The position numbers were made by a program, and so were the translations under genes. A DNA stretch of 64,000 nt from the IMG/VR virus record IMGVR_UViG_3300031758_000022, positions 1 through 64,000 of that record. One strand, 5' to 3'. The notes beneath the pieces were generated by a model. The model saw only the letters and a list, made by a program, of their open reading frames with translations, was not told the DNA's origin and did not search any database. Positions within the stretch are counted from its first letter, which is position 1; every line of letters starts with the position of its first letter. Origin of the DNA: a virus. Positions 1 to 64,000 of this stretch are shown in pieces.

Positions 1-1
1 G

Positions 2-1042
2 CAACTTAATAGAAGCGATGATGGTACTTTTTCTTTTAGTGCTAATATGACTAATCCTGTTGAATCTGGTAGAGCTATGTTAAAGATGGATAAGTTAATG
101 CCTCCAAAACCTACTATATTAGAACAAAAAAGTTATAGTCTTGATTCTTGGTTAAATCATGCAAAGTTAAAAGATAGACCTCATTGGTCTGGGGAATTTG
201 ATGGTTATATTCCTTTAAATCATAGTGCTGTGCATAATAAAAGTTTGGCAAAATTTGTACCTGAAGCTACTACTGAATTTAGTGTTTTTAAAAACCAAGC
301 TGATGCAGAAGAAGCTTTACAAATAGTAAATAATTTAATTAAAAAACAAGGAATTACTCAAGAAGCTAAAATTTTAAAAACAGGAGATAGCTATCAAATT
401 CAAATTCCTAATTTTAAATTAACTAGAGATTATAAATATGGAGGATCATCTAAGTATCAAACTGGTGGATCTTCTGACTATGATAAGATACCACAATCTT
501 GGAAAGACACCTATGACTGGACACCTAACGTAGAAGCTGAGTATCAGGCATTTAAAAATGATCCTATGGGTCCTTCTAATCTTGCGGGTACAGATGATAT
601 GAATGACTACAATACTAGGGGTATGTGGGATTCATTAGATAGACCTGCAAATTGGAAACAAGGATTGGATTTATATAAACAACAGTGGGGAGAAGAATGG
701 ACTCCAGAAGAAGATGGTTATTATCATGCTTGGTCTCAACATCCCGGCACTGGTGAATGGTTAAAACCAAAACATCATGATACTGCTTGGATGAACTACG
801 GTAGTTATATTTATGATCCAAATAATATGGCTGTTGTAAATCCTGAAGGATTTTTTGGGAATGAGACTTTACAGTCTTACCCTAAAGAAGTAAAATACCC
901 TGATGGGGGTGGTGTATTCAATAACTCAATAAATAAAAAACATAATCTAAAAACTTCAGCTGAAGGATATTATGCGTATATTAATGGTGTAACTTTGTCT
1001 AAAGGTGGCAGCCCAAAAAGCTGGCTTGATAAATACAAATAA
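2..1042 (+). CDS. Structural/cargo-type phage protein, 5' end outside window
   Basis: The reading frame is open from base 2 with no stop before the ATG at 47, so the gene very likely starts left of the window; at least 346 residues are visible. The protein is rich in Tyr, Trp, Asn and Gly, and holds two close Gly-Gly-Ser-Ser elements (KYGGSSKYQ and QTGGSSDYDK) like the Gly-Gly motifs of its two downstream neighbours. There is no membrane segment, Cys cluster or recognisable enzyme motif. It ends at TAA five nt before the next start, so it is co-transcribed with the late block. Its place just before the giant ejected proteins suggests a virion or cargo protein. That role is inferred from position and composition, not homology. 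Confidence 0.6.
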   Translation, partial: QLNRSDDGTFSFSANMTNPVESGRAMLKMDKLMPPKPTILEQKSYSLDSWLNHAKLKDRPHWSGEFDGYIPLNHSAVHNKSLAKFVPEATTEFSVFKNQADAEEALQIVNNLIKKQGITQEAKILKTGDSYQIQIPNFKLTRDYKYGGSSKYQTGGSSDYDKIPQSWKDTYDWTPNVEAEYQAFKNDPMGPSNLAGTDDMNDYNTRGMWDSLDRPANWKQGLDLYKQQWGEEWTPEEDGYYHAWSQHPGTGEWLKPKHHDTAWMNYGSYIYDPNNMAVVNPEGFFGNETLQSYPKEVKYPDGGGVFNNSINKKHNLKTSAEGYYAYINGVTLSKGGSPKSWLDKYK

Positions 1043-1046
1043 TCAT

Positions 1047-3050
1047 ATGAAAAAAGACATTTTAAAAACAGCGGGTGTAAGATCTGAGAAAGAGTTTTAC
1101 AAAAAATACCCTACAGAAGAGGCGTTTATAGCGGCTCATCCTGACTTTGCTAATAAAATGCAAATGGGGGGAACAAGAGAAGCCTTTCCTCAAACTGCCA
1201 CTATGGATAATTTTTTTAGTTACGGTGTTCCGGCACCTCCTAATTACTTAGCACATGGTGGTATGCCACATGCTTTTCCACAGGCACAAACAGAATCTCA
1301 ATTCTTTATTCCTATTTATACTGATGTTTATAATCCGTATAACAAACAACAAGGTGGTTCTATGCCTGAGATGTTTCCACAAGTAGGAAATGTTGAATAT
1401 CAACCACCTGCAAATATGTGGTTTCAAGAAGGAGGGGAGCCGCTAGAAGAAGTAGGTGTTCAAAACCGTCTTGGCAAATTCATGGCTCAAATAGGAGGAA
1501 GAGCTGCTACAGCTGCTAATAAGCAAGTAGGTCAGTCTGCTATGGGTATGATGAGAGCTGGTGGTAATTTATCTAAGTATGATCCTGGTGGTAGTATAGC
1601 TCCTGGTAAATATAAATCAGTAAGTGACTTTGTAACACAAAATCCTTTAGATGCTTATACTGGTACGCAGTTTCAATATGATCCTGCCTATGGAGATGCT
1701 TTTGCAAAGTACATAGATAGTATGTACCGTGATTATTATGAGTTAGATCCGGATCATGCTGTATATAAAGATGATCCTATTTATAAGCAATTATCAGAAG
1801 CTTATGGTTATAAAGGAAAACCTACAAATACTTCTACTTCTACTCCTAAGTATGATCTTAATCAATTGGCTTCAGATAGAACTTCTAGAGGTAGAGGTCC
1901 TGTTAAATCTAAGGGTTGGGTAAATGGTGAATTTGGTAGAGGTCGTAACAATGACTATATGTGGCAAACAATGTTTAACACAGATAACTTTGCTGAGGCT
2001 CAAAGACTTGCTGCTGAAACAGGTTTAAGAATTGATGAAGGTAAAGCGGGACTATTAGGAAGAAGAAAAAAATATACCTATGACTGGGGTAATCAACCTG
2101 TCCCTGGTGCTACTGATCCAAACAAATCATCTTCTCAAACTACCTCTCAAACTACCTCTCAAACCACTTCTGATCAAACTTCTGAAACGGCTTCTGATAA
2201 TTCACAGCAAGGTCCAGGCAGACCTAAAAGAAACTTTTTTGGTAGGCCTGATACAGATTCTAGATGGAATCCTGAAAATAAAGCTAGATTCCCTAGCTCT
2301 AAAGTAAAAAATGCAGAGTTTCCTATGGGTGAAAGTACATTTGAAACAGCGGGTTATAAAGATGTTAATCGTAACTCTGATTTTAGAAACTGGAGAGCTA
2401 CAGAAAGGCTTAATAGAATAGGTGAGCGTCTTGATAAAAATTATCAAAGAGAGGAAGGTCTTAATACACTTTATGGAACAGAAATGTCCAATAGAATGGA
2501 AAGACTTAGAAATAGAGATACAAGAAGGTTTAACAGAATAGCAGATAGATTTGATAGAGATGAGTATACAGCTCCCGTTTTCCCTTCTCTTCCTACTCAA
2601 GCTTATGGCGGTGTTCCTATGGCTAAATGGGGACTTGATACAGATCATAACCGAATAATTGAAAAAGGTATGGGATCTGATCCAAACTATAACCACATAA
2701 TTGAAAAAGATGCATGGTGGGATAGAGCTGCTGAAGATTATGGAGGAGAAGAAAATTTCTACCAGCGTCAGATGAAAAAAGGTATTGCAACAGATATCTT
2801 TAATATGAATCAACCTGACTTTAATACATATATTGAAGACATGTATCCTGCACCTGGTACAAGCCGCGGTACATTTGATGTTCTTAATAATAACAATATG
2901 CCTTATAAAAATAATTATGCTGTGAAGGATGACTTTGCACCAGGTTTTAAGGCAGGTGGTAATTATAGAAAAGGTGATGTAATATATTGGGATGAAGATA
3001 CTATTAATGCTTTTATTCAAGCAGGCGGCCAAGTTGAATACCTTGATTAA
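1047..3050 (+). CDS. Cargo-like structural protein with FPQ repeats
   Basis: 667 aa from ATG 1047 (MKKDILKTAGVRSEKEFY). An upstream alternative at 1005 would overlap the previous gene, whereas 1047 follows its stop by four nt. The N-terminal segment (SEKEFYKKYPTEEAFIAAHP) is of a kind I recognise from Bacteroidota phage virion proteins. Residues about 40-140 hold three imperfect repeats, each with an aromatic/FPQ core (EAFPQ, HAFPQ, EMFPQ) and ending in a Gly-Gly. A Ser/Thr/Gln-rich linker (repeated TSQT) lies near residue 360, and a charged Arg/Asn/Glu-rich coiled-coil-like part near 450-520. No enzyme motif is seen. Neighbours suggest a capsid-packaged or tail-associated protein, but the function is unknown. 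Confidence 0.75.
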   Translation: MKKDILKTAGVRSEKEFYKKYPTEEAFIAAHPDFANKMQMGGTREAFPQTATMDNFFSYGVPAPPNYLAHGGMPHAFPQAQTESQFFIPIYTDVYNPYNKQQGGSMPEMFPQVGNVEYQPPANMWFQEGGEPLEEVGVQNRLGKFMAQIGGRAATAANKQVGQSAMGMMRAGGNLSKYDPGGSIAPGKYKSVSDFVTQNPLDAYTGTQFQYDPAYGDAFAKYIDSMYRDYYELDPDHAVYKDDPIYKQLSEAYGYKGKPTNTSTSTPKYDLNQLASDRTSRGRGPVKSKGWVNGEFGRGRNNDYMWQTMFNTDNFAEAQRLAAETGLRIDEGKAGLLGRRKKYTYDWGNQPVPGATDPNKSSSQTTSQTTSQTTSDQTSETASDNSQQGPGRPKRNFFGRPDTDSRWNPENKARFPSSKVKNAEFPMGESTFETAGYKDVNRNSDFRNWRATERLNRIGERLDKNYQREEGLNTLYGTEMSNRMERLRNRDTRRFNRIADRFDRDEYTAPVFPSLPTQAYGGVPMAKWGLDTDHNRIIEKGMGSDPNYNHIIEKDAWWDRAAEDYGGEENFYQRQMKKGIATDIFNMNQPDFNTYIEDMYPAPGTSRGTFDVLNNNNMPYKNNYAVKDDFAPGFKAGGNYRKGDVIYWDEDTINAFIQAGGQVEYLD

Positions 3051-3062
3051 TACCTTTGTACT

Positions 3063-5276
3063 ATGAAGAAAATTAAAATAGTAGGACTACCTAAAATGGT
3101 TTATGGTGGGAGAGCCTTTAATCAGGTAGCTCCTAATGCCATTCCTAATCATATGAATGAAGCACCTCTTAAGGTAAATGATACTTTAAAATCTGTACCA
3201 AGAGAATTAGCAAATTTAGAAGCAGAAAAAGGAGAGACGGCATTTATTCCTAATCTAAATGGTATGTCTGCCCATTATAAAATTGGTGGTAAAAGGCATA
3301 GTGAAGGAGGAACACCTCTTAATCTTCCAGATGATTCTTTTATTTTTAGTGATACTAGGAGCATGACTCTTAAAGATAAGGATTTGCTTCAACAATTTGG
3401 AGAATCAAAACCTAAAACTTATGCTGAAATTGCTAAGAAGTATGACATAAATAAGTACAGAAAGGTTTTAGCAGATAAGGACTCAGATGTTATTGAAAAG
3501 AAGACAGCTGAGAAAATGATTGAGAATTATAACATGATGTTAGGCAAGCTTGCTTTGACACAAGAAAGTCAAAAAGGATTTCCACAAGGAATTCCTTTTA
3601 TAGCACAGCCTTATATGATGATGAATAATATCAATCCAGAAGATATTCTTCCACAGCAAAAGCAGGAGCAGGAGCAGGCACCAGAGCAGCAACAAGAAAT
3701 GCCAGCTGAAATGCCTCCACAAATGCCACAAGCTAGATATGGAGGTATGAGAGCAGTAAGGATTAAAGGTCTGCCTAGATATCAAGATGGTGCAGGAGTG
3801 CTAAGTCCTGAGGCTCTGGATGCTATGGCTCGTGAACAAGCTTCTGCTGAAGAAAAAGCTGCAAGAGAAAAGTTAGCAGAACTTTATGCTACTGCGGCAC
3901 TTGCAGAAGCAAAAGCTAAGTCTAGTGCTGCTTTAGAAAATAGTAAAGCAGCTAATACTAAAACTGCTACTACTACTAAAGGTACTACTAAATCTAAACC
4001 TACTGGAGGTTATAATCCTGATAGATCTAGAGCAGAGACCTATGATTATGTACAAGCTTTTCTTGATGCTTATGTAAAAGCTGCTGAGTCAGGAGCATTT
4101 GTTCCTGAGTTACCTAGTACTTATACAGCAGGCAATGCTGATGTTAGATCTAGACAAGCTGTTCAATCATCAATCTCTGGTCAAACAAATGTATACGGTG
4201 ATCCAGAAGTTCTTAATGAAGCAGATTTTAAAAAGAGACATGCATGGTACTTTAAGAATAAACCTAAATGGGATAAGAATAATCCTGCAGATGTAGGGGA
4301 TTTCCAAAAATCATATAATGCCAAAGCTAAAGAATACGGATTACCTGAATACTTTACATTAGACGGTCCTCAAGGAACTAGATTAGATTCTAAGTTTGGT
4401 GAGCATACTTGGTCTGCACCAGGATTTAATACTCCTGCTAAAAAACCAGCGGCTGCTGCTGAAAAACCTAAAACAGACGTTACTCCTTTAGAAGAGATTG
4501 ATGTAGAAGCACCTCCTGTATATAATCCTTTTGAGTACTATCCACAGGATACTTTGAATCTTGCTACAGCAATGGCTGCACAGATTCCTGATATGAAGAC
4601 TTTTTATGCACCGGTTCAACTTCAAGGTTGGGATCCAGCATACATAAAGGAAGATTACAGTCCTATTATGGAAGCAGCTAATATTGCTACACAGGGTGTT
4701 ACAAGTTTTGGTACTAGACAAGGTGCTGATGCATCTTTATCTAAGATTCAAGGCCAAGCTTCTAGATCTGCTGCAGACCATAATTTGCAGGTTGCTAATA
4801 TGAATATTGGTATCTACAATGATGCTGAGAAGTATAACTCACAAGTACAAGCTAAAAACATAGAGTATAACAATGCTCTTAAAATGGCTGACTTTGATGC
4901 AAGACAACTGTATGCGGCTGATAGACTTAAAGCTAAGAATAAGAAGAGAGCTGAAGTAGCTAATCTATTTAACAATAGACTTACTAATGCTACAGATACT
5001 TATAATCTAAACTTGACTAGTCCTTACTTTAAAATATTCCCTGGTAGCGGGGGTGCTGCTGTATTGACTAATCCTGAGATACTTAAACCTAACAAGGATG
5101 CGTATGCTTCTCAAGCTATCAGAGAATTTAATATGTGGAAAAATGCATACCCAGATTTATCAGATGAGGCTATTCTGAGTTATCTTGCACGCTCTAAAAG
5201 TGCTGGGCAAGTACCAGAAAACCAATATTATAATCCTTATGATGTGTCTGTTGGTCCTTACGGTGGCGGGCAATAA
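3063..5276 (+). CDS. Cargo-like structural protein with HSxGGTPLxLPD motif
   Basis: 737 aa. The N-terminal third contains IGGKRHSEGGTPLNLPDDSF followed by IFSDTRSM (residues about 76-103), a motif I recognise from Bacteroidota phages including crAss-like ones; its biochemical role is not known to me. MVYGG (residues 12-16) and RYGGM (near 225) resemble the Gly-Gly elements of the neighbours. A Gln/Glu/Pro-rich linker lies near 200-220, an Ala/Glu/Lys helix near 260-310, and a Lys/Ala/Pro linker near 460. The remainder looks globular with helical segments rich in Ala and Asn. The gene follows the previous stop by 12 nt and is the last of three similar cargo-like genes before the giant proteins. 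Confidence 0.8.
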   Translation: MKKIKIVGLPKMVYGGRAFNQVAPNAIPNHMNEAPLKVNDTLKSVPRELANLEAEKGETAFIPNLNGMSAHYKIGGKRHSEGGTPLNLPDDSFIFSDTRSMTLKDKDLLQQFGESKPKTYAEIAKKYDINKYRKVLADKDSDVIEKKTAEKMIENYNMMLGKLALTQESQKGFPQGIPFIAQPYMMMNNINPEDILPQQKQEQEQAPEQQQEMPAEMPPQMPQARYGGMRAVRIKGLPRYQDGAGVLSPEALDAMAREQASAEEKAAREKLAELYATAALAEAKAKSSAALENSKAANTKTATTTKGTTKSKPTGGYNPDRSRAETYDYVQAFLDAYVKAAESGAFVPELPSTYTAGNADVRSRQAVQSSISGQTNVYGDPEVLNEADFKKRHAWYFKNKPKWDKNNPADVGDFQKSYNAKAKEYGLPEYFTLDGPQGTRLDSKFGEHTWSAPGFNTPAKKPAAAAEKPKTDVTPLEEIDVEAPPVYNPFEYYPQDTLNLATAMAAQIPDMKTFYAPVQLQGWDPAYIKEDYSPIMEAANIATQGVTSFGTRQGADASLSKIQGQASRSAADHNLQVANMNIGIYNDAEKYNSQVQAKNIEYNNALKMADFDARQLYAADRLKAKNKKRAEVANLFNNRLTNATDTYNLNLTSPYFKIFPGSGGAAVLTNPEILKPNKDAYASQAIREFNMWKNAYPDLSDEAILSYLARSKSAGQVPENQYYNPYDVSVGPYGGGQ

Positions 5277-5282
5277 ACTAAG

Positions 5283-5327
5283 GTTTAAACTTTAAAAGTT
5301 TTTTAAACTTACAAGATTTTTTCTTGT
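5283..5327 (+). other. Two AT-rich hairpins in a 66-nt late-block gap
   Basis: The gap between the cargo-like gene and the 1077-aa gene holds GTTTAAA (5283-5289) facing TTTAAAC (5302-5308), then ACAAG (5311-5315) facing CTTGT (5323-5327) with a T-rich loop. It is the largest intergenic space in the late block. The stems are short and AT-rich, so they could be a weak terminator, a processing site, or a promoter region used by the phage polymerase. I cannot choose between these. Confidence 0.3.
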
Positions 5328-5342
5328 ATATTTATATTAGAT

Positions 5343-8300
5343 ATGAGTCAGTACATTCCAGGCGTAGTAGATTATGTTCCTCAAATTCAGCCATATAAGC
5401 CGAATTTGAATTTTTATCAACAAGTATTAGAGACTAAGAATGCTCAATACCAACAAGGATATGATAAACTTAGTTCCTTGTATGGAAACCTTTTGGAGTC
5501 TCCAATGCTTAGAGATGAGAACATAGATCTTCGCAATAAATTCTTTAATGACATCGGTGCCCAAATCAGTAAGATTTCTGGGCTTGATTTATCATTGTCA
5601 CAAAATGTAGATGCAGCATCTAAAGTATTCCAACCTCTTATTGATAATAAGTATATCCTAAAAGATATGGCTTATACTAAGCGAGCTTATAATGAGTTAC
5701 AAAGAGGTGAGAACTTTAGAAACTGTACAGATGAAAAGAAGTGTGGTGGTAAATATTGGGATGGTGGAATCAGAGCTATACAATATCAGATGGCTGATTT
5801 TGCTAAGTCTACTGCAGATGAGTCACTTGGCTTTGATGCTCCTAAATTTACACCTTCTGTAAATGTTCCTGAGAAAGCAATGAAGTTTGCAAAGGAAATG
5901 GGTTTTGAAATAACTCCTCCACCAACTATGTCACCGGATGGAAAATTCTTGGTTACAACCACAAATGGTGTAGCCATGATTCCTTCTTTGACTAATGCTT
6001 TCTTATCAGTATTTCAAAATGACCAAGCCGCTGTAGACTATTATAAAACACAGGCTTATCTACAAAGAAAAGATTTTGTAACTCAGAATGCTGAAAAATA
6101 CGGATCTGATGTAGATGCTGAAAGATACTATCTTACTGAGATGGGTCAGTCTTTGTTTGCAGATAATGATACAAAAGCTAAACAGGCTGCTCAAGAAGCA
6201 GATGAAGCTGATTTAAAAGGTAAAGTTGTTAACCAACAGATTAAATCAAGAGGTATTGATCCAAATGATAAAAATGATCAGAAGCTAGCGGCTACGCATA
6301 AACAAACACAGGTTGATAAACTTATAGCAATAGCTTCACAAGAGTATTATGACAATACTAAAAATGAGGCTGACCCACAAACTCTTCTTGGTTCTGATAT
6401 TATTACTGAAAGAAGTAGAATAGACAATGCAATGGCAAACTCACTGTTTAGCGGTGACTTGTATAATGCTGCTGCTTCATATGCCATGCTTACAGCTAAG
6501 ACTGATATAGAAGTAAATCAGTATGCTCTTGCTGGATTTGAACATTCTCTAGCTCTTGATCGAATGGACAAGCAGTTTGTATTGGATATGGAAAAAGCTC
6601 GGAGGACAGCAGCACTTGATATTCTTAAAGAGAATTATAAATCTAATAAAGAAAAAGATGCTTTAGGAAAATCAAATGATGTTTTAAGTAATGAGTGGAT
6701 TCCTGAAGTAATTGCTAATGGTGGAAAAAGTACTATTGCAAGAGATCCTAACCTTCAAGGAACTGACCAAAATGAACAGTATATTTTTGGTAGCGGAGTA
6801 CAACAAAGTTCTAAAGGATTAATACAAGAAATTTATTCTAGACTAGAAACTGTTATTAAATCTGATATTGGTAGTACAGTAGGAAATGGTGTGACTGTAA
6901 CTAAAGAATCTAAAGAACTTGCTCAAAAATACAAAGCTCAGCTTTTGGGATGGTCTTGGAAGAATGATCAAAAGTCTAATAAATCTTCATCTTATATTAG
7001 TCCAGATGATAAAGCAATGACTTTTTTAACAATTGTACCTACTGTTGCCAGTGCTGTTTATAAAGGTTTATTTGGTGATACAGAATCTGTAGAAGCGCCT
7101 ACTACATATAATGGTGGTTACCTAGATGAGAATGGTAAACTCATTGACATTGATAAGTCTACATCTTTTACAGATGGTAACAATAAAAACAACTGGTACT
7201 ATACAACAAAAAATATTGAAAAAGCATTAACAACAGATCCTGTTCTTTTAAACATGATAGGAACTGATAAGACCTTAATAGGAAAAGTTGATTCTTATAA
7301 AAATTCTGTAAAAAATTACAATGCTGCTGAAAAAGCATTAGCTTTTAATGTTGAGGGTGTTAAGGGTGTTGTTGATCGTAACTATATGAACAGTGTTATT
7401 AACAGTGTTGTTGCTAGTTCACATCAAGAGTATGCTCAAGAAATGCTTAAAAACTATTTTGTAAAAAATAATAGAGTTGTAAGTAAAGAAGAATTTATAA
7501 AAGACTATGAAAATAACTGGTCACCAACAAGACGATCACAAGCTACAAATATGATGTTAGACATGTTACCTTTTGGTTTCATGTCTTCAGATCCTTATCT
7601 GTCTGATAAAACTGAAGCTGCAGCTTTATATGATGCCTATTCAGAAAAATTCTCATCTGTTTATAATCAAGAAGATGGGTTTGCCACATTTGCAAATCAA
7701 AAATCTCTAAAATATGGTCATGTAAAAAATGTAGGTGGTGCAGGTGCATATGTTGAAAAGCAGCCTATTACAATACCTCTTGTTGATTCTGCTTATCCTG
7801 GAGATCTAGGAGCGCAAAGCTTTATGGGCTTTATGAAAGACTTTGAATCAGTAATGAGAACTAGTGCAAATCTTTTTGTAATAAACAAAGACGGAAAGGA
7901 CATAGATGCTGAGGCTCTTTCTGATTTGACTGGTTGGACAGATGGCCTATCTGATAGAATTAATTCTAATTCTGTACAGGCTCTTAATAAGATTGCTAAT
8001 GATTTAAGATCTGGTAAAAAAATAACAGATGAAGACAGAGCTAGATTTTCATTTACTGTTCATCCAAATATAGGCGGTGACTTAAATAAAGTAGGATTTA
8101 CTGTTAAACTAAACTCAGAGTTTAGAGGTAAAAATCAAGGTGGTGACAATACATATGGAAGCACAAAAGGGCTTACTGATGATGCTATAACTGTGGTTAT
8201 GGATAAAAGTGATATGTCTCCTGATAATGAAGCATACCAACAAACACAAAGAACTCAGTATGATCTTCTTATGGAAGCTGATGATGAGCTAAATATAACA

Positions 8301-8576
8301 GGCTATGAAGAATATGGCGGTACTGCAAAAATTACATATAATCCTTTTGGACCTGGATATATGATACAAAGATCATATAAGTACATTGATGATAATGGTA
8401 ATATTAAAACCTATGAGGTAAGCCCTGACTATTCTGATCCAAATGCTACTGCTGGTCTTGTTGCACAAACTGTAATTCAAAGTTTGGAAAAAGTATACAC
8501 AGATGTTAAAAGCACTGCTGATGCATTAAGACAAATTAACCCTGGAATAATTAAAGATCCTTCCCAACTACAATAA
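5343..8576 (+). CDS. Conserved 1077-aa crAss-like virion protein
   Basis: The N terminus (YIPGVVDYVPQIQPYKPNL, then a long helical stretch with SPMLRDENIDLRNKFFNDI and KISGLDLSLSQNVDAA) is a pattern I recognise from crAss-like and related Bacteroidota phages, where it precedes the giant polymerase genes. No catalytic motif is visible. The protein is mostly hydrophilic and helical in the first half, with a mixed Gly/Asp/Asn-rich second half. A Cys pair (CTDEKKC, near residue 129) is the only notable Cys feature. The gene follows a 66-nt gap and ends three nt before the next start. Position suggests a large internal virion protein ejected with DNA; this is inference from the neighbourhood. Confidence 0.8.
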   Translation: MSQYIPGVVDYVPQIQPYKPNLNFYQQVLETKNAQYQQGYDKLSSLYGNLLESPMLRDENIDLRNKFFNDIGAQISKISGLDLSLSQNVDAASKVFQPLIDNKYILKDMAYTKRAYNELQRGENFRNCTDEKKCGGKYWDGGIRAIQYQMADFAKSTADESLGFDAPKFTPSVNVPEKAMKFAKEMGFEITPPPTMSPDGKFLVTTTNGVAMIPSLTNAFLSVFQNDQAAVDYYKTQAYLQRKDFVTQNAEKYGSDVDAERYYLTEMGQSLFADNDTKAKQAAQEADEADLKGKVVNQQIKSRGIDPNDKNDQKLAATHKQTQVDKLIAIASQEYYDNTKNEADPQTLLGSDIITERSRIDNAMANSLFSGDLYNAAASYAMLTAKTDIEVNQYALAGFEHSLALDRMDKQFVLDMEKARRTAALDILKENYKSNKEKDALGKSNDVLSNEWIPEVIANGGKSTIARDPNLQGTDQNEQYIFGSGVQQSSKGLIQEIYSRLETVIKSDIGSTVGNGVTVTKESKELAQKYKAQLLGWSWKNDQKSNKSSSYISPDDKAMTFLTIVPTVASAVYKGLFGDTESVEAPTTYNGGYLDENGKLIDIDKSTSFTDGNNKNNWYYTTKNIEKALTTDPVLLNMIGTDKTLIGKVDSYKNSVKNYNAAEKALAFNVEGVKGVVDRNYMNSVINSVVASSHQEYAQEMLKNYFVKNNRVVSKEEFIKDYENNWSPTRRSQATNMMLDMLPFGFMSSDPYLSDKTEAAALYDAYSEKFSSVYNQEDGFATFANQKSLKYGHVKNVGGAGAYVEKQPITIPLVDSAYPGDLGAQSFMGFMKDFESVMRTSANLFVINKDGKDIDAEALSDLTGWTDGLSDRINSNSVQALNKIANDLRSGKKITDEDRARFSFTVHPNIGGDLNKVGFTVKLNSEFRGKNQGGDNTYGSTKGLTDDAITVVMDKSDMSPDNEAYQQTQRTQYDLLMEADDELNITGYEEYGGTAKITYNPFGPGYMIQRSYKYIDDNGNIKTYEVSPDYSDPNATAGLVAQTVIQSLEKVYTDVKSTADALRQINPGIIKDPSQLQ

Positions 8577-8579
8577 GTT

Positions 8580-11500
8580 ATGGCTGAGAACACACAAAAA
8601 CCTCCTATAACTCCAGAATCTATTGAACAACAACTAAGAAGTATTAACTCATATATAGATTCAGGACTTCCCAAAATACTTGCTGGGATGGATGCTGCCG
8701 AGCAAAATCAAGGTATGCAGATTGCAAGTATGAAATCTTTTTTGCCTCAACCTACAGCTCCCAATATTCCTAAGATTCAAACCTTAGTAAATGGTGATGC
8801 TTTTATAGGGCCTAATAGAGGAACTAAGCAAGGAACATTTACATCCGGTTTTGAATATATTAAGGCTCTGTCTGACAATGACAAAATAAAATTGTCTACA
8901 ACAGCAGACCCTTTCTTTTATGCAAAGGGTACTTCTTTTAATGGTTCACATGAGGGCTATAACTTTAATAGATATTATGCACATCCTAATTTTAAAAAGT
9001 TAGGGTTTAGTATTTATAAAGACAATGAAGCTACTTATAATGCTAATTCATCTTGGTTTGATGATTTTACAAGAATGAGTAAAACACTACCAAGCCTTAT
9101 TCTTAATGGGGCATGGAGTAATTTAAAAAACTGGGGCGTTACAGGCTTAGAAGCAGATACAGAAACATCTGCTCAAATGCAATATGACCTAGGTATAGCA
9201 TCTTCTTCTAAACAAGGCTTTGGTGCATTTACTACCAACCTTATTGGAAACTTTGGATATACCATTGGTATCATTGGTGAGATGGTGCTAGAAGATATGG
9301 CTTTAAGAGCTGCAGCTGCCGCAAGTAGGAATCCAGTATTAATGGCTACCGCAGGTGTAAGAACTACATCTAATTTAAAGAATCTTGGTAGAGCTATGTC
9401 TGTAATGGCTAAGACTCTTAATAATGCAGATAAAGCAAGAACCTTTAGCAAAGCAGCATTAAGTGGTCTTAAGTCTGCTGGTAAAACTATAATGCCTTTT
9501 CAAGAGTTTGGAGAGTTTGCTACGGATCTTATGAATCCCAATAGCGCTATTAGTAGATTAGCAGATGGAGCTAAGATGGCAAGAGGTGTAGGTAGTTTTT
9601 ACAGAGGCATGAAAGAAATAAATGCCGTAACTTCTGAATCTAGATTGGAGGGAGGTTTTACACAGAATGAACTTATCAAGAAAGAGTATGATGCCTTTAT
9701 TGAAGAAAAGGGTAGGGAGCCTAATGATCAAGAGAATGAGTTTATTTATAGCAATGCTGTAAAAGGTAGTACAAGAACAATACTTGCAAATGTTCCCGCA
9801 ATTTTTGTAAGTAACAGAATTACCCTGGATCTTGCTTTAAATCCTTATGGAAAACTATCAAGAACCTTTGCATCAAATACTTTAAAGAGTCCTTTGTTTA
9901 AAGTTGTAAAGGGTGTAGATGGTAAACTATCTGTTGAAGCTAAAGGTCTTAAAGCAGGTTTTGAAAACTTGAAAGGTATTACAAAAGTATTTAATAAAGA
10001 CTTTTATAAAGGAACACCTACTAAACTGTCAGACACCTTTGGTATTAAAAATATAGGTAGAAACGTTGGTGGTGGTATTAGATACTTTAAAGCAAATCTT
10101 ATGGAAGGTTTGCAAGAAACATATCAAGAAGGTGTACAAGTAGCTGTTGAGGATTACTACCTTAATAAGTATTATGCTGACTTGTATAGTGATCCTATGA
10201 TTGCAGCAAATCATAGTATAGCTGCAGCTATTGAAAAAGGATTTGAAAGTCAGATAAGTTCTCAAGGTCTTGATGTTTTTGCATCAGGATTTTTAATGGG
10301 TGGTTTAGCTGGTGGGGTGCAAAATAAAATTATGCAGCCTTTAGCTTTTTCTGGAATGCGTGCTAAGGATTATATTTATAAGACAAATGAATATAAAACT
10401 TATCAGGAAGAAGAAAAACAAAGACTTCAAAACTTTGCAGATGCTGTAAATGATGTCCGTGCAAGAAGAGCAGAGTATGCTTCTTGGCTTGATGAAAATG
10501 TAAAAGCTCAAAGAGACTTACAAGCTGAATATGAAGCTTGGAGTGAAATGGGAGATGAGCATGAAGTAGAGAATACTAAGAAAGATTCTATGTTCATGCA
10601 CGTTATGACTCTTCTTAGATATAACCGCTATAATGTTTTTCAGGATGAGCTTGAAGGTCTAAAAGATTTGACTGATGATGAGCTGTCTGAAGCTTTTAAT
10701 GACCAGGGAGAAGATAAAAGTAAAACCAGAGAAAGACTTGAGACCGCTATTAAAAAAGCAAACGATGTTAAAAAATGGTATGATAAGGTAAATGAAAAGA
10801 TAGTTAATCCTTTTAAGCCTAACATCTTTGATAGAGACAGGGACCCTAAAGGTTATGGTCAAGAATTAATGGGATACAAAGCATTTGAGACTGCAAAGCA
10901 AGCTCTTATGTTTAATGAGTATTCTTATCAATATGCTATTGAAAAGATAGAAAGCCTTCTTAATAAAGCTTCTTTAAATAGTCCGCTAGGTAATGTAGCT
11001 AGTAGTGACTTTAGCATATTATACAGACTAGTTGATTTACAGTCTAGAATTAAAAACGACCTTCCTACTGAGATTGATTTTCTTAATGGTGGAGATGCTA
11101 CACAAAAGAAAGAAGCTAAAAAGAAACAAACTCAGCTTGATAATCTGAAAGATCTCAATGATGAGATGAAAAGATTTATGGGTATCCATAATCTTATAGA
11201 AAGGGCTGCTTCTGGAAGTACTGAAGCTAAAACTCAGTTGTCAGAAATAGCTAATGCTATTAAAGGAAAGGTAGCTGTAGTATCTGAGCCAGATCCTATT
11301 ACAGGTCAGATTAGTATGGAGTTTGATTCTGAAGAAATTTCAGATGATGCTTTTGTAATGTCTTATCAAAAAGATCAGTTGTGGAGTTCTTATGCTAAAT
11401 ATTCTAAGAATATAGCAGATCTTAATAACGTATTTCCTATACTAGAAAGCCTTGAAAATTCATTTGATGACTTTACAAGCTTTCTTAAACTTAATAATGA

Positions 11501-14500
11501 TGCTAAGCGTTTTGCAGGTTTCCTAGATATTCTAGCAGATCCTAATAGTATTTATGCTATGTCGGATAGAATTATGGGTGCTATGAATAAAGCAAGTGAA
11601 AACAGTGCTAATCTAGTAAAAGAAGCTGTAAATAAGTTTAATAGTATAACAAACAATAATGAACTACTTCAAGACCTTGTAGGACTAAAAGTATATTTTG
11701 CACCAGAAGAAGTGGAGAACTTCTTTAAAAAAGGTATTCTTCCAAAGGTATTTTATGATGCTGGAACCGGATTACCTATTAAAGAAACAGATCCTAAGTA
11801 TGCAAAGATTATAGATTTTATTACAAGGTATGAGCAGCTTAAGGGTGTAACTTTTTCTGGTAAACCTGTTATGCCTCCTGCACCTGCACCGGGCACTCCG
11901 GCTTCAGGAGGAACATCAGAAGAAGTTGAGACAGCATCGGATGATAACTTACCTGAGGCAGAGGATGATGAAGAAGAGATTACAGATGAAACTCCTTTAG
12001 ATAAGTATCCACCAAAAGTCAAAGCTGAACTTATGGTTGAATACAATAAAGCTGTAGCAAGAGCTAAAAAGATAGATGCTTTAATTCCTACTATAGGAGA
12101 CTGGCTAGCAGATAGTCCTTCAGCAAAAGCTATTATAGAAAGAGCTTCAAGAAGAGGAACTATTGTAAAGAAAGACATTACAACTCAGATTACAAAAGAA
12201 TCACCTAAGTCAATTGTGGGTCCTACTCCAGCTCTTGCTGGTATCTATGATACACCATTTAAATTGGTTCAAGGTGTTGGTTATCAGCAAGTAGATGATG
12301 ATGGAAAGCCTGTAACAACTGCTGAGGGAGAACCTATTATTGCTAGAAGAGTTACTTCTATTATTGACAAAATAATAGATAAAAGTGAAGAGTCATTAAA
12401 ATTAGCTCAAGATCGTGGTAATATTTTGGATCAATGGCTTAAAGATTTTTCTACTCCTGATCCTACTACTGGTATATCTCAGAAGGATTATTATCTAAAT
12501 CTTATTGCAAACTACAATGCTAAACTTCCTGGATCAGAAGCAGACCTAGCTGATTATGTTATGACGCTGATAAAGGGCACAGAACTTACATTAAAAATTC
12601 AAGGTGATAAGCTTGGTATTAATTTTAGTCCTGGTACTGGTAAAGATCTAGCTAATATAGGTATGGAGTTAGCAAGAACTTTTCATGATTCTGTTTGGTA
12701 TCCTGATGTACCACCGGTTGTTGGTATGATTGAAGGTAAACTTACCGCAGGTACAATGGACTTACTTCTTGAAAAAGATGGTAAGTATTATATCATTGAT
12801 TTCAAGACATCCTTTAAACCACGTAGAACTAAAGAGTTCTATACACAATCAGATAAGGTTCAATTAAATGCTTATGCTGACAATTTTGAATCTATGACAG
12901 GTTTAAAAGTTGAAAGGCTTCATATCTTAAATCTTCTTGTAAGTTCTAGTTCTGATGGTAAAAACATTACTAGTATAAAATTTGATAAGTATCCTAAAGC
13001 TGACAGTGATAAAAAGACAATTCTTAGTCCTCCAATAACGCGTGAATCTGTAAATTCTATTCTAGGATATAAAGAAGGAAAAGCAGATGAAGAACCTGTA
13101 GTTACAGATGCTATAAAGGCTATAGAAACAAGAAGACAGGAAACTATATCTAACATTCAATTTGTAGAAGAGAGAAATGAGTATGCTACATTATATGGTG
13201 AACAAAAAGAAAGACTAAGAGCAAAAACAGAAGAAGAATTACTATATAAAATCAAGGCTGCATATGATGCAGAACTAGTTGCTGAATACAGGAAGCAAGA
13301 AATAGCAGAGTTTAGAAGAGATGTAGAAGATGCTGAGTCATTTATAGTAAATGGTAGAATAGATTCTAAAAAAGTAAAGGCTTCTAGTAATGCAAAAGCT
13401 AAAGAGATCTATGATAGGTATGATGACCTGATTACCCCACTACTAGAAGAAGCTAAACCTGCTCCAGCAGTAGACGCTGCTCAACAAAAAACATTATTTA
13501 AGGTTTTTGAAAAAGCTTTCTATGAAGGTAATGATAAAAGGTATGACGACATATCAGATGAAACGTTAGCTAAGCTTTCTCCTGCTACCCGTCAGTATCT
13601 GCTGAGCCTTTATGAAACGCTAAAACCATTCAACTCTACTTTTCAAAGAATGGGTAAAATTCTGGACAAGCAGACTAGCAAAGAAATTACAACAGAAGAT
13701 CAGAAGATAAAATATGTTACCTCTTCTTACTTTGGTGGATTGGGTCGCGGATCAAGTGAGTTAGGATCACCCGCAAATCCTAAACACAAGGATCTGGTGC
13801 TACCAGTTCCTACTGCAGATGTGCTGACTAACATCAATGAAGTATTTGGTGCAAAATTAACTGATGCAGAACTAGCTGCTTTAGAAGGTAAACCAACTAC
13901 AACAAAAGTAGATTGGAATACAGTAATAGATAGAGCTAAATCAGCACAAGAGATAGATAAGATCATGGATCAGATCTATGCTGCTAATGCGTCTACTCCA
14001 GAGTTAATTGATAGAGCATTAGTTAAAAAAGAATCATTTAAAAAATCTAAAGCTAATGTTCCAACAAGATTTGGAGGTAAATTAATTTATGCTCCTTATG
14101 GTACTGTTGACCCAATCATCTTTGAAAAGTATGATATTGTAAATGCTGATGATGTTTTAAAAGAAGTTCTTAGAGAAAACAACTTATCAGAAGATCCTAA
14201 TTTTGAAGAAAAGCCAGGGGCAGTATTATATGCTTCTCCAAAGAGAGCTATTCTTGAAAACAACGTAAAAGAAAAGATAAAAGAACTTCTTAAGTCTGGT
14301 AAAACTGTAGTATCTTCTAATTGGTTCTTAAGAGCGGAAGCTAATGTATTTAGCTCACCAAGTTCTTCTAAGGCTTTGTTTGTAAAAGAAGCAGACTCTG
14401 CTGAATCAAGCATAGATCAGTTTAATGAATATGTTGCTAAGGAACCAGCTAGACAGGCAGCTTATGATATAACTCAACAAGAAGGTTGGGAAAGTATTAC

Positions 14501-15044
14501 AACTGATACCAAAGGAAATCAAGTTGAAAAAAATACCAATAAAACCATAAAGGAACTCTTTGAAAAGGGTGCAATAAACTCTACATTTGTAGAGATGCTA
14601 GTTAAAGCGCCCAATCTTCAAAAACTACAAGATGCTCTGGCTCAATACCGTATTCCTGAAAACAGATCTTTGTTTAACAAGAAAGATAAAGAAGGAAATA
14701 TTGTACCTATAACTTTTGAAGAACTTGCTGAAATTTATGATAAAAGAGTGAGAGCTTTTTATAATCAAAATTTAATAGAACTAATGGATGTTGCTCAAGC
14801 TAATGAATTCATTTTTGACTTAAGAGATAAACTTGCTTCTGAAAAAGAAGGAATTGTTGATAATATGGATGAAGAAACAAAAAATGAGATTAAAGAAGCA
14901 GTAAATTCTGCAACAGATCCTGCTACTAAAATTAAGGATATTCAGAATCTTAATGATGAAGTTAATAATACTTCTGAAGAAGAAATTGATAATGAGTTCC
15001 TTGATAGTCTTAAGGAATGTGATAATGGAAAACAAATAGATTAA
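8580..15044 (+). CDS. Giant virion protein with PD-(D/E)XK nuclease domain
   Basis: 2154 aa. The one clear enzymatic region is near residues 1370-1435. GTMDLLLEKDGKYYIIDFKTS gives Asp1394, Asp1407 and Lys1409 of a PD-(D/E)XK fold, and a QLNAYADNF element follows, equivalent to the Gln motif of Cas4/RecB-type nucleases. The N-terminal 250-330 region is Ala/Gly-rich with hydrophobic helices (for example AALKA-like and GFLMGGLAGG near 570) that could touch membrane during ejection. Long Glu/Lys coiled-coil-like helices fill 600-1000, and an acidic Pro/Glu linker lies near 1115. It is the first of three giant neighbours around the polymerase. A role in the ejected transcription complex or in processing host or phage DNA is inferred; the nuclease activity is predicted from motifs. 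Confidence 0.82.
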   Translation: MAENTQKPPITPESIEQQLRSINSYIDSGLPKILAGMDAAEQNQGMQIASMKSFLPQPTAPNIPKIQTLVNGDAFIGPNRGTKQGTFTSGFEYIKALSDNDKIKLSTTADPFFYAKGTSFNGSHEGYNFNRYYAHPNFKKLGFSIYKDNEATYNANSSWFDDFTRMSKTLPSLILNGAWSNLKNWGVTGLEADTETSAQMQYDLGIASSSKQGFGAFTTNLIGNFGYTIGIIGEMVLEDMALRAAAAASRNPVLMATAGVRTTSNLKNLGRAMSVMAKTLNNADKARTFSKAALSGLKSAGKTIMPFQEFGEFATDLMNPNSAISRLADGAKMARGVGSFYRGMKEINAVTSESRLEGGFTQNELIKKEYDAFIEEKGREPNDQENEFIYSNAVKGSTRTILANVPAIFVSNRITLDLALNPYGKLSRTFASNTLKSPLFKVVKGVDGKLSVEAKGLKAGFENLKGITKVFNKDFYKGTPTKLSDTFGIKNIGRNVGGGIRYFKANLMEGLQETYQEGVQVAVEDYYLNKYYADLYSDPMIAANHSIAAAIEKGFESQISSQGLDVFASGFLMGGLAGGVQNKIMQPLAFSGMRAKDYIYKTNEYKTYQEEEKQRLQNFADAVNDVRARRAEYASWLDENVKAQRDLQAEYEAWSEMGDEHEVENTKKDSMFMHVMTLLRYNRYNVFQDELEGLKDLTDDELSEAFNDQGEDKSKTRERLETAIKKANDVKKWYDKVNEKIVNPFKPNIFDRDRDPKGYGQELMGYKAFETAKQALMFNEYSYQYAIEKIESLLNKASLNSPLGNVASSDFSILYRLVDLQSRIKNDLPTEIDFLNGGDATQKKEAKKKQTQLDNLKDLNDEMKRFMGIHNLIERAASGSTEAKTQLSEIANAIKGKVAVVSEPDPITGQISMEFDSEEISDDAFVMSYQKDQLWSSYAKYSKNIADLNNVFPILESLENSFDDFTSFLKLNNDAKRFAGFLDILADPNSIYAMSDRIMGAMNKASENSANLVKEAVNKFNSITNNNELLQDLVGLKVYFAPEEVENFFKKGILPKVFYDAGTGLPIKETDPKYAKIIDFITRYEQLKGVTFSGKPVMPPAPAPGTPASGGTSEEVETASDDNLPEAEDDEEEITDETPLDKYPPKVKAELMVEYNKAVARAKKIDALIPTIGDWLADSPSAKAIIERASRRGTIVKKDITTQITKESPKSIVGPTPALAGIYDTPFKLVQGVGYQQVDDDGKPVTTAEGEPIIARRVTSIIDKIIDKSEESLKLAQDRGNILDQWLKDFSTPDPTTGISQKDYYLNLIANYNAKLPGSEADLADYVMTLIKGTELTLKIQGDKLGINFSPGTGKDLANIGMELARTFHDSVWYPDVPPVVGMIEGKLTAGTMDLLLEKDGKYYIIDFKTSFKPRRTKEFYTQSDKVQLNAYADNFESMTGLKVERLHILNLLVSSSSDGKNITSIKFDKYPKADSDKKTILSPPITRESVNSILGYKEGKADEEPVVTDAIKAIETRRQETISNIQFVEERNEYATLYGEQKERLRAKTEEELLYKIKAAYDAELVAEYRKQEIAEFRRDVEDAESFIVNGRIDSKKVKASSNAKAKEIYDRYDDLITPLLEEAKPAPAVDAAQQKTLFKVFEKAFYEGNDKRYDDISDETLAKLSPATRQYLLSLYETLKPFNSTFQRMGKILDKQTSKEITTEDQKIKYVTSSYFGGLGRGSSELGSPANPKHKDLVLPVPTADVLTNINEVFGAKLTDAELAALEGKPTTTKVDWNTVIDRAKSAQEIDKIMDQIYAANASTPELIDRALVKKESFKKSKANVPTRFGGKLIYAPYGTVDPIIFEKYDIVNADDVLKEVLRENNLSEDPNFEEKPGAVLYASPKRAILENNVKEKIKELLKSGKTVVSSNWFLRAEANVFSSPSSSKALFVKEADSAESSIDQFNEYVAKEPARQAAYDITQQEGWESITTDTKGNQVEKNTNKTIKELFEKGAINSTFVEMLVKAPNLQKLQDALAQYRIPENRSLFNKKDKEGNIVPITFEELAEIYDKRVRAFYNQNLIELMDVAQANEFIFDLRDKLASEKEGIVDNMDEETKNEIKEAVNSATDPATKIKDIQNLNDEVNNTSEEEIDNEFLDSLKECDNGKQID

Positions 15045-15056
15045 ACATTATAAAGC

Positions 15057-18000
15057 ATGGTTTGCGTACTTTCTGAAAATCAAGAAAGAGCTTTCTTAAA
15101 AAGAATTCTCAAAGATATTCAATCTAATATTAAAACGGGGGTGCCATTTGACCTAAATGGTTATATGTCAGGCATTTACAAAAAAGTACTAAATGCTACT
15201 AGTAATCCTGATATGGCTATTACTTATGCTGCTATTATTCCAGAGAACTTAATGAGTTTATTGGGACCTATTGCAGAGATAAGAGATTACCTTATTCCTT
15301 CTATTGCACAGATTAATGAGCAAGCTAAAGCTTATGCTGCAGATCCTATGAATGTTGTATCTTTTCTGGGTCTTGATCCAGTTAAAGATCAAAAGGACTT
15401 AGAAGCTGATATTAAAAGTCTTAATGAAAAGAAAGATGCTGCTGACAAAGAAGATGAAAAGAGATCTAATATTGCCAAAGCAAGTATCTCTATAAGACCT
15501 TATACATTTGATAGTACAACAGGAGATGAAACAGATCCTGACCTAATGTTCAGCTATGCTTTCTTGAAGAATGTATTAAACAATGGACAGACTGACTCGC
15601 AAGATACGGGTTACTATGTTACATTGATGAGTTCTAAAGAAGCATTACAAGGTATCACAGTTAATAACAAATCTTATACATCCGGTGTATTACAAGTAAT
15701 TACAGATGTTAATGGTAACATCTTGTACTTTAATAATGATTATCAACCGGTAAATAAGGAAGAGGGGGCACCTGTATTCTTTAGACTCCGTGAGAAAAGA
15801 GATACTGTTCAGACTATCAAGGAGCTTATGTTTACTCAGAACTTCACAACAGAAGAAGCTGAAGAGTATATAGAAATACAGAGAGCTAATGTAAAAAAGA
15901 AAAAGGATTTTGTTCTTGCTGCCCCTGGTAGAAAAGTAGTACAGAGTATTACAGGTGGTAGCTACGGCTATATTCCTGATGAAGACTCTTATACAGATCT
16001 TTCTACAGCAGAGGACATGTCAGAGAATCCTCTAAAGAGAACTAATCAGTTCAAAGCTTTTAGTAGAGGTGCTTACAAAGATGTGGTACCATTTAAAATG
16101 AATTCTGTAGATTCAGACCAAGAGTTTCTTGAGGATGCAATCAACATCTTACTAGGAGAAAATCTAGTGGATGAAAGAGGTAAAAAATCTCCAGAAACAC
16201 TTCTTGTCTATAGAGAGAAGTTTTTTCAAGTTTACTTTGGTAACAACTATGAGAATGTATTCTTTGGTAAGAAAACAAAAACTAGAGGTAAGCTTTATGT
16301 AATGTTTGCCGATGGTAAAAAACTTGACAAGCCTGTTATTGCTACTAGAGAAAATCTTAGAGATGCTTTAGTAAACAACATTGTAAAAGATAATAAGACA
16401 GGTGAAATGGTCCCTGTACTACATGCTTATAACGTTTATTCTAAAGATGGTGAAACAACACCTTCTTACCAAAAGAATACAGATGGCACCATTACTTTAA
16501 AAGGTAATGGTACTAGTCCTGTGCAGTATAGAAAGTGGCTTCAGAATAACTCAAAGACCTTAAAACCTTTTGATTCTACAACAGGAAAGTTTCAAGACTT
16601 GAATGGCTATTTCATTTTTGAAACTATGAAAGAGCTTGAGGGTGAGGGAGTTACAGAACAGAAGGTTAAGACTGAGAAAGAAGTAACTACTAGTGGTACT
16701 ATTACTTACTCTACTACTGAAAAATTAAGAGAGCTTCATAATGAAGGTAAGCTCTTGTACACAATGCGTGTATCAGAAAAACAAGCAGCATCAGAGAAAC
16801 TTAAATTCAAGGGTCTTACTCCTAATAAACATTTTGGTAATCCTTTTACTGGAACAGATGTAAAAGGAACTATTCCTATGGAGGATATTTCTGCTGCTGT
16901 AGATGCTTATGAAAAATGGCTTGATGGGCAGAATGTATTTACAGATAAGAATGGTGAACTCCATGATCTATCTGATATTGCTGATAGAAGAGCTTGGATT
17001 AATTCTCAGATTGATAGACTTAAACTTAAAGGTGGTGCACAACTAGGCTACTTTAAAGGTGGCTATAGAAGTCATGCCGATGTTCTTAATGAAAGAATTA
17101 ATGGTAAGGCTGATAAGCAAGTTGAAACAGCTACTACAAATAATCTTGCTATAGAAGTAATCTCTGAAAATTATACTGTTAAACTACTTAGGGCGAATCC
17201 TAATAAACTTTTTCTGTTTGGAGATAACAATACTAGAACTGGTAAAGGTGGTCAAGCTATTATTAGAGATGAACCTAATGCTGTGGGTATCTCTACAAAA
17301 TTATTACCTAAGAATACCCCAGAAGCATTTATGTCAGATGATCAACTTGCTGATAACAAAGCAGTTATAGATTCTGATATTAAAAAAGCAAAAGAAAAAG
17401 CAGCTAAAGAAGGTAAAACTATTGTATTGCCTAAAGGAGGATTTGGTACCGGATTAGCAGCACTTGCTACAAAAGCTCCACAAACATTTGCTTATCTAAA
17501 TCAAAGACTTCAAGAGGAGTTTGGATTTGATAATGTTTCTGGTAATATATCTAAATCTGCAAAATCTGAAGCTAGTCCTGTAACACCAAAACCTGTATTC
17601 CAAGCTAAAACTTTTAATAAACCTAGTGCTGCTTCTAGAGAGATAAAAAAGATTAATGATAAAGACACTTTAAATAAACTTAAAGGTCAAGGTATTATTA
17701 ATGAGTCTGTTACAGAAGAACAAATTAATGCTGCTAAAGAATGGTATGACAGCCATCCTATGAGTCGATTTGTTCCATATGAGGTAATGTTTAACATTAT
17801 TAATACAGAGAACCCTAACTCTATTGCTACTTTTTCTAGAGCAGGTATTGTACTTTCTAGAGCAGGTATTGTACTTTACAAAGGGTCAAACTTTGCAGAT
17901 TTGTACCATGAGGCATGGCATGCCTTTACTCAGATGTTTCTTACAGAAGCTCAACGTAAAAAACTTTACAAAGAGCTTTCTAATAAGTCAGGTACTTTCA

Positions 18001-21000
18001 AAGCATTTGATGGAACTACTGTTACTTTTAAGGATGCTACATCTAAGCAACTAGAAGAATATCTAGCTGAAGACTTTAGACAGTTTATGCTTAATGGCGG
18101 TAAGTTTAAAGGTGCAGATAAAGAACCTGTAAAGAAATCTATCTTTAAAAATATACTAGATTTCCTAAAGGCTGTATTTAATATTAGCAATGACACCATC
18201 TACAATGATGAAAAAGTTAGTAACCTTCTAGAAGAAGTATATACTAAACTACGTCTTGGTGATATTAATCCTATTCCTTATGGGCTTGAAAACTCTGAGT
18301 TTACTAAGCTAGATAAAATTAAAGCTGTTAATCCGGATGAGCAAGATCTTCTTGATGAGATGGGTTATGCACAGGCTATGAAAATAGTTAATGCTATTGA
18401 TGCTGTATTCTCACAAATAGTAGATAAAGTATCTAAAGAGCACGGTGTTAGTTATGCGGCAAGTCTGTTCTCAGATCCTGCAAGAAGAACTGCAGCTTAC
18501 AATGAAGTAATTGCTGAGTTTGTAACTAAGTACACAGACCTTTCTGATAAGCTTGTTAATATGTCTACTGATGATGTAGGGTATGAAAAGCTCTATAAGT
18601 CAGTTAAGACACTAGAACTTGCTATTACTAACTTTGCTCCTGCTTCTACATTAGGTCAAGAACTTACTCAAGATGATGTAATTAGTGCAATTCAAAAAGA
18701 CTCTGGTATTCTAGGGTTCCACTTGAAAAAGTCTAAGTATCTACAGTTTGATGAAACATATGACCTTATTAATAACTTAGAGGAAGAAGATCCGGATTCT
18801 AAGACTGTAAAAGACAAAGATGGTTATAGCCATAAATCAGGAAATGAAATTTCCATGAGAGAACTGGCAGCCAAAGAAGTCCTTTATACTATTAGAAGTC
18901 TATATAAATATGAGGGTGGAAAGCTTCAGTATGATGACTTTGGTTTCCCACAGCTTAATGATTTTGATGTAAGCTGGAATAAGATTCAAAAAGCTTTGTC
19001 TGGAAGCATGGGTGTAGAAGATATCTACAAAAAACTCCAAGCTTCAAAAGATAAAGTAATGCAACATCTTTTAGAAAAGCTAGGTAATCCTGATGCTCAA
19101 ACCGGTATAGAGAATGATCTTACAGCTGAGAGCATAGCTCAAAATGCTTTGTGGACAAACTTTACACAGACCTTTACAGCTACCAGAATTCCTTTGATTC
19201 AACTTACTGTTAACTTCCAAATGGATGATAATGGTAATTATATTCTAGAACCTAAGCCTGGAAAAGCCCAAGGAGATCTTAATAGAATTGCTAAAGCATG
19301 GGAAGTAAACTTCAGCCGTCCTTATAAAGAGGGTGAGAGAAAGTACATTGTAACTAAGAAAGTAGATAGAGGTGAAGGCAAGACAAGCTTTACAAGTAAC
19401 TATCTTAATGTTTCAGAAGTTCTCAAAGACTTTAAAGACTCCTATAAAACTAAGCCTATAGACTTTTTAAGAAGTCTTGGTATGGATGTATCTGCAGTAC
19501 CTGAAATTCAGAATGCTCTTAGAACTAATCTGCGTGTATTAGTAAATGGACTGTGGACAAGACTTAACCATATAAACAATAATAATAAAGACAAGAAGAT
19601 CTTTATCAATAGTATAAAGGATCTTATCAATATTAAAATTGATGGTAAGACTGAGGACAACTCTTATAAAGAGCTCTTAGCTCTTGAGAGTAGATACTCT
19701 GACTTGTATGGCACCGGTATGGTGTACAATGCAAGTGGAGATGGTCAGTTTGAGTTCTCTAAAAATGGAACATTCACTGTTCAGATTAATTCACTTAATG
19801 CTGCAAAAGGGTATAATGAGCTTATTAGTGACCCTAAAATGTCACATTTGGATTATGAAAGAAATCCAGCAATGCGTAATAACCTGATCTTAAAGGCTTT
19901 ATTTGGTGAAAACCTAGGTGCTAAAATTAAACAAGAGACTCCAGGTGGTAGAGAGACCTTTGCTAAAATTGAGTTGATTAACTCTAGTGGTGTTTCTGTA
20001 ACTATAGATAATGAGTTTGCAAACATTGGTATTGCTACCTCTGATGCAGATGAGATTACAAACCTTTTGCAGAACTTCTATACTACACTTATATATGGAA
20101 CTCCTGCTACAACTCAGCACTCAGATAAGTCTTCAGCTTATTTGTATAAAATAGTATTTCCTAGTGGTAAAAAGAACTATGTAAACATATTTAAGTTTGC
20201 TCAGTACAATAGTGACAAAGACATTGATCTAACTGCAGGTAATCTTGAGACATTGTCACACTTTATGACCTTCTTAGATTCAGAAATTCAAAGAATGGTT
20301 AAGCTAAGAAACGGTGATGAGGCTGGATTAGTTACTGTTGGAGATGACCTGTATAAAAATATAGGTGATAAGTTTGTAACCTTTAAAGATATTCTTAGCC
20401 CAAAAACTAAAGCTAAGCTTGAAAAAGGAAAATTCATTTCAGAAAACTTCCTAGAAAAGATCAATAGTGCAAAGGGTACAAATTTAAGAAGAGACATTGA
20501 AGCTGATATACTAGCATACTTCAACAACATTGTAGGTGAGTTTAAAAAGGATGGAGCTAAGTTTGGTTTGCAAAAAAATCAAAAGCTTATGAAATCCGTT
20601 AGAGATCTTTTCTTAAACTCTGAAGAACTCCCTTTGAGTCTTTATGAAAAAGAAAATGAAAACTATCTTGATGAGGCCATCTTTAGATCATTTGTACTGA
20701 ATGACTGGATTCATAAGCATGAAACAGGTAATCTGTTTTATGGTGATGTAGCTCTTTATAATCTTAAAAAAGAAGAGTATCATAAGAGAAATGCAGCATT
20801 TGCAGCTACTGGGGAGATTATGCGTACTGACAATGCTATGCTTAATATGCTAAATAACGTAGCTTCTAAATATAGTTATGCAGATAGTGAATGGTTTAGT
20901 AAGTCCGGATATAATAAAAACGGAGCTAAAGTATTTAAGAGAACAATGAATACTGCTGTTCTACAAGATACTAAGAGTAAATCATCTCTAATGGATCACT

Positions 21001-24000
21001 ATAAAGATGCTGTTATCAAAGCTGAAAGAAAAAGACTTGGTGATAAGTATGAAGAGAAAAGAGATGTATTTGAATCTAATATCAATAAGCTTTTCTCTGA
21101 GTATGGTAAGATGAAAGAAGGGGATGGTCAAGGATGGATTTCTTTTGATTCATACAGAGCCATGCTTATGAGTCTTGGTAAATGGTCACCTCCTCAGGAA
21201 CAATTGTATAGAAGAATCCTAAGAAATGAGAAAGTAGATACTGCTACTGTATTGAAGTTCTTCCCTGTAAAGAAGATGCAATACTATGGTCCATTGAAAA
21301 CCAATGGTTTACCTGTTGTGGGTTTCCATAAGTTTTCTTTGATGCCTCTTATCCCAAATGTTATTGAGGGTAGTAATCTAGAAATTCTTCATAATAGAAT
21401 GGTTGAGCAAAACATTGATTATGCTTTGTTCCAATCAGCATCTAAAGTTAATACTATTACTAGTAATGGTGTAGTTGATCAGTTCTATCTAGATAATAGC
21501 AGAGCATCTAATGAGGTAGCTTTTGCTCAACCGGGCTTTAAATTTACAAACAATGAGATCTTTATTGATTACTTTAAAGATCAAACAGAAGTTCATGATA
21601 AATTTAAGGGCACAATTCTTTTCTCAACACAGTTAAGAAAACTTGTAGAGGAAGGTCTTATGGAGCAAGGTGTACCTACTAGTTTTAGAAATGACTTGCC
21701 AGAAAAAGAGAAAAAAGAACTCTGGGAAAGTTTAAGTGAATCTGAAAAGCTAAAGGATCCTAACTATAATAAGCTTATAGCTTATGAAAGTCTTATTAAA
21801 AAGCATATTGACTTTAAAATAAAAGAGCTCAAAAAAGAAATGGCTTTGCATTTTAAAGATGGAAAGCTTGTTATGTCTCAAAAGTTAATTGACTTTATAA
21901 AAAAAGAACTTGAAAGACAAGACCTTGCTGAGCATGAAATTGACTTTATTAAGTTTAGTGAATTTAGTAACTCATTAGTTTATGACTTGAGTATTCACCC
22001 ATCTGCAGAAACAATTGAAAAACTGCTTGTTGCTATTGTAAATAAGAGAGTTGTTAAACAGAAAATAAACGGTGAAGCTTTAGTTCAAGTTTCTGGAGCA
22101 GGATTTGAAAAAGCTAATATTAGAAAAGCTACTGCAGAAGAAAACAGAATTTATGATGATGTAGGATTACCTACCTATGAATTAGGTCCTGATGGCATTG
22201 TTAGAGGAATGAAAGTTAAAATTGCTCTTCAAGGAGATTTCAAGAAACTACTGAAGCTTAAAGAGGTAACTATATTGATGAAAGCTAAGACAGGCCGCAC
22301 TAGATTGCAAGCTCTTAACATGCTTATCAAAGATGAGGCATGGCTTAATGAAGGTGATAACAGAAAGCTTGTTACTATGGCCGGTGTACGTATTCCTGTA
22401 CAAGGTCTTAATAATATGGAATTTGCTGAAGTTTATGAGTTCTTGCCAGAGGCTGCGGGTAATATGATTATCCTACCAAGAGAAATTGTAGCAAAGGCAG
22501 GATCTGACTTTGACATTGATAAGCTATTCATGATGTTCCCTAGTCTTGTAAAGACTTCTAAAGGTATTTCTTTAGTTAAATATAAAGAAGGAAGTGAAGA
22601 TACTGTTGATAAAGAGACAGCCTACCAACAACTATTTGATTTATACAGACAAAGAGAGGAAGCTTTTCAAAATGTTATTGACTACACTCAAGACAAGATG
22701 AATGAGTTTCCTGATGAGTTAAAAAGCGACTTTGAGGATACTGTTAAACAATACAAAGATGCTATTAGAAATGCTAAGAATAATCTCCAGGATGCCTTTG
22801 AGCGCCAGGAACAACCAGATCCAAGCCTATATGTAGAACTTAATGAGCTATCATTAGAATTGGAAGAGCTATATTCTACAGCTTCTAAAGAGTTTAGAGA
22901 TTATAAAAATGATCTTGTAAATCCTATTCAAGATAGAATTGATAATCTTACTTTAGAAATATCTAGTGCTTCAGCAAAAGGTATTGAAAATGATTTGCTC
23001 TTTAGTCTTGTAGATATTTTGTCTATGGAGCAGAACTTCTCAGATCTTATTACTCCTAACAGTACAGAATATGTAAAAACTATTGCTGATGATATCTCTA
23101 AGTATACAAGAGACTATGATGCATACAAAAACTTTACTACTGGAAGAGAGGATATTATTTCTGGAACCAGAATTTATGAGCTAGGTTATAATAGATACAA
23201 ACAGTCTTCAAATAACATTGGTAAAAAGACCCTAGGTCTTGGTGCTGTTGATAATACTTATAACACTCTGTTTAACAGGGTTGGTGCTTACATGGTAAGA
23301 ACTGCAGAAATAGGTTCTAAGAAAAACCCATATGACATCATCCAACAAATCAGAATGCCTCATAACACCATTAGCATTAATGATGAAGATGTTATATCAT
23401 TGTCTAATATCTATGATGTAGAAGGTAAGTATAGAATTTCAACTCTAATCAGCCAAATGATGAATGGTTGGGTTGACGTTGCTAAAGATGCTTGGATTTT
23501 TGATATTAATGGTAATAAAGAAGTCAGCCCTACTTTGCTATTTATGGTACAGGCAGGCGTGCCATTAGAACAGGCTATCTATTTTGCAGCACAGCCTATT
23601 GTTAGAAAGTATGTAGAAGAACAAAGAAAAGCTAAAAGTACTTTTGCTAAACCTCTTAATAGAGAACCTTCAAGTCCTAACATGTATAGGGTTGAAACAA
23701 GATCTAGAATGATTAAAGAACTTCTTCCAGAAGATTTTTATAATAATTATTTTGAACCTTATGTAGTAACAGAAAAAGGAAAGATATTAGGTAGTAAGTT
23801 TGACTCTAACTATATTAAGAAAACTATTTATACTGAGTTTGTACCAACCTTTCTTAATAACACAGGTGAGTATGAAACATCTGCTCCAGACTTTAGTGCT
23901 AATACTCTTAAGAAAACTTTAGATGGCTCTTCTACTAAACTTCAAGATTTACAGGTATTACTTCATTTTATAGAACTTGAAGAGATGTCTAGTGCCACTA

Positions 24001-26096
24001 CCCAAGTCAAACTTTCTATGAACTTTGATACTCAAAGATCTTCAACACTAAGGTCTGTAAGAGAATCTTTAGCAAAAACTCTTGCACTTAAAACTGATAA
24101 CAGGTTCCCAAATGAAATATTAGAAAAGCTTGAAAAGGAATCACCAATTGGTGCATTTAAGATTCATGATGAGATAATAAATCTTATTGGAGGAATGTTT
24201 ATTTTAAGAGATCATCCTTCTCTAAATAAGCTTATAGATGAGATGACTAATATTTATCCGGATGCCTTTACAGAAAAGTATGGTCATATATTCAAAGATA
24301 CAGAAGCACTTACAAATGCTATCAGAAATGACTTTACAAATTATGTGTTCCAAAGCTGGTTAATAGATCCTAACAGATTTGACCCAAAAGCTCCTTATAA
24401 TAATTTAGGAATTGACTTTGAAGTTAAAAAAGTTCTAGATCTAGAGAGAGGTGCTTTTGTAGAAGGAAACACTCTTTATGTTGATGAAAGAGCTCTAAAT
24501 GATCATGTCAAAGAAGATCTATACTCTTCAGAAAATTATTGGTTAAAACAGGCATTATCTCCTGTAAGCCCAATGTACTTACATGGTAATACAGAAGCTG
24601 AAAAGAAAGCTAAGTATTACAGATTTGTATATGAAAGAGAGACTTTAAGAGCTACAGTTCCTTATGATAACTATAAAAATACTCCTGACTTTGAAGAAAG
24701 AAAGAATGCTATTCTTATTTCTGGAATACTAGATGATTATAGCAATGCAGCTAATTTTGAAAAGATTGTTGGTAGAAGAGCTTATGAAGATTACATAAGA
24801 GATTTGGCTTTGCTAAATAATCTTAATGTCCAATTTATGTTCAAAGATGTTAACTCATATGCTACACAAGTAGATAAGTTGACAATGGATCATAAGAACT
24901 TACTTACTGATTATAAAGTACTTAGCTCATTGCTGTTTACTAATATTAGAGGAGTAAGAAATCTAAAGCTTTCAGAAATCAAACTAACTGCAGATGAAGT
25001 AAACATCTATCATGATGAACTAGAAAGACTTGCTGATCCTCGTATAATGAAAGTGGAAGACCCTTTTGAAAATGCTAGAATTAGTAAAATCTTTGCAGCG
25101 TTTCCTTTCTTTGCTTTCTTCCAAGCAGGTCAAGGGTCTAAAAATAGATACAGCCTATCAAGATTGATATCTACAAAAGTTTATAGTGAGATGTTAAGTG
25201 AGGCATCTGCCTTGGCTATTAAAAAGCTAGATGCATCAAAAGACTTTATAGATACCTATAAAACTAAATTTAATAATCTGTATGCTAAAGAAAAAAGCAA
25301 TGAGTTTGGTTTAGAGGAAGAAGAGGTTGAGGCTAAGTTGTTTACAGCTTTGTACATGAAAGATTATTCTTTAGGGGAATCTGATGAAAATCTAGAAGCA
25401 CCACTTCCAAAAGCTGCAAGCATGGGCTCTTCATACTATGATCCTAATGTTAATCTTTATGATATACATCCGGCTGCTAAATCAGAAACATTGGTTAAGT
25501 ACATTACTTCTAAAAGTAAAGCTAATAATAACCTAGTATTTGCTTTTGATGACAGTCTACAGCCATACTCTACAAAGTATCTACCTGTTAATACAGGTGC
25601 TAGAAAGAATGGTTATAATGGAACTACTCTTTTTGGAAGTATGCTGGCTAAGAGTGAGTTAAGTAAAGAACAAGCTGTAGGTCTTATAACAAAACCGGTT
25701 GCAGTTGTAATGGGTCCAGAAGAACTGTTTAGAGACTCTGATCCACAGCAACATGCTAATAATATCAAGAGAATTGATGCTTGGATTGAAAAGTTGAAAT
25801 CTCTTAGAGATGATGAGAAGAAAACCATTATCTTTAATCTAAAGGGTCATGGTCAAGCTTTCTTAGGATATGGTAGAAATGAATTTACTGATCATGCTGA
25901 AAGTAAGATAACCAAAGATCCAGTAGCCCTAGATAGTTTTGTATATTTGTCTGAGCGCCTGTATAAGGAGTTTGGCTATATCAATCCTATGTACAAAACT
26001 GTAAATAAGAAGAGCTATAGTGAAACAGTTTTAAGTAGCCAACCTATTACAGATGAGATGGTTAAAGAAAAATTACGTCAATGCTTTTATAGTTAA
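15057..26096 (+). CDS. Giant virion RNA polymerase with DFDID active site and accessory domains
   Basis: 3679 aa. GSDFDIDKLF places the metal-binding Asp triad at residues 2484, 2486 and 2488, preceded by RIPVQGLNNMEF and a FLPEAAGNMIILP strand. This is the signature of the crAss-like/phi14:2 virion RNA polymerase, a two-barrel enzyme injected with DNA to transcribe early genes. Upstream domains: a DUF4326-like segment (about 570-690, FGNPF near 593, SHADVL at 672-677); a DUF7831-like segment (about 705-830, FLFGDNNTRTGKGGQA and PKGGFGTG); and a zincin-type HEAWH at 951-955. A 21-bp in-frame tandem duplication lies just before HEAWH. The C-terminal 130 residues again include a Gly/His-rich small domain (NLKGHGQAFLGYG). 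It lies between two other giant proteins that probably form the same complex. Confidence 0.9.
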   Translation: MVCVLSENQERAFLKRILKDIQSNIKTGVPFDLNGYMSGIYKKVLNATSNPDMAITYAAIIPENLMSLLGPIAEIRDYLIPSIAQINEQAKAYAADPMNVVSFLGLDPVKDQKDLEADIKSLNEKKDAADKEDEKRSNIAKASISIRPYTFDSTTGDETDPDLMFSYAFLKNVLNNGQTDSQDTGYYVTLMSSKEALQGITVNNKSYTSGVLQVITDVNGNILYFNNDYQPVNKEEGAPVFFRLREKRDTVQTIKELMFTQNFTTEEAEEYIEIQRANVKKKKDFVLAAPGRKVVQSITGGSYGYIPDEDSYTDLSTAEDMSENPLKRTNQFKAFSRGAYKDVVPFKMNSVDSDQEFLEDAINILLGENLVDERGKKSPETLLVYREKFFQVYFGNNYENVFFGKKTKTRGKLYVMFADGKKLDKPVIATRENLRDALVNNIVKDNKTGEMVPVLHAYNVYSKDGETTPSYQKNTDGTITLKGNGTSPVQYRKWLQNNSKTLKPFDSTTGKFQDLNGYFIFETMKELEGEGVTEQKVKTEKEVTTSGTITYSTTEKLRELHNEGKLLYTMRVSEKQAASEKLKFKGLTPNKHFGNPFTGTDVKGTIPMEDISAAVDAYEKWLDGQNVFTDKNGELHDLSDIADRRAWINSQIDRLKLKGGAQLGYFKGGYRSHADVLNERINGKADKQVETATTNNLAIEVISENYTVKLLRANPNKLFLFGDNNTRTGKGGQAIIRDEPNAVGISTKLLPKNTPEAFMSDDQLADNKAVIDSDIKKAKEKAAKEGKTIVLPKGGFGTGLAALATKAPQTFAYLNQRLQEEFGFDNVSGNISKSAKSEASPVTPKPVFQAKTFNKPSAASREIKKINDKDTLNKLKGQGIINESVTEEQINAAKEWYDSHPMSRFVPYEVMFNIINTENPNSIATFSRAGIVLSRAGIVLYKGSNFADLYHEAWHAFTQMFLTEAQRKKLYKELSNKSGTFKAFDGTTVTFKDATSKQLEEYLAEDFRQFMLNGGKFKGADKEPVKKSIFKNILDFLKAVFNISNDTIYNDEKVSNLLEEVYTKLRLGDINPIPYGLENSEFTKLDKIKAVNPDEQDLLDEMGYAQAMKIVNAIDAVFSQIVDKVSKEHGVSYAASLFSDPARRTAAYNEVIAEFVTKYTDLSDKLVNMSTDDVGYEKLYKSVKTLELAITNFAPASTLGQELTQDDVISAIQKDSGILGFHLKKSKYLQFDETYDLINNLEEEDPDSKTVKDKDGYSHKSGNEISMRELAAKEVLYTIRSLYKYEGGKLQYDDFGFPQLNDFDVSWNKIQKALSGSMGVEDIYKKLQASKDKVMQHLLEKLGNPDAQTGIENDLTAESIAQNALWTNFTQTFTATRIPLIQLTVNFQMDDNGNYILEPKPGKAQGDLNRIAKAWEVNFSRPYKEGERKYIVTKKVDRGEGKTSFTSNYLNVSEVLKDFKDSYKTKPIDFLRSLGMDVSAVPEIQNALRTNLRVLVNGLWTRLNHINNNNKDKKIFINSIKDLINIKIDGKTEDNSYKELLALESRYSDLYGTGMVYNASGDGQFEFSKNGTFTVQINSLNAAKGYNELISDPKMSHLDYERNPAMRNNLILKALFGENLGAKIKQETPGGRETFAKIELINSSGVSVTIDNEFANIGIATSDADEITNLLQNFYTTLIYGTPATTQHSDKSSAYLYKIVFPSGKKNYVNIFKFAQYNSDKDIDLTAGNLETLSHFMTFLDSEIQRMVKLRNGDEAGLVTVGDDLYKNIGDKFVTFKDILSPKTKAKLEKGKFISENFLEKINSAKGTNLRRDIEADILAYFNNIVGEFKKDGAKFGLQKNQKLMKSVRDLFLNSEELPLSLYEKENENYLDEAIFRSFVLNDWIHKHETGNLFYGDVALYNLKKEEYHKRNAAFAATGEIMRTDNAMLNMLNNVASKYSYADSEWFSKSGYNKNGAKVFKRTMNTAVLQDTKSKSSLMDHYKDAVIKAERKRLGDKYEEKRDVFESNINKLFSEYGKMKEGDGQGWISFDSYRAMLMSLGKWSPPQEQLYRRILRNEKVDTATVLKFFPVKKMQYYGPLKTNGLPVVGFHKFSLMPLIPNVIEGSNLEILHNRMVEQNIDYALFQSASKVNTITSNGVVDQFYLDNSRASNEVAFAQPGFKFTNNEIFIDYFKDQTEVHDKFKGTILFSTQLRKLVEEGLMEQGVPTSFRNDLPEKEKKELWESLSESEKLKDPNYNKLIAYESLIKKHIDFKIKELKKEMALHFKDGKLVMSQKLIDFIKKELERQDLAEHEIDFIKFSEFSNSLVYDLSIHPSAETIEKLLVAIVNKRVVKQKINGEALVQVSGAGFEKANIRKATAEENRIYDDVGLPTYELGPDGIVRGMKVKIALQGDFKKLLKLKEVTILMKAKTGRTRLQALNMLIKDEAWLNEGDNRKLVTMAGVRIPVQGLNNMEFAEVYEFLPEAAGNMIILPREIVAKAGSDFDIDKLFMMFPSLVKTSKGISLVKYKEGSEDTVDKETAYQQLFDLYRQREEAFQNVIDYTQDKMNEFPDELKSDFEDTVKQYKDAIRNAKNNLQDAFERQEQPDPSLYVELNELSLELEELYSTASKEFRDYKNDLVNPIQDRIDNLTLEISSASAKGIENDLLFSLVDILSMEQNFSDLITPNSTEYVKTIADDISKYTRDYDAYKNFTTGREDIISGTRIYELGYNRYKQSSNNIGKKTLGLGAVDNTYNTLFNRVGAYMVRTAEIGSKKNPYDIIQQIRMPHNTISINDEDVISLSNIYDVEGKYRISTLISQMMNGWVDVAKDAWIFDINGNKEVSPTLLFMVQAGVPLEQAIYFAAQPIVRKYVEEQRKAKSTFAKPLNREPSSPNMYRVETRSRMIKELLPEDFYNNYFEPYVVTEKGKILGSKFDSNYIKKTIYTEFVPTFLNNTGEYETSAPDFSANTLKKTLDGSSTKLQDLQVLLHFIELEEMSSATTQVKLSMNFDTQRSSTLRSVRESLAKTLALKTDNRFPNEILEKLEKESPIGAFKIHDEIINLIGGMFILRDHPSLNKLIDEMTNIYPDAFTEKYGHIFKDTEALTNAIRNDFTNYVFQSWLIDPNRFDPKAPYNNLGIDFEVKKVLDLERGAFVEGNTLYVDERALNDHVKEDLYSSENYWLKQALSPVSPMYLHGNTEAEKKAKYYRFVYERETLRATVPYDNYKNTPDFEERKNAILISGILDDYSNAANFEKIVGRRAYEDYIRDLALLNNLNVQFMFKDVNSYATQVDKLTMDHKNLLTDYKVLSSLLFTNIRGVRNLKLSEIKLTADEVNIYHDELERLADPRIMKVEDPFENARISKIFAAFPFFAFFQAGQGSKNRYSLSRLISTKVYSEMLSEASALAIKKLDASKDFIDTYKTKFNNLYAKEKSNEFGLEEEEVEAKLFTALYMKDYSLGESDENLEAPLPKAASMGSSYYDPNVNLYDIHPAAKSETLVKYITSKSKANNNLVFAFDDSLQPYSTKYLPVNTGARKNGYNGTTLFGSMLAKSELSKEQAVGLITKPVAVVMGPEELFRDSDPQQHANNIKRIDAWIEKLKSLRDDEKKTIIFNLKGHGQAFLGYGRNEFTDHAESKITKDPVALDSFVYLSERLYKEFGYINPMYKTVNKKSYSETVLSSQPITDEMVKEKLRQCFYS
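17835..17876 (+). repeat. Perfect 21-bp tandem duplication inside the polymerase gene
   Basis: Bases 17835-17855 and 17856-17876 are identical and adjacent, encoding the heptapeptide SRAGIVL twice in frame. The copy sits 30 nt before the HEAWH codons. Perfect identity at all third positions means the duplication is recent or is an assembly artefact. Confidence 0.9.
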
Positions 26097-26101
26097 GTAA
26101 A

Positions 26102-29100
26102 ATGAATAGTTGCCCTAATAGAATAAGTCCTGAATGGAAAGCTTTATCAGAAGCTGTAGGTGAATTTGAAGCTATGCGTGACTTTATGGAGTATGGAGAT
26201 ATCCGTACTCCTAAAGAAGTGCAACAGAAAATTAGTAAATCCAAAACAGAAAATTCTAAACCTATCCCTTTTAATAAACAACTTGATGATCTTCTATTAG
26301 ATTTTGTTAAAGGTCTTAAAATTAATGTAGTTGAGCAACCTGAGGAAATTGTTACTACTTTAAGGTCACTTACTGGGTCACCATTAGCTGCATTTGATGT
26401 CTTACAAAAGTATTTAGCAATAAAAGAAGACCGAAATCTAGAGACAGTACCAGAAGTAGTTGCATATATTGCCTATACTTTTCTTGGTCAAAAATCTAAA
26501 TTGGGAAAAGACCTTTGGTATAATATATCAAGTTGGGATAAATACGATTATTACTATAACAAGTTTGCTCCTTTTAAAAGATTAGGTGAACCATCTTTTA
26601 CAATGGATGATGAAGTAATTGAATCAGAAGATCTGTTTAAAAACAGAAATAACTGGGCTCATAGACAAGTAATAGTTGAGTTTATAAAACAAGGTTTAGT
26701 TGGTAATTTTCAAAAAGATATTAGTCCTGAAGTCACTTTTGATAATCCTGATTTAGATGCTAAGTTTTTTGCTAAAAAAGGATTCAAAAATCCTTATGTA
26801 GAAGGTAAACTTTTGTCTATCTGGAACAAACTTTACAATTGGATTAGAGAACATATTCTAGGTGTAAAAAAGTTTGATACATATAATCAAGAAAAGCTTA
26901 ATAATCTTCTGTTAGACATTGTTGATAATGTTTATAAAAAAGACTATAGTAAGTTTATTCGTGGTGTGTATGAGAAAGATGGTAAGCTTTTTAAAGCTGA
27001 TGGTACTGAACTTGAATTAAAAGATTATGATAAGACATTAGAAAAAGATCAATTTGCTAAGTCTCTTATTTTAAGGTTAGTAGAAAATCCTTATGTCAAT
27101 TTTAAACTTTCAGGATCACAAGTAATCAGAAAATATGGTAATTTGTGGCGTGATGTAAATGAAGATCTTCATGATATTGACGGTGTTATTACTCTTGAAA
27201 CATTTAGAAAAGAACAGAATGCTAAAAAGTTTTATGAGTGGATTACAACTCGTGGGTTAGAATTAAAAAATGCTGAGAGACGTAAGCAATTCACCAAAGA
27301 GATAATTCCATTTTTAGAAGAACAAGCTTGGTATAGAAATGTACAAGACATGTTTCCTTCTTGGACATTAGGTGCTACATTTATTGGAAAAGATCATAAA
27401 AAAGGTGAATCTGTAACTATATCTGGTTATATAGAACATCCAACAGAAACTGTGCTTGTAAAAAATGCTGATGGTACAGGAGCTAGTATGTTTTTTAAAC
27501 CTTCAGATAATGGTAAAATTTTACCTAAAAGATATGTATTAGATTTCTTTTTAAGAACTGCAGAAGGTAACTACCCTGAGATTTTTGATAATTATTGGAA
27601 AGATTGGAAACAAATCTTTGAAGCTAAAATAGCTATGGGGCGTTCAAAAGATATTAGTGATCTTATCTACTTTGATCCTTTTATAAATGATAAGTATAAA
27701 TTTACATCAAAAGGTTACAGATATTTTTCATTTTCTGAAACACAATCAAAAATAGAAAGCTCTGATATAAATTCTGAAGAAGCTAATGTTGCATTCTTCA
27801 AAGAATTAGGTAATTACAATAACAAGTATACTGCTCTTACAGAGCCTTTACTTGTTAATGAAGAAACTAATAAGAAAGACAGAGGAAATGAAATTGCCAA
27901 TAAGCTAGCTGCACTCCTTGCTAATAATATAGAAGGTCTTAGTGTTGAAATGGTTACTGAGGAACAAGCAGCTCAGATAATTCAAGATGCCGGTATTCCT
28001 TATAAAAATGAAGCAGCTTTCTATGTAGGTGATAAAGTATACTTTATTGCTGATAGAATGACTACTGAGATAGTATTCCACGAGTTTGCTCACCCTATTG
28101 TTAGATCTATAGCATTGTCTAACAACACCTTGTTTAATAATTTATATAATCAAGTAGCCAGCACACCGGAAGGAAGAGAACTAATCAATGCTGTAAAAAG
28201 AACCTATCCTGAGTTAAAGGAAGGTTCTGATCGTTTTAAAGAAGAGGTTATAGTATTTGCCATATCTAAAGCGGCAAATCTTAAATATAACAACAAAGCA
28301 AAAAGTACAGGATTTGCCAAGTTTATTAAGGATTTGCTATTTGCTGTCAAGCAGATGTTCCGCAGACTATTAAAAGGTCAAAAAATATCTATTGAGAAAC
28401 TTGACGTTGATACTACTTTGGATCAATTGGCTGAAATGCTTAATTCTGAGAAGTTTAAAATCAACACAGAAGTACTTAATCAAGAAGATGTTATAGCATT
28501 TGCTAGAGATATAAAACAGCAAGTAATGGATGACCTGCTAACATTAGAGCAGTCAGACATGAATAAAATTACCCGTGAGTTTTCTAAAACCTTCCTCAGA
28601 CAGAGAAAGATAATGGAAGCTACTAAGTATACTGAAGTAAAACAGTTGTTTGAAAACAAACTTAAAAAATCAGACTTAAGTGAAGTACTTAGTTATCTAA
28701 GAGAATATAATATTTCCGGTGAGGTATCATTTAAGACTGATGAAGAAGAAATAGAATATCTTACAAACCATGCTTTAGCCCTATATAATAGCTTAGAAAA
28801 GCTTAATAATATGGGTAAGAAGGCTGTGGGTCAGCTTAGAAAGATAGCTACTGAAGAAATTGATGATAAGCAGGCTTTATTAAGAGCCTCTAATCTTAAC
28901 AAGTTTATTGTAGACTGGCTTTCATTCTTGGATTATATCCAACAAGTAGCTGACAGCGAAGTATATAGAGATAATCTAACTCCAGATAATGCTCTGTTCT
29001 CATTGATTAGTGAAGCAAGAAATAACCTGCAAAGAGGTAAAAGATATACAGATGATATCTATAGCGAAGGTGTTGCCGACCTAATAAACACTCAACTAAA

Positions 29101-32100
29101 GCCTCTGAATGATAATATTGAAGCATACTATGAGAGAATAAGAACAAAGCTTAAAGCTAAAAATGCTCCTCAGTCTTTAATTGATAGATATGAAGAAGAG
29201 TACAATGAAGTAAGACTTACACCAGAAACTGTAAAGAAACTAATTGAAGGTGAACTTGGAGATGCACATGCTCTTAATAGTTTCTTAGAAGGTTATATGT
29301 ATAACCAAGATCCAGTAGTATTTGGATTTGCTTCTTATGTTAAAGATAGATATTCAGAAATGTATGCTGAAATACAAAGTAGCTTTAACAATTTCATTGA
29401 CTCTATTGATGGCTTAGCAAGTGCTGCTGGTTATAAAACAGCTTATCAAAGAATGACTATGGGTAAAGACCTATGGTTTCTAGATGCTGTATCTACTAAT
29501 AAAGAAGATAGTAAACCAAAGCTTGTATGGAAGTTCTTAACTCCATTCAGAAACTACCAAAAAGATTATAGAGATCTTAAAGATAGATTATCTGCAGCGC
29601 ATGATAAAGTAAATGAAAATAACTCTAATGATAATAACAAAGAGCTTATCAATGCTATCACTGATCTAGCAGCATTTGAAAAGAAATATATGAATCGTAG
29701 GTATACAGATGAATACTACGAATTGTATAATATGTTTAATGATGAGATTGGTAAAACGGCTTTCTTAGAAAGAGAAAAAATTATAGGTGAATTAAGGGCC
29801 TATAACGGAGAGATTACTGATCCGGAGGAGCTTCTTAATAATATTACTCTAAGTAGAGAAAAGCTTAAAGAACTTAAGCAATTGTCTTCTTTTACATATT
29901 CTGATGGTACACCAAAACCTATAGACTCAGATGATTATGCTGTTGCTAAAAGATTGCAGGAGTATAATAAACTAAGTAAAAAGTTCCATGAATGGAAGCC
30001 TAGAGAAGGCGCATTTGAAAGTGCATATCTTCATTTTGAAGATCTTGTTGCTACTAAGTATGGTAGAGGTAGTGAAGAGTATGATACAAGTATGGAAGAA
30101 TGGATAGAGAAAAATACTGTCCGTAAAACTTCTCAAAGATATTTTGATGATAGAAATAGAATCTTTACACAATTATCTGCTCTATCATCTAATGATGCTG
30201 TTCTAGAAGAAATTAATGAGCTTAGAGAAGAGTTGAACTCTTACATTGCTCCTTATAAGGATCAGAACTATATTCCTATTGGTTCAGATATACCTCCAGC
30301 AGTTGTAAAAAGAATTAAAGAGATTGAAGAAGAACTTAAAGAATTAAGAAAGAGTTCTTCTACAGCTCCAAAAGGAATGACTAAAGCTGAGTATGGTGTT
30401 TATAAACTATACAATGAAACTCTTGATGCCTATAAAATAGGCGCTGGAGCAGCACCTTCTGCTGACTTAACTCTACAGTATGAAGTTATAATAGAGAGAC
30501 TTGCTCAATCTAAACTAAGTCAAGAGGATATTGATAAATCACTAGAAATATCTCAGCTGTACTATGAGCTAGATCTTATTACTAAGAAGAGTGTAAGTCA
30601 AAACTATCTAGATACCTTGAATAGCTTTATTCAAAGTACCCCTAAGATGCTAGATTACATTCAAAAGAATTTGAATATTAGTGAGTTTAGTGAGTCAGAT
30701 GTTAATGATCTTCTTCTAAGAGAGCCTGATATGATTAATATGGCTGTCTTATTCAAAATGAATCCTGACTTTGCTGACTGGATATTAAAAAACCACAGCA
30801 CCTATACAAATCAGGCTGGGCTTAATACTTATTCACCTTTGTCTATATGGACATATAGCAGGCCTGCAAGTAGTGATTACTATGAGCAGACAATTATTTT
30901 TGATAATGAAGGTAATGAAATCAAAAGAATTGATGGAGTACCTACAGCTGAGTATACTTACAGAACTGTAAAAGACTTCTATGTTGATGATGCTGGTAAT
31001 GAAGTTAAACTTAAGACAGAAAGAAAAACCATTCTAGACTGTTTTAATGAAGGACTCTCTATTGAAAACGCTACTGTTGATATGCTAGGTAATTTCTTAC
31101 CTAAGATTAATAATACAGATAGGACTTACATCAATGAAGATTACTTTAACTTAGAGAAAAATGATCCTGCTAAGTTTAAGCTTTTAAATAAACTTATCCA
31201 AGAGCATCTAAACTTCCAAACAAAACTTCCATATGATAGCCGCCTAGACTTAGAGGCACCTAGATATGGCCAAGAAGACTATGAGATCTTTACTACTACT
31301 AGACAAAATCCTTTAAGTGTTTGGGCTGGTAAGGTAAAAAGATTCTTCTCTACTGCAGCGGATGACCTGGAAGAGGGATTGAACCCTACCTATATGAATG
31401 CATCTAATACTACAGACTTACTAAATGATGCTTATGCTAAGGTTCCTATTACTGGTAAGTATGATTTGCCTAGTGAACAAGTATCTATGGATGTCTTGAG
31501 AGGTATGACTAGATATATGCAATCTGGTATTAAACAAAAAACTCTTATAGATATGCTTCCTACAGCTCAGGCATTAAGAAGTATATTACAAGATCCTGGT
31601 AGAAATGAGGAAGCACTTAAGAGAAAACTAAAAGGTTTTACAGCAGTTGTTAACTTGTCAACCGGATATCTGTATCCTAAAAATTCTCAGCAAATGAGCA
31701 TAAGAGCTAAGGCTATTAATGCTTTTATTGAAAGAGAGTTTGAAGGAAAAACCCAAACAGGTTTTACAAAGAACATGGGAGGTCTTAATAAGTTTGTTAA
31801 TGGTATTTTTGGATTATCCTCTACATCATTCTTTGCCTTTAACTTACCATCTACCCTTAAAAATACATTTGGTTTTAAACACCAAGCTATGATTCAGGCC
31901 GCTGGAGGTAAGTATTTTACAGTAGGTGATTATTTGAAAGGAAGTATGTGGGCAAATGCTACATCATTTGAGATAAGTATGCAGCTTTATAAAACTACTT
32001 CTAGATCTTTGAATGTTCAGTTAGTTGAGATGATGGATCCACTACAAGGTAGATTGATGAAAAAAATCACTCAAGGTGTAGGAACCACTAGATCTTTATT

Positions 32101-33160
32101 TAAGGACACTGCTACTCTTGGTTTTTCAACCAATGTAAGACAATGGACTGAACTAAATGATTCCTTAAGTATTTTTGGAGCAATGCTTACCAAAACATTG
32201 GTTGAACAAACAATGCCTGATGGAACTGTAAATAAAATAAAATACAGTGATGCTTGGGAAGTTGTTGATGGTAAAGTACAATTAAAAGAAGGTGTTGATG
32301 CAGAATGGGCTCCTACAGGAGCAAAGTATAAAAACTTTATAAAGACAGTGCATGGCTTGATTAATAATATAGCCGGTGCTTATTCTCAGTTTGAAAGTCC
32401 AGAAGCAGGTAGATACCTACTATTCAGAGTAATTGCTAATATGAAAACATACTTTACAAGGATGTTTATGGATAGATGGCAATACAGATATAGAAATGGT
32501 AAATTTTTACCAAGATATGATGCTAATCTAAATGATGTGAGCAAAGGTTTCTATATTGACTTTTTGCAGACAATGGCTATGATGTTTAAAACAAGAGGTA
32601 AATCTCTAGCTTATATGACACCTGACCAAATTGTATCACTAAAGAAAGTCAGCATGGATACAATAATGCTTGTTGTATTACAGGAAATACTTGTAAAACT
32701 ATTCTTTGGCTTTGATCCGGATGATGAAGACAGGTTTGAAAAATTGAGAAAGAAAAGTGGACCTCTTCCAACACCTTTCACATCTGATTCTGAGGACCCA
32801 TTTCATATGGATGGTTGGATTTCAAATCACTTGCTTAACCTTGCTATGCAAACAAGAGCAGAGAATGAAGCTTGGATTCCTTGGCCAGGTATGGGTCTAG
32901 ATGATTATCTAGGTCTTATCAAAATGGAAAGTATCAGTGTTAAGAGTACAATGGATTACTATCAAAACATATTTACTTATTTGATAGACTATGCTACTGA
33001 TGATCCTTCAGGACGCTATAAAAGAGATGTTGGTCCTTATAATTGGCAACAAGAAGAGTCTTCTAAAATTGTAAACCAATTAATGAAAGTAATGAGTATA
33101 TCCGGTACAACTGTTGAACCTATAATATTAGTGCGTAACCTTCAAAAACGTGATAAATAA
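26102..33160 (+). CDS. Giant virion protein with zincin-like HEFAH motif, partner of the polymerase
   Basis: 2352 aa. It opens with NSCPNRISPEWKALSEAVGE, a start sequence I recognise from proteins next to the polymerase in crAss-like genomes. HEFAH at residues 660-664 (context EIVFHEFAHPIV) is an HExxH zinc-peptidase motif, a second one in this gene set besides that of the 3679-aa protein. Long Glu/Lys-rich helical regions occupy roughly 850-1500. Near 1850-2000 is a Gly/Phe/Ser-rich part (GIFGLSSTSFFAFNLPSTLK) with membrane-active character. The C-terminal region is enriched in aromatic residues. It starts six nt after the polymerase stop, and its own stop overlaps the next start by one base. 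A role in the ejected complex is inferred from position. Confidence 0.82.
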   Translation: MNSCPNRISPEWKALSEAVGEFEAMRDFMEYGDIRTPKEVQQKISKSKTENSKPIPFNKQLDDLLLDFVKGLKINVVEQPEEIVTTLRSLTGSPLAAFDVLQKYLAIKEDRNLETVPEVVAYIAYTFLGQKSKLGKDLWYNISSWDKYDYYYNKFAPFKRLGEPSFTMDDEVIESEDLFKNRNNWAHRQVIVEFIKQGLVGNFQKDISPEVTFDNPDLDAKFFAKKGFKNPYVEGKLLSIWNKLYNWIREHILGVKKFDTYNQEKLNNLLLDIVDNVYKKDYSKFIRGVYEKDGKLFKADGTELELKDYDKTLEKDQFAKSLILRLVENPYVNFKLSGSQVIRKYGNLWRDVNEDLHDIDGVITLETFRKEQNAKKFYEWITTRGLELKNAERRKQFTKEIIPFLEEQAWYRNVQDMFPSWTLGATFIGKDHKKGESVTISGYIEHPTETVLVKNADGTGASMFFKPSDNGKILPKRYVLDFFLRTAEGNYPEIFDNYWKDWKQIFEAKIAMGRSKDISDLIYFDPFINDKYKFTSKGYRYFSFSETQSKIESSDINSEEANVAFFKELGNYNNKYTALTEPLLVNEETNKKDRGNEIANKLAALLANNIEGLSVEMVTEEQAAQIIQDAGIPYKNEAAFYVGDKVYFIADRMTTEIVFHEFAHPIVRSIALSNNTLFNNLYNQVASTPEGRELINAVKRTYPELKEGSDRFKEEVIVFAISKAANLKYNNKAKSTGFAKFIKDLLFAVKQMFRRLLKGQKISIEKLDVDTTLDQLAEMLNSEKFKINTEVLNQEDVIAFARDIKQQVMDDLLTLEQSDMNKITREFSKTFLRQRKIMEATKYTEVKQLFENKLKKSDLSEVLSYLREYNISGEVSFKTDEEEIEYLTNHALALYNSLEKLNNMGKKAVGQLRKIATEEIDDKQALLRASNLNKFIVDWLSFLDYIQQVADSEVYRDNLTPDNALFSLISEARNNLQRGKRYTDDIYSEGVADLINTQLKPLNDNIEAYYERIRTKLKAKNAPQSLIDRYEEEYNEVRLTPETVKKLIEGELGDAHALNSFLEGYMYNQDPVVFGFASYVKDRYSEMYAEIQSSFNNFIDSIDGLASAAGYKTAYQRMTMGKDLWFLDAVSTNKEDSKPKLVWKFLTPFRNYQKDYRDLKDRLSAAHDKVNENNSNDNNKELINAITDLAAFEKKYMNRRYTDEYYELYNMFNDEIGKTAFLEREKIIGELRAYNGEITDPEELLNNITLSREKLKELKQLSSFTYSDGTPKPIDSDDYAVAKRLQEYNKLSKKFHEWKPREGAFESAYLHFEDLVATKYGRGSEEYDTSMEEWIEKNTVRKTSQRYFDDRNRIFTQLSALSSNDAVLEEINELREELNSYIAPYKDQNYIPIGSDIPPAVVKRIKEIEEELKELRKSSSTAPKGMTKAEYGVYKLYNETLDAYKIGAGAAPSADLTLQYEVIIERLAQSKLSQEDIDKSLEISQLYYELDLITKKSVSQNYLDTLNSFIQSTPKMLDYIQKNLNISEFSESDVNDLLLREPDMINMAVLFKMNPDFADWILKNHSTYTNQAGLNTYSPLSIWTYSRPASSDYYEQTIIFDNEGNEIKRIDGVPTAEYTYRTVKDFYVDDAGNEVKLKTERKTILDCFNEGLSIENATVDMLGNFLPKINNTDRTYINEDYFNLEKNDPAKFKLLNKLIQEHLNFQTKLPYDSRLDLEAPRYGQEDYEIFTTTRQNPLSVWAGKVKRFFSTAADDLEEGLNPTYMNASNTTDLLNDAYAKVPITGKYDLPSEQVSMDVLRGMTRYMQSGIKQKTLIDMLPTAQALRSILQDPGRNEEALKRKLKGFTAVVNLSTGYLYPKNSQQMSIRAKAINAFIEREFEGKTQTGFTKNMGGLNKFVNGIFGLSSTSFFAFNLPSTLKNTFGFKHQAMIQAAGGKYFTVGDYLKGSMWANATSFEISMQLYKTTSRSLNVQLVEMMDPLQGRLMKKITQGVGTTRSLFKDTATLGFSTNVRQWTELNDSLSIFGAMLTKTLVEQTMPDGTVNKIKYSDAWEVVDGKVQLKEGVDAEWAPTGAKYKNFIKTVHGLINNIAGAYSQFESPEAGRYLLFRVIANMKTYFTRMFMDRWQYRYRNGKFLPRYDANLNDVSKGFYIDFLQTMAMMFKTRGKSLAYMTPDQIVSLKKVSMDTIMLVVLQEILVKLFFGFDPDDEDRFEKLRKKSGPLPTPFTSDSEDPFHMDGWISNHLLNLAMQTRAENEAWIPWPGMGLDDYLGLIKMESISVKSTMDYYQNIFTYLIDYATDDPSGRYKRDVGPYNWQQEESSKIVNQLMKVMSISGTTVEPIILVRNLQKRDK

Positions 33161-33300
33161 TGGCTAAAGTCCAAACTTCAAAAAACAATTATGCTCCTGA
33201 CAACTTTAAGAAAAGCCGTCCTGGAGTTCACGCTAAAACCAAATTTAGCAAATTGAAATCTAGTAAGTTTTACAAAAAGCTAAATAGAGGACAAGGATAA
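33160..33300 (+). CDS. Small basic conserved phage protein (46 aa)
   Basis: A 46-residue ORF whose ATG overlaps the TAA of the 2352-aa gene by one base (TAATG), showing translational coupling. The protein is very basic and lacks acidic clusters: SRPGVHAKTKFSKLKSSKF is followed by YKKLNRGQG. The RPGVHAKTK...K-Y-RGQG pattern is one I recognise from small proteins of Bacteroidota tailed phages, with no known function. Composition suggests nucleic-acid binding, perhaps packaging with DNA or with the polymerase complex; that is inference. It is the last gene before the convergent terminator. Confidence 0.75.
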   Translation: MAKVQTSKNNYAPDNFKKSRPGVHAKTKFSKLKSSKFYKKLNRGQG

Positions 33301-33305
33301 AAAGA

Positions 33306-33332
33306 AAAACCCCGGCATTACACCGGGGTTTT
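33306..33332. terminator. Bidirectional intrinsic terminator at the convergence point
   Basis: AAAACCCCGG (33306-33315) pairs with CCGGGGTTTT (33323-33332) around a 7-nt loop. A-rich sequence precedes and T-rich sequence follows it, so it can stop both the plus-strand late block (last stop 33300) and the minus-strand replication block (last stop 33378). Confidence 0.9.
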
Positions 33333-33377
33333 CTCTTCCCTTTAGTTTATCAAAGAGTCTTGAGTGTGGGATACAGA

Positions 33378-33785
33378 CTACTTATCTGATATATTTCTTT
33401 CTACTTTATTGATGACTTTTGTAAGTCTAGGTTTAAAGTAAGAAGGACCTTTGAGAATTTTGCCATCTTCTCTGTAAATAGGTTTGCCATCAGCTCCTAG
33501 TTTGCTCATGTTGCTTCTGTGGATTTCAGTAAACACAGATTCCATGTACGCTTGAAAGCCATGTTCTACCATTGTACCACACAGAATATAAAGCATGTCT
33601 CCTAAGGCATCAGCAACACCGACAACATCTTTATCAAGACATGCCTTTAGGTATTCTTGATTCTCTTCTGCTAAAAGATCACTTCTTAAGTGATATCTTT
33701 CTTCTGGAATAAGAGTTAACTCTTCTGAAATGGGAGCATCAAAAGCTTCATGAAACTCTTTTACTTGTCTTAATTGTTTATTCAT
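33378..33785 (-). CDS. MazG-like all-alpha NTP pyrophosphohydrolase
   Basis: 135 aa from the ATG at 33785, whose ATGAATAA overlap with the upstream stop supports this start; a longer form from 33812 is possible. The motifs LLAEENQEYLKA (E-x-x-E) and VADALGDMLYILCG (D-x-x-D type) are those of the MazG/phosphoribosyl-ATP pyrophosphatase-like superfamily, which hydrolyses nucleoside triphosphates to monophosphates. Such enzymes are common in phage nucleotide pools, where they may remove modified or signalling nucleotides. It ends in TAG and is the last gene of the minus-strand block, next to another nucleotide-related gene. Confidence 0.82.
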   Translation of the reverse strand: MNKQLRQVKEFHEAFDAPISEELTLIPEERYHLRSDLLAEENQEYLKACLDKDVVGVADALGDMLYILCGTMVEHGFQAYMESVFTEIHRSNMSKLGADGKPIYREDGKILKGPSYFKPRLTKVINKVERNISDK

Positions 33786-34176
33786 TCTGGTCTGTAAAGA
33801 TGATTTTGTCATAGGTAGTTGTTGTATTTGTACCTGTTGGTATTTCTTTATAATTAATGTCCTCTTGGAACATACCCTCTAAAAGAATGAGATAGTTAAT
33901 AGTATCGCCTATCTTCTCTTCTACAAGAGCTTTAGAAGGAACTGTACCAAATTGTTGGCGGTCATCTATCATGTCCTTAATAGATTGCAAATGCTTACAC
34001 ATAAATTCCCAAGCAACTCCCTGAGGAGTTTTATGGAAACTTAATTTAGAAGCTTGTTCAAAAGTATGGAAAGCTGACTTATCAGCTCCATACTCTGTAC
34101 CCTTTGCTGACAGAACTTTTCTAATAAGTTCTAACCTAGGCTCTACTACAGTAGTTGTAAATTCTTTGCTTGTCAT
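33778..34176 (-). CDS. DUF1599-like nucleotide-modification-associated protein
   Basis: 132 aa. The sequence KGTEYGADKSAFHTFEQAS, then VAWEFMCKHLQSIKDMI and EKIGDTINYLILLEG, has the arrangement of the DUF1599/Nmad-type small all-alpha proteins found in phage nucleotide metabolism. These proteins resemble MazG pyrophosphatases in fold, and the D-x-x-N-Y segment would correspond to a metal site. The MazG-like gene starts inside its stop codon region, so the two are translationally coupled and may act together. Exact substrate unknown. Confidence 0.65.
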   Translation of the reverse strand: MTSKEFTTTVVEPRLELIRKVLSAKGTEYGADKSAFHTFEQASKLSFHKTPQGVAWEFMCKHLQSIKDMIDDRQQFGTVPSKALVEEKIGDTINYLILLEGMFQEDINYKEIPTGTNTTTTYDKIIFTDQNE

Positions 34177-34179
34177 GTT

Positions 34180-36183
34180 TTAAAACATTGAAAGTTGTAC
34201 ATTCTTTTTGTCTCCTTCTATCTTAATAATTTCTTTGTAGATCTTATTGATATAGTAAGCTTCATTAACATTGTATTCTGGCCATTTCTTTTGTTCAGCT
34301 ATGTTATAAACAGTTTGTTTAACAGCACCGGCTTCTACTTGAAAGGTTCTATGATCTACTTTATTGTGTTTATATATCTTACAGCCTTCATCTGAAATAT
34401 AAGCCCTAACAATTTTATGCAATGGCTTATTTATGACATTTCCATCAGCAAAGCAGGATGATGAGAAGTACCAATCTCCTTTAGCCTTAAGACCTGAACA
34501 GTAATCATATATATTACGATTCATGCTCAAATACTTTTCAGGGATAGTATTATAAACAAAATAGTTATAGATAGCTTTTGGTACAATAGCATAAGACTTG
34601 TTTTTGTGCAGTGCTAAATTTGAGAACTCAAATCTACCTTTGCACTTAGTAGCCTTATAAAAGTATTCACCATTTTCTTCATAGAATACATAGTCAGGAT
34701 TATCTTTTTTAATGTCTGACCATTGCTCATAAGAGACCTTCTTTGCTTTATTTACAGCAATATAGTTATTAACATCAGCTATAACTATCTTAGAGTATTC
34801 ATCATGCTCTAATTGAAGTTTTGTCATATCCTCCCACCTCTTACAAATCTCAAAGTATTTGTCTTTGTACTTTGCAGGAATCATTGTTTCAAGACCGTCT
34901 GTGTTTTGCATTAAAGGAATTGATCCTGGAATCTCCATACATATCATTTCATAAAGCATAGCCAAGCTTAGCTGGCCATTAATAGTAATACGCATAGTAA
35001 ACTCTGGATCATACAGAAAACTATTTTCATCATTGCTCAAACCATAGGTACTATTGAGAATGATCTTATAAACATAGTTTCTTGGATCTTTTTTAGGGAT
35101 TACTTTTCTTTCATCAAAGAACCATTCATACTGTTCACAAAAAGCTTCTTTAGGAATATGAGCCGGTGACCACTTGTTTCTAATAGCCAGATTAGGATAG
35201 AAACTTGTTACATCAGAGGTAATAATAAGCATCTCTTCATTAGATTCATATACTCCGGCATCTCTAGCACCGTGTACACCACCTAAACCAAAATCTGTTC
35301 TTACACCTTTGAAGTTAACAGAGTAGCTAAATCCTCCCTTTGTATTAGTAGGATCTATTACTAGATTTTTAAATGCTTCATGAATCTTTTGAAACGGCTT
35401 TGTCTCAAACTTTACATAAGGCAGGATAATCTCATTGACTCTAATCTCACTTCTTCTTGTTCTTAGTTGCTTAAGGTCATACTTCTTTACTTTTAGTTTT
35501 TCACTAAGAAAGTGTAGAAATAACTCCTTAGCTATTCTTGGCTCAGAAGCACTGTATAGATTAATATTATATTGCTTAGTAAGACTCTGCCGAAGATTAA
35601 TCTGACTTTTACTCAGATGCATAATGTTCTTGGTAGCCTTTACGTCATTAATACAATAGGAGATAATCTCATTAATCTGTTCCATTGTGGTTATAAATGT
35701 ACTATGGTGTATAGGCATCTCTTGGATGTTATACCAGTCCATACTAAACTCAATCCACTTAAGACTAGATCTTTTTGCAGGATTATCCCAGTGATTCAAT
35801 TTAAAGACATCTATTTGCTCAATAGATAAATCTCTTGGAGAAAACAAAGCAAATTCCCCAGCTTGACTCCTTTCAATTGTTTGTTGAGCTATGTTATACA
35901 GCTCATTTGCAACAAATTCCGGGTCACCATCAACTAAACCGTCCTGTACTTTTAGTATATACTCAGTTATCTGAGAGTCAAAAGCCAAACCGTTGAAGCT
36001 GATATGCCATTCATTGTTTTCTTTGTTTTCATTTAAGAACTTTATTAGTTCTACAGTGTCATTGCGGAGTTTATGTATTACAAAGACTTTTATTTCTTCT
36101 GTCTTATAGTGCTCAAAGCATGCTACAAAGCAGTTGATTAAAGTCTCATAGTCCATCACCCAGTGTGATTTTTTCATATGCAT
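34180..36183 (-). CDS. Family B DNA polymerase with 3'-5' exonuclease
   Basis: About 667 aa. Exonuclease motifs: DYETL near the N terminus (Exo I), FNGLAFDSQ (Exo II) and YCINDVKAT (Exo III). Polymerase motifs: A, SDVTSFYPN with catalytic Asp near residue 324; B, KIILNSTYG; C, QNTDGL with Asp near 429, where the usual first Asp of DTD is Asn. The length is short for a family B enzyme, in the range of mini phage polymerases. The ATG at 36183 is used here; ATG 36177 (MKKSHWVMDYE) is equally possible. It is the replicative polymerase of this genome as far as visible. A terminator-like hairpin lies 36 nt before the start. Confidence 0.92.
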   Translation of the reverse strand: MHMKKSHWVMDYETLINCFVACFEHYKTEEIKVFVIHKLRNDTVELIKFLNENKENNEWHISFNGLAFDSQITEYILKVQDGLVDGDPEFVANELYNIAQQTIERSQAGEFALFSPRDLSIEQIDVFKLNHWDNPAKRSSLKWIEFSMDWYNIQEMPIHHSTFITTMEQINEIISYCINDVKATKNIMHLSKSQINLRQSLTKQYNINLYSASEPRIAKELFLHFLSEKLKVKKYDLKQLRTRRSEIRVNEIILPYVKFETKPFQKIHEAFKNLVIDPTNTKGGFSYSVNFKGVRTDFGLGGVHGARDAGVYESNEEMLIITSDVTSFYPNLAIRNKWSPAHIPKEAFCEQYEWFFDERKVIPKKDPRNYVYKIILNSTYGLSNDENSFLYDPEFTMRITINGQLSLAMLYEMICMEIPGSIPLMQNTDGLETMIPAKYKDKYFEICKRWEDMTKLQLEHDEYSKIVIADVNNYIAVNKAKKVSYEQWSDIKKDNPDYVFYEENGEYFYKATKCKGRFEFSNLALHKNKSYAIVPKAIYNYFVYNTIPEKYLSMNRNIYDYCSGLKAKGDWYFSSSCFADGNVINKPLHKIVRAYISDEGCKIYKHNKVDHRTFQVEAGAVKQTVYNIAEQKKWPEYNVNEAYYINKIYKEIIKIEGDKKNVQLSMF

Positions 36184-36218
36184 CAATATTTTAAGTAGCT
36201 GATTACTCTTATAAAAAT

Positions 36219-36251
36219 AAAAAGGGGAGAGAACGTTATCTCTCCCTTTTT
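36219..36251 (-). terminator. Intercistronic hairpin with GATAACGTT-type loop
   Basis: AAAAAGGGGAGAG faces CTCTCCCTTTTT (one bulged G) around an 8-nt loop AACGTTAT, with T residues after the stem on the minus strand. It lies after the 131-aa gene and 36 nt before the DNA polymerase start. Confidence 0.75.
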
Positions 36252-36281
36252 TGCTGTACCGTAAAACTTAACTAACCGTTA

Positions 36282-36677
36282 TTAAGAAGCTGGAGTGCTA
36301 GGAGTACTCGTAGCATCCATACCTACTAAATACTTTTCAAAGTCAAATGTAGCGTTATTACTACCAAACATTTTAACAATTTGTCTGATATCATCCACAT
36401 TTGTAATATAGTATTCTTGAAAAGTTTCAAGAAGTTTTCTTTCCTCTTTATAAGGACTAGAACCTTCTGTGCGTATTTTTCTAGTTACTATATCACCATT
36501 GTCATCTATTTTGCGGACCATGTGAAAGCTTTGCTTTGTAGTTTTACCTATAATTGCAAGTACTTTGGAATCACGGTCATAGATACATTCTACAAAAGGA
36601 CAAGACAAATCAATAGGAATCATTTTGAATGTTTCCTGATTGTTCCAATCCGATTTAATTAAAAGCATATTACTCAT
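36282..36677 (-). CDS. Hypothetical protein in replication block
   Basis: 131 aa, not recognised. It is a mixed alpha/beta sequence with a regular beta pattern in the first half (FVECIYDRDSKVLAIIGKTT) and a helix with TNVDDIRQIVKMFG near residue 95. The C-terminal tail is low-complexity Thr/Ser/Pro (TSTPSTPAS). No enzyme motif is visible. It lies between the polymerase and a 188-aa unknown gene. A TAGATTTG resembling a Bacteroidota -7 box lies about 20 nt before its start (36697-36704), but without a matching -33 element. Confidence 0.65.
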   Translation of the reverse strand: MSNMLLIKSDWNNQETFKMIPIDLSCPFVECIYDRDSKVLAIIGKTTKQSFHMVRKIDDNGDIVTRKIRTEGSSPYKEERKLLETFQEYYITNVDDIRQIVKMFGSNNATFDFEKYLVGMDATSTPSTPAS

Positions 36678-36687
36678 ACTGTTGATT

Positions 36688-37254
36688 TTATTGTGGCAAA
36701 TCTACTACAAAACCTAGATCCTTAATAGAAACTGTTATTGTTTCTTTAGTAAAGTCTGGTTTATCACATAGTTCACCAACTGATTTTAATAATTTAGAGT
36801 TACACCCTAGAAGTTTTGCATAAGATTCAAAATAATCTTGTGGGTTTAAATAACTGTCAACATAAGCATAATTAGTTTTACTATTGAGATAATAAGTTAG
36901 AATTATGCTTTTTGCTTCTTTACTCAATTGAGAGTATTTACCATCAATCACTTTATCCCAATCACTTCTAAAGTCCTGTAAATCAAATATATATAATCCG
37001 ATATTATCAGGTGCTTCAAAAAATTCATGAAAAAATTGATTTCCTAGTAAGTGCCTCTTTTCAAAAACTTTATAGGCATTATCATCCCTAATATGATACT
37101 GACACACAAGTTTTGTATCCGAGTGGATACAATAACCTTCTAATGAAGTATAGGTGTTAATAGGACTAACACTGCTACCCTTAGGTACTAGTAAAAAAGG
37201 ATATAGAAATACCTTAGATTTTTGAAAATAGTCATTATACAATTTTTTAATCAT
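36688..37254 (-). CDS. Hypothetical protein in replication block
   Basis: 188 aa, not recognised. Composition is high in Tyr, Phe, Leu and Lys with no membrane segment. SKVFLYPFLLVPKGSSVSPI near the start and NIGLYIFDLQDFRSDWDKVI in the middle suggest a folded alpha/beta domain, and the C terminus (TITVSIKDLGFVVDL) looks like two strands. It sits 10 nt before the 131-aa gene and 14 nt after the nuclease gene, so it is in the same transcript as the polymerase and nuclease genes. Confidence 0.65.
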   Translation of the reverse strand: MIKKLYNDYFQKSKVFLYPFLLVPKGSSVSPINTYTSLEGYCIHSDTKLVCQYHIRDDNAYKVFEKRHLLGNQFFHEFFEAPDNIGLYIFDLQDFRSDWDKVIDGKYSQLSKEAKSIILTYYLNSKTNYAYVDSYLNPQDYFESYAKLLGCNSKLLKSVGELCDKPDFTKETITVSIKDLGFVVDLPQ

Positions 37255-37268
37255 ACAAGGTCTACTTT

Positions 37269-38270
37269 TTAAAGTGTTACCTTGCCAGTTGCAAATTTGT
37301 ATGGCAAAGTATAGTCTCTTTTACTATAGTGGTGATTTGCCTGGACAAGGGTTGATTTTGCTTTTTCTGTCCATAGATCCATTGTTGCATCTGAAACAGT
37401 AAACACATAAGACTGCTTATATATGTCAATGACTATAAAATTAAATATAATTTTGTAGCCATCAATATAAAATGCATCTACTACTAGCATTTTGTATATA
37501 GCAGCTTGTAGCCAGTAGTTGTAATATTCTACACTTTCAGGAAAATCCGCAATTGTTTTACCAGAAGTTTTTAAGTCACTGATTGTGATTGTTTTATCTT
37601 CATGGTTTACAATAACACCATCAACTATACCTTTTAGACCAAAGTCTTCAAAGATTAATTTGTCAATAGTAAGTGGGTGTTCTCTGTATATATCTACTGC
37701 TGCGCTATTGAGACCAAGACCAAGACTAATTTCCACATCCGGGTTTTGCTTTAGAACCTCTACAGATTCCTTACACTTAGTATAGGTCTCAGTATCAATA
37801 ACGTCTTTTCCTTCCTTTTCTTTGAGGAAGCTATAGTAACTAATGGTTTGGTCAGTTACTATTTTGTCTACACGTTGTTCATCAGTTTTTAATGACTGAT
37901 GAAGATTTGCTTCTTTTAAAATATCTATGATAACACTATCAAGAGATTTTAATTCTGAATCAAGAAGCATGTTTTGCTTTGCGTGCTGAAAAACCTTGTC
38001 TATAACAGCCTTGGAATTTTCTGATGGTAAAGATAATGGAGAAACCATGAACTTCTCATTGAATTTTTCAGGCTCTAGTAATAAGCAATGTATTACTTTA
38101 CCTTCAATTAAGTGAGCGCCAAGCTTTTCCTCTCTTTGATTCAGCACATATTGTGAATAAAAAAGCTTAGGTGAGTATAATAACTTACTTAAGCTGCTAT
38201 AACTAAAGTGAAACTTTTTGGAATAAAAAGCTTCCTCAAGTGCTAATACGTTTATTTCATCAAAATTCAT
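37269..38270 (-). CDS. Cas4/RecE-type PD-(D/E)XK exonuclease
   Basis: 333 aa from ATG 38270, which overlaps the stop of the upstream gene by 11 nt; a longer form would need a TTG start. FSYSSLSKLLYSPKLFYSQYV and GAHLIEGKVIHCLLLEPEKF match the N-terminal signature of DUF3799/PDDEXK_12 nucleases. The catalytic core is DGVIVNHEDKTITISDLKTS (Asp, then D-x-K), followed by YYNYWLQAAIYK with the Gln of the family. Such enzymes resect dsDNA ends for recombination. Together with the Sak4-like ATPase, SSB and RuvC-like resolvase nearby it forms a probable phage recombination set. Confidence 0.85.
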   Translation of the reverse strand: MNFDEINVLALEEAFYSKKFHFSYSSLSKLLYSPKLFYSQYVLNQREEKLGAHLIEGKVIHCLLLEPEKFNEKFMVSPLSLPSENSKAVIDKVFQHAKQNMLLDSELKSLDSVIIDILKEANLHQSLKTDEQRVDKIVTDQTISYYSFLKEKEGKDVIDTETYTKCKESVEVLKQNPDVEISLGLGLNSAAVDIYREHPLTIDKLIFEDFGLKGIVDGVIVNHEDKTITISDLKTSGKTIADFPESVEYYNYWLQAAIYKMLVVDAFYIDGYKIIFNFIVIDIYKQSYVFTVSDATMDLWTEKAKSTLVQANHHYSKRDYTLPYKFATGKVTL

Positions 38271-39471
38271 AAGTGTCTGGGATTTGTTCACTTGCAACGT
38301 TATTGTTTATTTCAGAAAGCTTTTCTTCATCAAGCTCAATGTGTACAGCTTTGATATACTTAGATATCATACCGACCTTAAGCTGCTTTGAAAGAATTTC
38401 AATCATCATGTTTTTAAAGTCACCTTCAAATTTGCCAATCTCTACACTTGTTCTTATAATCTGATCAAAAGTTATAGAATAGCCTGTGACTTTAAGAAAA
38501 GACAGCATACTTTGAAAAGCTACAGACTTTGTATACTTTTGATAACGGTGTCTTTGAAAATGCTTTTCAAGCAACAACATTAGGTAATGAGCATTCTCAT
38601 TAAAATTAGAATTGGCCATCATTGTCAAACCTAATTCAATATTTGTTTCATCTTCATTATCAAGCAATTTGTCTATAAACAAATAGTCATCATTGGATAA
38701 AATAGTGGCCCCTAGGTTAGCTTGAATTACAGAATCTTCAACTAAGACTTTATCTTTTATTGTCTGTATAAAGTGATAAGTATCTTGGTCAATAATACCA
38801 ACTGTTCTTCCTGGAAATTGTAAATTTATTTCTAATTGGGTTTTATCAAAAGCCGATATATTCTCAATAAGCTCTTTTATAAATCTTGAAGGTGTCCAAT
38901 TAAGAAGAGCATAATCAGTTGTATATGATTCAAGATCTTTTTTCATTGCCTGCAATAGTTCTAAATCTATTTTTTTATGTTTGAACTCATAACTAGAACT
39001 CTTAATAAGTGCTAGTATTTTATCTCTATTTAGTGAATTAGTAACAGCATCTACAAGTCTTATCAAATCCTTTCTTAAGTAAAGAGTATTGCTATAAGAA
39101 GTTGTAAATAATTTGCTAAAATTGTGTTTATTAACAACAACATGATCTGAATCATTTACATTTCTTACTATAGAAAAGTCATACTTCTCTTTTGCTTCTT
39201 TTAGTTTGTATCTAGGAATTAAAGCACTACGATGGATATAAAGTTTTTTAATATCTTTTAAGTCATAGTCTTTGTTTTCTATCATACCGACTTCTTTTAA
39301 AATAGAATTTGATAGGTAAGCAGTGCCACCAGAATACGGTAGTGTATCATTAATTGCAAGCCAATGACCTTCAACTGTTGATGACATATCATTATAAAAA
39401 AAGTCTTTAATATATACATACTTTAAAAACTTAACACCAGGTGTATCAAGGATTTTTATTTGTGATTCCAT
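38260..39471 (-). CDS. Hypothetical protein in replication block (403 aa)
   Basis: Not recognised. Mostly helical, Lys/Asn/Ser-rich, with no Cys pair and no nucleotide-binding loop. The C-terminal half has repeated leucine-rich helices (SMLSFLKVTGYSITFDQII, then MMIEILSKQLKVGMISKYIK) and an acidic tail. The first 110 residues look alpha/beta. It is co-translated with the Cas4-type nuclease through an overlapping TGA/ATG region, so it may be a partner of the nuclease; that is only positional inference. A terminator-like hairpin precedes it by 23 nt. Confidence 0.7.
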   Translation of the reverse strand: MESQIKILDTPGVKFLKYVYIKDFFYNDMSSTVEGHWLAINDTLPYSGGTAYLSNSILKEVGMIENKDYDLKDIKKLYIHRSALIPRYKLKEAKEKYDFSIVRNVNDSDHVVVNKHNFSKLFTTSYSNTLYLRKDLIRLVDAVTNSLNRDKILALIKSSSYEFKHKKIDLELLQAMKKDLESYTTDYALLNWTPSRFIKELIENISAFDKTQLEINLQFPGRTVGIIDQDTYHFIQTIKDKVLVEDSVIQANLGATILSNDDYLFIDKLLDNEDETNIELGLTMMANSNFNENAHYLMLLLEKHFQRHRYQKYTKSVAFQSMLSFLKVTGYSITFDQIIRTSVEIGKFEGDFKNMMIEILSKQLKVGMISKYIKAVHIELDEEKLSEINNNVASEQIPDTYEF

Positions 39472-39493
39472 AATTTTATTATTAGTAAATTAA

Positions 39494-39520
39494 AAAGTGA
39501 GCCCTGAATGAGCTCACTTT
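39494..39520 (-). terminator. Intercistronic intrinsic terminator
   Basis: AAAGTGAGC (39494-39502) faces GCTCACTTT (39512-39520); the minus-strand transcript continues with TTTTT. It follows the 88-aa gene and precedes the 403-aa gene start by 23 nt. Confidence 0.8.
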
Positions 39521-39540
39521 ATTATGATCAGTGCAAGCAC

Positions 39541-39807
39541 TTATTTTATTCTCCAAACACGAACCCCGGTACCATAAGCTTTAAAAGCATATTCTGCTTT
39601 AGTCTTACTCATCTTAGAGTATCTGCTTGCAGATGTTCTAATGCTATTGAGAAGAGCATGAGGACTTTTAGAAGTACCAGAAGATAAATCTACAAAAAAG
39701 CTGTTAGTAACTTTGAGTTTGTCAAAAGGATACTTTCTGGATCTTCCTCTTCTTTTAAAGCAGCTTGCAGGAATTTTAACTCCTTCTTCAATTTGAATCA
39801 TTGTCAT
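39541..39807 (-). CDS. Small basic protein, DUF7303-like
   Basis: 88 aa, basic and rich in Arg, Lys and Ser. KRRGRSRKYPFDKL followed by a helix and NSIRTSASRYSKMSKTKAEY, then a C-terminal GTGVRVWRIK, is the layout of a small phage domain family (DUF7303-like) of unknown function. The pattern suggests a small DNA- or RNA-binding fold. It follows the first MoxR ATPase by 11 nt and is followed by a terminator hairpin, so it ends the transcript that contains the MoxR/VWA pair. Confidence 0.65.
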   Translation of the reverse strand: MTMIQIEEGVKIPASCFKRRGRSRKYPFDKLKVTNSFFVDLSSGTSKSPHALLNSIRTSASRYSKMSKTKAEYAFKAYGTGVRVWRIK

Positions 39808-39818
39808 GTGGGTTTTAA

Positions 39819-41018
39819 TTATTGAACTGTTAATTTTACAATTTCTGGATCAAGAAGTAGTTTTTGGAACTTAGTCCTGTTACCTGAAATGATTGTTTTG
39901 ATAATTACATAGTGTAAATCAAGGGTGAATAGCTTCTCAGACTTCATGATATTTTTAATTCTATCTAGAATTTTATCATTGATGCTATTACCATTAGAAT
40001 GAACAACTGCATAGTTACTAAAACGGGTTGCCATTAAGCTAGCAATATCAGCTCTATAACCGGATGAGTCATTCATACTACTATGTAACTTTGTCTCAAC
40101 ACTATCCCAATTAGCATCCAAAAGTATATCATGAGGAGATATCAAAATATCTAACTTATTGGCAATGAATGTAGTAAACATTGAAGTAAACTCTTCACCT
40201 ACACTACCTTCACCAATCATCTGAATAATTCTCAAATTATCCTCAAATGATTTAATGGAGCTTATAGAATTAAAGAAAGTAGTTATACTCCTAGGATTAA
40301 TATCTCCACTTACTAGTTCAGGATTCATTAGTAAGAAGTTAATACATCTGCTGTCAACCTTATTTTCTTCTGCCCATCTTGCCCAACACTTAATATCAAA
40401 CTCAAGATGAGTGGTAATAAATCTGGTTCTTTGAGCTTTGTCAATACTGTTTACTAGATACTCACCGTTATCAGGATTAGAGGTTAGTACTATGTGCCAG
40501 TCTTTAGGTAGTTTCCAAGAGATGTACTCTTGTCTATCTATTACCTCCATTACTGCTTGAACAAAGCGTAGATCAGCTCTAGTCCAGTCATCCAAAATTA
40601 GAATACCACCCTCTTCTTTGCCTTGAATCCATTCTGGCGCAGCATGTGTCATTCTTTTCTCACCTGTAGGTTTGTACCCACTAGAAATATACATTGGCAT
40701 AGTAGACTCGGTAACCCATTTAACTAGTGTTTCTGAATCTTTTGTCTTAATCATCTCATGCTCTTTCATAGGATAACCTACAAGGTCACCTAGCTCCTCA
40801 ATGTGGCTCAAATTGAGCTTTATACATTGTAGATTGAGCTCTTCTGCAATTTGGAGAATAGTGCTAGTCTTGCCAAGACCTGCTTCTCCCTCAATATTTA
40901 TAGCAACTGGTTTCTTACCTTGCCCTTGAATATGCCTATTATTTTCAATCATGTGCTTAATGAAATCCTTAAGCTCATCAGTGTTCAAATTTACATGTGC
41001 GTGTGTTTTCTTTGACAT
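39819..41018 (-). CDS. MoxR-family AAA+ ATPase (first pair)
   Basis: 399 aa. Walker A GEAGLGKT is at residues 44-51, Walker B LILDDW at 140-145, and a sensor-like VLTSNPDNGEY with a following Arg-rich AQRTRFI is also seen. This is the MoxR/CbbQ branch of AAA+ ATPases, which act as chaperone-like remodelers with VWA-domain partners. The partner is the next gene upstream in the transcript (41020-42207), one nt away. Target unknown; the position beside primase and resolvase suggests remodeling of a replication or metal-dependent complex. Confidence 0.88.
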   Translation of the reverse strand: MSKKTHAHVNLNTDELKDFIKHMIENNRHIQGQGKKPVAINIEGEAGLGKTSTILQIAEELNLQCIKLNLSHIEELGDLVGYPMKEHEMIKTKDSETLVKWVTESTMPMYISSGYKPTGEKRMTHAAPEWIQGKEEGGILILDDWTRADLRFVQAVMEVIDRQEYISWKLPKDWHIVLTSNPDNGEYLVNSIDKAQRTRFITTHLEFDIKCWARWAEENKVDSRCINFLLMNPELVSGDINPRSITTFFNSISSIKSFEDNLRIIQMIGEGSVGEEFTSMFTTFIANKLDILISPHDILLDANWDSVETKLHSSMNDSSGYRADIASLMATRFSNYAVVHSNGNSINDKILDRIKNIMKSEKLFTLDLHYVIIKTIISGNRTKFQKLLLDPEIVKLTVQ

Positions 41019-41019
41019 C

Positions 41020-42207
41020 TTAATTTAGTTTGATTACTTGTCCTGGTAATTGTTCATTTAATTTAGATCTTTCACTTAGTACCCAAAGGATTCTTCCTTT
41101 TGGTTTTTCTGGTGCAGGAGCCTCACCATCTGTAAAATATATAAGACTAGTATATATTCTTTGATTTGCATTATAATACTCTATAACAGGTTCAAAGCTA
41201 GTACCGCCTCTACCATAGATTTTGATATCTACACCTGGTTTATATGAGCCTATATTAGAAATAGCGGCATCACATTGTACAAGGGTAATATCAACACCTG
41301 TTCTGTGTATATGATTAATTTCAGAAAAGAATTCCTGAAGCTCATCATTACTTACAGAACCGGATGTATCTATAGCTAGCAAAATATGCTGGCGCTTTTT
41401 GATTTTTAATCCGGGATTATCTTCAAATCTCTTGTTAAACTTTCTTCTAAGTTTCTTAGTATAAACCTTATTTGAATTTCCAACAAATCTTCTAAGATAT
41501 CCTCTCCAATCAAACTTTGGCGGTTCTAGATTCTCAAAAGATTTTAGTATCTGTTCAATCTCTGATGGAACAGTACCTCTACCTTTCTTAATTTCTTCTG
41601 CTAGTTTCTCAATGTTATACTTAACTTGATTTTTAATCAACTTCTTTTCTGAGTCACTAAGGTCATTGTATTCTTCCCAAGTATCATGGTTTGGAACCAA
41701 TGTGTCATCTACATATATCTCTACTTTATCGCTTTTCATAGACTCAAGGAGTTTATTTAGCAAAGGAGAGGTATTATCTTTTTGTGCCTGAAGCAAGAGG
41801 TCATAATAAGCTCTTGTACCGGCTTTTATTGGAAGATTTAGTTCTGGAAATGTCTTTAAAGTAACACCACCTTCTGGTAGTTCATCCTCACTAATATATT
41901 GATTAATTTCAATATCTGCAGCAATGTTAAAAACATCTTTATCTGAAAAGAGATCTCCCATCATTGGATGAAAGAAGGCCAGGTGTAACATTTCGTGTTT
42001 TGTTAAACCTAGTTTGTGTTTTTCACTTAGACTCTCCCAAAAGTTTTCATTTATATAGAGCTTATAAGAAATTCCACTTCTTGCCACACCGGCTGTAGGA
42101 ACTTTTTCTGTCCAGACTTTATCAGTCATAATAAGAAAAAGCCCGTAATAGGGCTCTCTCAATAATAAATCTTTACAAATTTTGGATATACTTTTATTCT
42201 TATCCAT
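41020..42207 (-). CDS. DUF2201-type metallopeptidase-like protein with VWA domain
   Basis: 395 aa. The N-terminal half has HEMLH at residues 71-75 (TKHEMLHLAFFHP) with a following Asp-rich ADIEINQYI helix, as in DUF2201 putative metallopeptidases. The C-terminal half is a VWA-like domain with MIDAS motif DTSGS at 280-284 and a TDGEAPAPEKP element. This two-domain protein is typically encoded beside a MoxR ATPase, as here. The HEMLH suggests zinc binding; catalysis is unproven. It lies two nt after the RuvC-like gene in the transcript. Confidence 0.87.
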   Translation of the reverse strand: MDKNKSISKICKDLLLREPYYGLFLIMTDKVWTEKVPTAGVARSGISYKLYINENFWESLSEKHKLGLTKHEMLHLAFFHPMMGDLFSDKDVFNIAADIEINQYISEDELPEGGVTLKTFPELNLPIKAGTRAYYDLLLQAQKDNTSPLLNKLLESMKSDKVEIYVDDTLVPNHDTWEEYNDLSDSEKKLIKNQVKYNIEKLAEEIKKGRGTVPSEIEQILKSFENLEPPKFDWRGYLRRFVGNSNKVYTKKLRRKFNKRFEDNPGLKIKKRQHILLAIDTSGSVSNDELQEFFSEINHIHRTGVDITLVQCDAAISNIGSYKPGVDIKIYGRGGTSFEPVIEYYNANQRIYTSLIYFTDGEAPAPEKPKGRILWVLSERSKLNEQLPGQVIKLN

Positions 42208-42209
42208 TA

Positions 42210-42728
42210 CTAGTAGTTTTTTCTTTTAGCATATTGGGCCATTAATAAAGCATCAATTAAGCCATCATGAGGTTTTGTAGCTCTGGTGCCAAATGTAAGT
42301 TTCTGTCCTGGGAATATTCTATTAACAGCAATTAATGCCATAGCCTTGGTATCATTATTAGTTCTACCAGGTTTTTTAATTACCTCTACTCCTTGAAACA
42401 TCTCTTTTTGCCATTGCTTTGCCGGTACCTTAGTATAAGGAATCTTTAATGCAATAGCTATCATTTCTATAGCACCTGACTGATAACCCATACTAAAGGC
42501 TGTAGCTTTACTGGTGCCAAATATGACACCTAGTTTTTCAAAAACCATATGAATCTCTCCATTAGCTTTAGCAAGATCTGTTGATTGAATATATTCAATA
42601 AGATCAAACAAATCAGAATAAGAAATTTCATCTTTTATCAATGGAATAGGATATGTTGTCACCTCATCTGAAGAGATAACAGCTATGCCTCCTTTTTTTC
42701 CAATATCAATGCCTATGTATGTTTTCAT
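42210..42728 (-). CDS. RuvC-like Holliday junction resolvase
   Basis: 172 aa, the usual size of RuvC. GIDIGKKGGIAV gives the first catalytic Asp near residue 8, MVFEKLG the Glu, and PHDGLIDALLMAQYA the C-terminal acidic residues of the RNase H-like fold. It resolves branched DNA, which a phage needs before packaging. It ends in TAG followed directly by an in-frame TAA. The start overlaps the primase stop by four nt (ATGA). Confidence 0.88.
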   Translation of the reverse strand: MKTYIGIDIGKKGGIAVISSDEVTTYPIPLIKDEISYSDLFDLIEYIQSTDLAKANGEIHMVFEKLGVIFGTSKATAFSMGYQSGAIEMIAIALKIPYTKVPAKQWQKEMFQGVEVIKKPGRTNNDTKAMALIAVNRIFPGQKLTFGTRATKPHDGLIDALLMAQYAKRKNY

Positions 42729-43705
42729 GTTTTTAATGCTTGATTGATAAGTGGTGTTAATGTTTGTTTGACTTTTAGTTGGCCGTGCTTTTTAATAGAA
42801 TCAGATATATCTTTTTCTAATGGTAGTACAACATAAGGAAGTTTAAAAGCTTCTTTATATCTTTCCATTGCAGTCATACCGGCTACATCATTGTCAAAAA
42901 TACATACAATCTTTTTGTAATTAGCTTTTAGGTTCCTTACTATTTCTTCTCTAAGCATGCTACCTTCAGAATCAGGAGCTATAAATTCTATAGGATATCC
43001 TAATTTTACTAGAGACATGCCATCCTTTAAAGAAGATACTATAACTAACAAAGGTTTTTTAAACTCAAGCTGTTCCATTCCCTGGACATAATCTTTAAGC
43101 TTCATAAACTTTTTATCTTTGTTATAAGGCTGATAAATCTTGTACAGAGTACCATCCTCACGGAAGAAACCATATACATAAGGCTTTTCACTTGTAAAGA
43201 AGCTATACACACCATTCTCTACTTTGCTAAAAGTAAAAGAACATAAAGGTTCTATGTTATACTTTCCAAGAATATCAGAGTCTATACCGTAGCTTGTCCA
43301 ATAGTCTGCATCATTCTTATTCCATTTCCTAGTATTATAAGTTTCAAGCTTATAATTAACTTTTGGAACAATCACTTTTGTTTTTGCAGATTCACCGGTG
43401 CGCTTTAAGTAATTAGTGTAATCACTAACTATTTTGTTTACAGCATCTCCTAAACTCAGATTAAACATTTCCATGACTAAAGTAATGCCTGTACCACCTT
43501 TATCTGTTGAAAAGTCCTTGAAGTAATAATCTCCATTTTCTCTACAAAAAATAACCATTGATGGAACAGAATCTCTAGCATTAAAAATAGACTTGATTTT
43601 TACATCTTGTCCTACTAGTGTTTCTGGTAATGAACAATACTGCTCAAATATCCAGTTACTTGGTACATCATATGTACTGCTTACTATAATTTTAGTACTA
43701 ATCAT
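42725..43705 (-). CDS. DnaG-like primase with TOPRIM domain
   Basis: 326 aa. The N-terminal part (DSVPSMVIFCRENGDYYFKD, then STDKGGTGITLVMEMFNL) matches the primase zinc-finger fold but lacks the cysteine set. The C-terminal TOPRIM domain has VIVSSLKDGMSL where the usual catalytic Glu of EG(E/K)xD is replaced by Ser-Ser-Leu-Lys-Asp, followed by IVCIFDNDVAGM, the D-x-D metal motif. The E-to-S change is seen in other phage primases as I recall. It would synthesise RNA primers for the DnaB-like helicase nearby. A terminator-like hairpin lies only 14 nt before its start. Confidence 0.82.
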   Translation of the reverse strand: MISTKIIVSSTYDVPSNWIFEQYCSLPETLVGQDVKIKSIFNARDSVPSMVIFCRENGDYYFKDFSTDKGGTGITLVMEMFNLSLGDAVNKIVSDYTNYLKRTGESAKTKVIVPKVNYKLETYNTRKWNKNDADYWTSYGIDSDILGKYNIEPLCSFTFSKVENGVYSFFTSEKPYVYGFFREDGTLYKIYQPYNKDKKFMKLKDYVQGMEQLEFKKPLLVIVSSLKDGMSLVKLGYPIEFIAPDSEGSMLREEIVRNLKANYKKIVCIFDNDVAGMTAMERYKEAFKLPYVVLPLEKDISDSIKKHGQLKVKQTLTPLINQALKT

Positions 43706-43718
43706 GGTAGAAAATAAA

Positions 43719-43745
43719 AAAAAGGGGCCGTGATGACCCCTTTTT
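43719..43745 (-). terminator. Strong intrinsic terminator 14 nt before primase start
   Basis: AAAAAGGGG (43719-43727) faces CCCCTTTTT (43737-43745) around a 9-nt loop; on the minus strand the stem is followed by a run of eight T. The primase ATG is at 43705, leaving no room for a separate promoter downstream of the stem. Confidence 0.85.
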
Positions 43746-43757
43746 AATTGATAACCC

Positions 43758-44480
43758 TTAATCCAAATCTAAATTAAAGTCAGAAGCAATAATAGTTGTT
43801 GTTGGAACATCAACCATCATACCCGCTGTTGGCTCACTTGTACCAAATGATGCAACAGTTGCGCCTCCATCAGTTTTAGCTTTTTTAATATGTTCTTCTT
43901 CATTGAAGATCATAACTTTACCATCATTATCAGCACTTTTATAAGAAAAAGCACCTTTTACAGCTTTAGGCAAATACAGATCAAAGTTGATATAACCAGC
44001 TTTGTTCAAATATTCACGGCCTGCCACACACATGCTAAGCATTTTACCTTTGAAAGGTTTGTCACTATTGAACTGCTCTACTAGAGATTCAATAGTATCA
44101 TGCTGATTATCTTGAGACTCAAGCCAAGCTGCAGAATTTGTTTCTACACAAAGGTTTCTTAGAGCTTTCAAAACTTCCATATCACGAGAAATAACAATAC
44201 CACTCTTAGTAGTGCCATCAGCAAAAGGCCATTCAGTTAATCTAACTTTGCCTATTTGACCTGCATATCTTCCCAAATCCGGTTGGTCCTTATCAATATA
44301 AAAACCTTCAAATTCAGGGCCCATATCAGGACCTTCTACTTGAAGCGCCATATGATAAGCACCTTCTTTATAAGGAACTTTTTCAAGTGTTACACTGTTG
44401 ATTGAGCATTGAATATTACCAGGTTGTAATACTTTTGGAGTTGCTGAACCGCCTCCAGGAATTTTAGTTGTACTAATCAT
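43758..44480 (-). CDS. Probable single-stranded DNA-binding protein
   Basis: 240 aa, abundant in beta-type segments (CSINSVTLEKVPYKEGAYHM, GKMLSMCVAGREYLNKAGYI, then NFDLYLP). The C terminus ends in an acidic SDFNLDLD tail like that of SSB proteins. No Cys cluster or ATPase loop is present. It lies 21 nt after the RecA-like ATPase gene and before the primase, the typical place of SSB. I am fairly confident of a DNA-binding role but not of a specific family. A terminator follows directly. Confidence 0.6.
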   Translation of the reverse strand: MISTTKIPGGGSATPKVLQPGNIQCSINSVTLEKVPYKEGAYHMALQVEGPDMGPEFEGFYIDKDQPDLGRYAGQIGKVRLTEWPFADGTTKSGIVISRDMEVLKALRNLCVETNSAAWLESQDNQHDTIESLVEQFNSDKPFKGKMLSMCVAGREYLNKAGYINFDLYLPKAVKGAFSYKSADNDGKVMIFNEEEHIKKAKTDGGATVASFGTSEPTAGMMVDVPTTTIIASDFNLDLD

Positions 44481-44501
44481 GTTACTTTTTTATAAAACTT
44501 A

Positions 44502-45251
44502 TTAATCAATGAATATTCTATCCCAGTGTGTTTTAAATGTACCATCTTCTAGGATTTCAGATAATACAATTTCCTGATTTCTAAGGTGTTCAGGACGTGC
44601 ACCACAAGATATCTCATCAGTTGTTTTGAAACTTAAGATGTTCTTGTTTCCTTTTCTATACAGATAACCAATGGCATCTGATTTAGAACTGGCAATTCTT
44701 TTAAGTTTACCTGTCAAATCTAAGTCAAGAGAGCTAAACTCCGAACCATTTTTTTCTAACAAAGTGTCCTTAACGTGACATAATTGGATTGTTCTTGGAG
44801 CCCATGTGCTAATATAACCTACAGTGTTAACGTAAGCTTCTCTTAACCAGGGATATCCAGCACCATTAGCCATATTTAAAATAGTGCCATATTTAGGCTT
44901 CCCTTCTGTAAACCAGTTTTTACCCATAGGGGACTGTGAATACAAATGTTCAGCATAAGGAATACACATTTCTTCAAGTGCAGTTCCTGTATCAATTGTA
45001 ACATACTTGTAAGGCATGTTAGCTCCTTTAATAGCTTTACCAATAGCATTGATTTCAGCTATTGATTTAGCTTTAAGCTTCATAGCTTCAACATAATCAG
45101 TACCGTCTTCTAGGTCTAGAATAAGGTTGTCATCTAGTTGAGCTACTAAACTTGTCTTGCCTACTTTAGGCTTAGAAAAGATAATAAGATTCTTTGGACT
45201 TTTTACTTCTGCTGACTGTCTAGTCATTGGAAGAATAATGGTTTCACTCAT
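44502..45251 (-). CDS. Sak4-like RecA-fold ATPase (AAA_24)
   Basis: 249 aa. Walker A SKPKVGKTS is at residues 26-34 and Walker B-like KYVTIDTGTALEEM near 95-110. This compact RecA fold belongs to the AAA_24/Sak4 group of phage single-strand annealing or recombination ATPases, which work with SSB. A probable SSB is the next gene downstream. The start overlaps the previous gene's stop by four nt. Confidence 0.85.
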   Translation of the reverse strand: MSETIILPMTRQSAEVKSPKNLIIFSKPKVGKTSLVAQLDDNLILDLEDGTDYVEAMKLKAKSIAEINAIGKAIKGANMPYKYVTIDTGTALEEMCIPYAEHLYSQSPMGKNWFTEGKPKYGTILNMANGAGYPWLREAYVNTVGYISTWAPRTIQLCHVKDTLLEKNGSEFSSLDLDLTGKLKRIASSKSDAIGYLYRKGNKNILSFKTTDEISCGARPEHLRNQEIVLSEILEDGTFKTHWDRIFID

Positions 45252-45775
45252 TTTTTAATACTATTAATTAGTTCGTTTAACCATGCTTTCTCACTTACTG
45301 GTTTCCAGCTCATAATAGCAGCAAAGTCCTTGATAGTCATTTCAGAAAAAGGAAGATCCCCTAAACTTGACTCTAGGCTAGTAAATCTGTCTACAACAGC
45401 AGGAGTATCAGGAATTTTAATTAGCTCACTAACAGGAACTAAATACCTAACATGTCCTAAAGCGTTAGCTTCTGTTATTTCATACTCAGATTGCCAATGA
45501 GGATTGTACCTCCATAACCATAGTTCACGGTTATCACTTTCTGAAATGTAGTCCCTACTAACAGCTTCGGTGTATATATCTTCTGCTCTTTTTAGTTCAC
45601 TCTCAAAAAAGCTTACATATAACTCATCTTTTCCAGATGGTCTATATGCCATTTTTGGGAAGAACAAAGCATTAGGTACACCTAGTCTGTCAAATGAGGG
45701 CTGATGTTTCTCCCTAAGGAGAGAAATTTTTTCCTTTGTTGACAAAGGCTCACTTGTTTTTGTACTTATACTCAT
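45248..45775 (-). CDS. Hypothetical protein between helicase and RecA-like genes
   Basis: 175 aa, not recognised. Hydrophilic, with WLWRYNPHWQSEYEITEANA in the middle and an acidic C-terminal helix. No metal or nucleotide-binding motif is visible. Its stop overlaps the start of the Sak4-like gene, and it lies 11 nt after the DnaB-like helicase, so it is co-expressed with the replication machinery. It could be a helicase loader or accessory factor, but there is no direct sequence support for that. Confidence 0.7.
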   Translation of the reverse strand: MSISTKTSEPLSTKEKISLLREKHQPSFDRLGVPNALFFPKMAYRPSGKDELYVSFFESELKRAEDIYTEAVSRDYISESDNRELWLWRYNPHWQSEYEITEANALGHVRYLVPVSELIKIPDTPAVVDRFTSLESSLGDLPFSEMTIKDFAAIMSWKPVSEKAWLNELINSIKK

Positions 45776-45786
45776 TACTTATTTAT

Positions 45787-46779
45787 TTATATTGTACCAA
45801 CTCTTTTCACAGCTTGTGGTGGAGTAGGCATTTCTGTTATTTGCATTCTTTCAAACTGAGCTTTAAAGAAGCTCATCCTTGTGTCACCATTTCTGCATTT
45901 TAGAAAGTGCATTACAAGAGTTTTATCATCTTCAATGATATATTTGTCTGGACCATAGAGCCTTATTTTTTGTTTGCCAGGTCTATTAAGTCCTATTAGT
46001 GTATCTGCATGCTGTAGCAATGCATCACCACCAAAGATATCTGACTCAAGTATGTAATTGCCGTATTTTCCATCTTCACTTCTTTCAGGAGAATCAACAT
46101 TACGGTTCAATTGACTCAGAACAATAAATGCTATAGGATACTTTCTCTTTAGTTCAGTTAGAGCTTCACCAAGATTATACAAAGTATCAAATTTTTCTTT
46201 TTCAAAAGATGATTTTTTGAGCAACAGACTGTGATCCAGAGTGACTATAGTATTAGTATACTGTACTCTACCATCTTCATCTCTTGTAGCATGAGTATTC
46301 ATGTACATTTGAATCTGTTCTTTTAGCTCATTAACCGTGATAGGTGTTTCAACCACATCAATAGGCTCATCTTTTCTTTTTTTAGCATGAGCAAGACATT
46401 TTCTCAAATCTTCTTTGCTCAAAACACCATCAGCACTACATAGATATTTATAGGTCCTCCCTAAAATACTTGAATATTCCCTGATAGCAGTAGTTCTTGC
46501 TAGCATCTCGAATTGGAATTCTAATACTCTAAATGTTTCTCCAGGATTTAATGTGGAAGCTTCTCTGATTATTTGATCTTTAACCAAAGTCTTTCCAGCA
46601 CCGGGTCTACCACCTATTACAGTAAGTGAATGCCATTCTATTCCGTCTGTAGTTGCATCATTAAATTTATCCCAAGGAGTTTTTATACTCTTTATACGAC
46701 CTTCCATTCTCCCCTGCATGTATTCTAAGGACTGCTGAAATCCTTCTTTGTGACTTTTCCATAAGGCAGGTGTTTCCAT
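45787..46779 (-). CDS. DnaB-like replicative helicase
   Basis: 330 aa. GGRPGAGKT (Walker A GRPGAGKT at residues 57-64), a Walker B TIVTLDHSLLLKK and the motif AFIVLSQLNRNVDSPERSED are those of the DnaB C-terminal RecA-like domain. The N-terminal primase-interaction domain of full DnaB (about 450 aa) is missing, as in short phage helicases. It unwinds the fork 5'-3' and would recruit the primase at 42725-43705. A small GC-rich hairpin lies 19 nt before its start. Confidence 0.85.
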   Translation of the reverse strand: METPALWKSHKEGFQQSLEYMQGRMEGRIKSIKTPWDKFNDATTDGIEWHSLTVIGGRPGAGKTLVKDQIIREASTLNPGETFRVLEFQFEMLARTTAIREYSSILGRTYKYLCSADGVLSKEDLRKCLAHAKKRKDEPIDVVETPITVNELKEQIQMYMNTHATRDEDGRVQYTNTIVTLDHSLLLKKSSFEKEKFDTLYNLGEALTELKRKYPIAFIVLSQLNRNVDSPERSEDGKYGNYILESDIFGGDALLQHADTLIGLNRPGKQKIRLYGPDKYIIEDDKTLVMHFLKCRNGDTRMSFFKAQFERMQITEMPTPPQAVKRVGTI

Positions 46780-46798
46780 ATTTTTTGAGATAAAAATA

Positions 46799-46811
46799 CC
46801 GGCATAGCCGG
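46799..46811 (-). terminator. Short GC-rich intercistronic hairpin
   Basis: CCGGC (46799-46803) faces GCCGG (46807-46811) with a 3-nt loop; the minus-strand transcript continues with TATTTTTAT. It is a short stem and lies 19 nt before the helicase start. Terminator function is plausible but weaker than for the other hairpins. Confidence 0.4.
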
Positions 46812-46842
46812 CATGACTGTAAATATAATAAAACTTTTAGGT

Positions 46843-47412
46843 CTATACAACCTTTTCAGAAAAATGATTTGGGTCTTCTGTGGTATCTCCTGTAACTATT
46901 AAAGAACAGTAATTTGCTAATTCAGATTCCCTGGTCCTATCAGGATTAGCTTTAGTAATAAAGTATTGAGAAGTTCTCATATACAAGTATCCCTTAAGCT
47001 CATACTCATTAACATACATTGCTGTAGCCTTAAGTACAGTTTCCCAATCATAGCCATAGGTTTTGAAAAACCATGTAAAACATTGCTTTAGATTTTTCTT
47101 ATCTGCACGCGCTTGTTTGCCACTTGGCAGTTTACCTTTTGGGAAAAGACTCAAATATTTTTCAATCATGTCATCTAGTAAAACTATAGTTTTTACAGCT
47201 TTACTGGATGGTTTAGGCAAAGAAGACACGGCCTCTAAACCTAATGGTGTAATCTTACCTTTAGCATCAAGATGAGTGCTATTTTTTAAAGCTCTTACCT
47301 CAGTATGAACATTGATATTCAAAGGAATCTCTTCATACTGTAAACACCACAGCAAGTAAAGCTGATTAGGTGTTAGTTTGCTATCCTTAATGCTTTGAAT
47401 CAGACTTTGCAT
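46843..47412 (-). CDS. Hypothetical replication-associated protein
   Basis: 189 aa. The first 60 residues look like a winged-helix (LTPNQLYLLWCLQYEEIPL, then LDAKGKITPLGLEAV), similar to the starts of phage replisome-organiser proteins. A mid-protein stretch (KNLKQCFTWFFKTYGYDWETV) resembles a helical DnaT/replisome-organiser segment. It lies between the DnaA-domain gene and the DnaB-like helicase, so helicase loading is a plausible role. The start overlaps the previous stop by 26 nt. Confidence 0.55.
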   Translation of the reverse strand: MQSLIQSIKDSKLTPNQLYLLWCLQYEEIPLNINVHTEVRALKNSTHLDAKGKITPLGLEAVSSLPKPSSKAVKTIVLLDDMIEKYLSLFPKGKLPSGKQARADKKNLKQCFTWFFKTYGYDWETVLKATAMYVNEYELKGYLYMRTSQYFITKANPDRTRESELANYCSLIVTGDTTEDPNHFSEKVV

Positions 47413-47869
47413 TTTCTAGTTTTTTATCTAAATAATTAGAAAATTTCTTCATGAACTCTTGATACATAGTAACAAAATTGGGGTCATTCATATCTAAAAA
47501 ATTCATACTTGCTTTACAGGCATGAACCCAAGTAGCATGATGCTTACCAAAATATTCCTGTATCTCTCTATAAGTATATCCTCCAGAATATTTAGCAGTA
47601 TATGCCATTATAAATCTTTTGTAAATATGAGGATGCCTTTGAGTTTTTGTAATAGATTCAGGATAAGTTTCTTTCATAAATTCATATATATCACTCATTG
47701 TGAATGATCTAAATAATCTAGAAACTTTTTTGTTTGCCTTAATCATTAGAGTTCTATCATCCTCAGGCATATAGACAGATATGTATCTTTTCTTACTATT
47801 AGCAACAAGCGCTGTGATAAACTCTGTAAAATCAGAAAGCTCTAATACTAGATTGGATTTCTTATTCAT
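47387..47869 (-). CDS. Stand-alone DnaA domain-IV-like DNA-binding protein
   Basis: 160 aa from ATG 47869, which forms a TGATG overlap with the uracil-DNA glycosylase stop. Residues about 75-130 (HPHIYKRFIMAYTAKYSGGY, then TYREIQEYFGKHHATWVHAC) match the C-terminal DNA-binding domain of DnaA, where YREIQEYFGKHHATWVHA takes the place of the DnaA-box recognition helix. No AAA+ domain is present. A phage origin-binding or initiation role is inferred from the domain and from the helicase and winged-helix neighbours. Confidence 0.8.
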   Translation of the reverse strand: MNKKSNLVLELSDFTEFITALVANSKKRYISVYMPEDDRTLMIKANKKVSRLFRSFTMSDIYEFMKETYPESITKTQRHPHIYKRFIMAYTAKYSGGYTYREIQEYFGKHHATWVHACKASMNFLDMNDPNFVTMYQEFMKKFSNYLDKKLENAKSDSKH

Positions 47870-48579
47870 CACCAAATAATTTTAGGTTGATTTTGTAATT
47901 CTAAATAGGCGTTTACCCTATTGAACATATCTTCACAATTCCATGTCTGACCTGTATAAGCTGCAGATGCTGGATGATTAACAGCTATTTTATAGTTGTT
48001 ATCCGGAATCAAGTCCATATATTCTTGAGCTTTCTTGCCTAAAAACACATAGATTAATCCAGGTTTGTTCCAGATCAGTGCATCTAATAGAGTAACCATA
48101 AAAGGTCTCCATAGTAATTGATGAGTACCTGGTTTTCCAATAGTAGTAGTAAATGCTGAATTAAGCATTAAAACACCTTGGTCAGACCATCTAGATAAAT
48201 CATTAGTCTTTGGAGCTATAAGTTCTGGCGGTACTGTTTTATCAATAGCATCCATAATATACTTCAAAGAAACTTCTGTTTTATCTTTAATACTACAAGA
48301 AAAGGCAATGCCGTCTGCAGTATTTACTTGAGGATAAGGGTCTTGACCAATAATAACAACTCTAGTGTTTTCAAAAGGACATGTTTCTAGGGCCCTAAAA
48401 AAGTACTTAACAGGAGGTGTAAATCTTTTACCATCTTGAGATTCTGCTAACAAAACTTCAAGAAGAGTATCCATTTCAGTACCTAATAAGTAACTTCTAA
48501 GTTTTAAATCCCAATCAGATCCGGAAAGTTTAGAGTATAACTTTTCTTTTACATCTTGTAAATTGACAGAACTTATCAT
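47869..48579 (-). CDS. ung: Uracil-DNA glycosylase
   Basis: 236 aa, normal length. Catalytic motif VVIIGQDPYPQVNTADGIAF with Asp at residue 80, GVLMLNSAF in the middle and AVNHPASAAYTG with His at 202 identify family 1 UDG. It removes uracil from DNA, which fits the nucleotide-pool genes at the other end of this block. It is the first gene of the minus-strand block after a divergent 23-nt gap to the plus-strand 107-aa gene. Confidence 0.95.
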   Translation of the reverse strand: MISSVNLQDVKEKLYSKLSGSDWDLKLRSYLLGTEMDTLLEVLLAESQDGKRFTPPVKYFFRALETCPFENTRVVIIGQDPYPQVNTADGIAFSCSIKDKTEVSLKYIMDAIDKTVPPELIAPKTNDLSRWSDQGVLMLNSAFTTTIGKPGTHQLLWRPFMVTLLDALIWNKPGLIYVFLGKKAQEYMDLIPDNNYKIAVNHPASAAYTGQTWNCEDMFNRVNAYLELQNQPKIIW

Positions 48580-48586
48580 AAGTTTG
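48556..48586 (+). promoter_or_regulatory. Candidate Bacteroidota-type promoter
   Basis: TTG at 48556-48558, a 20-nt spacer and TAAGTTTG at 48579-48586 match the Bacteroidota primary sigma promoter (TTTG-N19-21-TAnnTTTG, one mismatch in -33). It predicts a start about 10 nt before the ATG of the plus-strand 107-aa gene at 48603. Confidence 0.45.
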
Positions 48587-48602
48587 TATAAATTAAATAG
48601 TT

Positions 48603-48926
48603 ATGAGTGAAAAAAAATCTGTGGAAGTAGAAATAATACCTACAGAAGCTATTATTGAAATAAAAGTTTCTGGGGAATTTGCGGCTAGACTTAAGTCTCT
48701 TATTACTGATTTCTTTCCTTACAAAAGTAATGAGCATTACTCAGAAATAATTGGCCACATTAAAAATAATACTAACCAAGATGACCCATATGTCTACCAC
48801 TTTAAGACTTTGTTGGCATTACAAACTCATCTAGAATTAGAAGCGAGAGCCCAAAAAATGACTAAAATGGTACCATTAGAATCAGGTAATATTAAACAAG
48901 AGGAAAATCCACAGCCTCCCCAATAG
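48603..48926 (+). CDS. Hypothetical protein (107 aa)
   Basis: 107 aa, not recognised. The beta-rich start (VEVEIIPTEAIIEIKVSGEF) leads into helices with a His/Tyr segment (NTNQDDPYVYHFKTLLALQT). It is acidic and ends in a Glu/Gln/Pro-rich tail. It is the only gene in this segment on the plus strand, with a candidate host-type promoter directly upstream. Its 3' end overlaps the convergent 125-aa gene by 35 nt. It ends TAG followed by an in-frame TAA. Confidence 0.65.
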   Translation: MSEKKSVEVEIIPTEAIIEIKVSGEFAARLKSLITDFFPYKSNEHYSEIIGHIKNNTNQDDPYVYHFKTLLALQTHLELEARAQKMTKMVPLESGNIKQEENPQPPQ

Positions 48927-49269
48927 TAATAACTGCCTCTATTGCTAAACTTAATTCTTCTTTAGAGCAATCCTTAAAAGACTTATATTCACCGTCATTG
49001 GTGTATAACTGTGCTTTGTGTTTAACAATTGCCTTTAATTCTTCTTTGTCATAGCCTAAAAATTTAGAGAGCTCTCCAATACAAGCATGAACTTTAGCTA
49101 ATTGAGCTAGTGTTCCATCTGCTGTTTGTTCTTGATATGTCACTTCAATAACATCATCTTCTTTAAGATTTTTGACAAACAAGTCATATTTGAGCTTGTC
49201 TATTTCTCTCTTGAAGACGAGTTTTCCTTCCTCCATTTTATAGAGGATTGATAATGGTAATTGCTTCAT
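48892..49269 (-). CDS. Hypothetical protein, possibly NinB-like
   Basis: 125 aa. The first 60 residues look like a beta-rich fold (KLVFKREIDKLKYDLFVKNL, DVIEVTYQEQTADGTLAQL). The second half (IGELSKFLGYDKEELKAIVK, later FKDCSKEELSLAIEAVI) resembles the helix arrangement of NinB-type phage recombination proteins. The similarity is visual only. It is convergent with the plus-strand 107-aa gene and shares 35 nt with it. Confidence 0.5.
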   Translation of the reverse strand: MKQLPLSILYKMEEGKLVFKREIDKLKYDLFVKNLKEDDVIEVTYQEQTADGTLAQLAKVHACIGELSKFLGYDKEELKAIVKHKAQLYTNDGEYKSFKDCSKEELSLAIEAVITIGEAVDFPLV

Positions 49270-49287
49270 AGTGGGAATCTTATTAAA

Positions 49288-49680
49288 TTATTGCCTTGAA
49301 AATCTCTCAAAGCTGATATAAAAGCCTATTCCATAAATAACTGGAAAGACTACAAAGCTTGCAACTAAAGCTAAATACCAAGGAACCATCTGAATAGACA
49401 GCGCAAGATAAAAAGCTCTAAGCATAAAAAACTGATATTTATGCCAAGCATCAGTAAGACATACAAGTATAGTGCTACTGTATGGAAATTTTTCTTCATA
49501 AAGAGGATAATGACCGAAGTAATACCAGTCTTTTTGTTTATAATACTTAAGCCTACCATCTACAGTAAGCTTCCATTTGTTTTTCCATCCTATGTTTCTA
49601 CCACGAAACATAATAGTATCCATCTTGCCTTTTAAATAGGCAGCTACTATTATTAATATAAGACTACAAATGTCCAGCAT
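49288..49680 (-). CDS. Small membrane protein
   Basis: 130 aa with a hydrophobic N-terminal segment (ICSLILIIVAAYL), a soluble aromatic middle (QKDWYYFGHYPLYEEKF) and two C-terminal hydrophobic stretches (LRAFYLALSIQMVPWYLALV and FPVIYGIGFYISF). It is predicted to be an inner-membrane protein with two or three segments. Its start overlaps the previous small membrane gene by 17 nt. Function unknown; a role in lysis or host membrane modification is possible but unsupported. Confidence 0.6.
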   Translation of the reverse strand: MLDICSLILIIVAAYLKGKMDTIMFRGRNIGWKNKWKLTVDGRLKYYKQKDWYYFGHYPLYEEKFPYSSTILVCLTDAWHKYQFFMLRAFYLALSIQMVPWYLALVASFVVFPVIYGIGFYISFERFSRQ

Positions 49681-49861
49681 CTTTTTTTTCTATATAATCT
49701 ATGTACTTACCTATGAGCAATATACAAAAAAATACAGACCATAAGTAAAGTCCTATGGTTTTATCTAATCCAGGAGACCAAAATAACATGATCAAATAGC
49801 CTATGGCAAACACAAGAACATGAAATAGAGATTCTTTTAATAACCATTTAATGTAATTCAT
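49664..49861 (-). CDS. Very small membrane protein (65 aa)
   Basis: 65 aa starting at ATG 49861, just after the terminator hairpin at 49880-49899; a longer frame would run into that hairpin. Two hydrophobic segments (SLFHVLVFAIGYLIMLFW and IGLYLWSVFFCILLIG) and a charged C terminus. Overlap with the next membrane gene suggests translational coupling. Function not recognised. Confidence 0.6.
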   Translation of the reverse strand: MNYIKWLLKESLFHVLVFAIGYLIMLFWSPGLDKTIGLYLWSVFFCILLIGKYIDYIEKKDAGHL

Positions 49862-49879
49862 TGCATAAAGATATAAAAA

Positions 49880-49899
49880 AAGTGGGCCTAGACCCACTT
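49880..49899 (-). terminator. Intercistronic intrinsic terminator
   Basis: AAGTGGG (49880-49886) faces CCCACTT (49893-49899) around a 6-nt loop, followed on the minus strand by a T run. It separates the 147-aa coiled-coil gene from the small membrane genes; the next start is 19 nt away. Confidence 0.8.
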
Positions 49900-49920
49900 C
49901 TTATTGTATTTTTTAACTAA

Positions 49921-50364
49921 TTACTTGTCCAATTTCTTAGGACCTCCTGTTGATTTTTTCTTGTAAAATCTGCGCTTAGGCTTAGGATTTTCAGAAACAA
50001 TCTTAGCATCATCTGCTGCTTTTACATTAATTGTAACGTCATCTGATGCTGCTGCAAGAAGTTTCTTGTTTTCATTATAAAGAACATCAATTTTAGACTG
50101 AAGAGATGCAATCTTAATGTCTTTTACTTGAATGTCCTTTGCAAGAGCAGCCTTCTCATCAGAAAGTTGAGCAATTTGCTTCTCTTGAGCACGCATCTTA
50201 GAAGATACTAAAGCACATGAATTATTGGCATTTGCCAAATCATCCTGAGACTCAGCTATAATAGCTTTTAGGTCAGCTACTTTTGATGCAAAAACAATAC
50301 TTACAATTATAGCCACTACAGCGACAACTGAAATTGAAAGAAGAAGTAAGTTATTATATTCCAT
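49921..50364 (-). CDS. Membrane-anchored coiled-coil protein
   Basis: 147 aa. Residues 6-27 are one membrane helix (LLLSISVVAVVAIIVSIVFA) with a short N-terminal tail, then a coiled coil (residues about 30-95) and a Lys-rich C terminus (KPKRRFYKKKSTGGPKK). This shape fits an inner-membrane spanin component, though no outer-membrane lipoprotein partner is adjacent. A candidate promoter lies just upstream. Confidence 0.6.
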   Translation of the reverse strand: MEYNNLLLLSISVVAVVAIIVSIVFASKVADLKAIIAESQDDLANANNSCALVSSKMRAQEKQIAQLSDEKAALAKDIQVKDIKIASLQSKIDVLYNENKKLLAAASDDVTINVKAADDAKIVSENPKPKRRFYKKKSTGGPKKLDK

Positions 50365-50384
50365 TGGTTTTGAGATTTATGGTC

Positions 50385-50415
50385 CAAATATATACATATT
50401 TCTTATTCCCACAAA
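50385..50415 (-). promoter_or_regulatory. Candidate Bacteroidota-type promoter
   Basis: On the minus strand TTTG (50415-50412), a 19-nt spacer and TATATTTG (50392-50385) match both elements of the Bacteroidota primary sigma promoter. It lies about 21 nt before the start of the 147-aa coiled-coil gene. Confidence 0.5.
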
Positions 50416-50810
50416 CTTCTAAACAAAGATTTTATATTTTTAACTCCTACAGGGTTCATACTATGTATGAGAATCTCAGGTACTTGCCAATTGTTTTCTT
50501 GGTAATATTCCAAAAACCACTTTGCACAATGATATCCTGTTTTATTGTAGTCATCTTCAAAACTCTTTCCGTCATAATCTAATATACCGTCCACCATGTT
50601 TTGATGATAGTGACCATCCACTAAATCATGATCAAAAGAAATAGTATCTATGCTATCTCCAGCTGCTTTTACAGCTTCAACAAACTCCGGGTAATTTCTT
50701 ACTATTACCCAATCATCTTGACCATAGATAGTAGAATAACCGTTTATTCTAGCGGCCATATAAGTTAAGCAATCAGCCGGCTTTCTAAAGTCATCAAGGA
50801 AAATTTTCAT
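50403..50810 (-). CDS. Cyclic-phosphate receiver-like protein
   Basis: 135 aa. IFLDDFRKPADC at the start and TISFDHDLVDGHYHQN in the middle, with a helical CAKWFLEYYQE and LIHSMNPVGVKN near the end, match the cyclic-phosphate processing receiver domain family. These receiver-like folds have conserved Asp/His residues and may process cyclic phosphate on nucleotides or RNA ends. The adjacent gene starts upstream with a four-nt overlap. Related phage proteins are seen near defence or tRNA-repair genes; here the closest tRNA genes are at 59 kb. Confidence 0.75.
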   Translation of the reverse strand: MKIFLDDFRKPADCLTYMAARINGYSTIYGQDDWVIVRNYPEFVEAVKAAGDSIDTISFDHDLVDGHYHQNMVDGILDYDGKSFEDDYNKTGYHCAKWFLEYYQENNWQVPEILIHSMNPVGVKNIKSLFRSLWE

Positions 50811-51007
50811 ATTGGTAAGTTTTTTATTTTGTCAATTTCATTAAGCACTTCATACCAGTATTTCTGACCGGTAATGTCAATGAGTTTAGTTACAGCTACT
50901 TTAGCACATTCTTTTACCTTTCTTGTAGGTATAATGCTCTCTAATATAATCATGTAAGTTCTTACAAGATCTTTAGCTTGTTCTTCAGGTGTTTTGTTAG
51001 AATTCAT
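50807..51007 (-). CDS. Small phage protein with KTPEEQAK motif (66 aa)
   Basis: 66 aa from ATG 51007 (a longer version would need a TTG start). NKTPEEQAKDLVRTYMIILE and the following AKVAVTKLIDIT-type helix are a pattern I recognise from many small phage proteins, without a function. It overlaps the receiver-like gene by four nt and starts 17 nt after a strong terminator hairpin. Confidence 0.65.
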   Translation of the reverse strand: MNSNKTPEEQAKDLVRTYMIILESIIPTRKVKECAKVAVTKLIDITGQKYWYEVLNEIDKIKNLPI

Positions 51008-51023
51008 AATTAACAAAATTAAA

Positions 51024-51051
51024 AAAAAGAGGGATGTTACTCCCTCTTTTT
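51024..51051 (-). terminator. Intrinsic terminator 17 nt before the next gene
   Basis: AAAAAGAGGGA (51024-51034) faces TCCCTCTTTTT (51041-51051) around a 6-nt loop, followed on the minus strand by eight T. It lies immediately after the VWA gene, and the next ATG is at 51007. Confidence 0.88.
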
Positions 51052-52403
51052 TATTGAAATTCGGATTTTACAACATTGTTAATAAGCATACTAATAGCCT
51101 CAGGAGCTTTAGACATTTCTGTAACAACAGTATTGTATTTGTACAACTCTTGAACTCCAGTATAGTTAAAACCTATACCGCAAGCTACAAAACCGTCCCT
51201 TTTGCATTTTTCAACAATTCTCTTTAAATCATCACGGTCTGAAGAGCTTCCATATCTGTAACCTGCAGGTTGACCATCAGAAATTACAATGAAAAGAATG
51301 TTCTTATCAGTATAAGATCTAATTTTGTCATAGATATTGTCAATAACAGGACCATCATAATTCTCTAAAAAGTTTACTCTATTTTGACGAGCATAAGCTT
51401 TTTCAAAAATCTGGTTGTACTTGTCATTATATACATGAATTTCAGGAACATTACCACCTGTATGACCATATATATAAATGTCTTTAGGATCCATTACTTG
51501 AGAGAATGTCAAATAAAGCATTTTTGTAATACTGTGTTGGCTATCTCTATAACCAGAATAGTCCATACTACCACTCTCATCATTTAGAATGCAAACACTA
51601 AAAGGCTTAGTTCTATCATGAAGCTCTTTTCTAAAATTGATAAGATGATTTCCTGCTATTGCCTCAGCAATTTTAGGAATATCTATTTTACCAGTTCTTA
51701 GATTAGTAATTTTAGTCTCATCCTGATCAAAAGAAATATCAAGAAGATTTAACAGTTTTTCAGAGTTTTTTACTTCATTGGAATTATAATGATGTTCACT
51801 CTCCTGCTCAGACATAACCTTAAATGTAGTATTCTTTTTAAGATCTTCATAACAGCTAGAACTAGATTTATAGTCACCCCATATATTAGAACGAGTTTGC
51901 TTCTCAACAGAATTTATTTCACTTCTTAAAAAATCCTTAGTTGATTTACCTATAGACAAATAGTCTTCAGTATCCTCATCTTTTAAGGAAAATTTATAAG
52001 TAATTGTTGAATTACTTATCAAATTACTATAATTAGTAAATAATGAAGAAAGCTCCTTTTCATTCTTTATGATACCTCTTAAACAAGCTTTTACAGATTC
52101 TTTATTAAAAGTGTAAACAATACTTGATCTATATACACCATATCCATAGAAATTGTCTACTTTTTCTGCTTTACAAGATTCTAAAAATGTATCTTGATAA
52201 CCGTATTTGTTAACAGCATTGATAAAAACAGCTAGTAGCTTCTTTTCAGAATAAGGACTAATATATTGAGATTTATCTCCCGCTGTAATGTTAAAACCAT
52301 AAGGCATTTTCATTTCAGGAAGATCCCATAAAAGCTGGGAAAACCCTCCAAAATCGGAGGATTCCCAGCCACTTTTACTAAAAAACTTTTTTACTTTACC
52401 CAT
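51051..52403 (-). CDS. VWA-domain protein (second MoxR/VWA pair)
   Basis: 450 aa. The C-terminal 190 residues are a VWA domain with MIDAS DESGSM (275-280), an ISDGQPAGY element near 370 and a TVVTEMSK end. The N-terminal 260 residues are a helical Ser/Asn/Lys-rich region without HExxH, unlike the first VWA protein. The AAA+ partner is the gene upstream in the transcript (52431-53501, 27 nt apart). An early-coding hairpin at 52334-52369 covers codons about 12-24. The start codon lies in a near-palindrome CCATATAATATGG. Confidence 0.87.
   Translation of the reverse strand: MGKVKKFFSKSGWESSDFGGFSQLLWDLPEMKMPYGFNITAGDKSQYISPYSEKKLLAVFINAVNKYGYQDTFLESCKAEKVDNFYGYGVYRSSIVYTFNKESVKACLRGIIKNEKELSSLFTNYSNLISNSTITYKFSLKDEDTEDYLSIGKSTKDFLRSEINSVEKQTRSNIWGDYKSSSSCYEDLKKNTTFKVMSEQESEHHYNSNEVKNSEKLLNLLDISFDQDETKITNLRTGKIDIPKIAEAIAGNHLINFRKELHDRTKPFSVCILNDESGSMDYSGYRDSQHSITKMLYLTFSQVMDPKDIYIYGHTGGNVPEIHVYNDKYNQIFEKAYARQNRVNFLENYDGPVIDNIYDKIRSYTDKNILFIVISDGQPAGYRYGSSSDRDDLKRIVEKCKRDGFVACGIGFNYTGVQELYKYNTVVTEMSKAPEAISMLINNVVKSEFQ
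52334..52369 (-). promoter_or_regulatory. Strong hairpin within the early coding region of the VWA gene
   Basis: GCTGGGAA (52334-52341) pairs with TTCCCAGC (52362-52369), and inside it CCTCC pairs with GGAGG around a 6-nt loop. It spans codons about 12-24 of the 450-aa VWA gene. It may affect translation or transcription elongation. Confidence 0.45.
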
Positions 52404-52430
52404 ATTATATGGTTTTTAGTAGTGTGATTA

Positions 52431-53501
52431 TTACTTTTTATAAGGGTTGATTATACTAGAGACAGCATCTATTCCTGCTTTTCCTCCAATACCCTTACAC
52501 GTAGCATAATATGCATCATAGATTGTGAAGCCATTAGCTACCATAGAAGTAATCATTTTCAAGTGTCTCATTGACAAATTGAAATTGATAACAAATTGCT
52601 CATGCTGAACATTAATAGCAAAGAATATATCTACAATACTAGAATAGTTTTCTTTACTAACTGTGTCTTTGAAGACATTTTCTAGTACGTATTTACAACC
52701 TTCAGCATTCAAAGGCTCAATCTCCAAGATCATAAATCTGTCAATCAAAGCTTTGTCAAGTTTGTGAGTACCTGTGTACTGACTACCTGTATTTGCTGTA
52801 GCTACAAACACACAATCAGGATGAATCTTAATTGGTGAATAGTCCTCAAAAGAATACTCCATTGGAAGTTCTCTTCTAAAGTCAAGACAAGGGAACAACA
52901 AGTTGTTAGAACCTGCTGCAGCACGAGACAACTCATCAAGAACTACAATCCCAGGTTTTTGAATTACCTCTGAGAATCTTGATTTCTTAAATTCACTACT
53001 TGTAACTCCATCTTTTACAGTGATTGCGTGAGTACCAATCAAAGACATGATAGGGTCTGTCATAGTACCCATATCAAATACAGTATAATCCATTTTTAAA
53101 GATTGCGCTATTGCAGCAATCATCTCAGTCTTACCTACACCGGTAGGACCCAATAACATAGTATTTACCTTGTTCTTGATATTATGAGAAAGCATCTTTG
53201 AGATACCTTTTTCAATCAAAAACCCATTAACAGCTTGATAAATCTTAGGTGCTGCGGCTGTTGTTTTTAATGTAGCAGTTAGTGTTTCTGAATCTATCAC
53301 AGATTCTATCACAGAGTCTTTAATAGTAGGTGGTGTTTTTGCTGCTTCAGCTGCTTCTCTTGCTTCCATCATTTCTTTTTTTGTTCTACGTTTTCTTTTT
53401 ACTTTTAATAATTCTGCTCTTAATAATTCTTCAGTACTTTCTAGTCTACCTATTTCAATAGTTGCATCTTTGAAGAATTCTTCAATAGTTTCTGGTTCCA
53501 T
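52431..53501 (-). CDS. MoxR/CbbQ-type AAA+ ATPase (second pair)
   Basis: 356 aa. Walker A GPTGVGKT at 118-125, Walker B GIVVLDELSRA near 178-188, and the VATANTGSQYTGTHKLDKAL sensor region with following arginine are typical of the MoxR branch. The N-terminal 100 residues hold a highly charged region (KRKRRTKKEMMEAREAAEAA). It is paired with the VWA protein 27 nt downstream. Unlike the first pair, this pair sits next to a helicase and an HNH nuclease. Confidence 0.88.
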   Translation of the reverse strand: MEPETIEEFFKDATIEIGRLESTEELLRAELLKVKRKRRTKKEMMEAREAAEAAKTPPTIKDSVIESVIDSETLTATLKTTAAAPKIYQAVNGFLIEKGISKMLSHNIKNKVNTMLLGPTGVGKTEMIAAIAQSLKMDYTVFDMGTMTDPIMSLIGTHAITVKDGVTSSEFKKSRFSEVIQKPGIVVLDELSRAAAGSNNLLFPCLDFRRELPMEYSFEDYSPIKIHPDCVFVATANTGSQYTGTHKLDKALIDRFMILEIEPLNAEGCKYVLENVFKDTVSKENYSSIVDIFFAINVQHEQFVINFNLSMRHLKMITSMVANGFTIYDAYYATCKGIGGKAGIDAVSSIINPYKK

Positions 53502-53560
53502 TTTGTTAAATGTGAGTTGTTAAGCCTTGAGAATCAAGACTTTTATTTTTTTACAAGGGA

Positions 53561-54682
53561 CTAAACGTTTATGTATTTGATTTTACTTTGGTCAAATACT
53601 GCTAATGCAGATTTGGTCCAGTTCTCATCTACAGTACCTCTGTAACATAAAACGTGAATTACTGCCTTTTCTGTAGGATTTAATCTTAACATCCTACCAA
53701 TTCTCTGACTAGATTTTCTTTCATTGCCATATGCATGCATAATGATTCCTTGTTTTAAGTCAGGTATATTTACACCTTCACTTAATTGTAGTACTGCTGA
53801 GAGTTTAGGAATTATGCCGGCTTTAAACTTTAAAAGATTTTCTTCAGAATCTTTGTTACCACTATAGTAACTGTGTCTACATAGTCTATTAGCTTGGTTC
53901 TGAGTATTAGCAAACAAGATGCATTTATCAGATATAGAATTAAAAAGTTTTTCAGCATATACTTCTTTTGAAGGATACTCCATCATAGCTTTCATTCTTT
54001 GAATTCTGAGCATCATAGTTTCTTTTATAAAACTAGAATTATCAATTCTATCACACCAATACACATAGGATTCTACCTCTGATGTAGGCCACTTCTTATA
54101 CTTATTTCCTACCATTACATTCTTCATTTTTCCTAGAGGAAGTAAATGAACAATGATCTCATAGTCATTAAGAATACCATCTCCTACGGCATCATCTACT
54201 AAATACTCATATACCATAGGGCAATAAGTATTTACCATTTTACCTTTTTCAGATGTGACAAACTTAGGAGGAGTCCCTGTTAAGCCAATTATACCACCAG
54301 AAAATTTTGATAAACAAGGAGAATGAGATTCAAGAAGATTGTGACACTCATCAAGATAGATTACATCATAGACACTTAAGTCCTTTTTACAAAGAGATAA
54401 GTAAGTAGTGTAATCTATATTGTCAGATAACCAAGACATATTATGCTTAGTAATCTCATCTTTCCAGGAATTCCAAATAGATTTTTTAGGCGCTACTACT
54501 AAGGCCTTTATACTAGAACCATAGTATATATTAAGACTGTTCAAGTGTTTAAGACCTATTAAAGTCTTTCCTACTCCCATACTTACTGCAACACCTGCTC
54601 TATTTTTAATACCTAAAGCTGCTAATGCTTCAGCTTGTATTTCATCTTTAGTCTTCTTCATTCTCTTGAGTTCTTGTTTCAT
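53561..54682 (-). CDS. SF2 helicase-like protein
   Basis: 373 aa. Walker A-like SMGVGKT at 34-40, DECH box at 111-114, motif III-like GLTGTPP at 133-139, and C-terminal QRIGRMLRLNPTEKAVIHVL (motif VI-type) show an SF2 fold, compact for a phage repair or recombination helicase (UvsW-like). The ATG at 54682 is used; an internal ATG at 54661 is also plausible, both overlapping the HNH gene upstream. The link with HNH suggests DNA processing. Confidence 0.8.
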   Translation of the reverse strand: MKQELKRMKKTKDEIQAEALAALGIKNRAGVAVSMGVGKTLIGLKHLNSLNIYYGSSIKALVVAPKKSIWNSWKDEITKHNMSWLSDNIDYTTYLSLCKKDLSVYDVIYLDECHNLLESHSPCLSKFSGGIIGLTGTPPKFVTSEKGKMVNTYCPMVYEYLVDDAVGDGILNDYEIIVHLLPLGKMKNVMVGNKYKKWPTSEVESYVYWCDRIDNSSFIKETMMLRIQRMKAMMEYPSKEVYAEKLFNSISDKCILFANTQNQANRLCRHSYYSGNKDSEENLLKFKAGIIPKLSAVLQLSEGVNIPDLKQGIIMHAYGNERKSSQRIGRMLRLNPTEKAVIHVLCYRGTVDENWTKSALAVFDQSKIKYINV

Positions 54683-55082
54683 CTCTTGATACAGAGAATC
54701 CCATAGCCTTTGCCATTAAAGGATTCTCTTCAATTTGATTGTGACACACCCTACAAACAGGCAGGAATAAGCTATCATCTAATAGATACCTACCCCTACC
54801 TGCCATATGGTGCACATCTGAAGCATTAAGTTGACATCCGGTTAATTTTGCTTTGCAAAAAGGATTATTTGTAAGGAAAGCTATGCGAAGAATCCCATAC
54901 AATTTTTCCAACTTTTCTTGCTTAGAAGATTTGCTCTTGATAGGAGCTTTTGCTTTTAATGGTTTTAAAGACTTTTCTGGATGTTTTGCCCAACAGGCTT
55001 GGCAGAATCTTTCTTTGCCGTGTTTTTTCCATATTACTTTGTCTTCATGACAACCATCACATTTCTTTAGTTTCGCTTGCAT
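54648..55082 (-). CDS. HNH endonuclease with zinc-ribbon N terminus
   Basis: 144 aa. N-terminal Cys8/Cys11 (CDGC) and Cys27/Cys30 (CQAC) make a zinc ribbon. The HNH core is VHHMAGRGRYLLDDSLFLPV (His91-92) with CRVCHNQ (Cys110, Cys113 and His114). Length is usual for phage HNH proteins. It overlaps the helicase downstream by 35 nt and a small gene upstream by 26 nt. It may be a free-standing homing-type or recombination nuclease. Confidence 0.83.
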   Translation of the reverse strand: MQAKLKKCDGCHEDKVIWKKHGKERFCQACWAKHPEKSLKPLKAKAPIKSKSSKQEKLEKLYGILRIAFLTNNPFCKAKLTGCQLNASDVHHMAGRGRYLLDDSLFLPVCRVCHNQIEENPLMAKAMGFSVSRDETRTQENEED

Positions 55083-55257
55083 TTCCGGTAACTAGAATGG
55101 TCCCATCATTATAAAGTGCACCTAGAGATGCACTTTTAGATACTTCTTTAAAAGCGTTGTTTTGAACACTCAAAGATTTTAATAAGCTTTTTTCCAATTC
55201 ATTTTCAGGAATCAAAGCTAATCCTACAGTACCATTGACTGTAAATTGATATTTCAT
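55057..55257 (-). CDS. Small hypothetical protein (66 aa)
   Basis: 66 aa, mixed alpha/beta with a VNGTVGLALIPENELEKSLL start and a Thr/Gly-rich end (GTILVTGNASETKEM). It overlaps the HNH gene by 26 nt and its neighbour upstream by four nt. Not recognised. Confidence 0.55.
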   Translation of the reverse strand: MKYQFTVNGTVGLALIPENELEKSLLKSLSVQNNAFKEVSKSASLGALYNDGTILVTGNASETKEM

Positions 55258-55568
55258 TCTTCTTGTTTTTTAAAGGACTCTTCCACCTTCTCATAAAGCC
55301 CAGGGATAGACTCCCTGATAAGCTCTATGATAGGTGTAAGTTTTTCATCCACAATCTGACAATATTTATAGTGAGGTTCTTCTACTATATCTAAAAGATC
55401 TTGTTCAGAAAACTCTTTAAAAGTAGATATCAAAGTTGTTTCAGAAATATCTAAAACACTTTCAACACCGCCTAATTGAAAAAGCTTATCATAATTATCC
55501 AAGAACTTCTTGTTTGTGATATAAATGAAGATTACTTCTTCATTGTCTAAGTTGTGAAAGTTGCCCAT
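55254..55568 (-). CDS. Hypothetical protein (104 aa)
   Basis: 104 aa, acidic, helical with LLDIVEEPHYKYCQIVDEKL and a Glu-rich end. No domain recognised. It lies in a run of short, overlapping genes (55057-56053) leading into the HNH and helicase genes, which suggests one transcript. Confidence 0.6.
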   Translation of the reverse strand: MGNFHNLDNEEVIFIYITNKKFLDNYDKLFQLGGVESVLDISETTLISTFKEFSEQDLLDIVEEPHYKYCQIVDEKLTPIIELIRESIPGLYEKVEESFKKQEE

Positions 55569-55570
55569 AG

Positions 55571-56053
55571 TTATACTAATTCATAAAAATTAACAGGAAG
55601 TATTTTTTCTTGGATAAGTTTAGAAACAATTTGTTTCTTTTCTACACCAAGGCTTTTGAAATCAACATCGCTAATGTATGACTGATCAGTCTCAGTTCCA
55701 AATTTTTCTACTATTTCTTTAGCAAATGTGCTGTGATAGAAAAGATTATTAAAAATGGAGTTAACCATATTATTAACCATTTCCTGTTTCCAAAGATTCA
55801 ATACTTTCTGTGTACGCCCATGCACTTTGACAATTCTTTTCTTTTTGTCTCCATGCATTATACCCAGTTCTTCAACTGAATATACAGATAATCCAAACAA
55901 TGCCCTTTTATACAGAAAATTCTGATAGGCATTAAACTCATCCCTTTCATACTCAACATATCCAGATTGTCTGTTGCCAAACAACTGATAGTCACTTAAT
56001 TTCCCATCATAAGATGATGGCTGTACTTGGGATCTTTTTTTAGGTGGTTGCAT
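55571..56053 (-). CDS. Hypothetical protein (160 aa)
   Basis: 160 aa. The N terminus is Lys/Pro/Gln-rich (PPKKRSQVQPSSYDGKLSDY), followed by a helical Tyr/Phe-rich part and a C-terminal KQIVSKLIQEKILPVNF region. The sequence is conserved-looking but I cannot assign a family. A terminator-type hairpin lies 34 nt before the start. Confidence 0.6.
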   Translation of the reverse strand: MQPPKKRSQVQPSSYDGKLSDYQLFGNRQSGYVEYERDEFNAYQNFLYKRALFGLSVYSVEELGIMHGDKKKRIVKVHGRTQKVLNLWKQEMVNNMVNSIFNNLFYHSTFAKEIVEKFGTETDQSYISDVDFKSLGVEKKQIVSKLIQEKILPVNFYELV

Positions 56054-56086
56054 ATATATTTGATTTACAATATTTTAGAAATAAAA

Positions 56087-56105
56087 AATGAGGCCTAGCC
56101 TCATT
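56087..56105 (-). terminator. Intercistronic intrinsic terminator
   Basis: AATGAGGC (56087-56094) faces GCCTCATT (56098-56105) with a 3-nt loop, followed on the minus strand by six T. It overlaps the stop of the 90-aa gene. Confidence 0.75.
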
Positions 56106-56376
56106 ACTCAATTTCAAACTCAAATGGTTCATCTGGTATATCATTATCATCAGGAAAATAGTCTTCAAAGTATGTTTCCACCTCATCTACTTCTTCTTCT
56201 TCCTCTTCCTTAATGTCCGGCTCTTCAGTTTTAGAGATAGAAGACCCTGACCAAGGATTTGATATATATTCCCCGGCATTTATACTCAGTAAATACTGAA
56301 CATCCCTGTCTTTTAGATTGAGATATTCCTCTACTGAAATATGAACCACTTTACCATTTGGAAGCTGATAATACAT
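56104..56376 (-). CDS. Acidic small protein (90 aa)
   Basis: 90 aa. First half has VHISVEEYLNLKDRDVQYLL, the second half is extremely acidic (EEEEEEVDEVETYFEDYF and a DEPFEFEIE end). The charge pattern suggests a DNA-mimic or a scaffolding/assembly protein, but no family is recognised. A TATCTTTG -7-like box lies 17 nt upstream. Confidence 0.6.
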   Translation of the reverse strand: MYYQLPNGKVVHISVEEYLNLKDRDVQYLLSINAGEYISNPWSGSSISKTEEPDIKEEEEEEVDEVETYFEDYFPDDNDIPDEPFEFEIE

Positions 56377-56392
56377 TGTACATATAATCTAT

Positions 56393-56400
56393 CAAAGATA
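56393..56400 (-). promoter_or_regulatory. Candidate -7 promoter element
   Basis: On the minus strand this is TATCTTTG, matching TAnnTTTG of Bacteroidota promoters, 17 nt before the 90-aa acidic gene. No convincing -33 TTTG is found at the expected distance. TGTACA palindromes lie on both sides (56376-56381 region and 56404-56409). Confidence 0.3.
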
Positions 56401-56465
56401 CGTGTACATAATAAAAAAACTTCTAACTACCACTACTATAAGCAATAATTAAAGCATTAATATAG

Positions 56466-56708
56466 CTAGGACCTCATAGCAAGTACCGCAGCTAAAACTG
56501 AGGCAATTGTAGAGGCAATGCATAGCAAATAGCATATCTTTATGCCTTTATTAAAGGCACGCATATCTTGGGTAGCAGTAATACTAATTTTTGATGTATT
56601 TTTAACATCTTCCTTTAAATATGATAGCTGATCTGTTATATGTTTGATCTGTTTACTATACGTCCCCATATAAACAGGACGTTGATCTTGAGTTCTTTTT
56701 TCATTCAT
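56466..56708 (-). CDS. Small protein with C-terminal membrane helix
   Basis: 80 aa. The C-terminal 25 residues (KICYLLCIASTIASVLAAVL) form one membrane segment with a two-residue positive end; the first 50 residues are a charged helix (HITDQLSYLKEDVKNTSKIS). Tail-anchored topology is likely. It is divergent from the metallophosphoesterase gene, 40 nt away. Function unknown. Confidence 0.6.
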   Translation of the reverse strand: MNEKRTQDQRPVYMGTYSKQIKHITDQLSYLKEDVKNTSKISITATQDMRAFNKGIKICYLLCIASTIASVLAAVLAMRS

Positions 56709-56748
56709 AATAAAATTCTTTGTATTTTAAATAATAAATACTAGTCAC

Positions 56749-57741
56749 ATGGCAGGAAAAACACCAGCTCAGATCTGCAAAGATCATCTTAAAGAATATC
56801 CAAACACTCCAATACTTACTCTAGCTAAGAAAATCTATGGAAAGCACAATCTGCTTTTCAAAGATGTTGAAGCTGTTAGAACAATGCTTAGGCGTTATGC
56901 TGGATTATCAGGAAATAAATCCCGTAAAGTAAAAACAGAGCTTACAAGACCTGTTACTTACAATTACAATCCTTTTGATGATATTCCTGAATCTTTTATG
57001 GATGTTAGAGAACCTTATGTTCTTCCTACAACAGCTACTAATATTCTTATTCTTTCTGATATTCACTTTCCATACCATGATAAAGATGCTTTAAAAGCAG
57101 CTATTCAGTATGGAGTAGATAAAAACATTAATTGCATTGTATTAAACGGGGATATTCTTGACTTCTATCAGTTATCTGACTTTAGTAAAGACCCTAGTAA
57201 ACCAAAAATGTCCAAAGAGTTGGAACTTGGTAGATGGTTTTTAGGTGCATTACGTAGTAAATTTCCAAATATTCCTATTTATTACAAGATTGGTAATCAT
57301 GAAATGAGACTAGAGAGATGGCTTAAAGTCAAAGCTCCAGAATTTCTTGATACCGATGAATTTAGACTTGATGTGCTCCTAAGATTTGGAGAACATAAAA
57401 TCCATTTGATAGATAAATATACTGTAATCAAGGCAGGACATTTGAATATAATTCACGGCCATGAATACAAAGGTGCCGGAGGTGTATATCCAGCTAAGTA
57501 TATTTATAGTAAAACTAAAGTAAACACCTTATGCGGGCACTATCACAGGGCCAGCACATTCCTTGACAAAAATATGGATGGTAATTATCACGGAGGATTC
57601 ACAACAGGATGTCTGTGTGAACTTAGTCCAGATTACCTACCATATAATGATTGGGTTCTAGGATTTTCAAGAGTAATTGTACATCCTGATAAATCCTTTG
57701 AGGTTGAAAACAAAATAATTGTTGACGGTAAAATAAGATAA
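56749..57741 (+). CDS. Calcineurin-like metallophosphoesterase with N-terminal helical domain
   Basis: 330 aa. The metal motifs are complete: D104-I-H106 (SDIHFPY), GDILD with Asp135, GNHEMR with N183-H184-E185, HGHE with His236 and His238, and CGHYH with His264. Residues 1-65 (TPAQICKDHLKEYPNTPILT, then VEAVRTMLRRYAG) look like a helix-turn-helix domain. The combination resembles a phage protein with DNA binding and phosphoesterase activity (nuclease or nucleotide phosphatase). It stands on the plus strand as a small island with a 74-aa gene. Confidence 0.88.
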   Translation: MAGKTPAQICKDHLKEYPNTPILTLAKKIYGKHNLLFKDVEAVRTMLRRYAGLSGNKSRKVKTELTRPVTYNYNPFDDIPESFMDVREPYVLPTTATNILILSDIHFPYHDKDALKAAIQYGVDKNINCIVLNGDILDFYQLSDFSKDPSKPKMSKELELGRWFLGALRSKFPNIPIYYKIGNHEMRLERWLKVKAPEFLDTDEFRLDVLLRFGEHKIHLIDKYTVIKAGHLNIIHGHEYKGAGGVYPAKYIYSKTKVNTLCGHYHRASTFLDKNMDGNYHGGFTTGCLCELSPDYLPYNDWVLGFSRVIVHPDKSFEVENKIIVDGKIR

Positions 57742-57745
57742 TACA

Positions 57746-57970
57746 ATGGCTACATATGTAAATATGGGGTTGTACACTCCTGAAACTGAAGAAGAAGAAA
57801 CTTATTCTCCCATTATCTACATTGATGAAGAAATAGTACAGATCTTAAATACTGAACATGAATTTATAGCTCAATTTACCTACGAAGAACTCAGAGGTAT
57901 AATGGCTATAATGGCTGCTGAACAAGAAAAACAACACTTATTTATCAAAGCTCAGATAAAAAGCAATTAA
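57746..57970 (+). CDS. Hypothetical acidic protein (74 aa)
   Basis: 74 aa, acidic in its N-terminal half (TPETEEEETYSPIIYIDEEI) and helical in the C-terminal half. It starts four nt after the phosphoesterase stop, and its stop codon lies in a TTAA shared with the convergent gene. It may be a partner of the phosphoesterase; not recognised. Confidence 0.65.
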   Translation: MATYVNMGLYTPETEEEETYSPIIYIDEEIVQILNTEHEFIAQFTYEELRGIMAIMAAEQEKQHLFIKAQIKSN

Positions 57971-57978
57971 GGCTTTTT
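57958..57978. terminator. Hairpin at convergent gene ends
   Basis: AAAAAGC (57958-57964) faces GCTTTTT (57972-57978) across the shared stop codons of the convergent 74-aa and 113-aa genes. Short stem, useful in both directions. Confidence 0.6.
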
Positions 57979-58308
57979 CTTATTAGCTTCAATTTGTTCA
58001 TCAAGGTATTTCTCTATTACTTGTTTTATCTCAGGTAACATATAAAATGGAATGTCACCAATCAGTTGAGAAAACTGAAGAACCTGTGCCATTATCATTT
58101 CCATATTGACACCTTCTTTTTCCCACAATCCGGAAATACCATCCTTATGCTCTTTCTGAATAGTATCATTTAACCTATTTAGAAGCATTTTAGTTTGGTT
58201 TCTATTAAACCATTTAATAGTACTAGCCTCATCTGCAGCATATGTAGCTACCTGAAGCCAGACTAAAAGGTTTAAAATTCTTATTCTTTCCTCTTCTTTT
58301 AAAGTCAT
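57967..58308 (-). CDS. Hypothetical helical protein (113 aa)
   Basis: 113 aa, all-alpha, with hydrophobic residues at helical spacing (LLVWLQVATYAADEASTIKW) and a Lys-rich C terminus (EQIEANKKKP). No motif recognised. Its start overlaps the following 71-aa gene's stop by four nt, and its stop overlaps the opposite-strand gene. Confidence 0.65.
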   Translation of the reverse strand: MTLKEEERIRILNLLVWLQVATYAADEASTIKWFNRNQTKMLLNRLNDTIQKEHKDGISGLWEKEGVNMEMIMAQVLQFSQLIGDIPFYMLPEIKQVIEKYLDEQIEANKKKP

Positions 58309-58520
58309 AGGAAACTAATGATTTTTGCATAAATAATTTTACTTTTTTCTTTATGGCTTTCAACATAGCCATAGCCCACCTTAGTATCCTTACTAAGGCA
58401 CATCATTGGATCTTCAACATCATCAGGATGAAGAGGATATATACCTCTTTCCGTATGTATATGCCAAGATTTGTCATTTGGATCCAAAAATAAAAATCCT
58501 TGAGGAAATTTAACTTCCAT
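58305..58520 (-). CDS. Small hypothetical protein (71 aa)
   Basis: 71 aa, beta-rich, with FLFLDPNDKSWHIHTERGIY and a C-terminal KSKIIYAKIISFL strand. No motif. Overlaps the 113-aa gene and starts 33 nt after a hairpin. Confidence 0.6.
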   Translation of the reverse strand: MEVKFPQGFLFLDPNDKSWHIHTERGIYPLHPDDVEDPMMCLSKDTKVGYGYVESHKEKSKIIYAKIISFL

Positions 58521-58552
58521 TTGTTTATTGTTTGCTTGTTTTAACCATCAAA

Positions 58553-58571
58553 AAAGCCCATAAAGGGCTTT
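58553..58571 (-). terminator. Intercistronic intrinsic terminator
   Basis: AAAGCCC (58553-58559) faces GGGCTTT (58565-58571), followed on the minus strand by a T run; next start is 33 nt away. Confidence 0.75.
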
Positions 58572-58581
58572 AATGATAGAT

Positions 58582-58977
58582 TTAATATGCATTTATCTTA
58601 ATTTTTACCTCTGTTTTAATGATCTCATAAGATGACTTCATACTATCAAAACCATCTAAGAAACTCAGTAGAATAAACATCTGTGATGCCTCTGAGTAGT
58701 CCATTTTATTATTATTCATAGGAAGTTCTGTCCAAGTATAGACATCATCTACATAAATAACCTGTGCTGCAATCTTTCCAGCAACTGATGGATCCCAAGA
58801 AGCATTGTCTGCATAGTACATAGTAATTCTTTGGCCTGTAGACTTAGTAAATTCTGCAACTTCTATTACATATTCAATGTGATGCTCACCTTGAGTTTTA
58901 TCCATTACATAATAAAACCTCTGTGTGCTTTTATCAATAGTAAAAGCATCTTTTGTTTTCTTTTTCTTTTTAGCCAT
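58582..58977 (-). CDS. Hypothetical protein (131 aa)
   Basis: 131 aa from ATG 58977 (MAKKKKKTKDAF); the longer frame would begin inside the upstream tRNA, so this start is preferred. Mixed alpha/beta with RFYYVMDKTQGEHHIEYVIE near the start. A beta-type GKIAAQVIYVDDVYTW and a C-terminal helix follow. The lysine-rich start is characteristic of small phage proteins. It may be read from the same transcript as the tRNA genes, since it starts 16 nt after them. Confidence 0.65.
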   Translation of the reverse strand: MAKKKKKTKDAFTIDKSTQRFYYVMDKTQGEHHIEYVIEVAEFTKSTGQRITMYYADNASWDPSVAGKIAAQVIYVDDVYTWTELPMNNNKMDYSEASQMFILLSFLDGFDSMKSSYEIIKTEVKIKINAY

Positions 58978-58993
58978 AAAATTTAATAATTTG

Positions 58994-59082
58994 TTCCCTA
59001 TACAAGATTTGAACTTGTATCCTACCATAAGGTAGATGTTACTCTCAATGCCAGTATTTATTCCTGGTTACACCAATAGGGA
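58994..59082 (-). tRNA. Class II tRNA, possibly tRNA-Leu(GAG)
   Basis: 89 nt. Acceptor TCCCTAT/ATAGGGA pairs fully (7 bp), T-arm ACAAG-TTCAAAT-CTTGT is perfect, and the variable arm CTACC-TTAT-GGTAG is long, as in Leu/Ser/Tyr tRNAs. The discriminator is A. The anticodon arm (loop TTGAGAG, anticodon GAG) has two mismatches in its stem, so the isotype is uncertain and the anticodon should be treated as tentative. Confidence 0.7.
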
Positions 59083-59086
59083 TCTT

Positions 59087-59194
59087 AAGTCAAGACAGGA
59101 TTTTACCTGTATGATATACACTTTGCAGGCAACCTAATCAATGATTCAAGGCTGTATATCTTACCACATTAGCGTCTAATTCCGCCACCTGACT
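59087..59194 (-). tRNA. Aberrant 108-nt tRNA-like element
   Basis: Acceptor AGTCAGG/CTTGACT pairs (one G-U), and the D-arm GCGGAATTAGACGC looks like a tRNA-Leu D-arm. Beyond that it is irregular: the T-arm ACAGG-TAAAAT-CCTGT has a 6-nt loop without the conserved C, and a CTAAT/ATTAG helix encloses 29 nt rather than 7. It is either a degraded tRNA, a tRNA with a 22-nt insertion in the anticodon loop, or a different RNA with tRNA-like ends. It lies between the true tRNA and the lipoprotein gene. Confidence 0.4.
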
Positions 59195-59201
59195 ATTTAC
59201 T

Positions 59202-59444
59202 TCAATACTTTAAAAGAGTAATGCTATAATCTCCACAGATTTTCTTGAGAGAAGAATCTTGGGCGGTAAATGTGATACATACCGCTGATACTTGCTTGAA
59301 GTCATTGGTATAATACTTATTCCGGCCAGCATCTTCTACAAGATATAGATAGTCTGATGGATGTGAGTTTAGAAATACAACAGGATCAGGTGAGTATAGC
59401 TTACACCCAGTAAGCATCATCACTAATACTATTAAATATTTCAT
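59202..59444 (-). CDS. Small lipoprotein
   Basis: 80 aa. The N terminus (MKYLIVLVMMLTGC) is a lipoprotein signal ending in the lipobox LTGC, with Cys14 as the lipidated residue. The mature part is short, with a second Cys pair (AVCITFTAQDSSLKKICGD) that could form a disulfide. Such proteins in phages may be outer-membrane spanins, exclusion factors or surface modifiers. It starts four nt after the GroES-like gene. Confidence 0.75.
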   Translation of the reverse strand: MKYLIVLVMMLTGCKLYSPDPVVFLNSHPSDYLYLVEDAGRNKYYTNDFKQVSAVCITFTAQDSSLKKICGDYSITLLKY

Positions 59445-59448
59445 TGTC

Positions 59449-59727
59449 TTACCAGATTATTGAAACAGCATGATCTGGTACTAGGAAAAAGAAATCTTCC
59501 TCAATCTGAATGACCTCTGAGTGTGCAATAGCTGCACCTACATATACTAGGTCACCTGGTTTGATGTCTGTTACATCATCACCTACAGCAAACACTTCAA
59601 GCTTACTGTATTTCATCATTAGATCTTTTTCAAGACTAGCCTCCATCTCAGGAGTTAGTTCTATTAAAGATTCTTTTCTAACAATTGGCTTCTTAATAAG
59701 AATTCGTTTGCCTCTAACTTTTTGCAT
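59449..59727 (-). CDS. GroES-like co-chaperonin
   Basis: 92 aa, the length of GroES. The pattern is KVRGKRILIKKPIVRKESLI, then a loop, then KLEVFAVGDDVTDIKPGDLV and YVGAAIAHSEVIQIEEDFFF. This matches the GroES beta-barrel (the V-x-G-D-x-V-x-x-I-K-x-G-D-x-V element is clear). The mobile loop region (residues 20-35) is Glu/Leu-rich. It would act with host GroEL to fold phage proteins, like T4 gp31. No phage GroEL is visible in this window. Confidence 0.75.
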   Translation of the reverse strand: MQKVRGKRILIKKPIVRKESLIELTPEMEASLEKDLMMKYSKLEVFAVGDDVTDIKPGDLVYVGAAIAHSEVIQIEEDFFFLVPDHAVSIIW

Positions 59728-59762
59728 AATTTGATGGTTTTAGACCGTAAATGTACAATAAT

Positions 59763-60146
59763 TTATATTGATACAATATAATAAAAGAATGCTAAATCAG
59801 CATACATAACCATCAGATAAGCTCTATCACCTTCTTTATTAAGTCCAACATCAACATGACATCTTATCCCTTCATCATCCTTACCATAGAAGGTAGTAGA
59901 CTTAGAGTTTTGATTGTATGTACCCTCAATATTGATGATGTATAGGTGCTCAGCATAAATGATTACCCTTGACTTCTCTATACCAATCCTAATTGTAGGA
60001 TAGGTAGCAGGACTCCAATTGTATTCAGTTTCATACTCTTTTTTAACACCAATGTTGGCCTGTGTAGTTTCAAACCACACAGTCTCCTGGCAAAAAGCGC
60101 TAGTTGTTATGACAACAAATAGTAATATCAGTATAAGTTTTTTCAT
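59763..60146 (-). CDS. Secreted protein
   Basis: 127 aa with a signal peptide (MKKLILILLFVVITTSAFC, followed by QETVWFE). The mature part is beta-rich with Tyr and Glu (VIIYAEHLYIINIEGTYNQN, then a DRAYLMVMYADLAFFYYIVS C-terminal strand). No enzyme motif. TAATG overlap with the 86-aa gene upstream indicates coupling. It is probably periplasmic. Confidence 0.7.
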   Translation of the reverse strand: MKKLILILLFVVITTSAFCQETVWFETTQANIGVKKEYETEYNWSPATYPTIRIGIEKSRVIIYAEHLYIINIEGTYNQNSKSTTFYGKDDEGIRCHVDVGLNKEGDRAYLMVMYADLAFFYYIVSI

Positions 60147-60406
60147 TATTTCTTTGTTTTATAAACTAAATCACAGACTTCTATATACTCTAAATGTTTC
60201 ATTTGAAGATATCTGTTAAGAATCCGGGCCTTTGCCTCTAAATCCTCAACACTGTCTTTTAATGACTGAACATAAGAATAATCTGTTTTATGCTTAATCA
60301 ATTTAGTGGGCTCTTTAGCACTCAAACTAAATTGAACTCCTATAATAGCAAGTATTATGATAATAATTACTATTATTGTTACATACTTAAAATTTGTTAT
60401 TTTCAT
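60146..60406 (-). CDS. Membrane-anchored coiled-coil protein (spanin-like shape)
   Basis: 86 aa. Residues 8-27 (KYVTIIVIIIIILAIIGVQF) make one membrane helix, then a coiled coil (YVQSLKDSVEDLEAKARILN). The stop overlaps the start of the secreted protein by one base. Topology fits an inner-membrane spanin with the secreted or lipidated neighbours as partners, but I see no other lysis gene here. Confidence 0.6.
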   Translation of the reverse strand: MKITNFKYVTIIVIIIIILAIIGVQFSLSAKEPTKLIKHKTDYSYVQSLKDSVEDLEAKARILNRYLQMKHLEYIEVCDLVYKTKK

Positions 60407-60421
60407 AGCTTTTAGAATTGA

Positions 60422-60592
60422 TTAATTATCTACCGGCCAATAATAATCACAGGTAACTTTACCTTCATTATCTTCATCCCATTGAAAATCTCCATAGGAT
60501 TGTCTAAATGGATTTGGTTCTGCAACAAATCTGTAACAAGTTAATCTCAAAGGACAAGTCTTGTTATCACACATTGCGGTATCTGGACTCAT
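60422..60592 (-). CDS. Small Cys-rich protein (56 aa)
   Basis: 56 aa. MSPDTAMCDNKTCPLRLTCY and VTCDYYWPVDN give three N-terminal Cys and one C-terminal Cys, with RFVAEPNPFRQSYGDFQWDE between. The CxNxxCPLRxxCYR...QSY...C pattern is one I recognise from small Bacteroidota phage proteins of unknown function, probably zinc-binding. It sits in the operon of small genes, 14 nt before the 86-aa gene. Confidence 0.72.
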   Translation of the reverse strand: MSPDTAMCDNKTCPLRLTCYRFVAEPNPFRQSYGDFQWDEDNEGKVTCDYYWPVDN

Positions 60593-60607
60593 TTTGTTGT
60601 TTAATTT

Positions 60608-60907
60608 TTATTCTAGACACTTAGGATAGATGCAGTTGTCATTCAATGTACAACTCTCACCTTCTTTCTTTATTCCATTCTTAGAGCATTTGTCATCTCC
60701 TTTGAATATAGGATGGATTGGTAGATAGTCTTCGTGGTGTATTGTCCGCACACCTTCTAGGTATGCCTCCACAATCTGCTCACGCTCCATTACCTTAGCC
60801 TTTTTAATAAATTCATCAAATGTTGACCAGTCTAAACTTAGATGTGAGGATGAGCCATATTCTTCAAGCTCTTTCTTTAACCAGTCAATTGCCGTTTGTT
60901 TACTCAT
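60608..60907 (-). CDS. Small paralogous protein A (99 aa)
   Basis: 99 aa from ATG 60907, preceded by a GGAGGT ribosome-binding site and overlapping the previous stop in ATGAGTAA. SKQTAIDWLKKELEEYGSSS, KKAKVMEREQIVEAYLEGVR and a C-terminal Cys/His-containing tail (CSKNGIKKEGESCTLNDNCI). The N-terminal 60 residues match the following paralog. Function not known. Confidence 0.7.
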   Translation of the reverse strand: MSKQTAIDWLKKELEEYGSSSHLSLDWSTFDEFIKKAKVMEREQIVEAYLEGVRTIHHEDYLPIHPIFKGDDKCSKNGIKKEGESCTLNDNCIYPKCLE

Positions 60908-61121
60908 TTTCACCTCCGTATGTTTCGTTGTAGTATTGTTCTGCTTGGTCATTAGTCCATTGAGTATGTGGGTGTTTATCAAACACTCTTTGTCCTTCGA
61001 TATGGGCATCAATCATCTGCTCCTTCTCCATTTGCTTGGCTTGTTTAAATATATTCGTCCAAAATGGATGTTGCTCTTTTATTTGCTCTACAAGCCATTC
61101 AACTGCAGTCTGTTTACTCAT
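60900..61121 (-). CDS. Small paralogous protein B (73 aa)
   Basis: 73 aa. SKQTAVEWLVEQIKEQHPFW and KQAKQMEKEQMIDAHIEGQR are clearly related to protein A (same SKQTAxxWL...KQAKxMExEQ frame). It has an AGGAGA ribosome-binding site and overlaps both neighbours. The pair is a tandem gene duplication; function unknown. Confidence 0.7.
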   Translation of the reverse strand: MSKQTAVEWLVEQIKEQHPFWTNIFKQAKQMEKEQMIDAHIEGQRVFDKHPHTQWTNDQAEQYYNETYGGENE

Positions 61122-61276
61122 TGTTTCTCCTTTAGATATTTAACAAAAGTTTGATTACTAAGATCCCAATGTTTACCATTGAAGTAAGCATTAACTCTAT
61201 TAGTATTACCCATCATAGTTTTTGTTTCTACAATATACTTTCCTGGGTTTTCAGGAAGAGATTCTAACCATTCCAT
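61118..61276 (-). CDS. Small protein (52 aa)
   Basis: 52 aa. MEWLESLPENPGKYIVETKT, then RVNAYFNGKHWDL, ends LKEKQ. The W-x-x-LPENPGxYxV start resembles small phage proteins with DUF551-like layout. It starts two nt after the stop of the 100-aa gene and its stop overlaps the start of paralog B (ATGA), so it is part of the four-gene operon. Confidence 0.65.
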   Translation of the reverse strand: MEWLESLPENPGKYIVETKTMMGNTNRVNAYFNGKHWDLSNQTFVKYLKEKQ

Positions 61277-61278
61277 GT

Positions 61279-61581
61279 TTAGTCTGTCTTAGGGTGTTTA
61301 CCATTCCACCATTCATATTCTGAGTTTTCAGTCATGAATCTGATGTAATGATTGTCTTCATCTTTGATTTCTTCTAGTATTTCTACTATTGGAGTAGTCA
61401 ACCAATAATCTTGATTGGCATATGTCCTAGCAGTTACACTGCCTACAAGTATAGAACAACCAACTGTTGGTATATGGCTTACTACTTTATCATAAGTACC
61501 ATCTTCTTTCCAAGCAATTGCTTCAGATCTACCGCCATGTTCTTCTACATTGTCTCTTAATCTACGTAAGTGGAATGCCAT
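61279..61581 (-). CDS. Hypothetical protein (100 aa), first gene of the small-protein operon
   Basis: 100 aa, beta-rich, with GTYDKVVSHIPTVGCSILVG and a Trp/Tyr-containing C-terminal SEYEWWNGKHPKTD. Not recognised. It follows a highly structured leader (61618-61832), whose long-range helix ends 37 nt before its ATG. Its expression may therefore be regulated by RNA structure. Confidence 0.65.
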   Translation of the reverse strand: MAFHLRRLRDNVEEHGGRSEAIAWKEDGTYDKVVSHIPTVGCSILVGSVTARTYANQDYWLTTPIVEILEEIKDEDNHYIRFMTENSEYEWWNGKHPKTD

Positions 61582-61617
61582 AATAATATATGTGGTTTGA
61601 TTTTAATGCAATAATAG

Positions 61618-61832
61618 TAATAAGTATGTAGAGAGAAGGGGAAACGTTATCCCCCTTCTGCTCACTAATTAAACTGAAAAACTAAAAACTTAATGTTTGA
61701 GTCCTAGACTGACTCATCATTATGAGAGCACAACACTCTCTACATACTTATTAGCAAACTGTAGAATCCAAGATATTACTACCAAGGATTCTACAGTCTA
61801 TTTTATAAAGACTATGCTCAATAGTCTTTATA
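61618..61832 (-). promoter_or_regulatory. Structured leader with competing hairpins
   Basis: An 18-bp inverted repeat (61618-61635 with 61736-61753) encloses a TGAGTC/GACTCA hairpin (61698-61716), a GAGAG/CTCTC hairpin (61724-61740) and an AGAAGGGG/CCCCTTCT hairpin (61634-61659). The last two share bases with the long-range helix, so they cannot all form together. Upstream in the transcript lie two more perfect 12-bp hairpins: 61758-61769 with 61786-61797, and 61804-61815 with 61821-61832. The latter spans the stop of the ParB-like gene. Confidence 0.5.
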
Positions 61833-62546
61833 AGTTTTGTGTAGCAGATTCAAAAGATATCCCGTATCATGAGGAATTCTTTCAAAATCACTACTGCTCT
61901 TGAGAGCATTAATCATTCTGTTGTGATCATACTTGCTACCAAGAGATCTATAAACAGAACAAAAAGCTGTATGAAATTTATTACTATTGGTTTTAACAAC
62001 AGAACTTGCTTCAATCAGATTTTTTGTAAGTACTTCAGAATCAGGCATATTTACTGTGAAATTACCATTTCTAATAGAAGTTAGACCTCTACCTGATGTA
62101 GCAGATCCTCCAAGAATGCTAGCAGAAATTGCTACAGAAAGACCATTTTTGATAAAATGTTCCTTAAGTCTAAAGTAATTCTCATTACCAAGACCACAAT
62201 ATGCATTAACATAATCTGTCAATGTCCATTTTTGTTGAACATTATTCAGAGTAGCCATCATATCCACAATTGTTGATACAGAATCTGTTTCAACAACAAT
62301 ACAGTGTACTTTTTTAATACGCAATCTCTTAAGAGATTCAACCAAGTGCTGACCATCAACATTGTAATACTCAGCCTTACCAGTAATTGCTGTAGTATAT
62401 GCAAGAACAGGAGTTCTTAATATACCTACACGGGCAATTGATTTTACTAGTGCTTGGACATGTTTTTCATTTTTTGCTCTATTGAAAGTAAGCTCCTTGA
62501 TTTTATCAACAGCTATTTCAACAAATTTGTGCTTAGAAAATTCCAT
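61818..62546 (-). CDS. ParB-like protein
   Basis: 242 aa. KFVEIAVDKIKELTFNRAKN and HVQALVKSIARVGILRTPVL, then YYNVDGQHLVESLKRLRIKK match the N-terminal ParB/Srx domain (DGQHLVESLK corresponds to the GxRR-like element). The C-terminal 110 residues are helical. No CTPase-like GExRRxR is clear. Such proteins in phages act as DNA binding or modification factors. A terminator precedes it and a stop-spanning hairpin ends it. Confidence 0.8.
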   Translation of the reverse strand: MEFSKHKFVEIAVDKIKELTFNRAKNEKHVQALVKSIARVGILRTPVLAYTTAITGKAEYYNVDGQHLVESLKRLRIKKVHCIVVETDSVSTIVDMMATLNNVQQKWTLTDYVNAYCGLGNENYFRLKEHFIKNGLSVAISASILGGSATSGRGLTSIRNGNFTVNMPDSEVLTKNLIEASSVVKTNSNKFHTAFCSVYRSLGSKYDHNRMINALKSSSDFERIPHDTGYLLNLLHKTYKDY

Positions 62547-62591
62547 TTGTGTTTTACTTTTTGTGTTTTCTTAATTTAAATAGTAATAAAA

Positions 62592-62624
62592 ATAAGGGGA
62601 CCGGATGTTTCACCGGTCCCTTAT
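62592..62624 (-). terminator. Intrinsic terminator below the structured RNA
   Basis: ATAAGGGGACCGG (62592-62604, one bulged G) faces CCGGTCCCTTAT (62613-62624), followed on the minus strand by TTTTTATT. It ends the RNA-rich stretch and precedes the ParB-like gene by 45 nt. Confidence 0.85.
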
Positions 62625-62637
62625 GGCATCACGTAGA

Positions 62638-63138
62638 GCTTGAGAGAAAGTATTAGAACACCCTAACATTATACATGTTAGGACATAAACAGTGCAATAT
62701 TCTATACGAGTGTTAGGCATCTCAGCCAATTCCCTCCAATACTACAGTATACTTGTTCTCTACTGGTCACAAAGAGACCGTCCAATACCTCCATATAAAA
62801 ATAGGAAAGGGTACACCTTCTTACCGACACTTCATTTTTCCAGGAAAACCTGTCCAAAAACTTATTAATTAATACTTTAGAACATTACAGGATAAAACAT
62901 CCCTTTACTGTTGTTAAACATTAATCAACATTACATACTTCCTATGTATTGTTCTTGCATAAAAAATCCACATCAAACTGCTACCTTTTCATTATGTTCT
63001 TCACGCCAGAGGTTTAGCAGCCTCAGCCCTAAACGTACAGAATAATATAATAACTACTAGGATATTAGCTGGCTTTTCTTATACTTTGCGTAGTAGGCAT
63101 TTATGAGTGTAAGTCTTTCAATACACTGCCTCTCAAGC
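62638..63138 (-). ncRNA. Candidate large structured ncRNA (about 500 nt)
   Basis: The 597 bases 62547-63143 hold no supported ORF. GCTTGAGAG (62638-62646) and CTCTCAAGC (63130-63138) form a perfect 9-bp long-range helix, extended by 7 of 8 further pairs (62647-62654 with 63120-63127). Inside are hairpins CCTAACAT/ATGTTAGG (62662-62682), GGTC/GACC (about 62766-62780), CAGG/CCTG (about 62842-62853), TACATA/TATGTA (62932-62948) and GTTTAG/CTAAAC (63013-63033). A terminator follows directly. The minus strand is inferred from the terminator and neighbours. Size and closing helix resemble large phage RNAs such as GOLLD or ROOL; identity not shown. Confidence 0.55.
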
Positions 63139-63143
63139 AATTA

Positions 63144-63980
63144 TTATAACTCCAGAGTTTTTAACTTCTCTGGTATGTCAATGTTATAATGCATTTTAAC
63201 ATGTTTACAGCTTTCATGATAATGAATAGTACTACAACCGCAGTTATGACCTTTTTCAAAATGTGTAGCAAAGTGTAAATCATAGTCTTTAGGGATATCA
63301 CCCCATGCACCACCACATCCTTGACTTAAAACAAGAACCTTTTTTCCCTTAGGTACTAATTTTTTAATATGGCCTAAGTAGTAATTCAGATCATCTCCTG
63401 AAGGTAAACCTTTAGAACTGATACATAATCTACTGCCATAATAAATCTTAACACCTTTGATCTTTTTAGCTTCTTCAATCAATGTTCTATGAAACCCTTT
63501 ATCAAGGCTATTGTAACCAACTGATTCATCTACAAATAGATAAAGCTCTTGTTTGGTTTCAACAGTCATCTTCTTTTCATATAAAGCAAGATGAGGTTCT
63601 GATAGTAATTTCTTGAACACACGCGGATAATTAAGCTTATCTTCAATAAGAAATTCAACCTTTGATAGTCTGATTAATTCTCTTTTGATTAAAGCTCTTT
63701 TATTCTCTGCATCTACTTTGGTAGAATCCATTCCTTTACCTCTTGATTTGCTAGGATTTTCTTTACTCTTAGCAGGTTGAGGTTTTTTAACAGATTTTTT
63801 CTGAGAAGGATTCTCTTTTCTTAACCTAGTAGCTACGCTTTGTAGCACCTCCGGACTGAGATCATTAACAGAATCAGGAGACACATTATACTCTTTACCT
63901 TTATAAGTATGAGTAAAACTTTTACTTTCTGATTTCATATAATAATCATCAAAAAGTTGTTGTTGTCTAAAATGTGGCAT
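63144..63980 (-). CDS. Hypothetical protein with C-terminal Cys/His cluster
   Basis: 278 aa. An N-terminal basic linker (SQKKSVKKPQPAKSKENPSK) is followed by an alpha/beta part (ELYLFVDESVGYNSLDKGFH, later KKVLVLSQGCGGAWGDIPKD) with a VWA-like look but no canonical MIDAS. The C-terminal end has CGCSTIHYHESCKHVKMH, rich in Cys and His, probably a metal site. I cannot assign a family. The 500-nt ncRNA candidate begins six nt after its stop codon, so the two may share a transcript. The right window end shows the start of another hairpin (AAAAAAGGGG). Confidence 0.65.
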   Translation of the reverse strand: MPHFRQQQLFDDYYMKSESKSFTHTYKGKEYNVSPDSVNDLSPEVLQSVATRLRKENPSQKKSVKKPQPAKSKENPSKSRGKGMDSTKVDAENKRALIKRELIRLSKVEFLIEDKLNYPRVFKKLLSEPHLALYEKKMTVETKQELYLFVDESVGYNSLDKGFHRTLIEEAKKIKGVKIYYGSRLCISSKGLPSGDDLNYYLGHIKKLVPKGKKVLVLSQGCGGAWGDIPKDYDLHFATHFEKGHNCGCSTIHYHESCKHVKMHYNIDIPEKLKTLEL

Positions 63981-64000
63981 ATAATAAAGTAAAAAAGGGG

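Follow-up and report, generated by a model that had tools for sequence, protein, structure and literature searches.

A predicted zincin-like metallopeptidase and exchanged small domains on the virion RNA polymerase chain of a crAss-like phage

We show, from matches between the segments flanking related polymerases, that the virion RNA polymerase chain of crAss-like phages gains and loses small domains, and swaps them with adjacent cargo genes, in two places, namely the stretch that precedes a zincin-like domain and the C-terminal tail. The case analysed in depth lies in a stretch of 64,000 nucleotides (the window) belonging to a virus record of 103,022 bases, in which a single ATG-started frame at 15057-26096 (+) encodes a chain of 3679 aa. 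Giant frames flank this gene on both sides, 8580-15044 upstream and 26102-33160 downstream; a crAss transcription block with comparable large frames, also containing a PD-(D/E)XK domain, is described in PMC7886860. The features of the chain and of its gene are as follows.

15057-26096 (+): crAss-like virion RNA polymerase chain, 3679 aa (ORF, tblastn and gp66 alignment)
16824-17102 (+): DUF4326-like domain, residues 590-682 (our own HMM; Pfam DUF4326 below cut-off)
17147-17542 (+): exchanged block with intact DUF7831 (Pfam match at residues 704-816; DNA identity to loci L101 and L102)
17664-18191 (+): predicted zincin-like metallopeptidase domain, about residues 870-1045, borders approximate (HMM, alignment, weak Pfam match)
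17907-17921 (+): HEAWH motif, residues 951-955 (motif scan, alignment)
18057-18059 (+): E1001, invariant glutamate and candidate third zinc ligand (alignment, 65 of 65 rows)
18846-24041 (+): part aligned with phi14:2 gp66, residues 1264-2995 (hhalign, E 1.5e-47)
22506-22520 (+): DFDID catalytic motif, residues 2484-2488 (motif scan)
25665-26066 (+): resident C-terminal DUF7831-like domain, about residues 3537-3670, without FGDN (BLAST, HMM, profile comparison)

The original prediction had recognised a crAss-like virion polymerase from its DFDID site, and by homology this is what the chain is. The DxDxD signature of these enzymes is present as DFDID at residues 2484-2488, and an hhalign comparison with a 45-row profile aligned residues 230-1754 of phi14:2 gp66 with residues 1264-2995 of the window chain over 1388 columns (E 1.5e-47). 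A tblastn search with residues 782-3679 against 50,697 phage records matched 39 of them, all at <60% identity, including the record of phi14:2 gp66, where this protein is annotated as the catalytic RNA polymerase subunit. Drobysheva et al. reportedly found in 2021 that gp66 is an active virion RNA polymerase. Both proteins have the homologous polymerase core with DFDID, whereas gp66 is 2180 aa long and is devoid of the N-terminal part that bears the zincin and DUF domains here. Extrapolated along the window chain, gp66 would start around residue 1035, just after the zincin, and end near 3425, so that the polymerase core probably spans about residues 1100-3400.

The polymerase, the adjoining zincin (by record annotation), the PD-(D/E)XK domain of the block and the polyvalent theme are already known. 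In the literature within our reach, most subscription papers lying outside it, we found no description of these domains on a crAss polymerase, of small domains swapped among the cargo genes of crAss phages, of terminal DUF7831 relatives, or of any fold or function for DUF7831.

Exchange of small domains among cargo genes

The flank set comprised 220 segments from 66 loci (65 N-terminal, 58 upstream, 52 C-terminal and 45 downstream), and matches across position classes were counted at E < 1e-6 over 50 columns or more. Sixty-five pairs matched in this way, none of them within one locus, involving 57 of the 220 segments and 44 of the 66 loci. Some are fusions with the downstream gene, giving matches of 600 columns and more, and the matches of <300 columns form 16 small clusters that do not equal 16 families, since linkage may split or join families. 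As a control, 64 polymerase cores had no match to N-terminal or upstream segments, and among downstream segments they matched only the cr108 frame, which is itself polymerase. The first control had produced 176 matches, 139 to C-terminal segments and 37 to one cr108 frame; C-terminal segments are not a valid control, because the end of the core as cut spills into them.

The N-terminal DUF7831 of the window polymerase is, judging from DNA identity, an exchanged passenger. A DUF7831-like domain had been predicted in the chain and is confirmed by PF25176, which matches residues 704-816 with 126 bits, the Pfam cut-off being 27, and E 7.4e-37. The block that encodes it, 17147-17542 or about 390 bp, has 85.6-87.2% DNA identity to L101 and L102, in which the copy is part of the giant gene that precedes the gene of the polymerase; the polymerases of the same two loci share only about 29-37% protein identity with that of the window, and the similarity fades at both edges of the block. 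The sequence at this site is shorter in the related polymerases L010, L014 and L022. The dN/dS values of the block (NG86), 0.134 against L101 and 0.066 against L102, indicate that DUF7831 has been kept under constraint by purifying selection. In G003 and G007-G011 the intact domain follows the polymerase match on the C-terminal side, in G006 it comes shortly after the DFDID region, and in G004 and G005 it belongs to long frames having no polymerase match. Free-standing copies were found in bacteria and phages, and BFVD contains DUF7831-like folds in large proteins of the gut crAss-like phages cr272_1, cr130_1 and cr131_1 (E 7.8e-5 or better).

The domain originally predicted as DUF4326-like gave 13 matches of our own HMM over the loci, and its DUF4326 label is weak. 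It is N-terminal in the window chain and in L077, and C-terminal in six other proteins of the distinct set. Pfam DUF4326 (PF14216) reached 15-16 bits against a cut-off of 25 (E 0.022-0.034) and matched two of nine rows at all, the best with a sub-cut-off E of 0.0095. True DUF4326 sequences were sought and found in none of nine genomes or records and in none of 247 genomes, while two queries had no phage match. The Pfam score being below cut-off in every test, DUF4326 was not accepted as a firm identity, and the domain is called only DUF4326-like. A long BLAST match had raised the suspicion that DUF4326 and DUF7831 reached L102 together; this idea was dropped, because the DUF4326 HMM has no match in L102 and the DNA identity starts at 17147.

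The small domain originally predicted at the C-terminus does exist, with the correction that it is probably a relative of DUF7831. Such a domain is C-terminal in 26 of 67 distinct zincin-bearing proteins, near the very end in most, the 67 including seven of <2800 aa, some of which are cut by the end of their locus. A profile of 23 C-terminal rows compared with DUF7831 gave E 7.3e-19, and 7.1e-16 against free-standing DUF7831 alone, with 0.12 for the reversed decoy; L101, L102 and L005, picked as true DUF7831, were left out of this comparison and are among the 26 rows of which Pfam DUF7831 matched 15. These two lines, the Pfam scan and the profile comparison, are independent, which the iterated-HMM E-values over loci are not, because that HMM contains the rows it matched. 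Taken alone, the row of the window is weak (profile E 0.0057; BLAST to the L101 domain E 4.5e-4) and has no Pfam match. The FGDN motif is present in none of the 23 rows, several of which end before that part. Given its family profile, the tail domain of the window chain is probably a degenerate relative of DUF7831, and with the Pfam-matched N-terminal copy and the FGDN-less tail family the chain would have an intact DUF7831 ahead of the zincin and a degenerate one at its end.

Could this terminal domain have been domesticated as a structural or packaging tail, having no small-molecule activity? The chances seem to us evenly balanced. Its position, mostly close to the end of those 26 proteins, is what such a tail would have, and so is the absence of FGDN, with the same limit that some rows do not reach that part; however, the domain is detected in only 26 of the 67 relatives, and the intact N-terminal copy is left unexplained by this alternative.

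Two regions of the protein encoded upstream, at 8580-15044 (+), may be mentioned here. Its residues 1636-1766 (13482-13874, +) have 55% identity to the N-terminal flank of the L015 polymerase (residues 642-777) and no convincing match in Pfam, which makes this a further domain that has moved. Its residues 1270-1441 match a PD-(D/E)XK nuclease (PF12705, E 1.1e-5) and also a PHROG exonuclease, so that here too a cargo protein contains an enzyme.

Predicted fold of DUF7831

As DUF7831 occurs also in other phages, in giant-virus proteins and in bacterial genomes, a hypothesis on its fold is useful beyond the present case. The model built from 19 rows had a pLDDT of 94.5. Foldseek returned nothing at E <= 0.001 against the PDB, a phosphatase being listed first, and structural re-alignment placed at ranks 1-7 the entry 2fg1, three entries of TARG1, the chikungunya virus macrodomain, Poa1p and the VEEV macrodomain. 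These seven rows have Z scores of 6.5-4.9, unrelated rows following from 4.6 down, and a Z <8 can reflect a common arrangement. We take 2fg1 to be a macrodomain, the title of the entry itself stating unknown function. Hence, in predicted fold, DUF7831 most resembles an ADP-ribose macrodomain. Macrodomains (TARG1, Poa1p, alphavirus nsP3) are the nearest fold to the model, and in our reading the N-x4-G-x-G-G that follows a strand in DUF7831 resembles the N-x4-G-G-G-G of a macro sequence, L130. They differ in that no significant sequence or profile match connects them to DUF7831: PF01661 (Macro) matched none of the 19 rows, and hhalign against 23 macro ORFs was null (probability 0.6%), so that a macro link by sequence was discarded.

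We consider it unlikely, if deserving of some credence, that DUF7831, rather than being a macrodomain, is an enzyme of the phosphatase type or of another alpha/beta kind. Phosphatases lead the PDB list of Foldseek, and profile comparisons with phosphatase families were as null as those with Macro families; yet re-alignment puts macrodomains first, at Z 6.5-4.9 versus 3.8 or less for phosphatases, and the invariant or nearly invariant columns of DUF7831 include no cysteine. From the predicted macro-like fold, our best guess is that the passenger would bind or remove ADP-ribose-type groups or signals early in infection, acting against NAD-based defence. The genomic context of free-standing DUF7831 genes is nearly silent on function: among ten neighbouring ORFs scanned from six of the 11 loci considered, relevant ones were present only in L105, namely a SLOG-family gene and a calcineurin-like phosphoesterase.

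The zincin-like neighbour of the polymerase core

By the conservation described below, the domain with HEAWH, a predicted zincin-like metallopeptidase, has long adjoined the polymerase core on its N-terminal side. HEAWH at residues 951-955 is the sole HExxH of the window chain, and the motif is present in 58 of 59 dereplicated relatives, a count biased by the fact that most loci were fetched with a query containing HEAWH. Among loci fetched via the polymerase region alone, five of six distinct proteins have it, the window record being counted and L007 being the one without. An HMM of the zincin built from 58 environmental rows matched seven of ten named phage records (E 3.3e-13 or better), namely cr4_1, cr7_1 (with TAG read as glutamine), cr10_1, cr50_1, cr118_1, cr108_1 and Dulem42, all of which possess HExxH in the form of HEAFH, HEAYH, HESFH or HEAWH. 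In seven of the ten records the homologous zincin shares a frame with the polymerase motif region and lies ahead of it; cr108_1 has its polymerase divided over two frames, and D[FY]DxD was seen in neither. The HMM had no match in phi14:2, crAssphage ZA and jaberico, which suggests that the domain is dispensable or replaced. In the alignment, all 65 rows have E1001, and all of them an E or D at position 1005; the HExxH columns are fixed by the selection of the rows, E1001 is not.

The combination of HExxH with a glutamate in the following helix, the model having helices both at the motif and at this glutamate, is the peptidase pattern given for polyvalent proteins in PMC5512222. Pfam provided a weak match of the region to Tox-MPTase2 (E 0.0014). 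The structural model is of moderate quality, with a pLDDT of 68.8 overall and >90 around the motif, and its structural list is weak, PPEP-2, PPEP-3 and Zmp1 being at ranks 1, 2 and 4 with Z 4.5-4.0; the profile compared with PDB sequences retrieved nothing relevant. A chance occurrence of HEAWH was rejected, as the motif recurs in relatives, in the polymerase-fetched set and in named phages, and is accompanied by E1001. The motif noticed in the original prediction is thus both present and conserved.

Lying just N-terminal of the core, the zincin would be a standing part of the machine, and most likely its task is to cleave the chain, either inside the head or once the host is entered; this would free the polymerase from its long N-terminal segment. 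No cleavage site was found. In crAssphage ZA and jaberico a zincin-type motif also adjoins the crAss polymerase, annotated as 'RNAP associated protein fused to zincin protease' or 'ZnMc_tr', but it is situated in the upstream gene, near the end of which HExxH is found, and its homology to the window zincin is not detectable. Phi14:2 differs again in having HExxH in gp65, the kinship of which with the window zincin is unproven. A gene split at the zincin junction was considered as a clue to cleavage and dropped, given the undetected homology in ZA and jaberico, and likewise for gp67 of phi14:2.

Quite unlikely, in our estimate, is that the zincin leaves the phage chain unprocessed and serves as an effector, cleaving a protein of the host once injected. 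Such a role is raised for polyvalent proteins in PMC5512222, according to which the virion RNAP of N4 is packaged unprocessed, and PPEP-type proteases do head the weak structural list; but an effector would be expected to move as DUF7831 does, and the zincin, unlike the exchanged flanks, has its place fixed directly before the core in environmental and gut crAss-like phages. By the account of that paper, the N4 virion RNAP with MPTase is comparable in joining an injected polymerase, a zincin and varied domains in one chain, and different in having a T7-type polymerase with the MPTase C-terminal of it. That these two unrelated types of virion polymerase, N4 and crAss, are both paired with a zincin would suggest a shared need in packaging or entry.

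In evolutionary terms, this raises a question: Can the extra domains be explained jointly? They are indeed separate from the polymerase core, as the original prediction held, for gp66 has its counterpart entirely downstream of the zincin. Neither outcome that it had named as telling against it, domains belonging to the core or a non-conserved HEAWH, was observed, the former being judged by homology and not from a full-length structure. The zincin is old and fixed and the small domains are exchanged, so that they differ in history and one explanation is unlikely to cover them all. Although the domains share one chain with the polymerase, it is highly improbable that they belong to its core and serve transcription, a reading disfavoured by the alignment with active gp66, which matches only sequence after the zincin, by the control in which polymerase cores never match N-terminal or upstream flanks, and by DUF7831 being found both inside a different gene and free-standing.

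The protein encoded downstream (26102-33160, +) has a second HExxH, HEFAH, at about residue 660 (near 28079-28093), and its homologue is in two frames, with the break just before the HEFAH region, in L003, L057, L061-L063, L065 and L066.

A polymerase carrying passengers

Several unrelated domains on one chain, in a set that differs among relatives, are the mark of polyvalent proteins. By analogy with crAss001 and phi14:2, from which we infer injection, the window chain would be a polyvalent cargo protein of a crAss-like phage. The reading towards which, on balance, we lean combines a polyvalent injected polymerase, a zincin and exchangeable flanks, perhaps acting on ADP-ribose-type signals. 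As established for the relatives phi14:2 and crAss001, the virion RNA polymerase would be packed in the head, ejected and refolded in the host, where, again by analogy with them, it would transcribe early genes. The N-terminal slot of the window chain would hold the DUF4326-like domain and the intact DUF7831, and the tail its degenerate relative. PMC10172136 argues that the cargo of crAss001 passes constrictions of <50 A partly unfolded; with such a passage, a small refolding domain could ride along, which fits exchange.

A wider reading is speculative and, to our mind, doubtful: crAss-like virion polymerases may be general delivery vehicles with two plug-in slots, before the zincin and in the tail, fed by recombination among giant cargo genes, DUF7831 may be a new branch of the macrodomain fold stripping or capturing ADP-ribose groups or signals at DNA entry, and the zincin may part the passengers from the polymerase. 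If this were true, the phage would arrive with its counter-defence attached to the polymerase. Should the flanks be exchangeable passengers, listing them would yield candidate early effectors that are testable singly. Phages of the crAss-like type are among the commonest human gut viruses.

Other genes of the window include a metallo-phosphoesterase at 56749-57741 (+; PHROG 221, E 1.9e-39), lying inside a block of genes on the minus strand, and, at 51051-53501 (-), a CobT-like protein (PHROG: cobaltochelatase CobT, porphyrin biosynthesis) beside a MoxR-like ATPase, neighbours that recall the MoxR-vWA chaperone pair presented in PMC7824862. The sole tRNA found in the window is a tRNA-Leu with anticodon gag at 58993-59082 (-).
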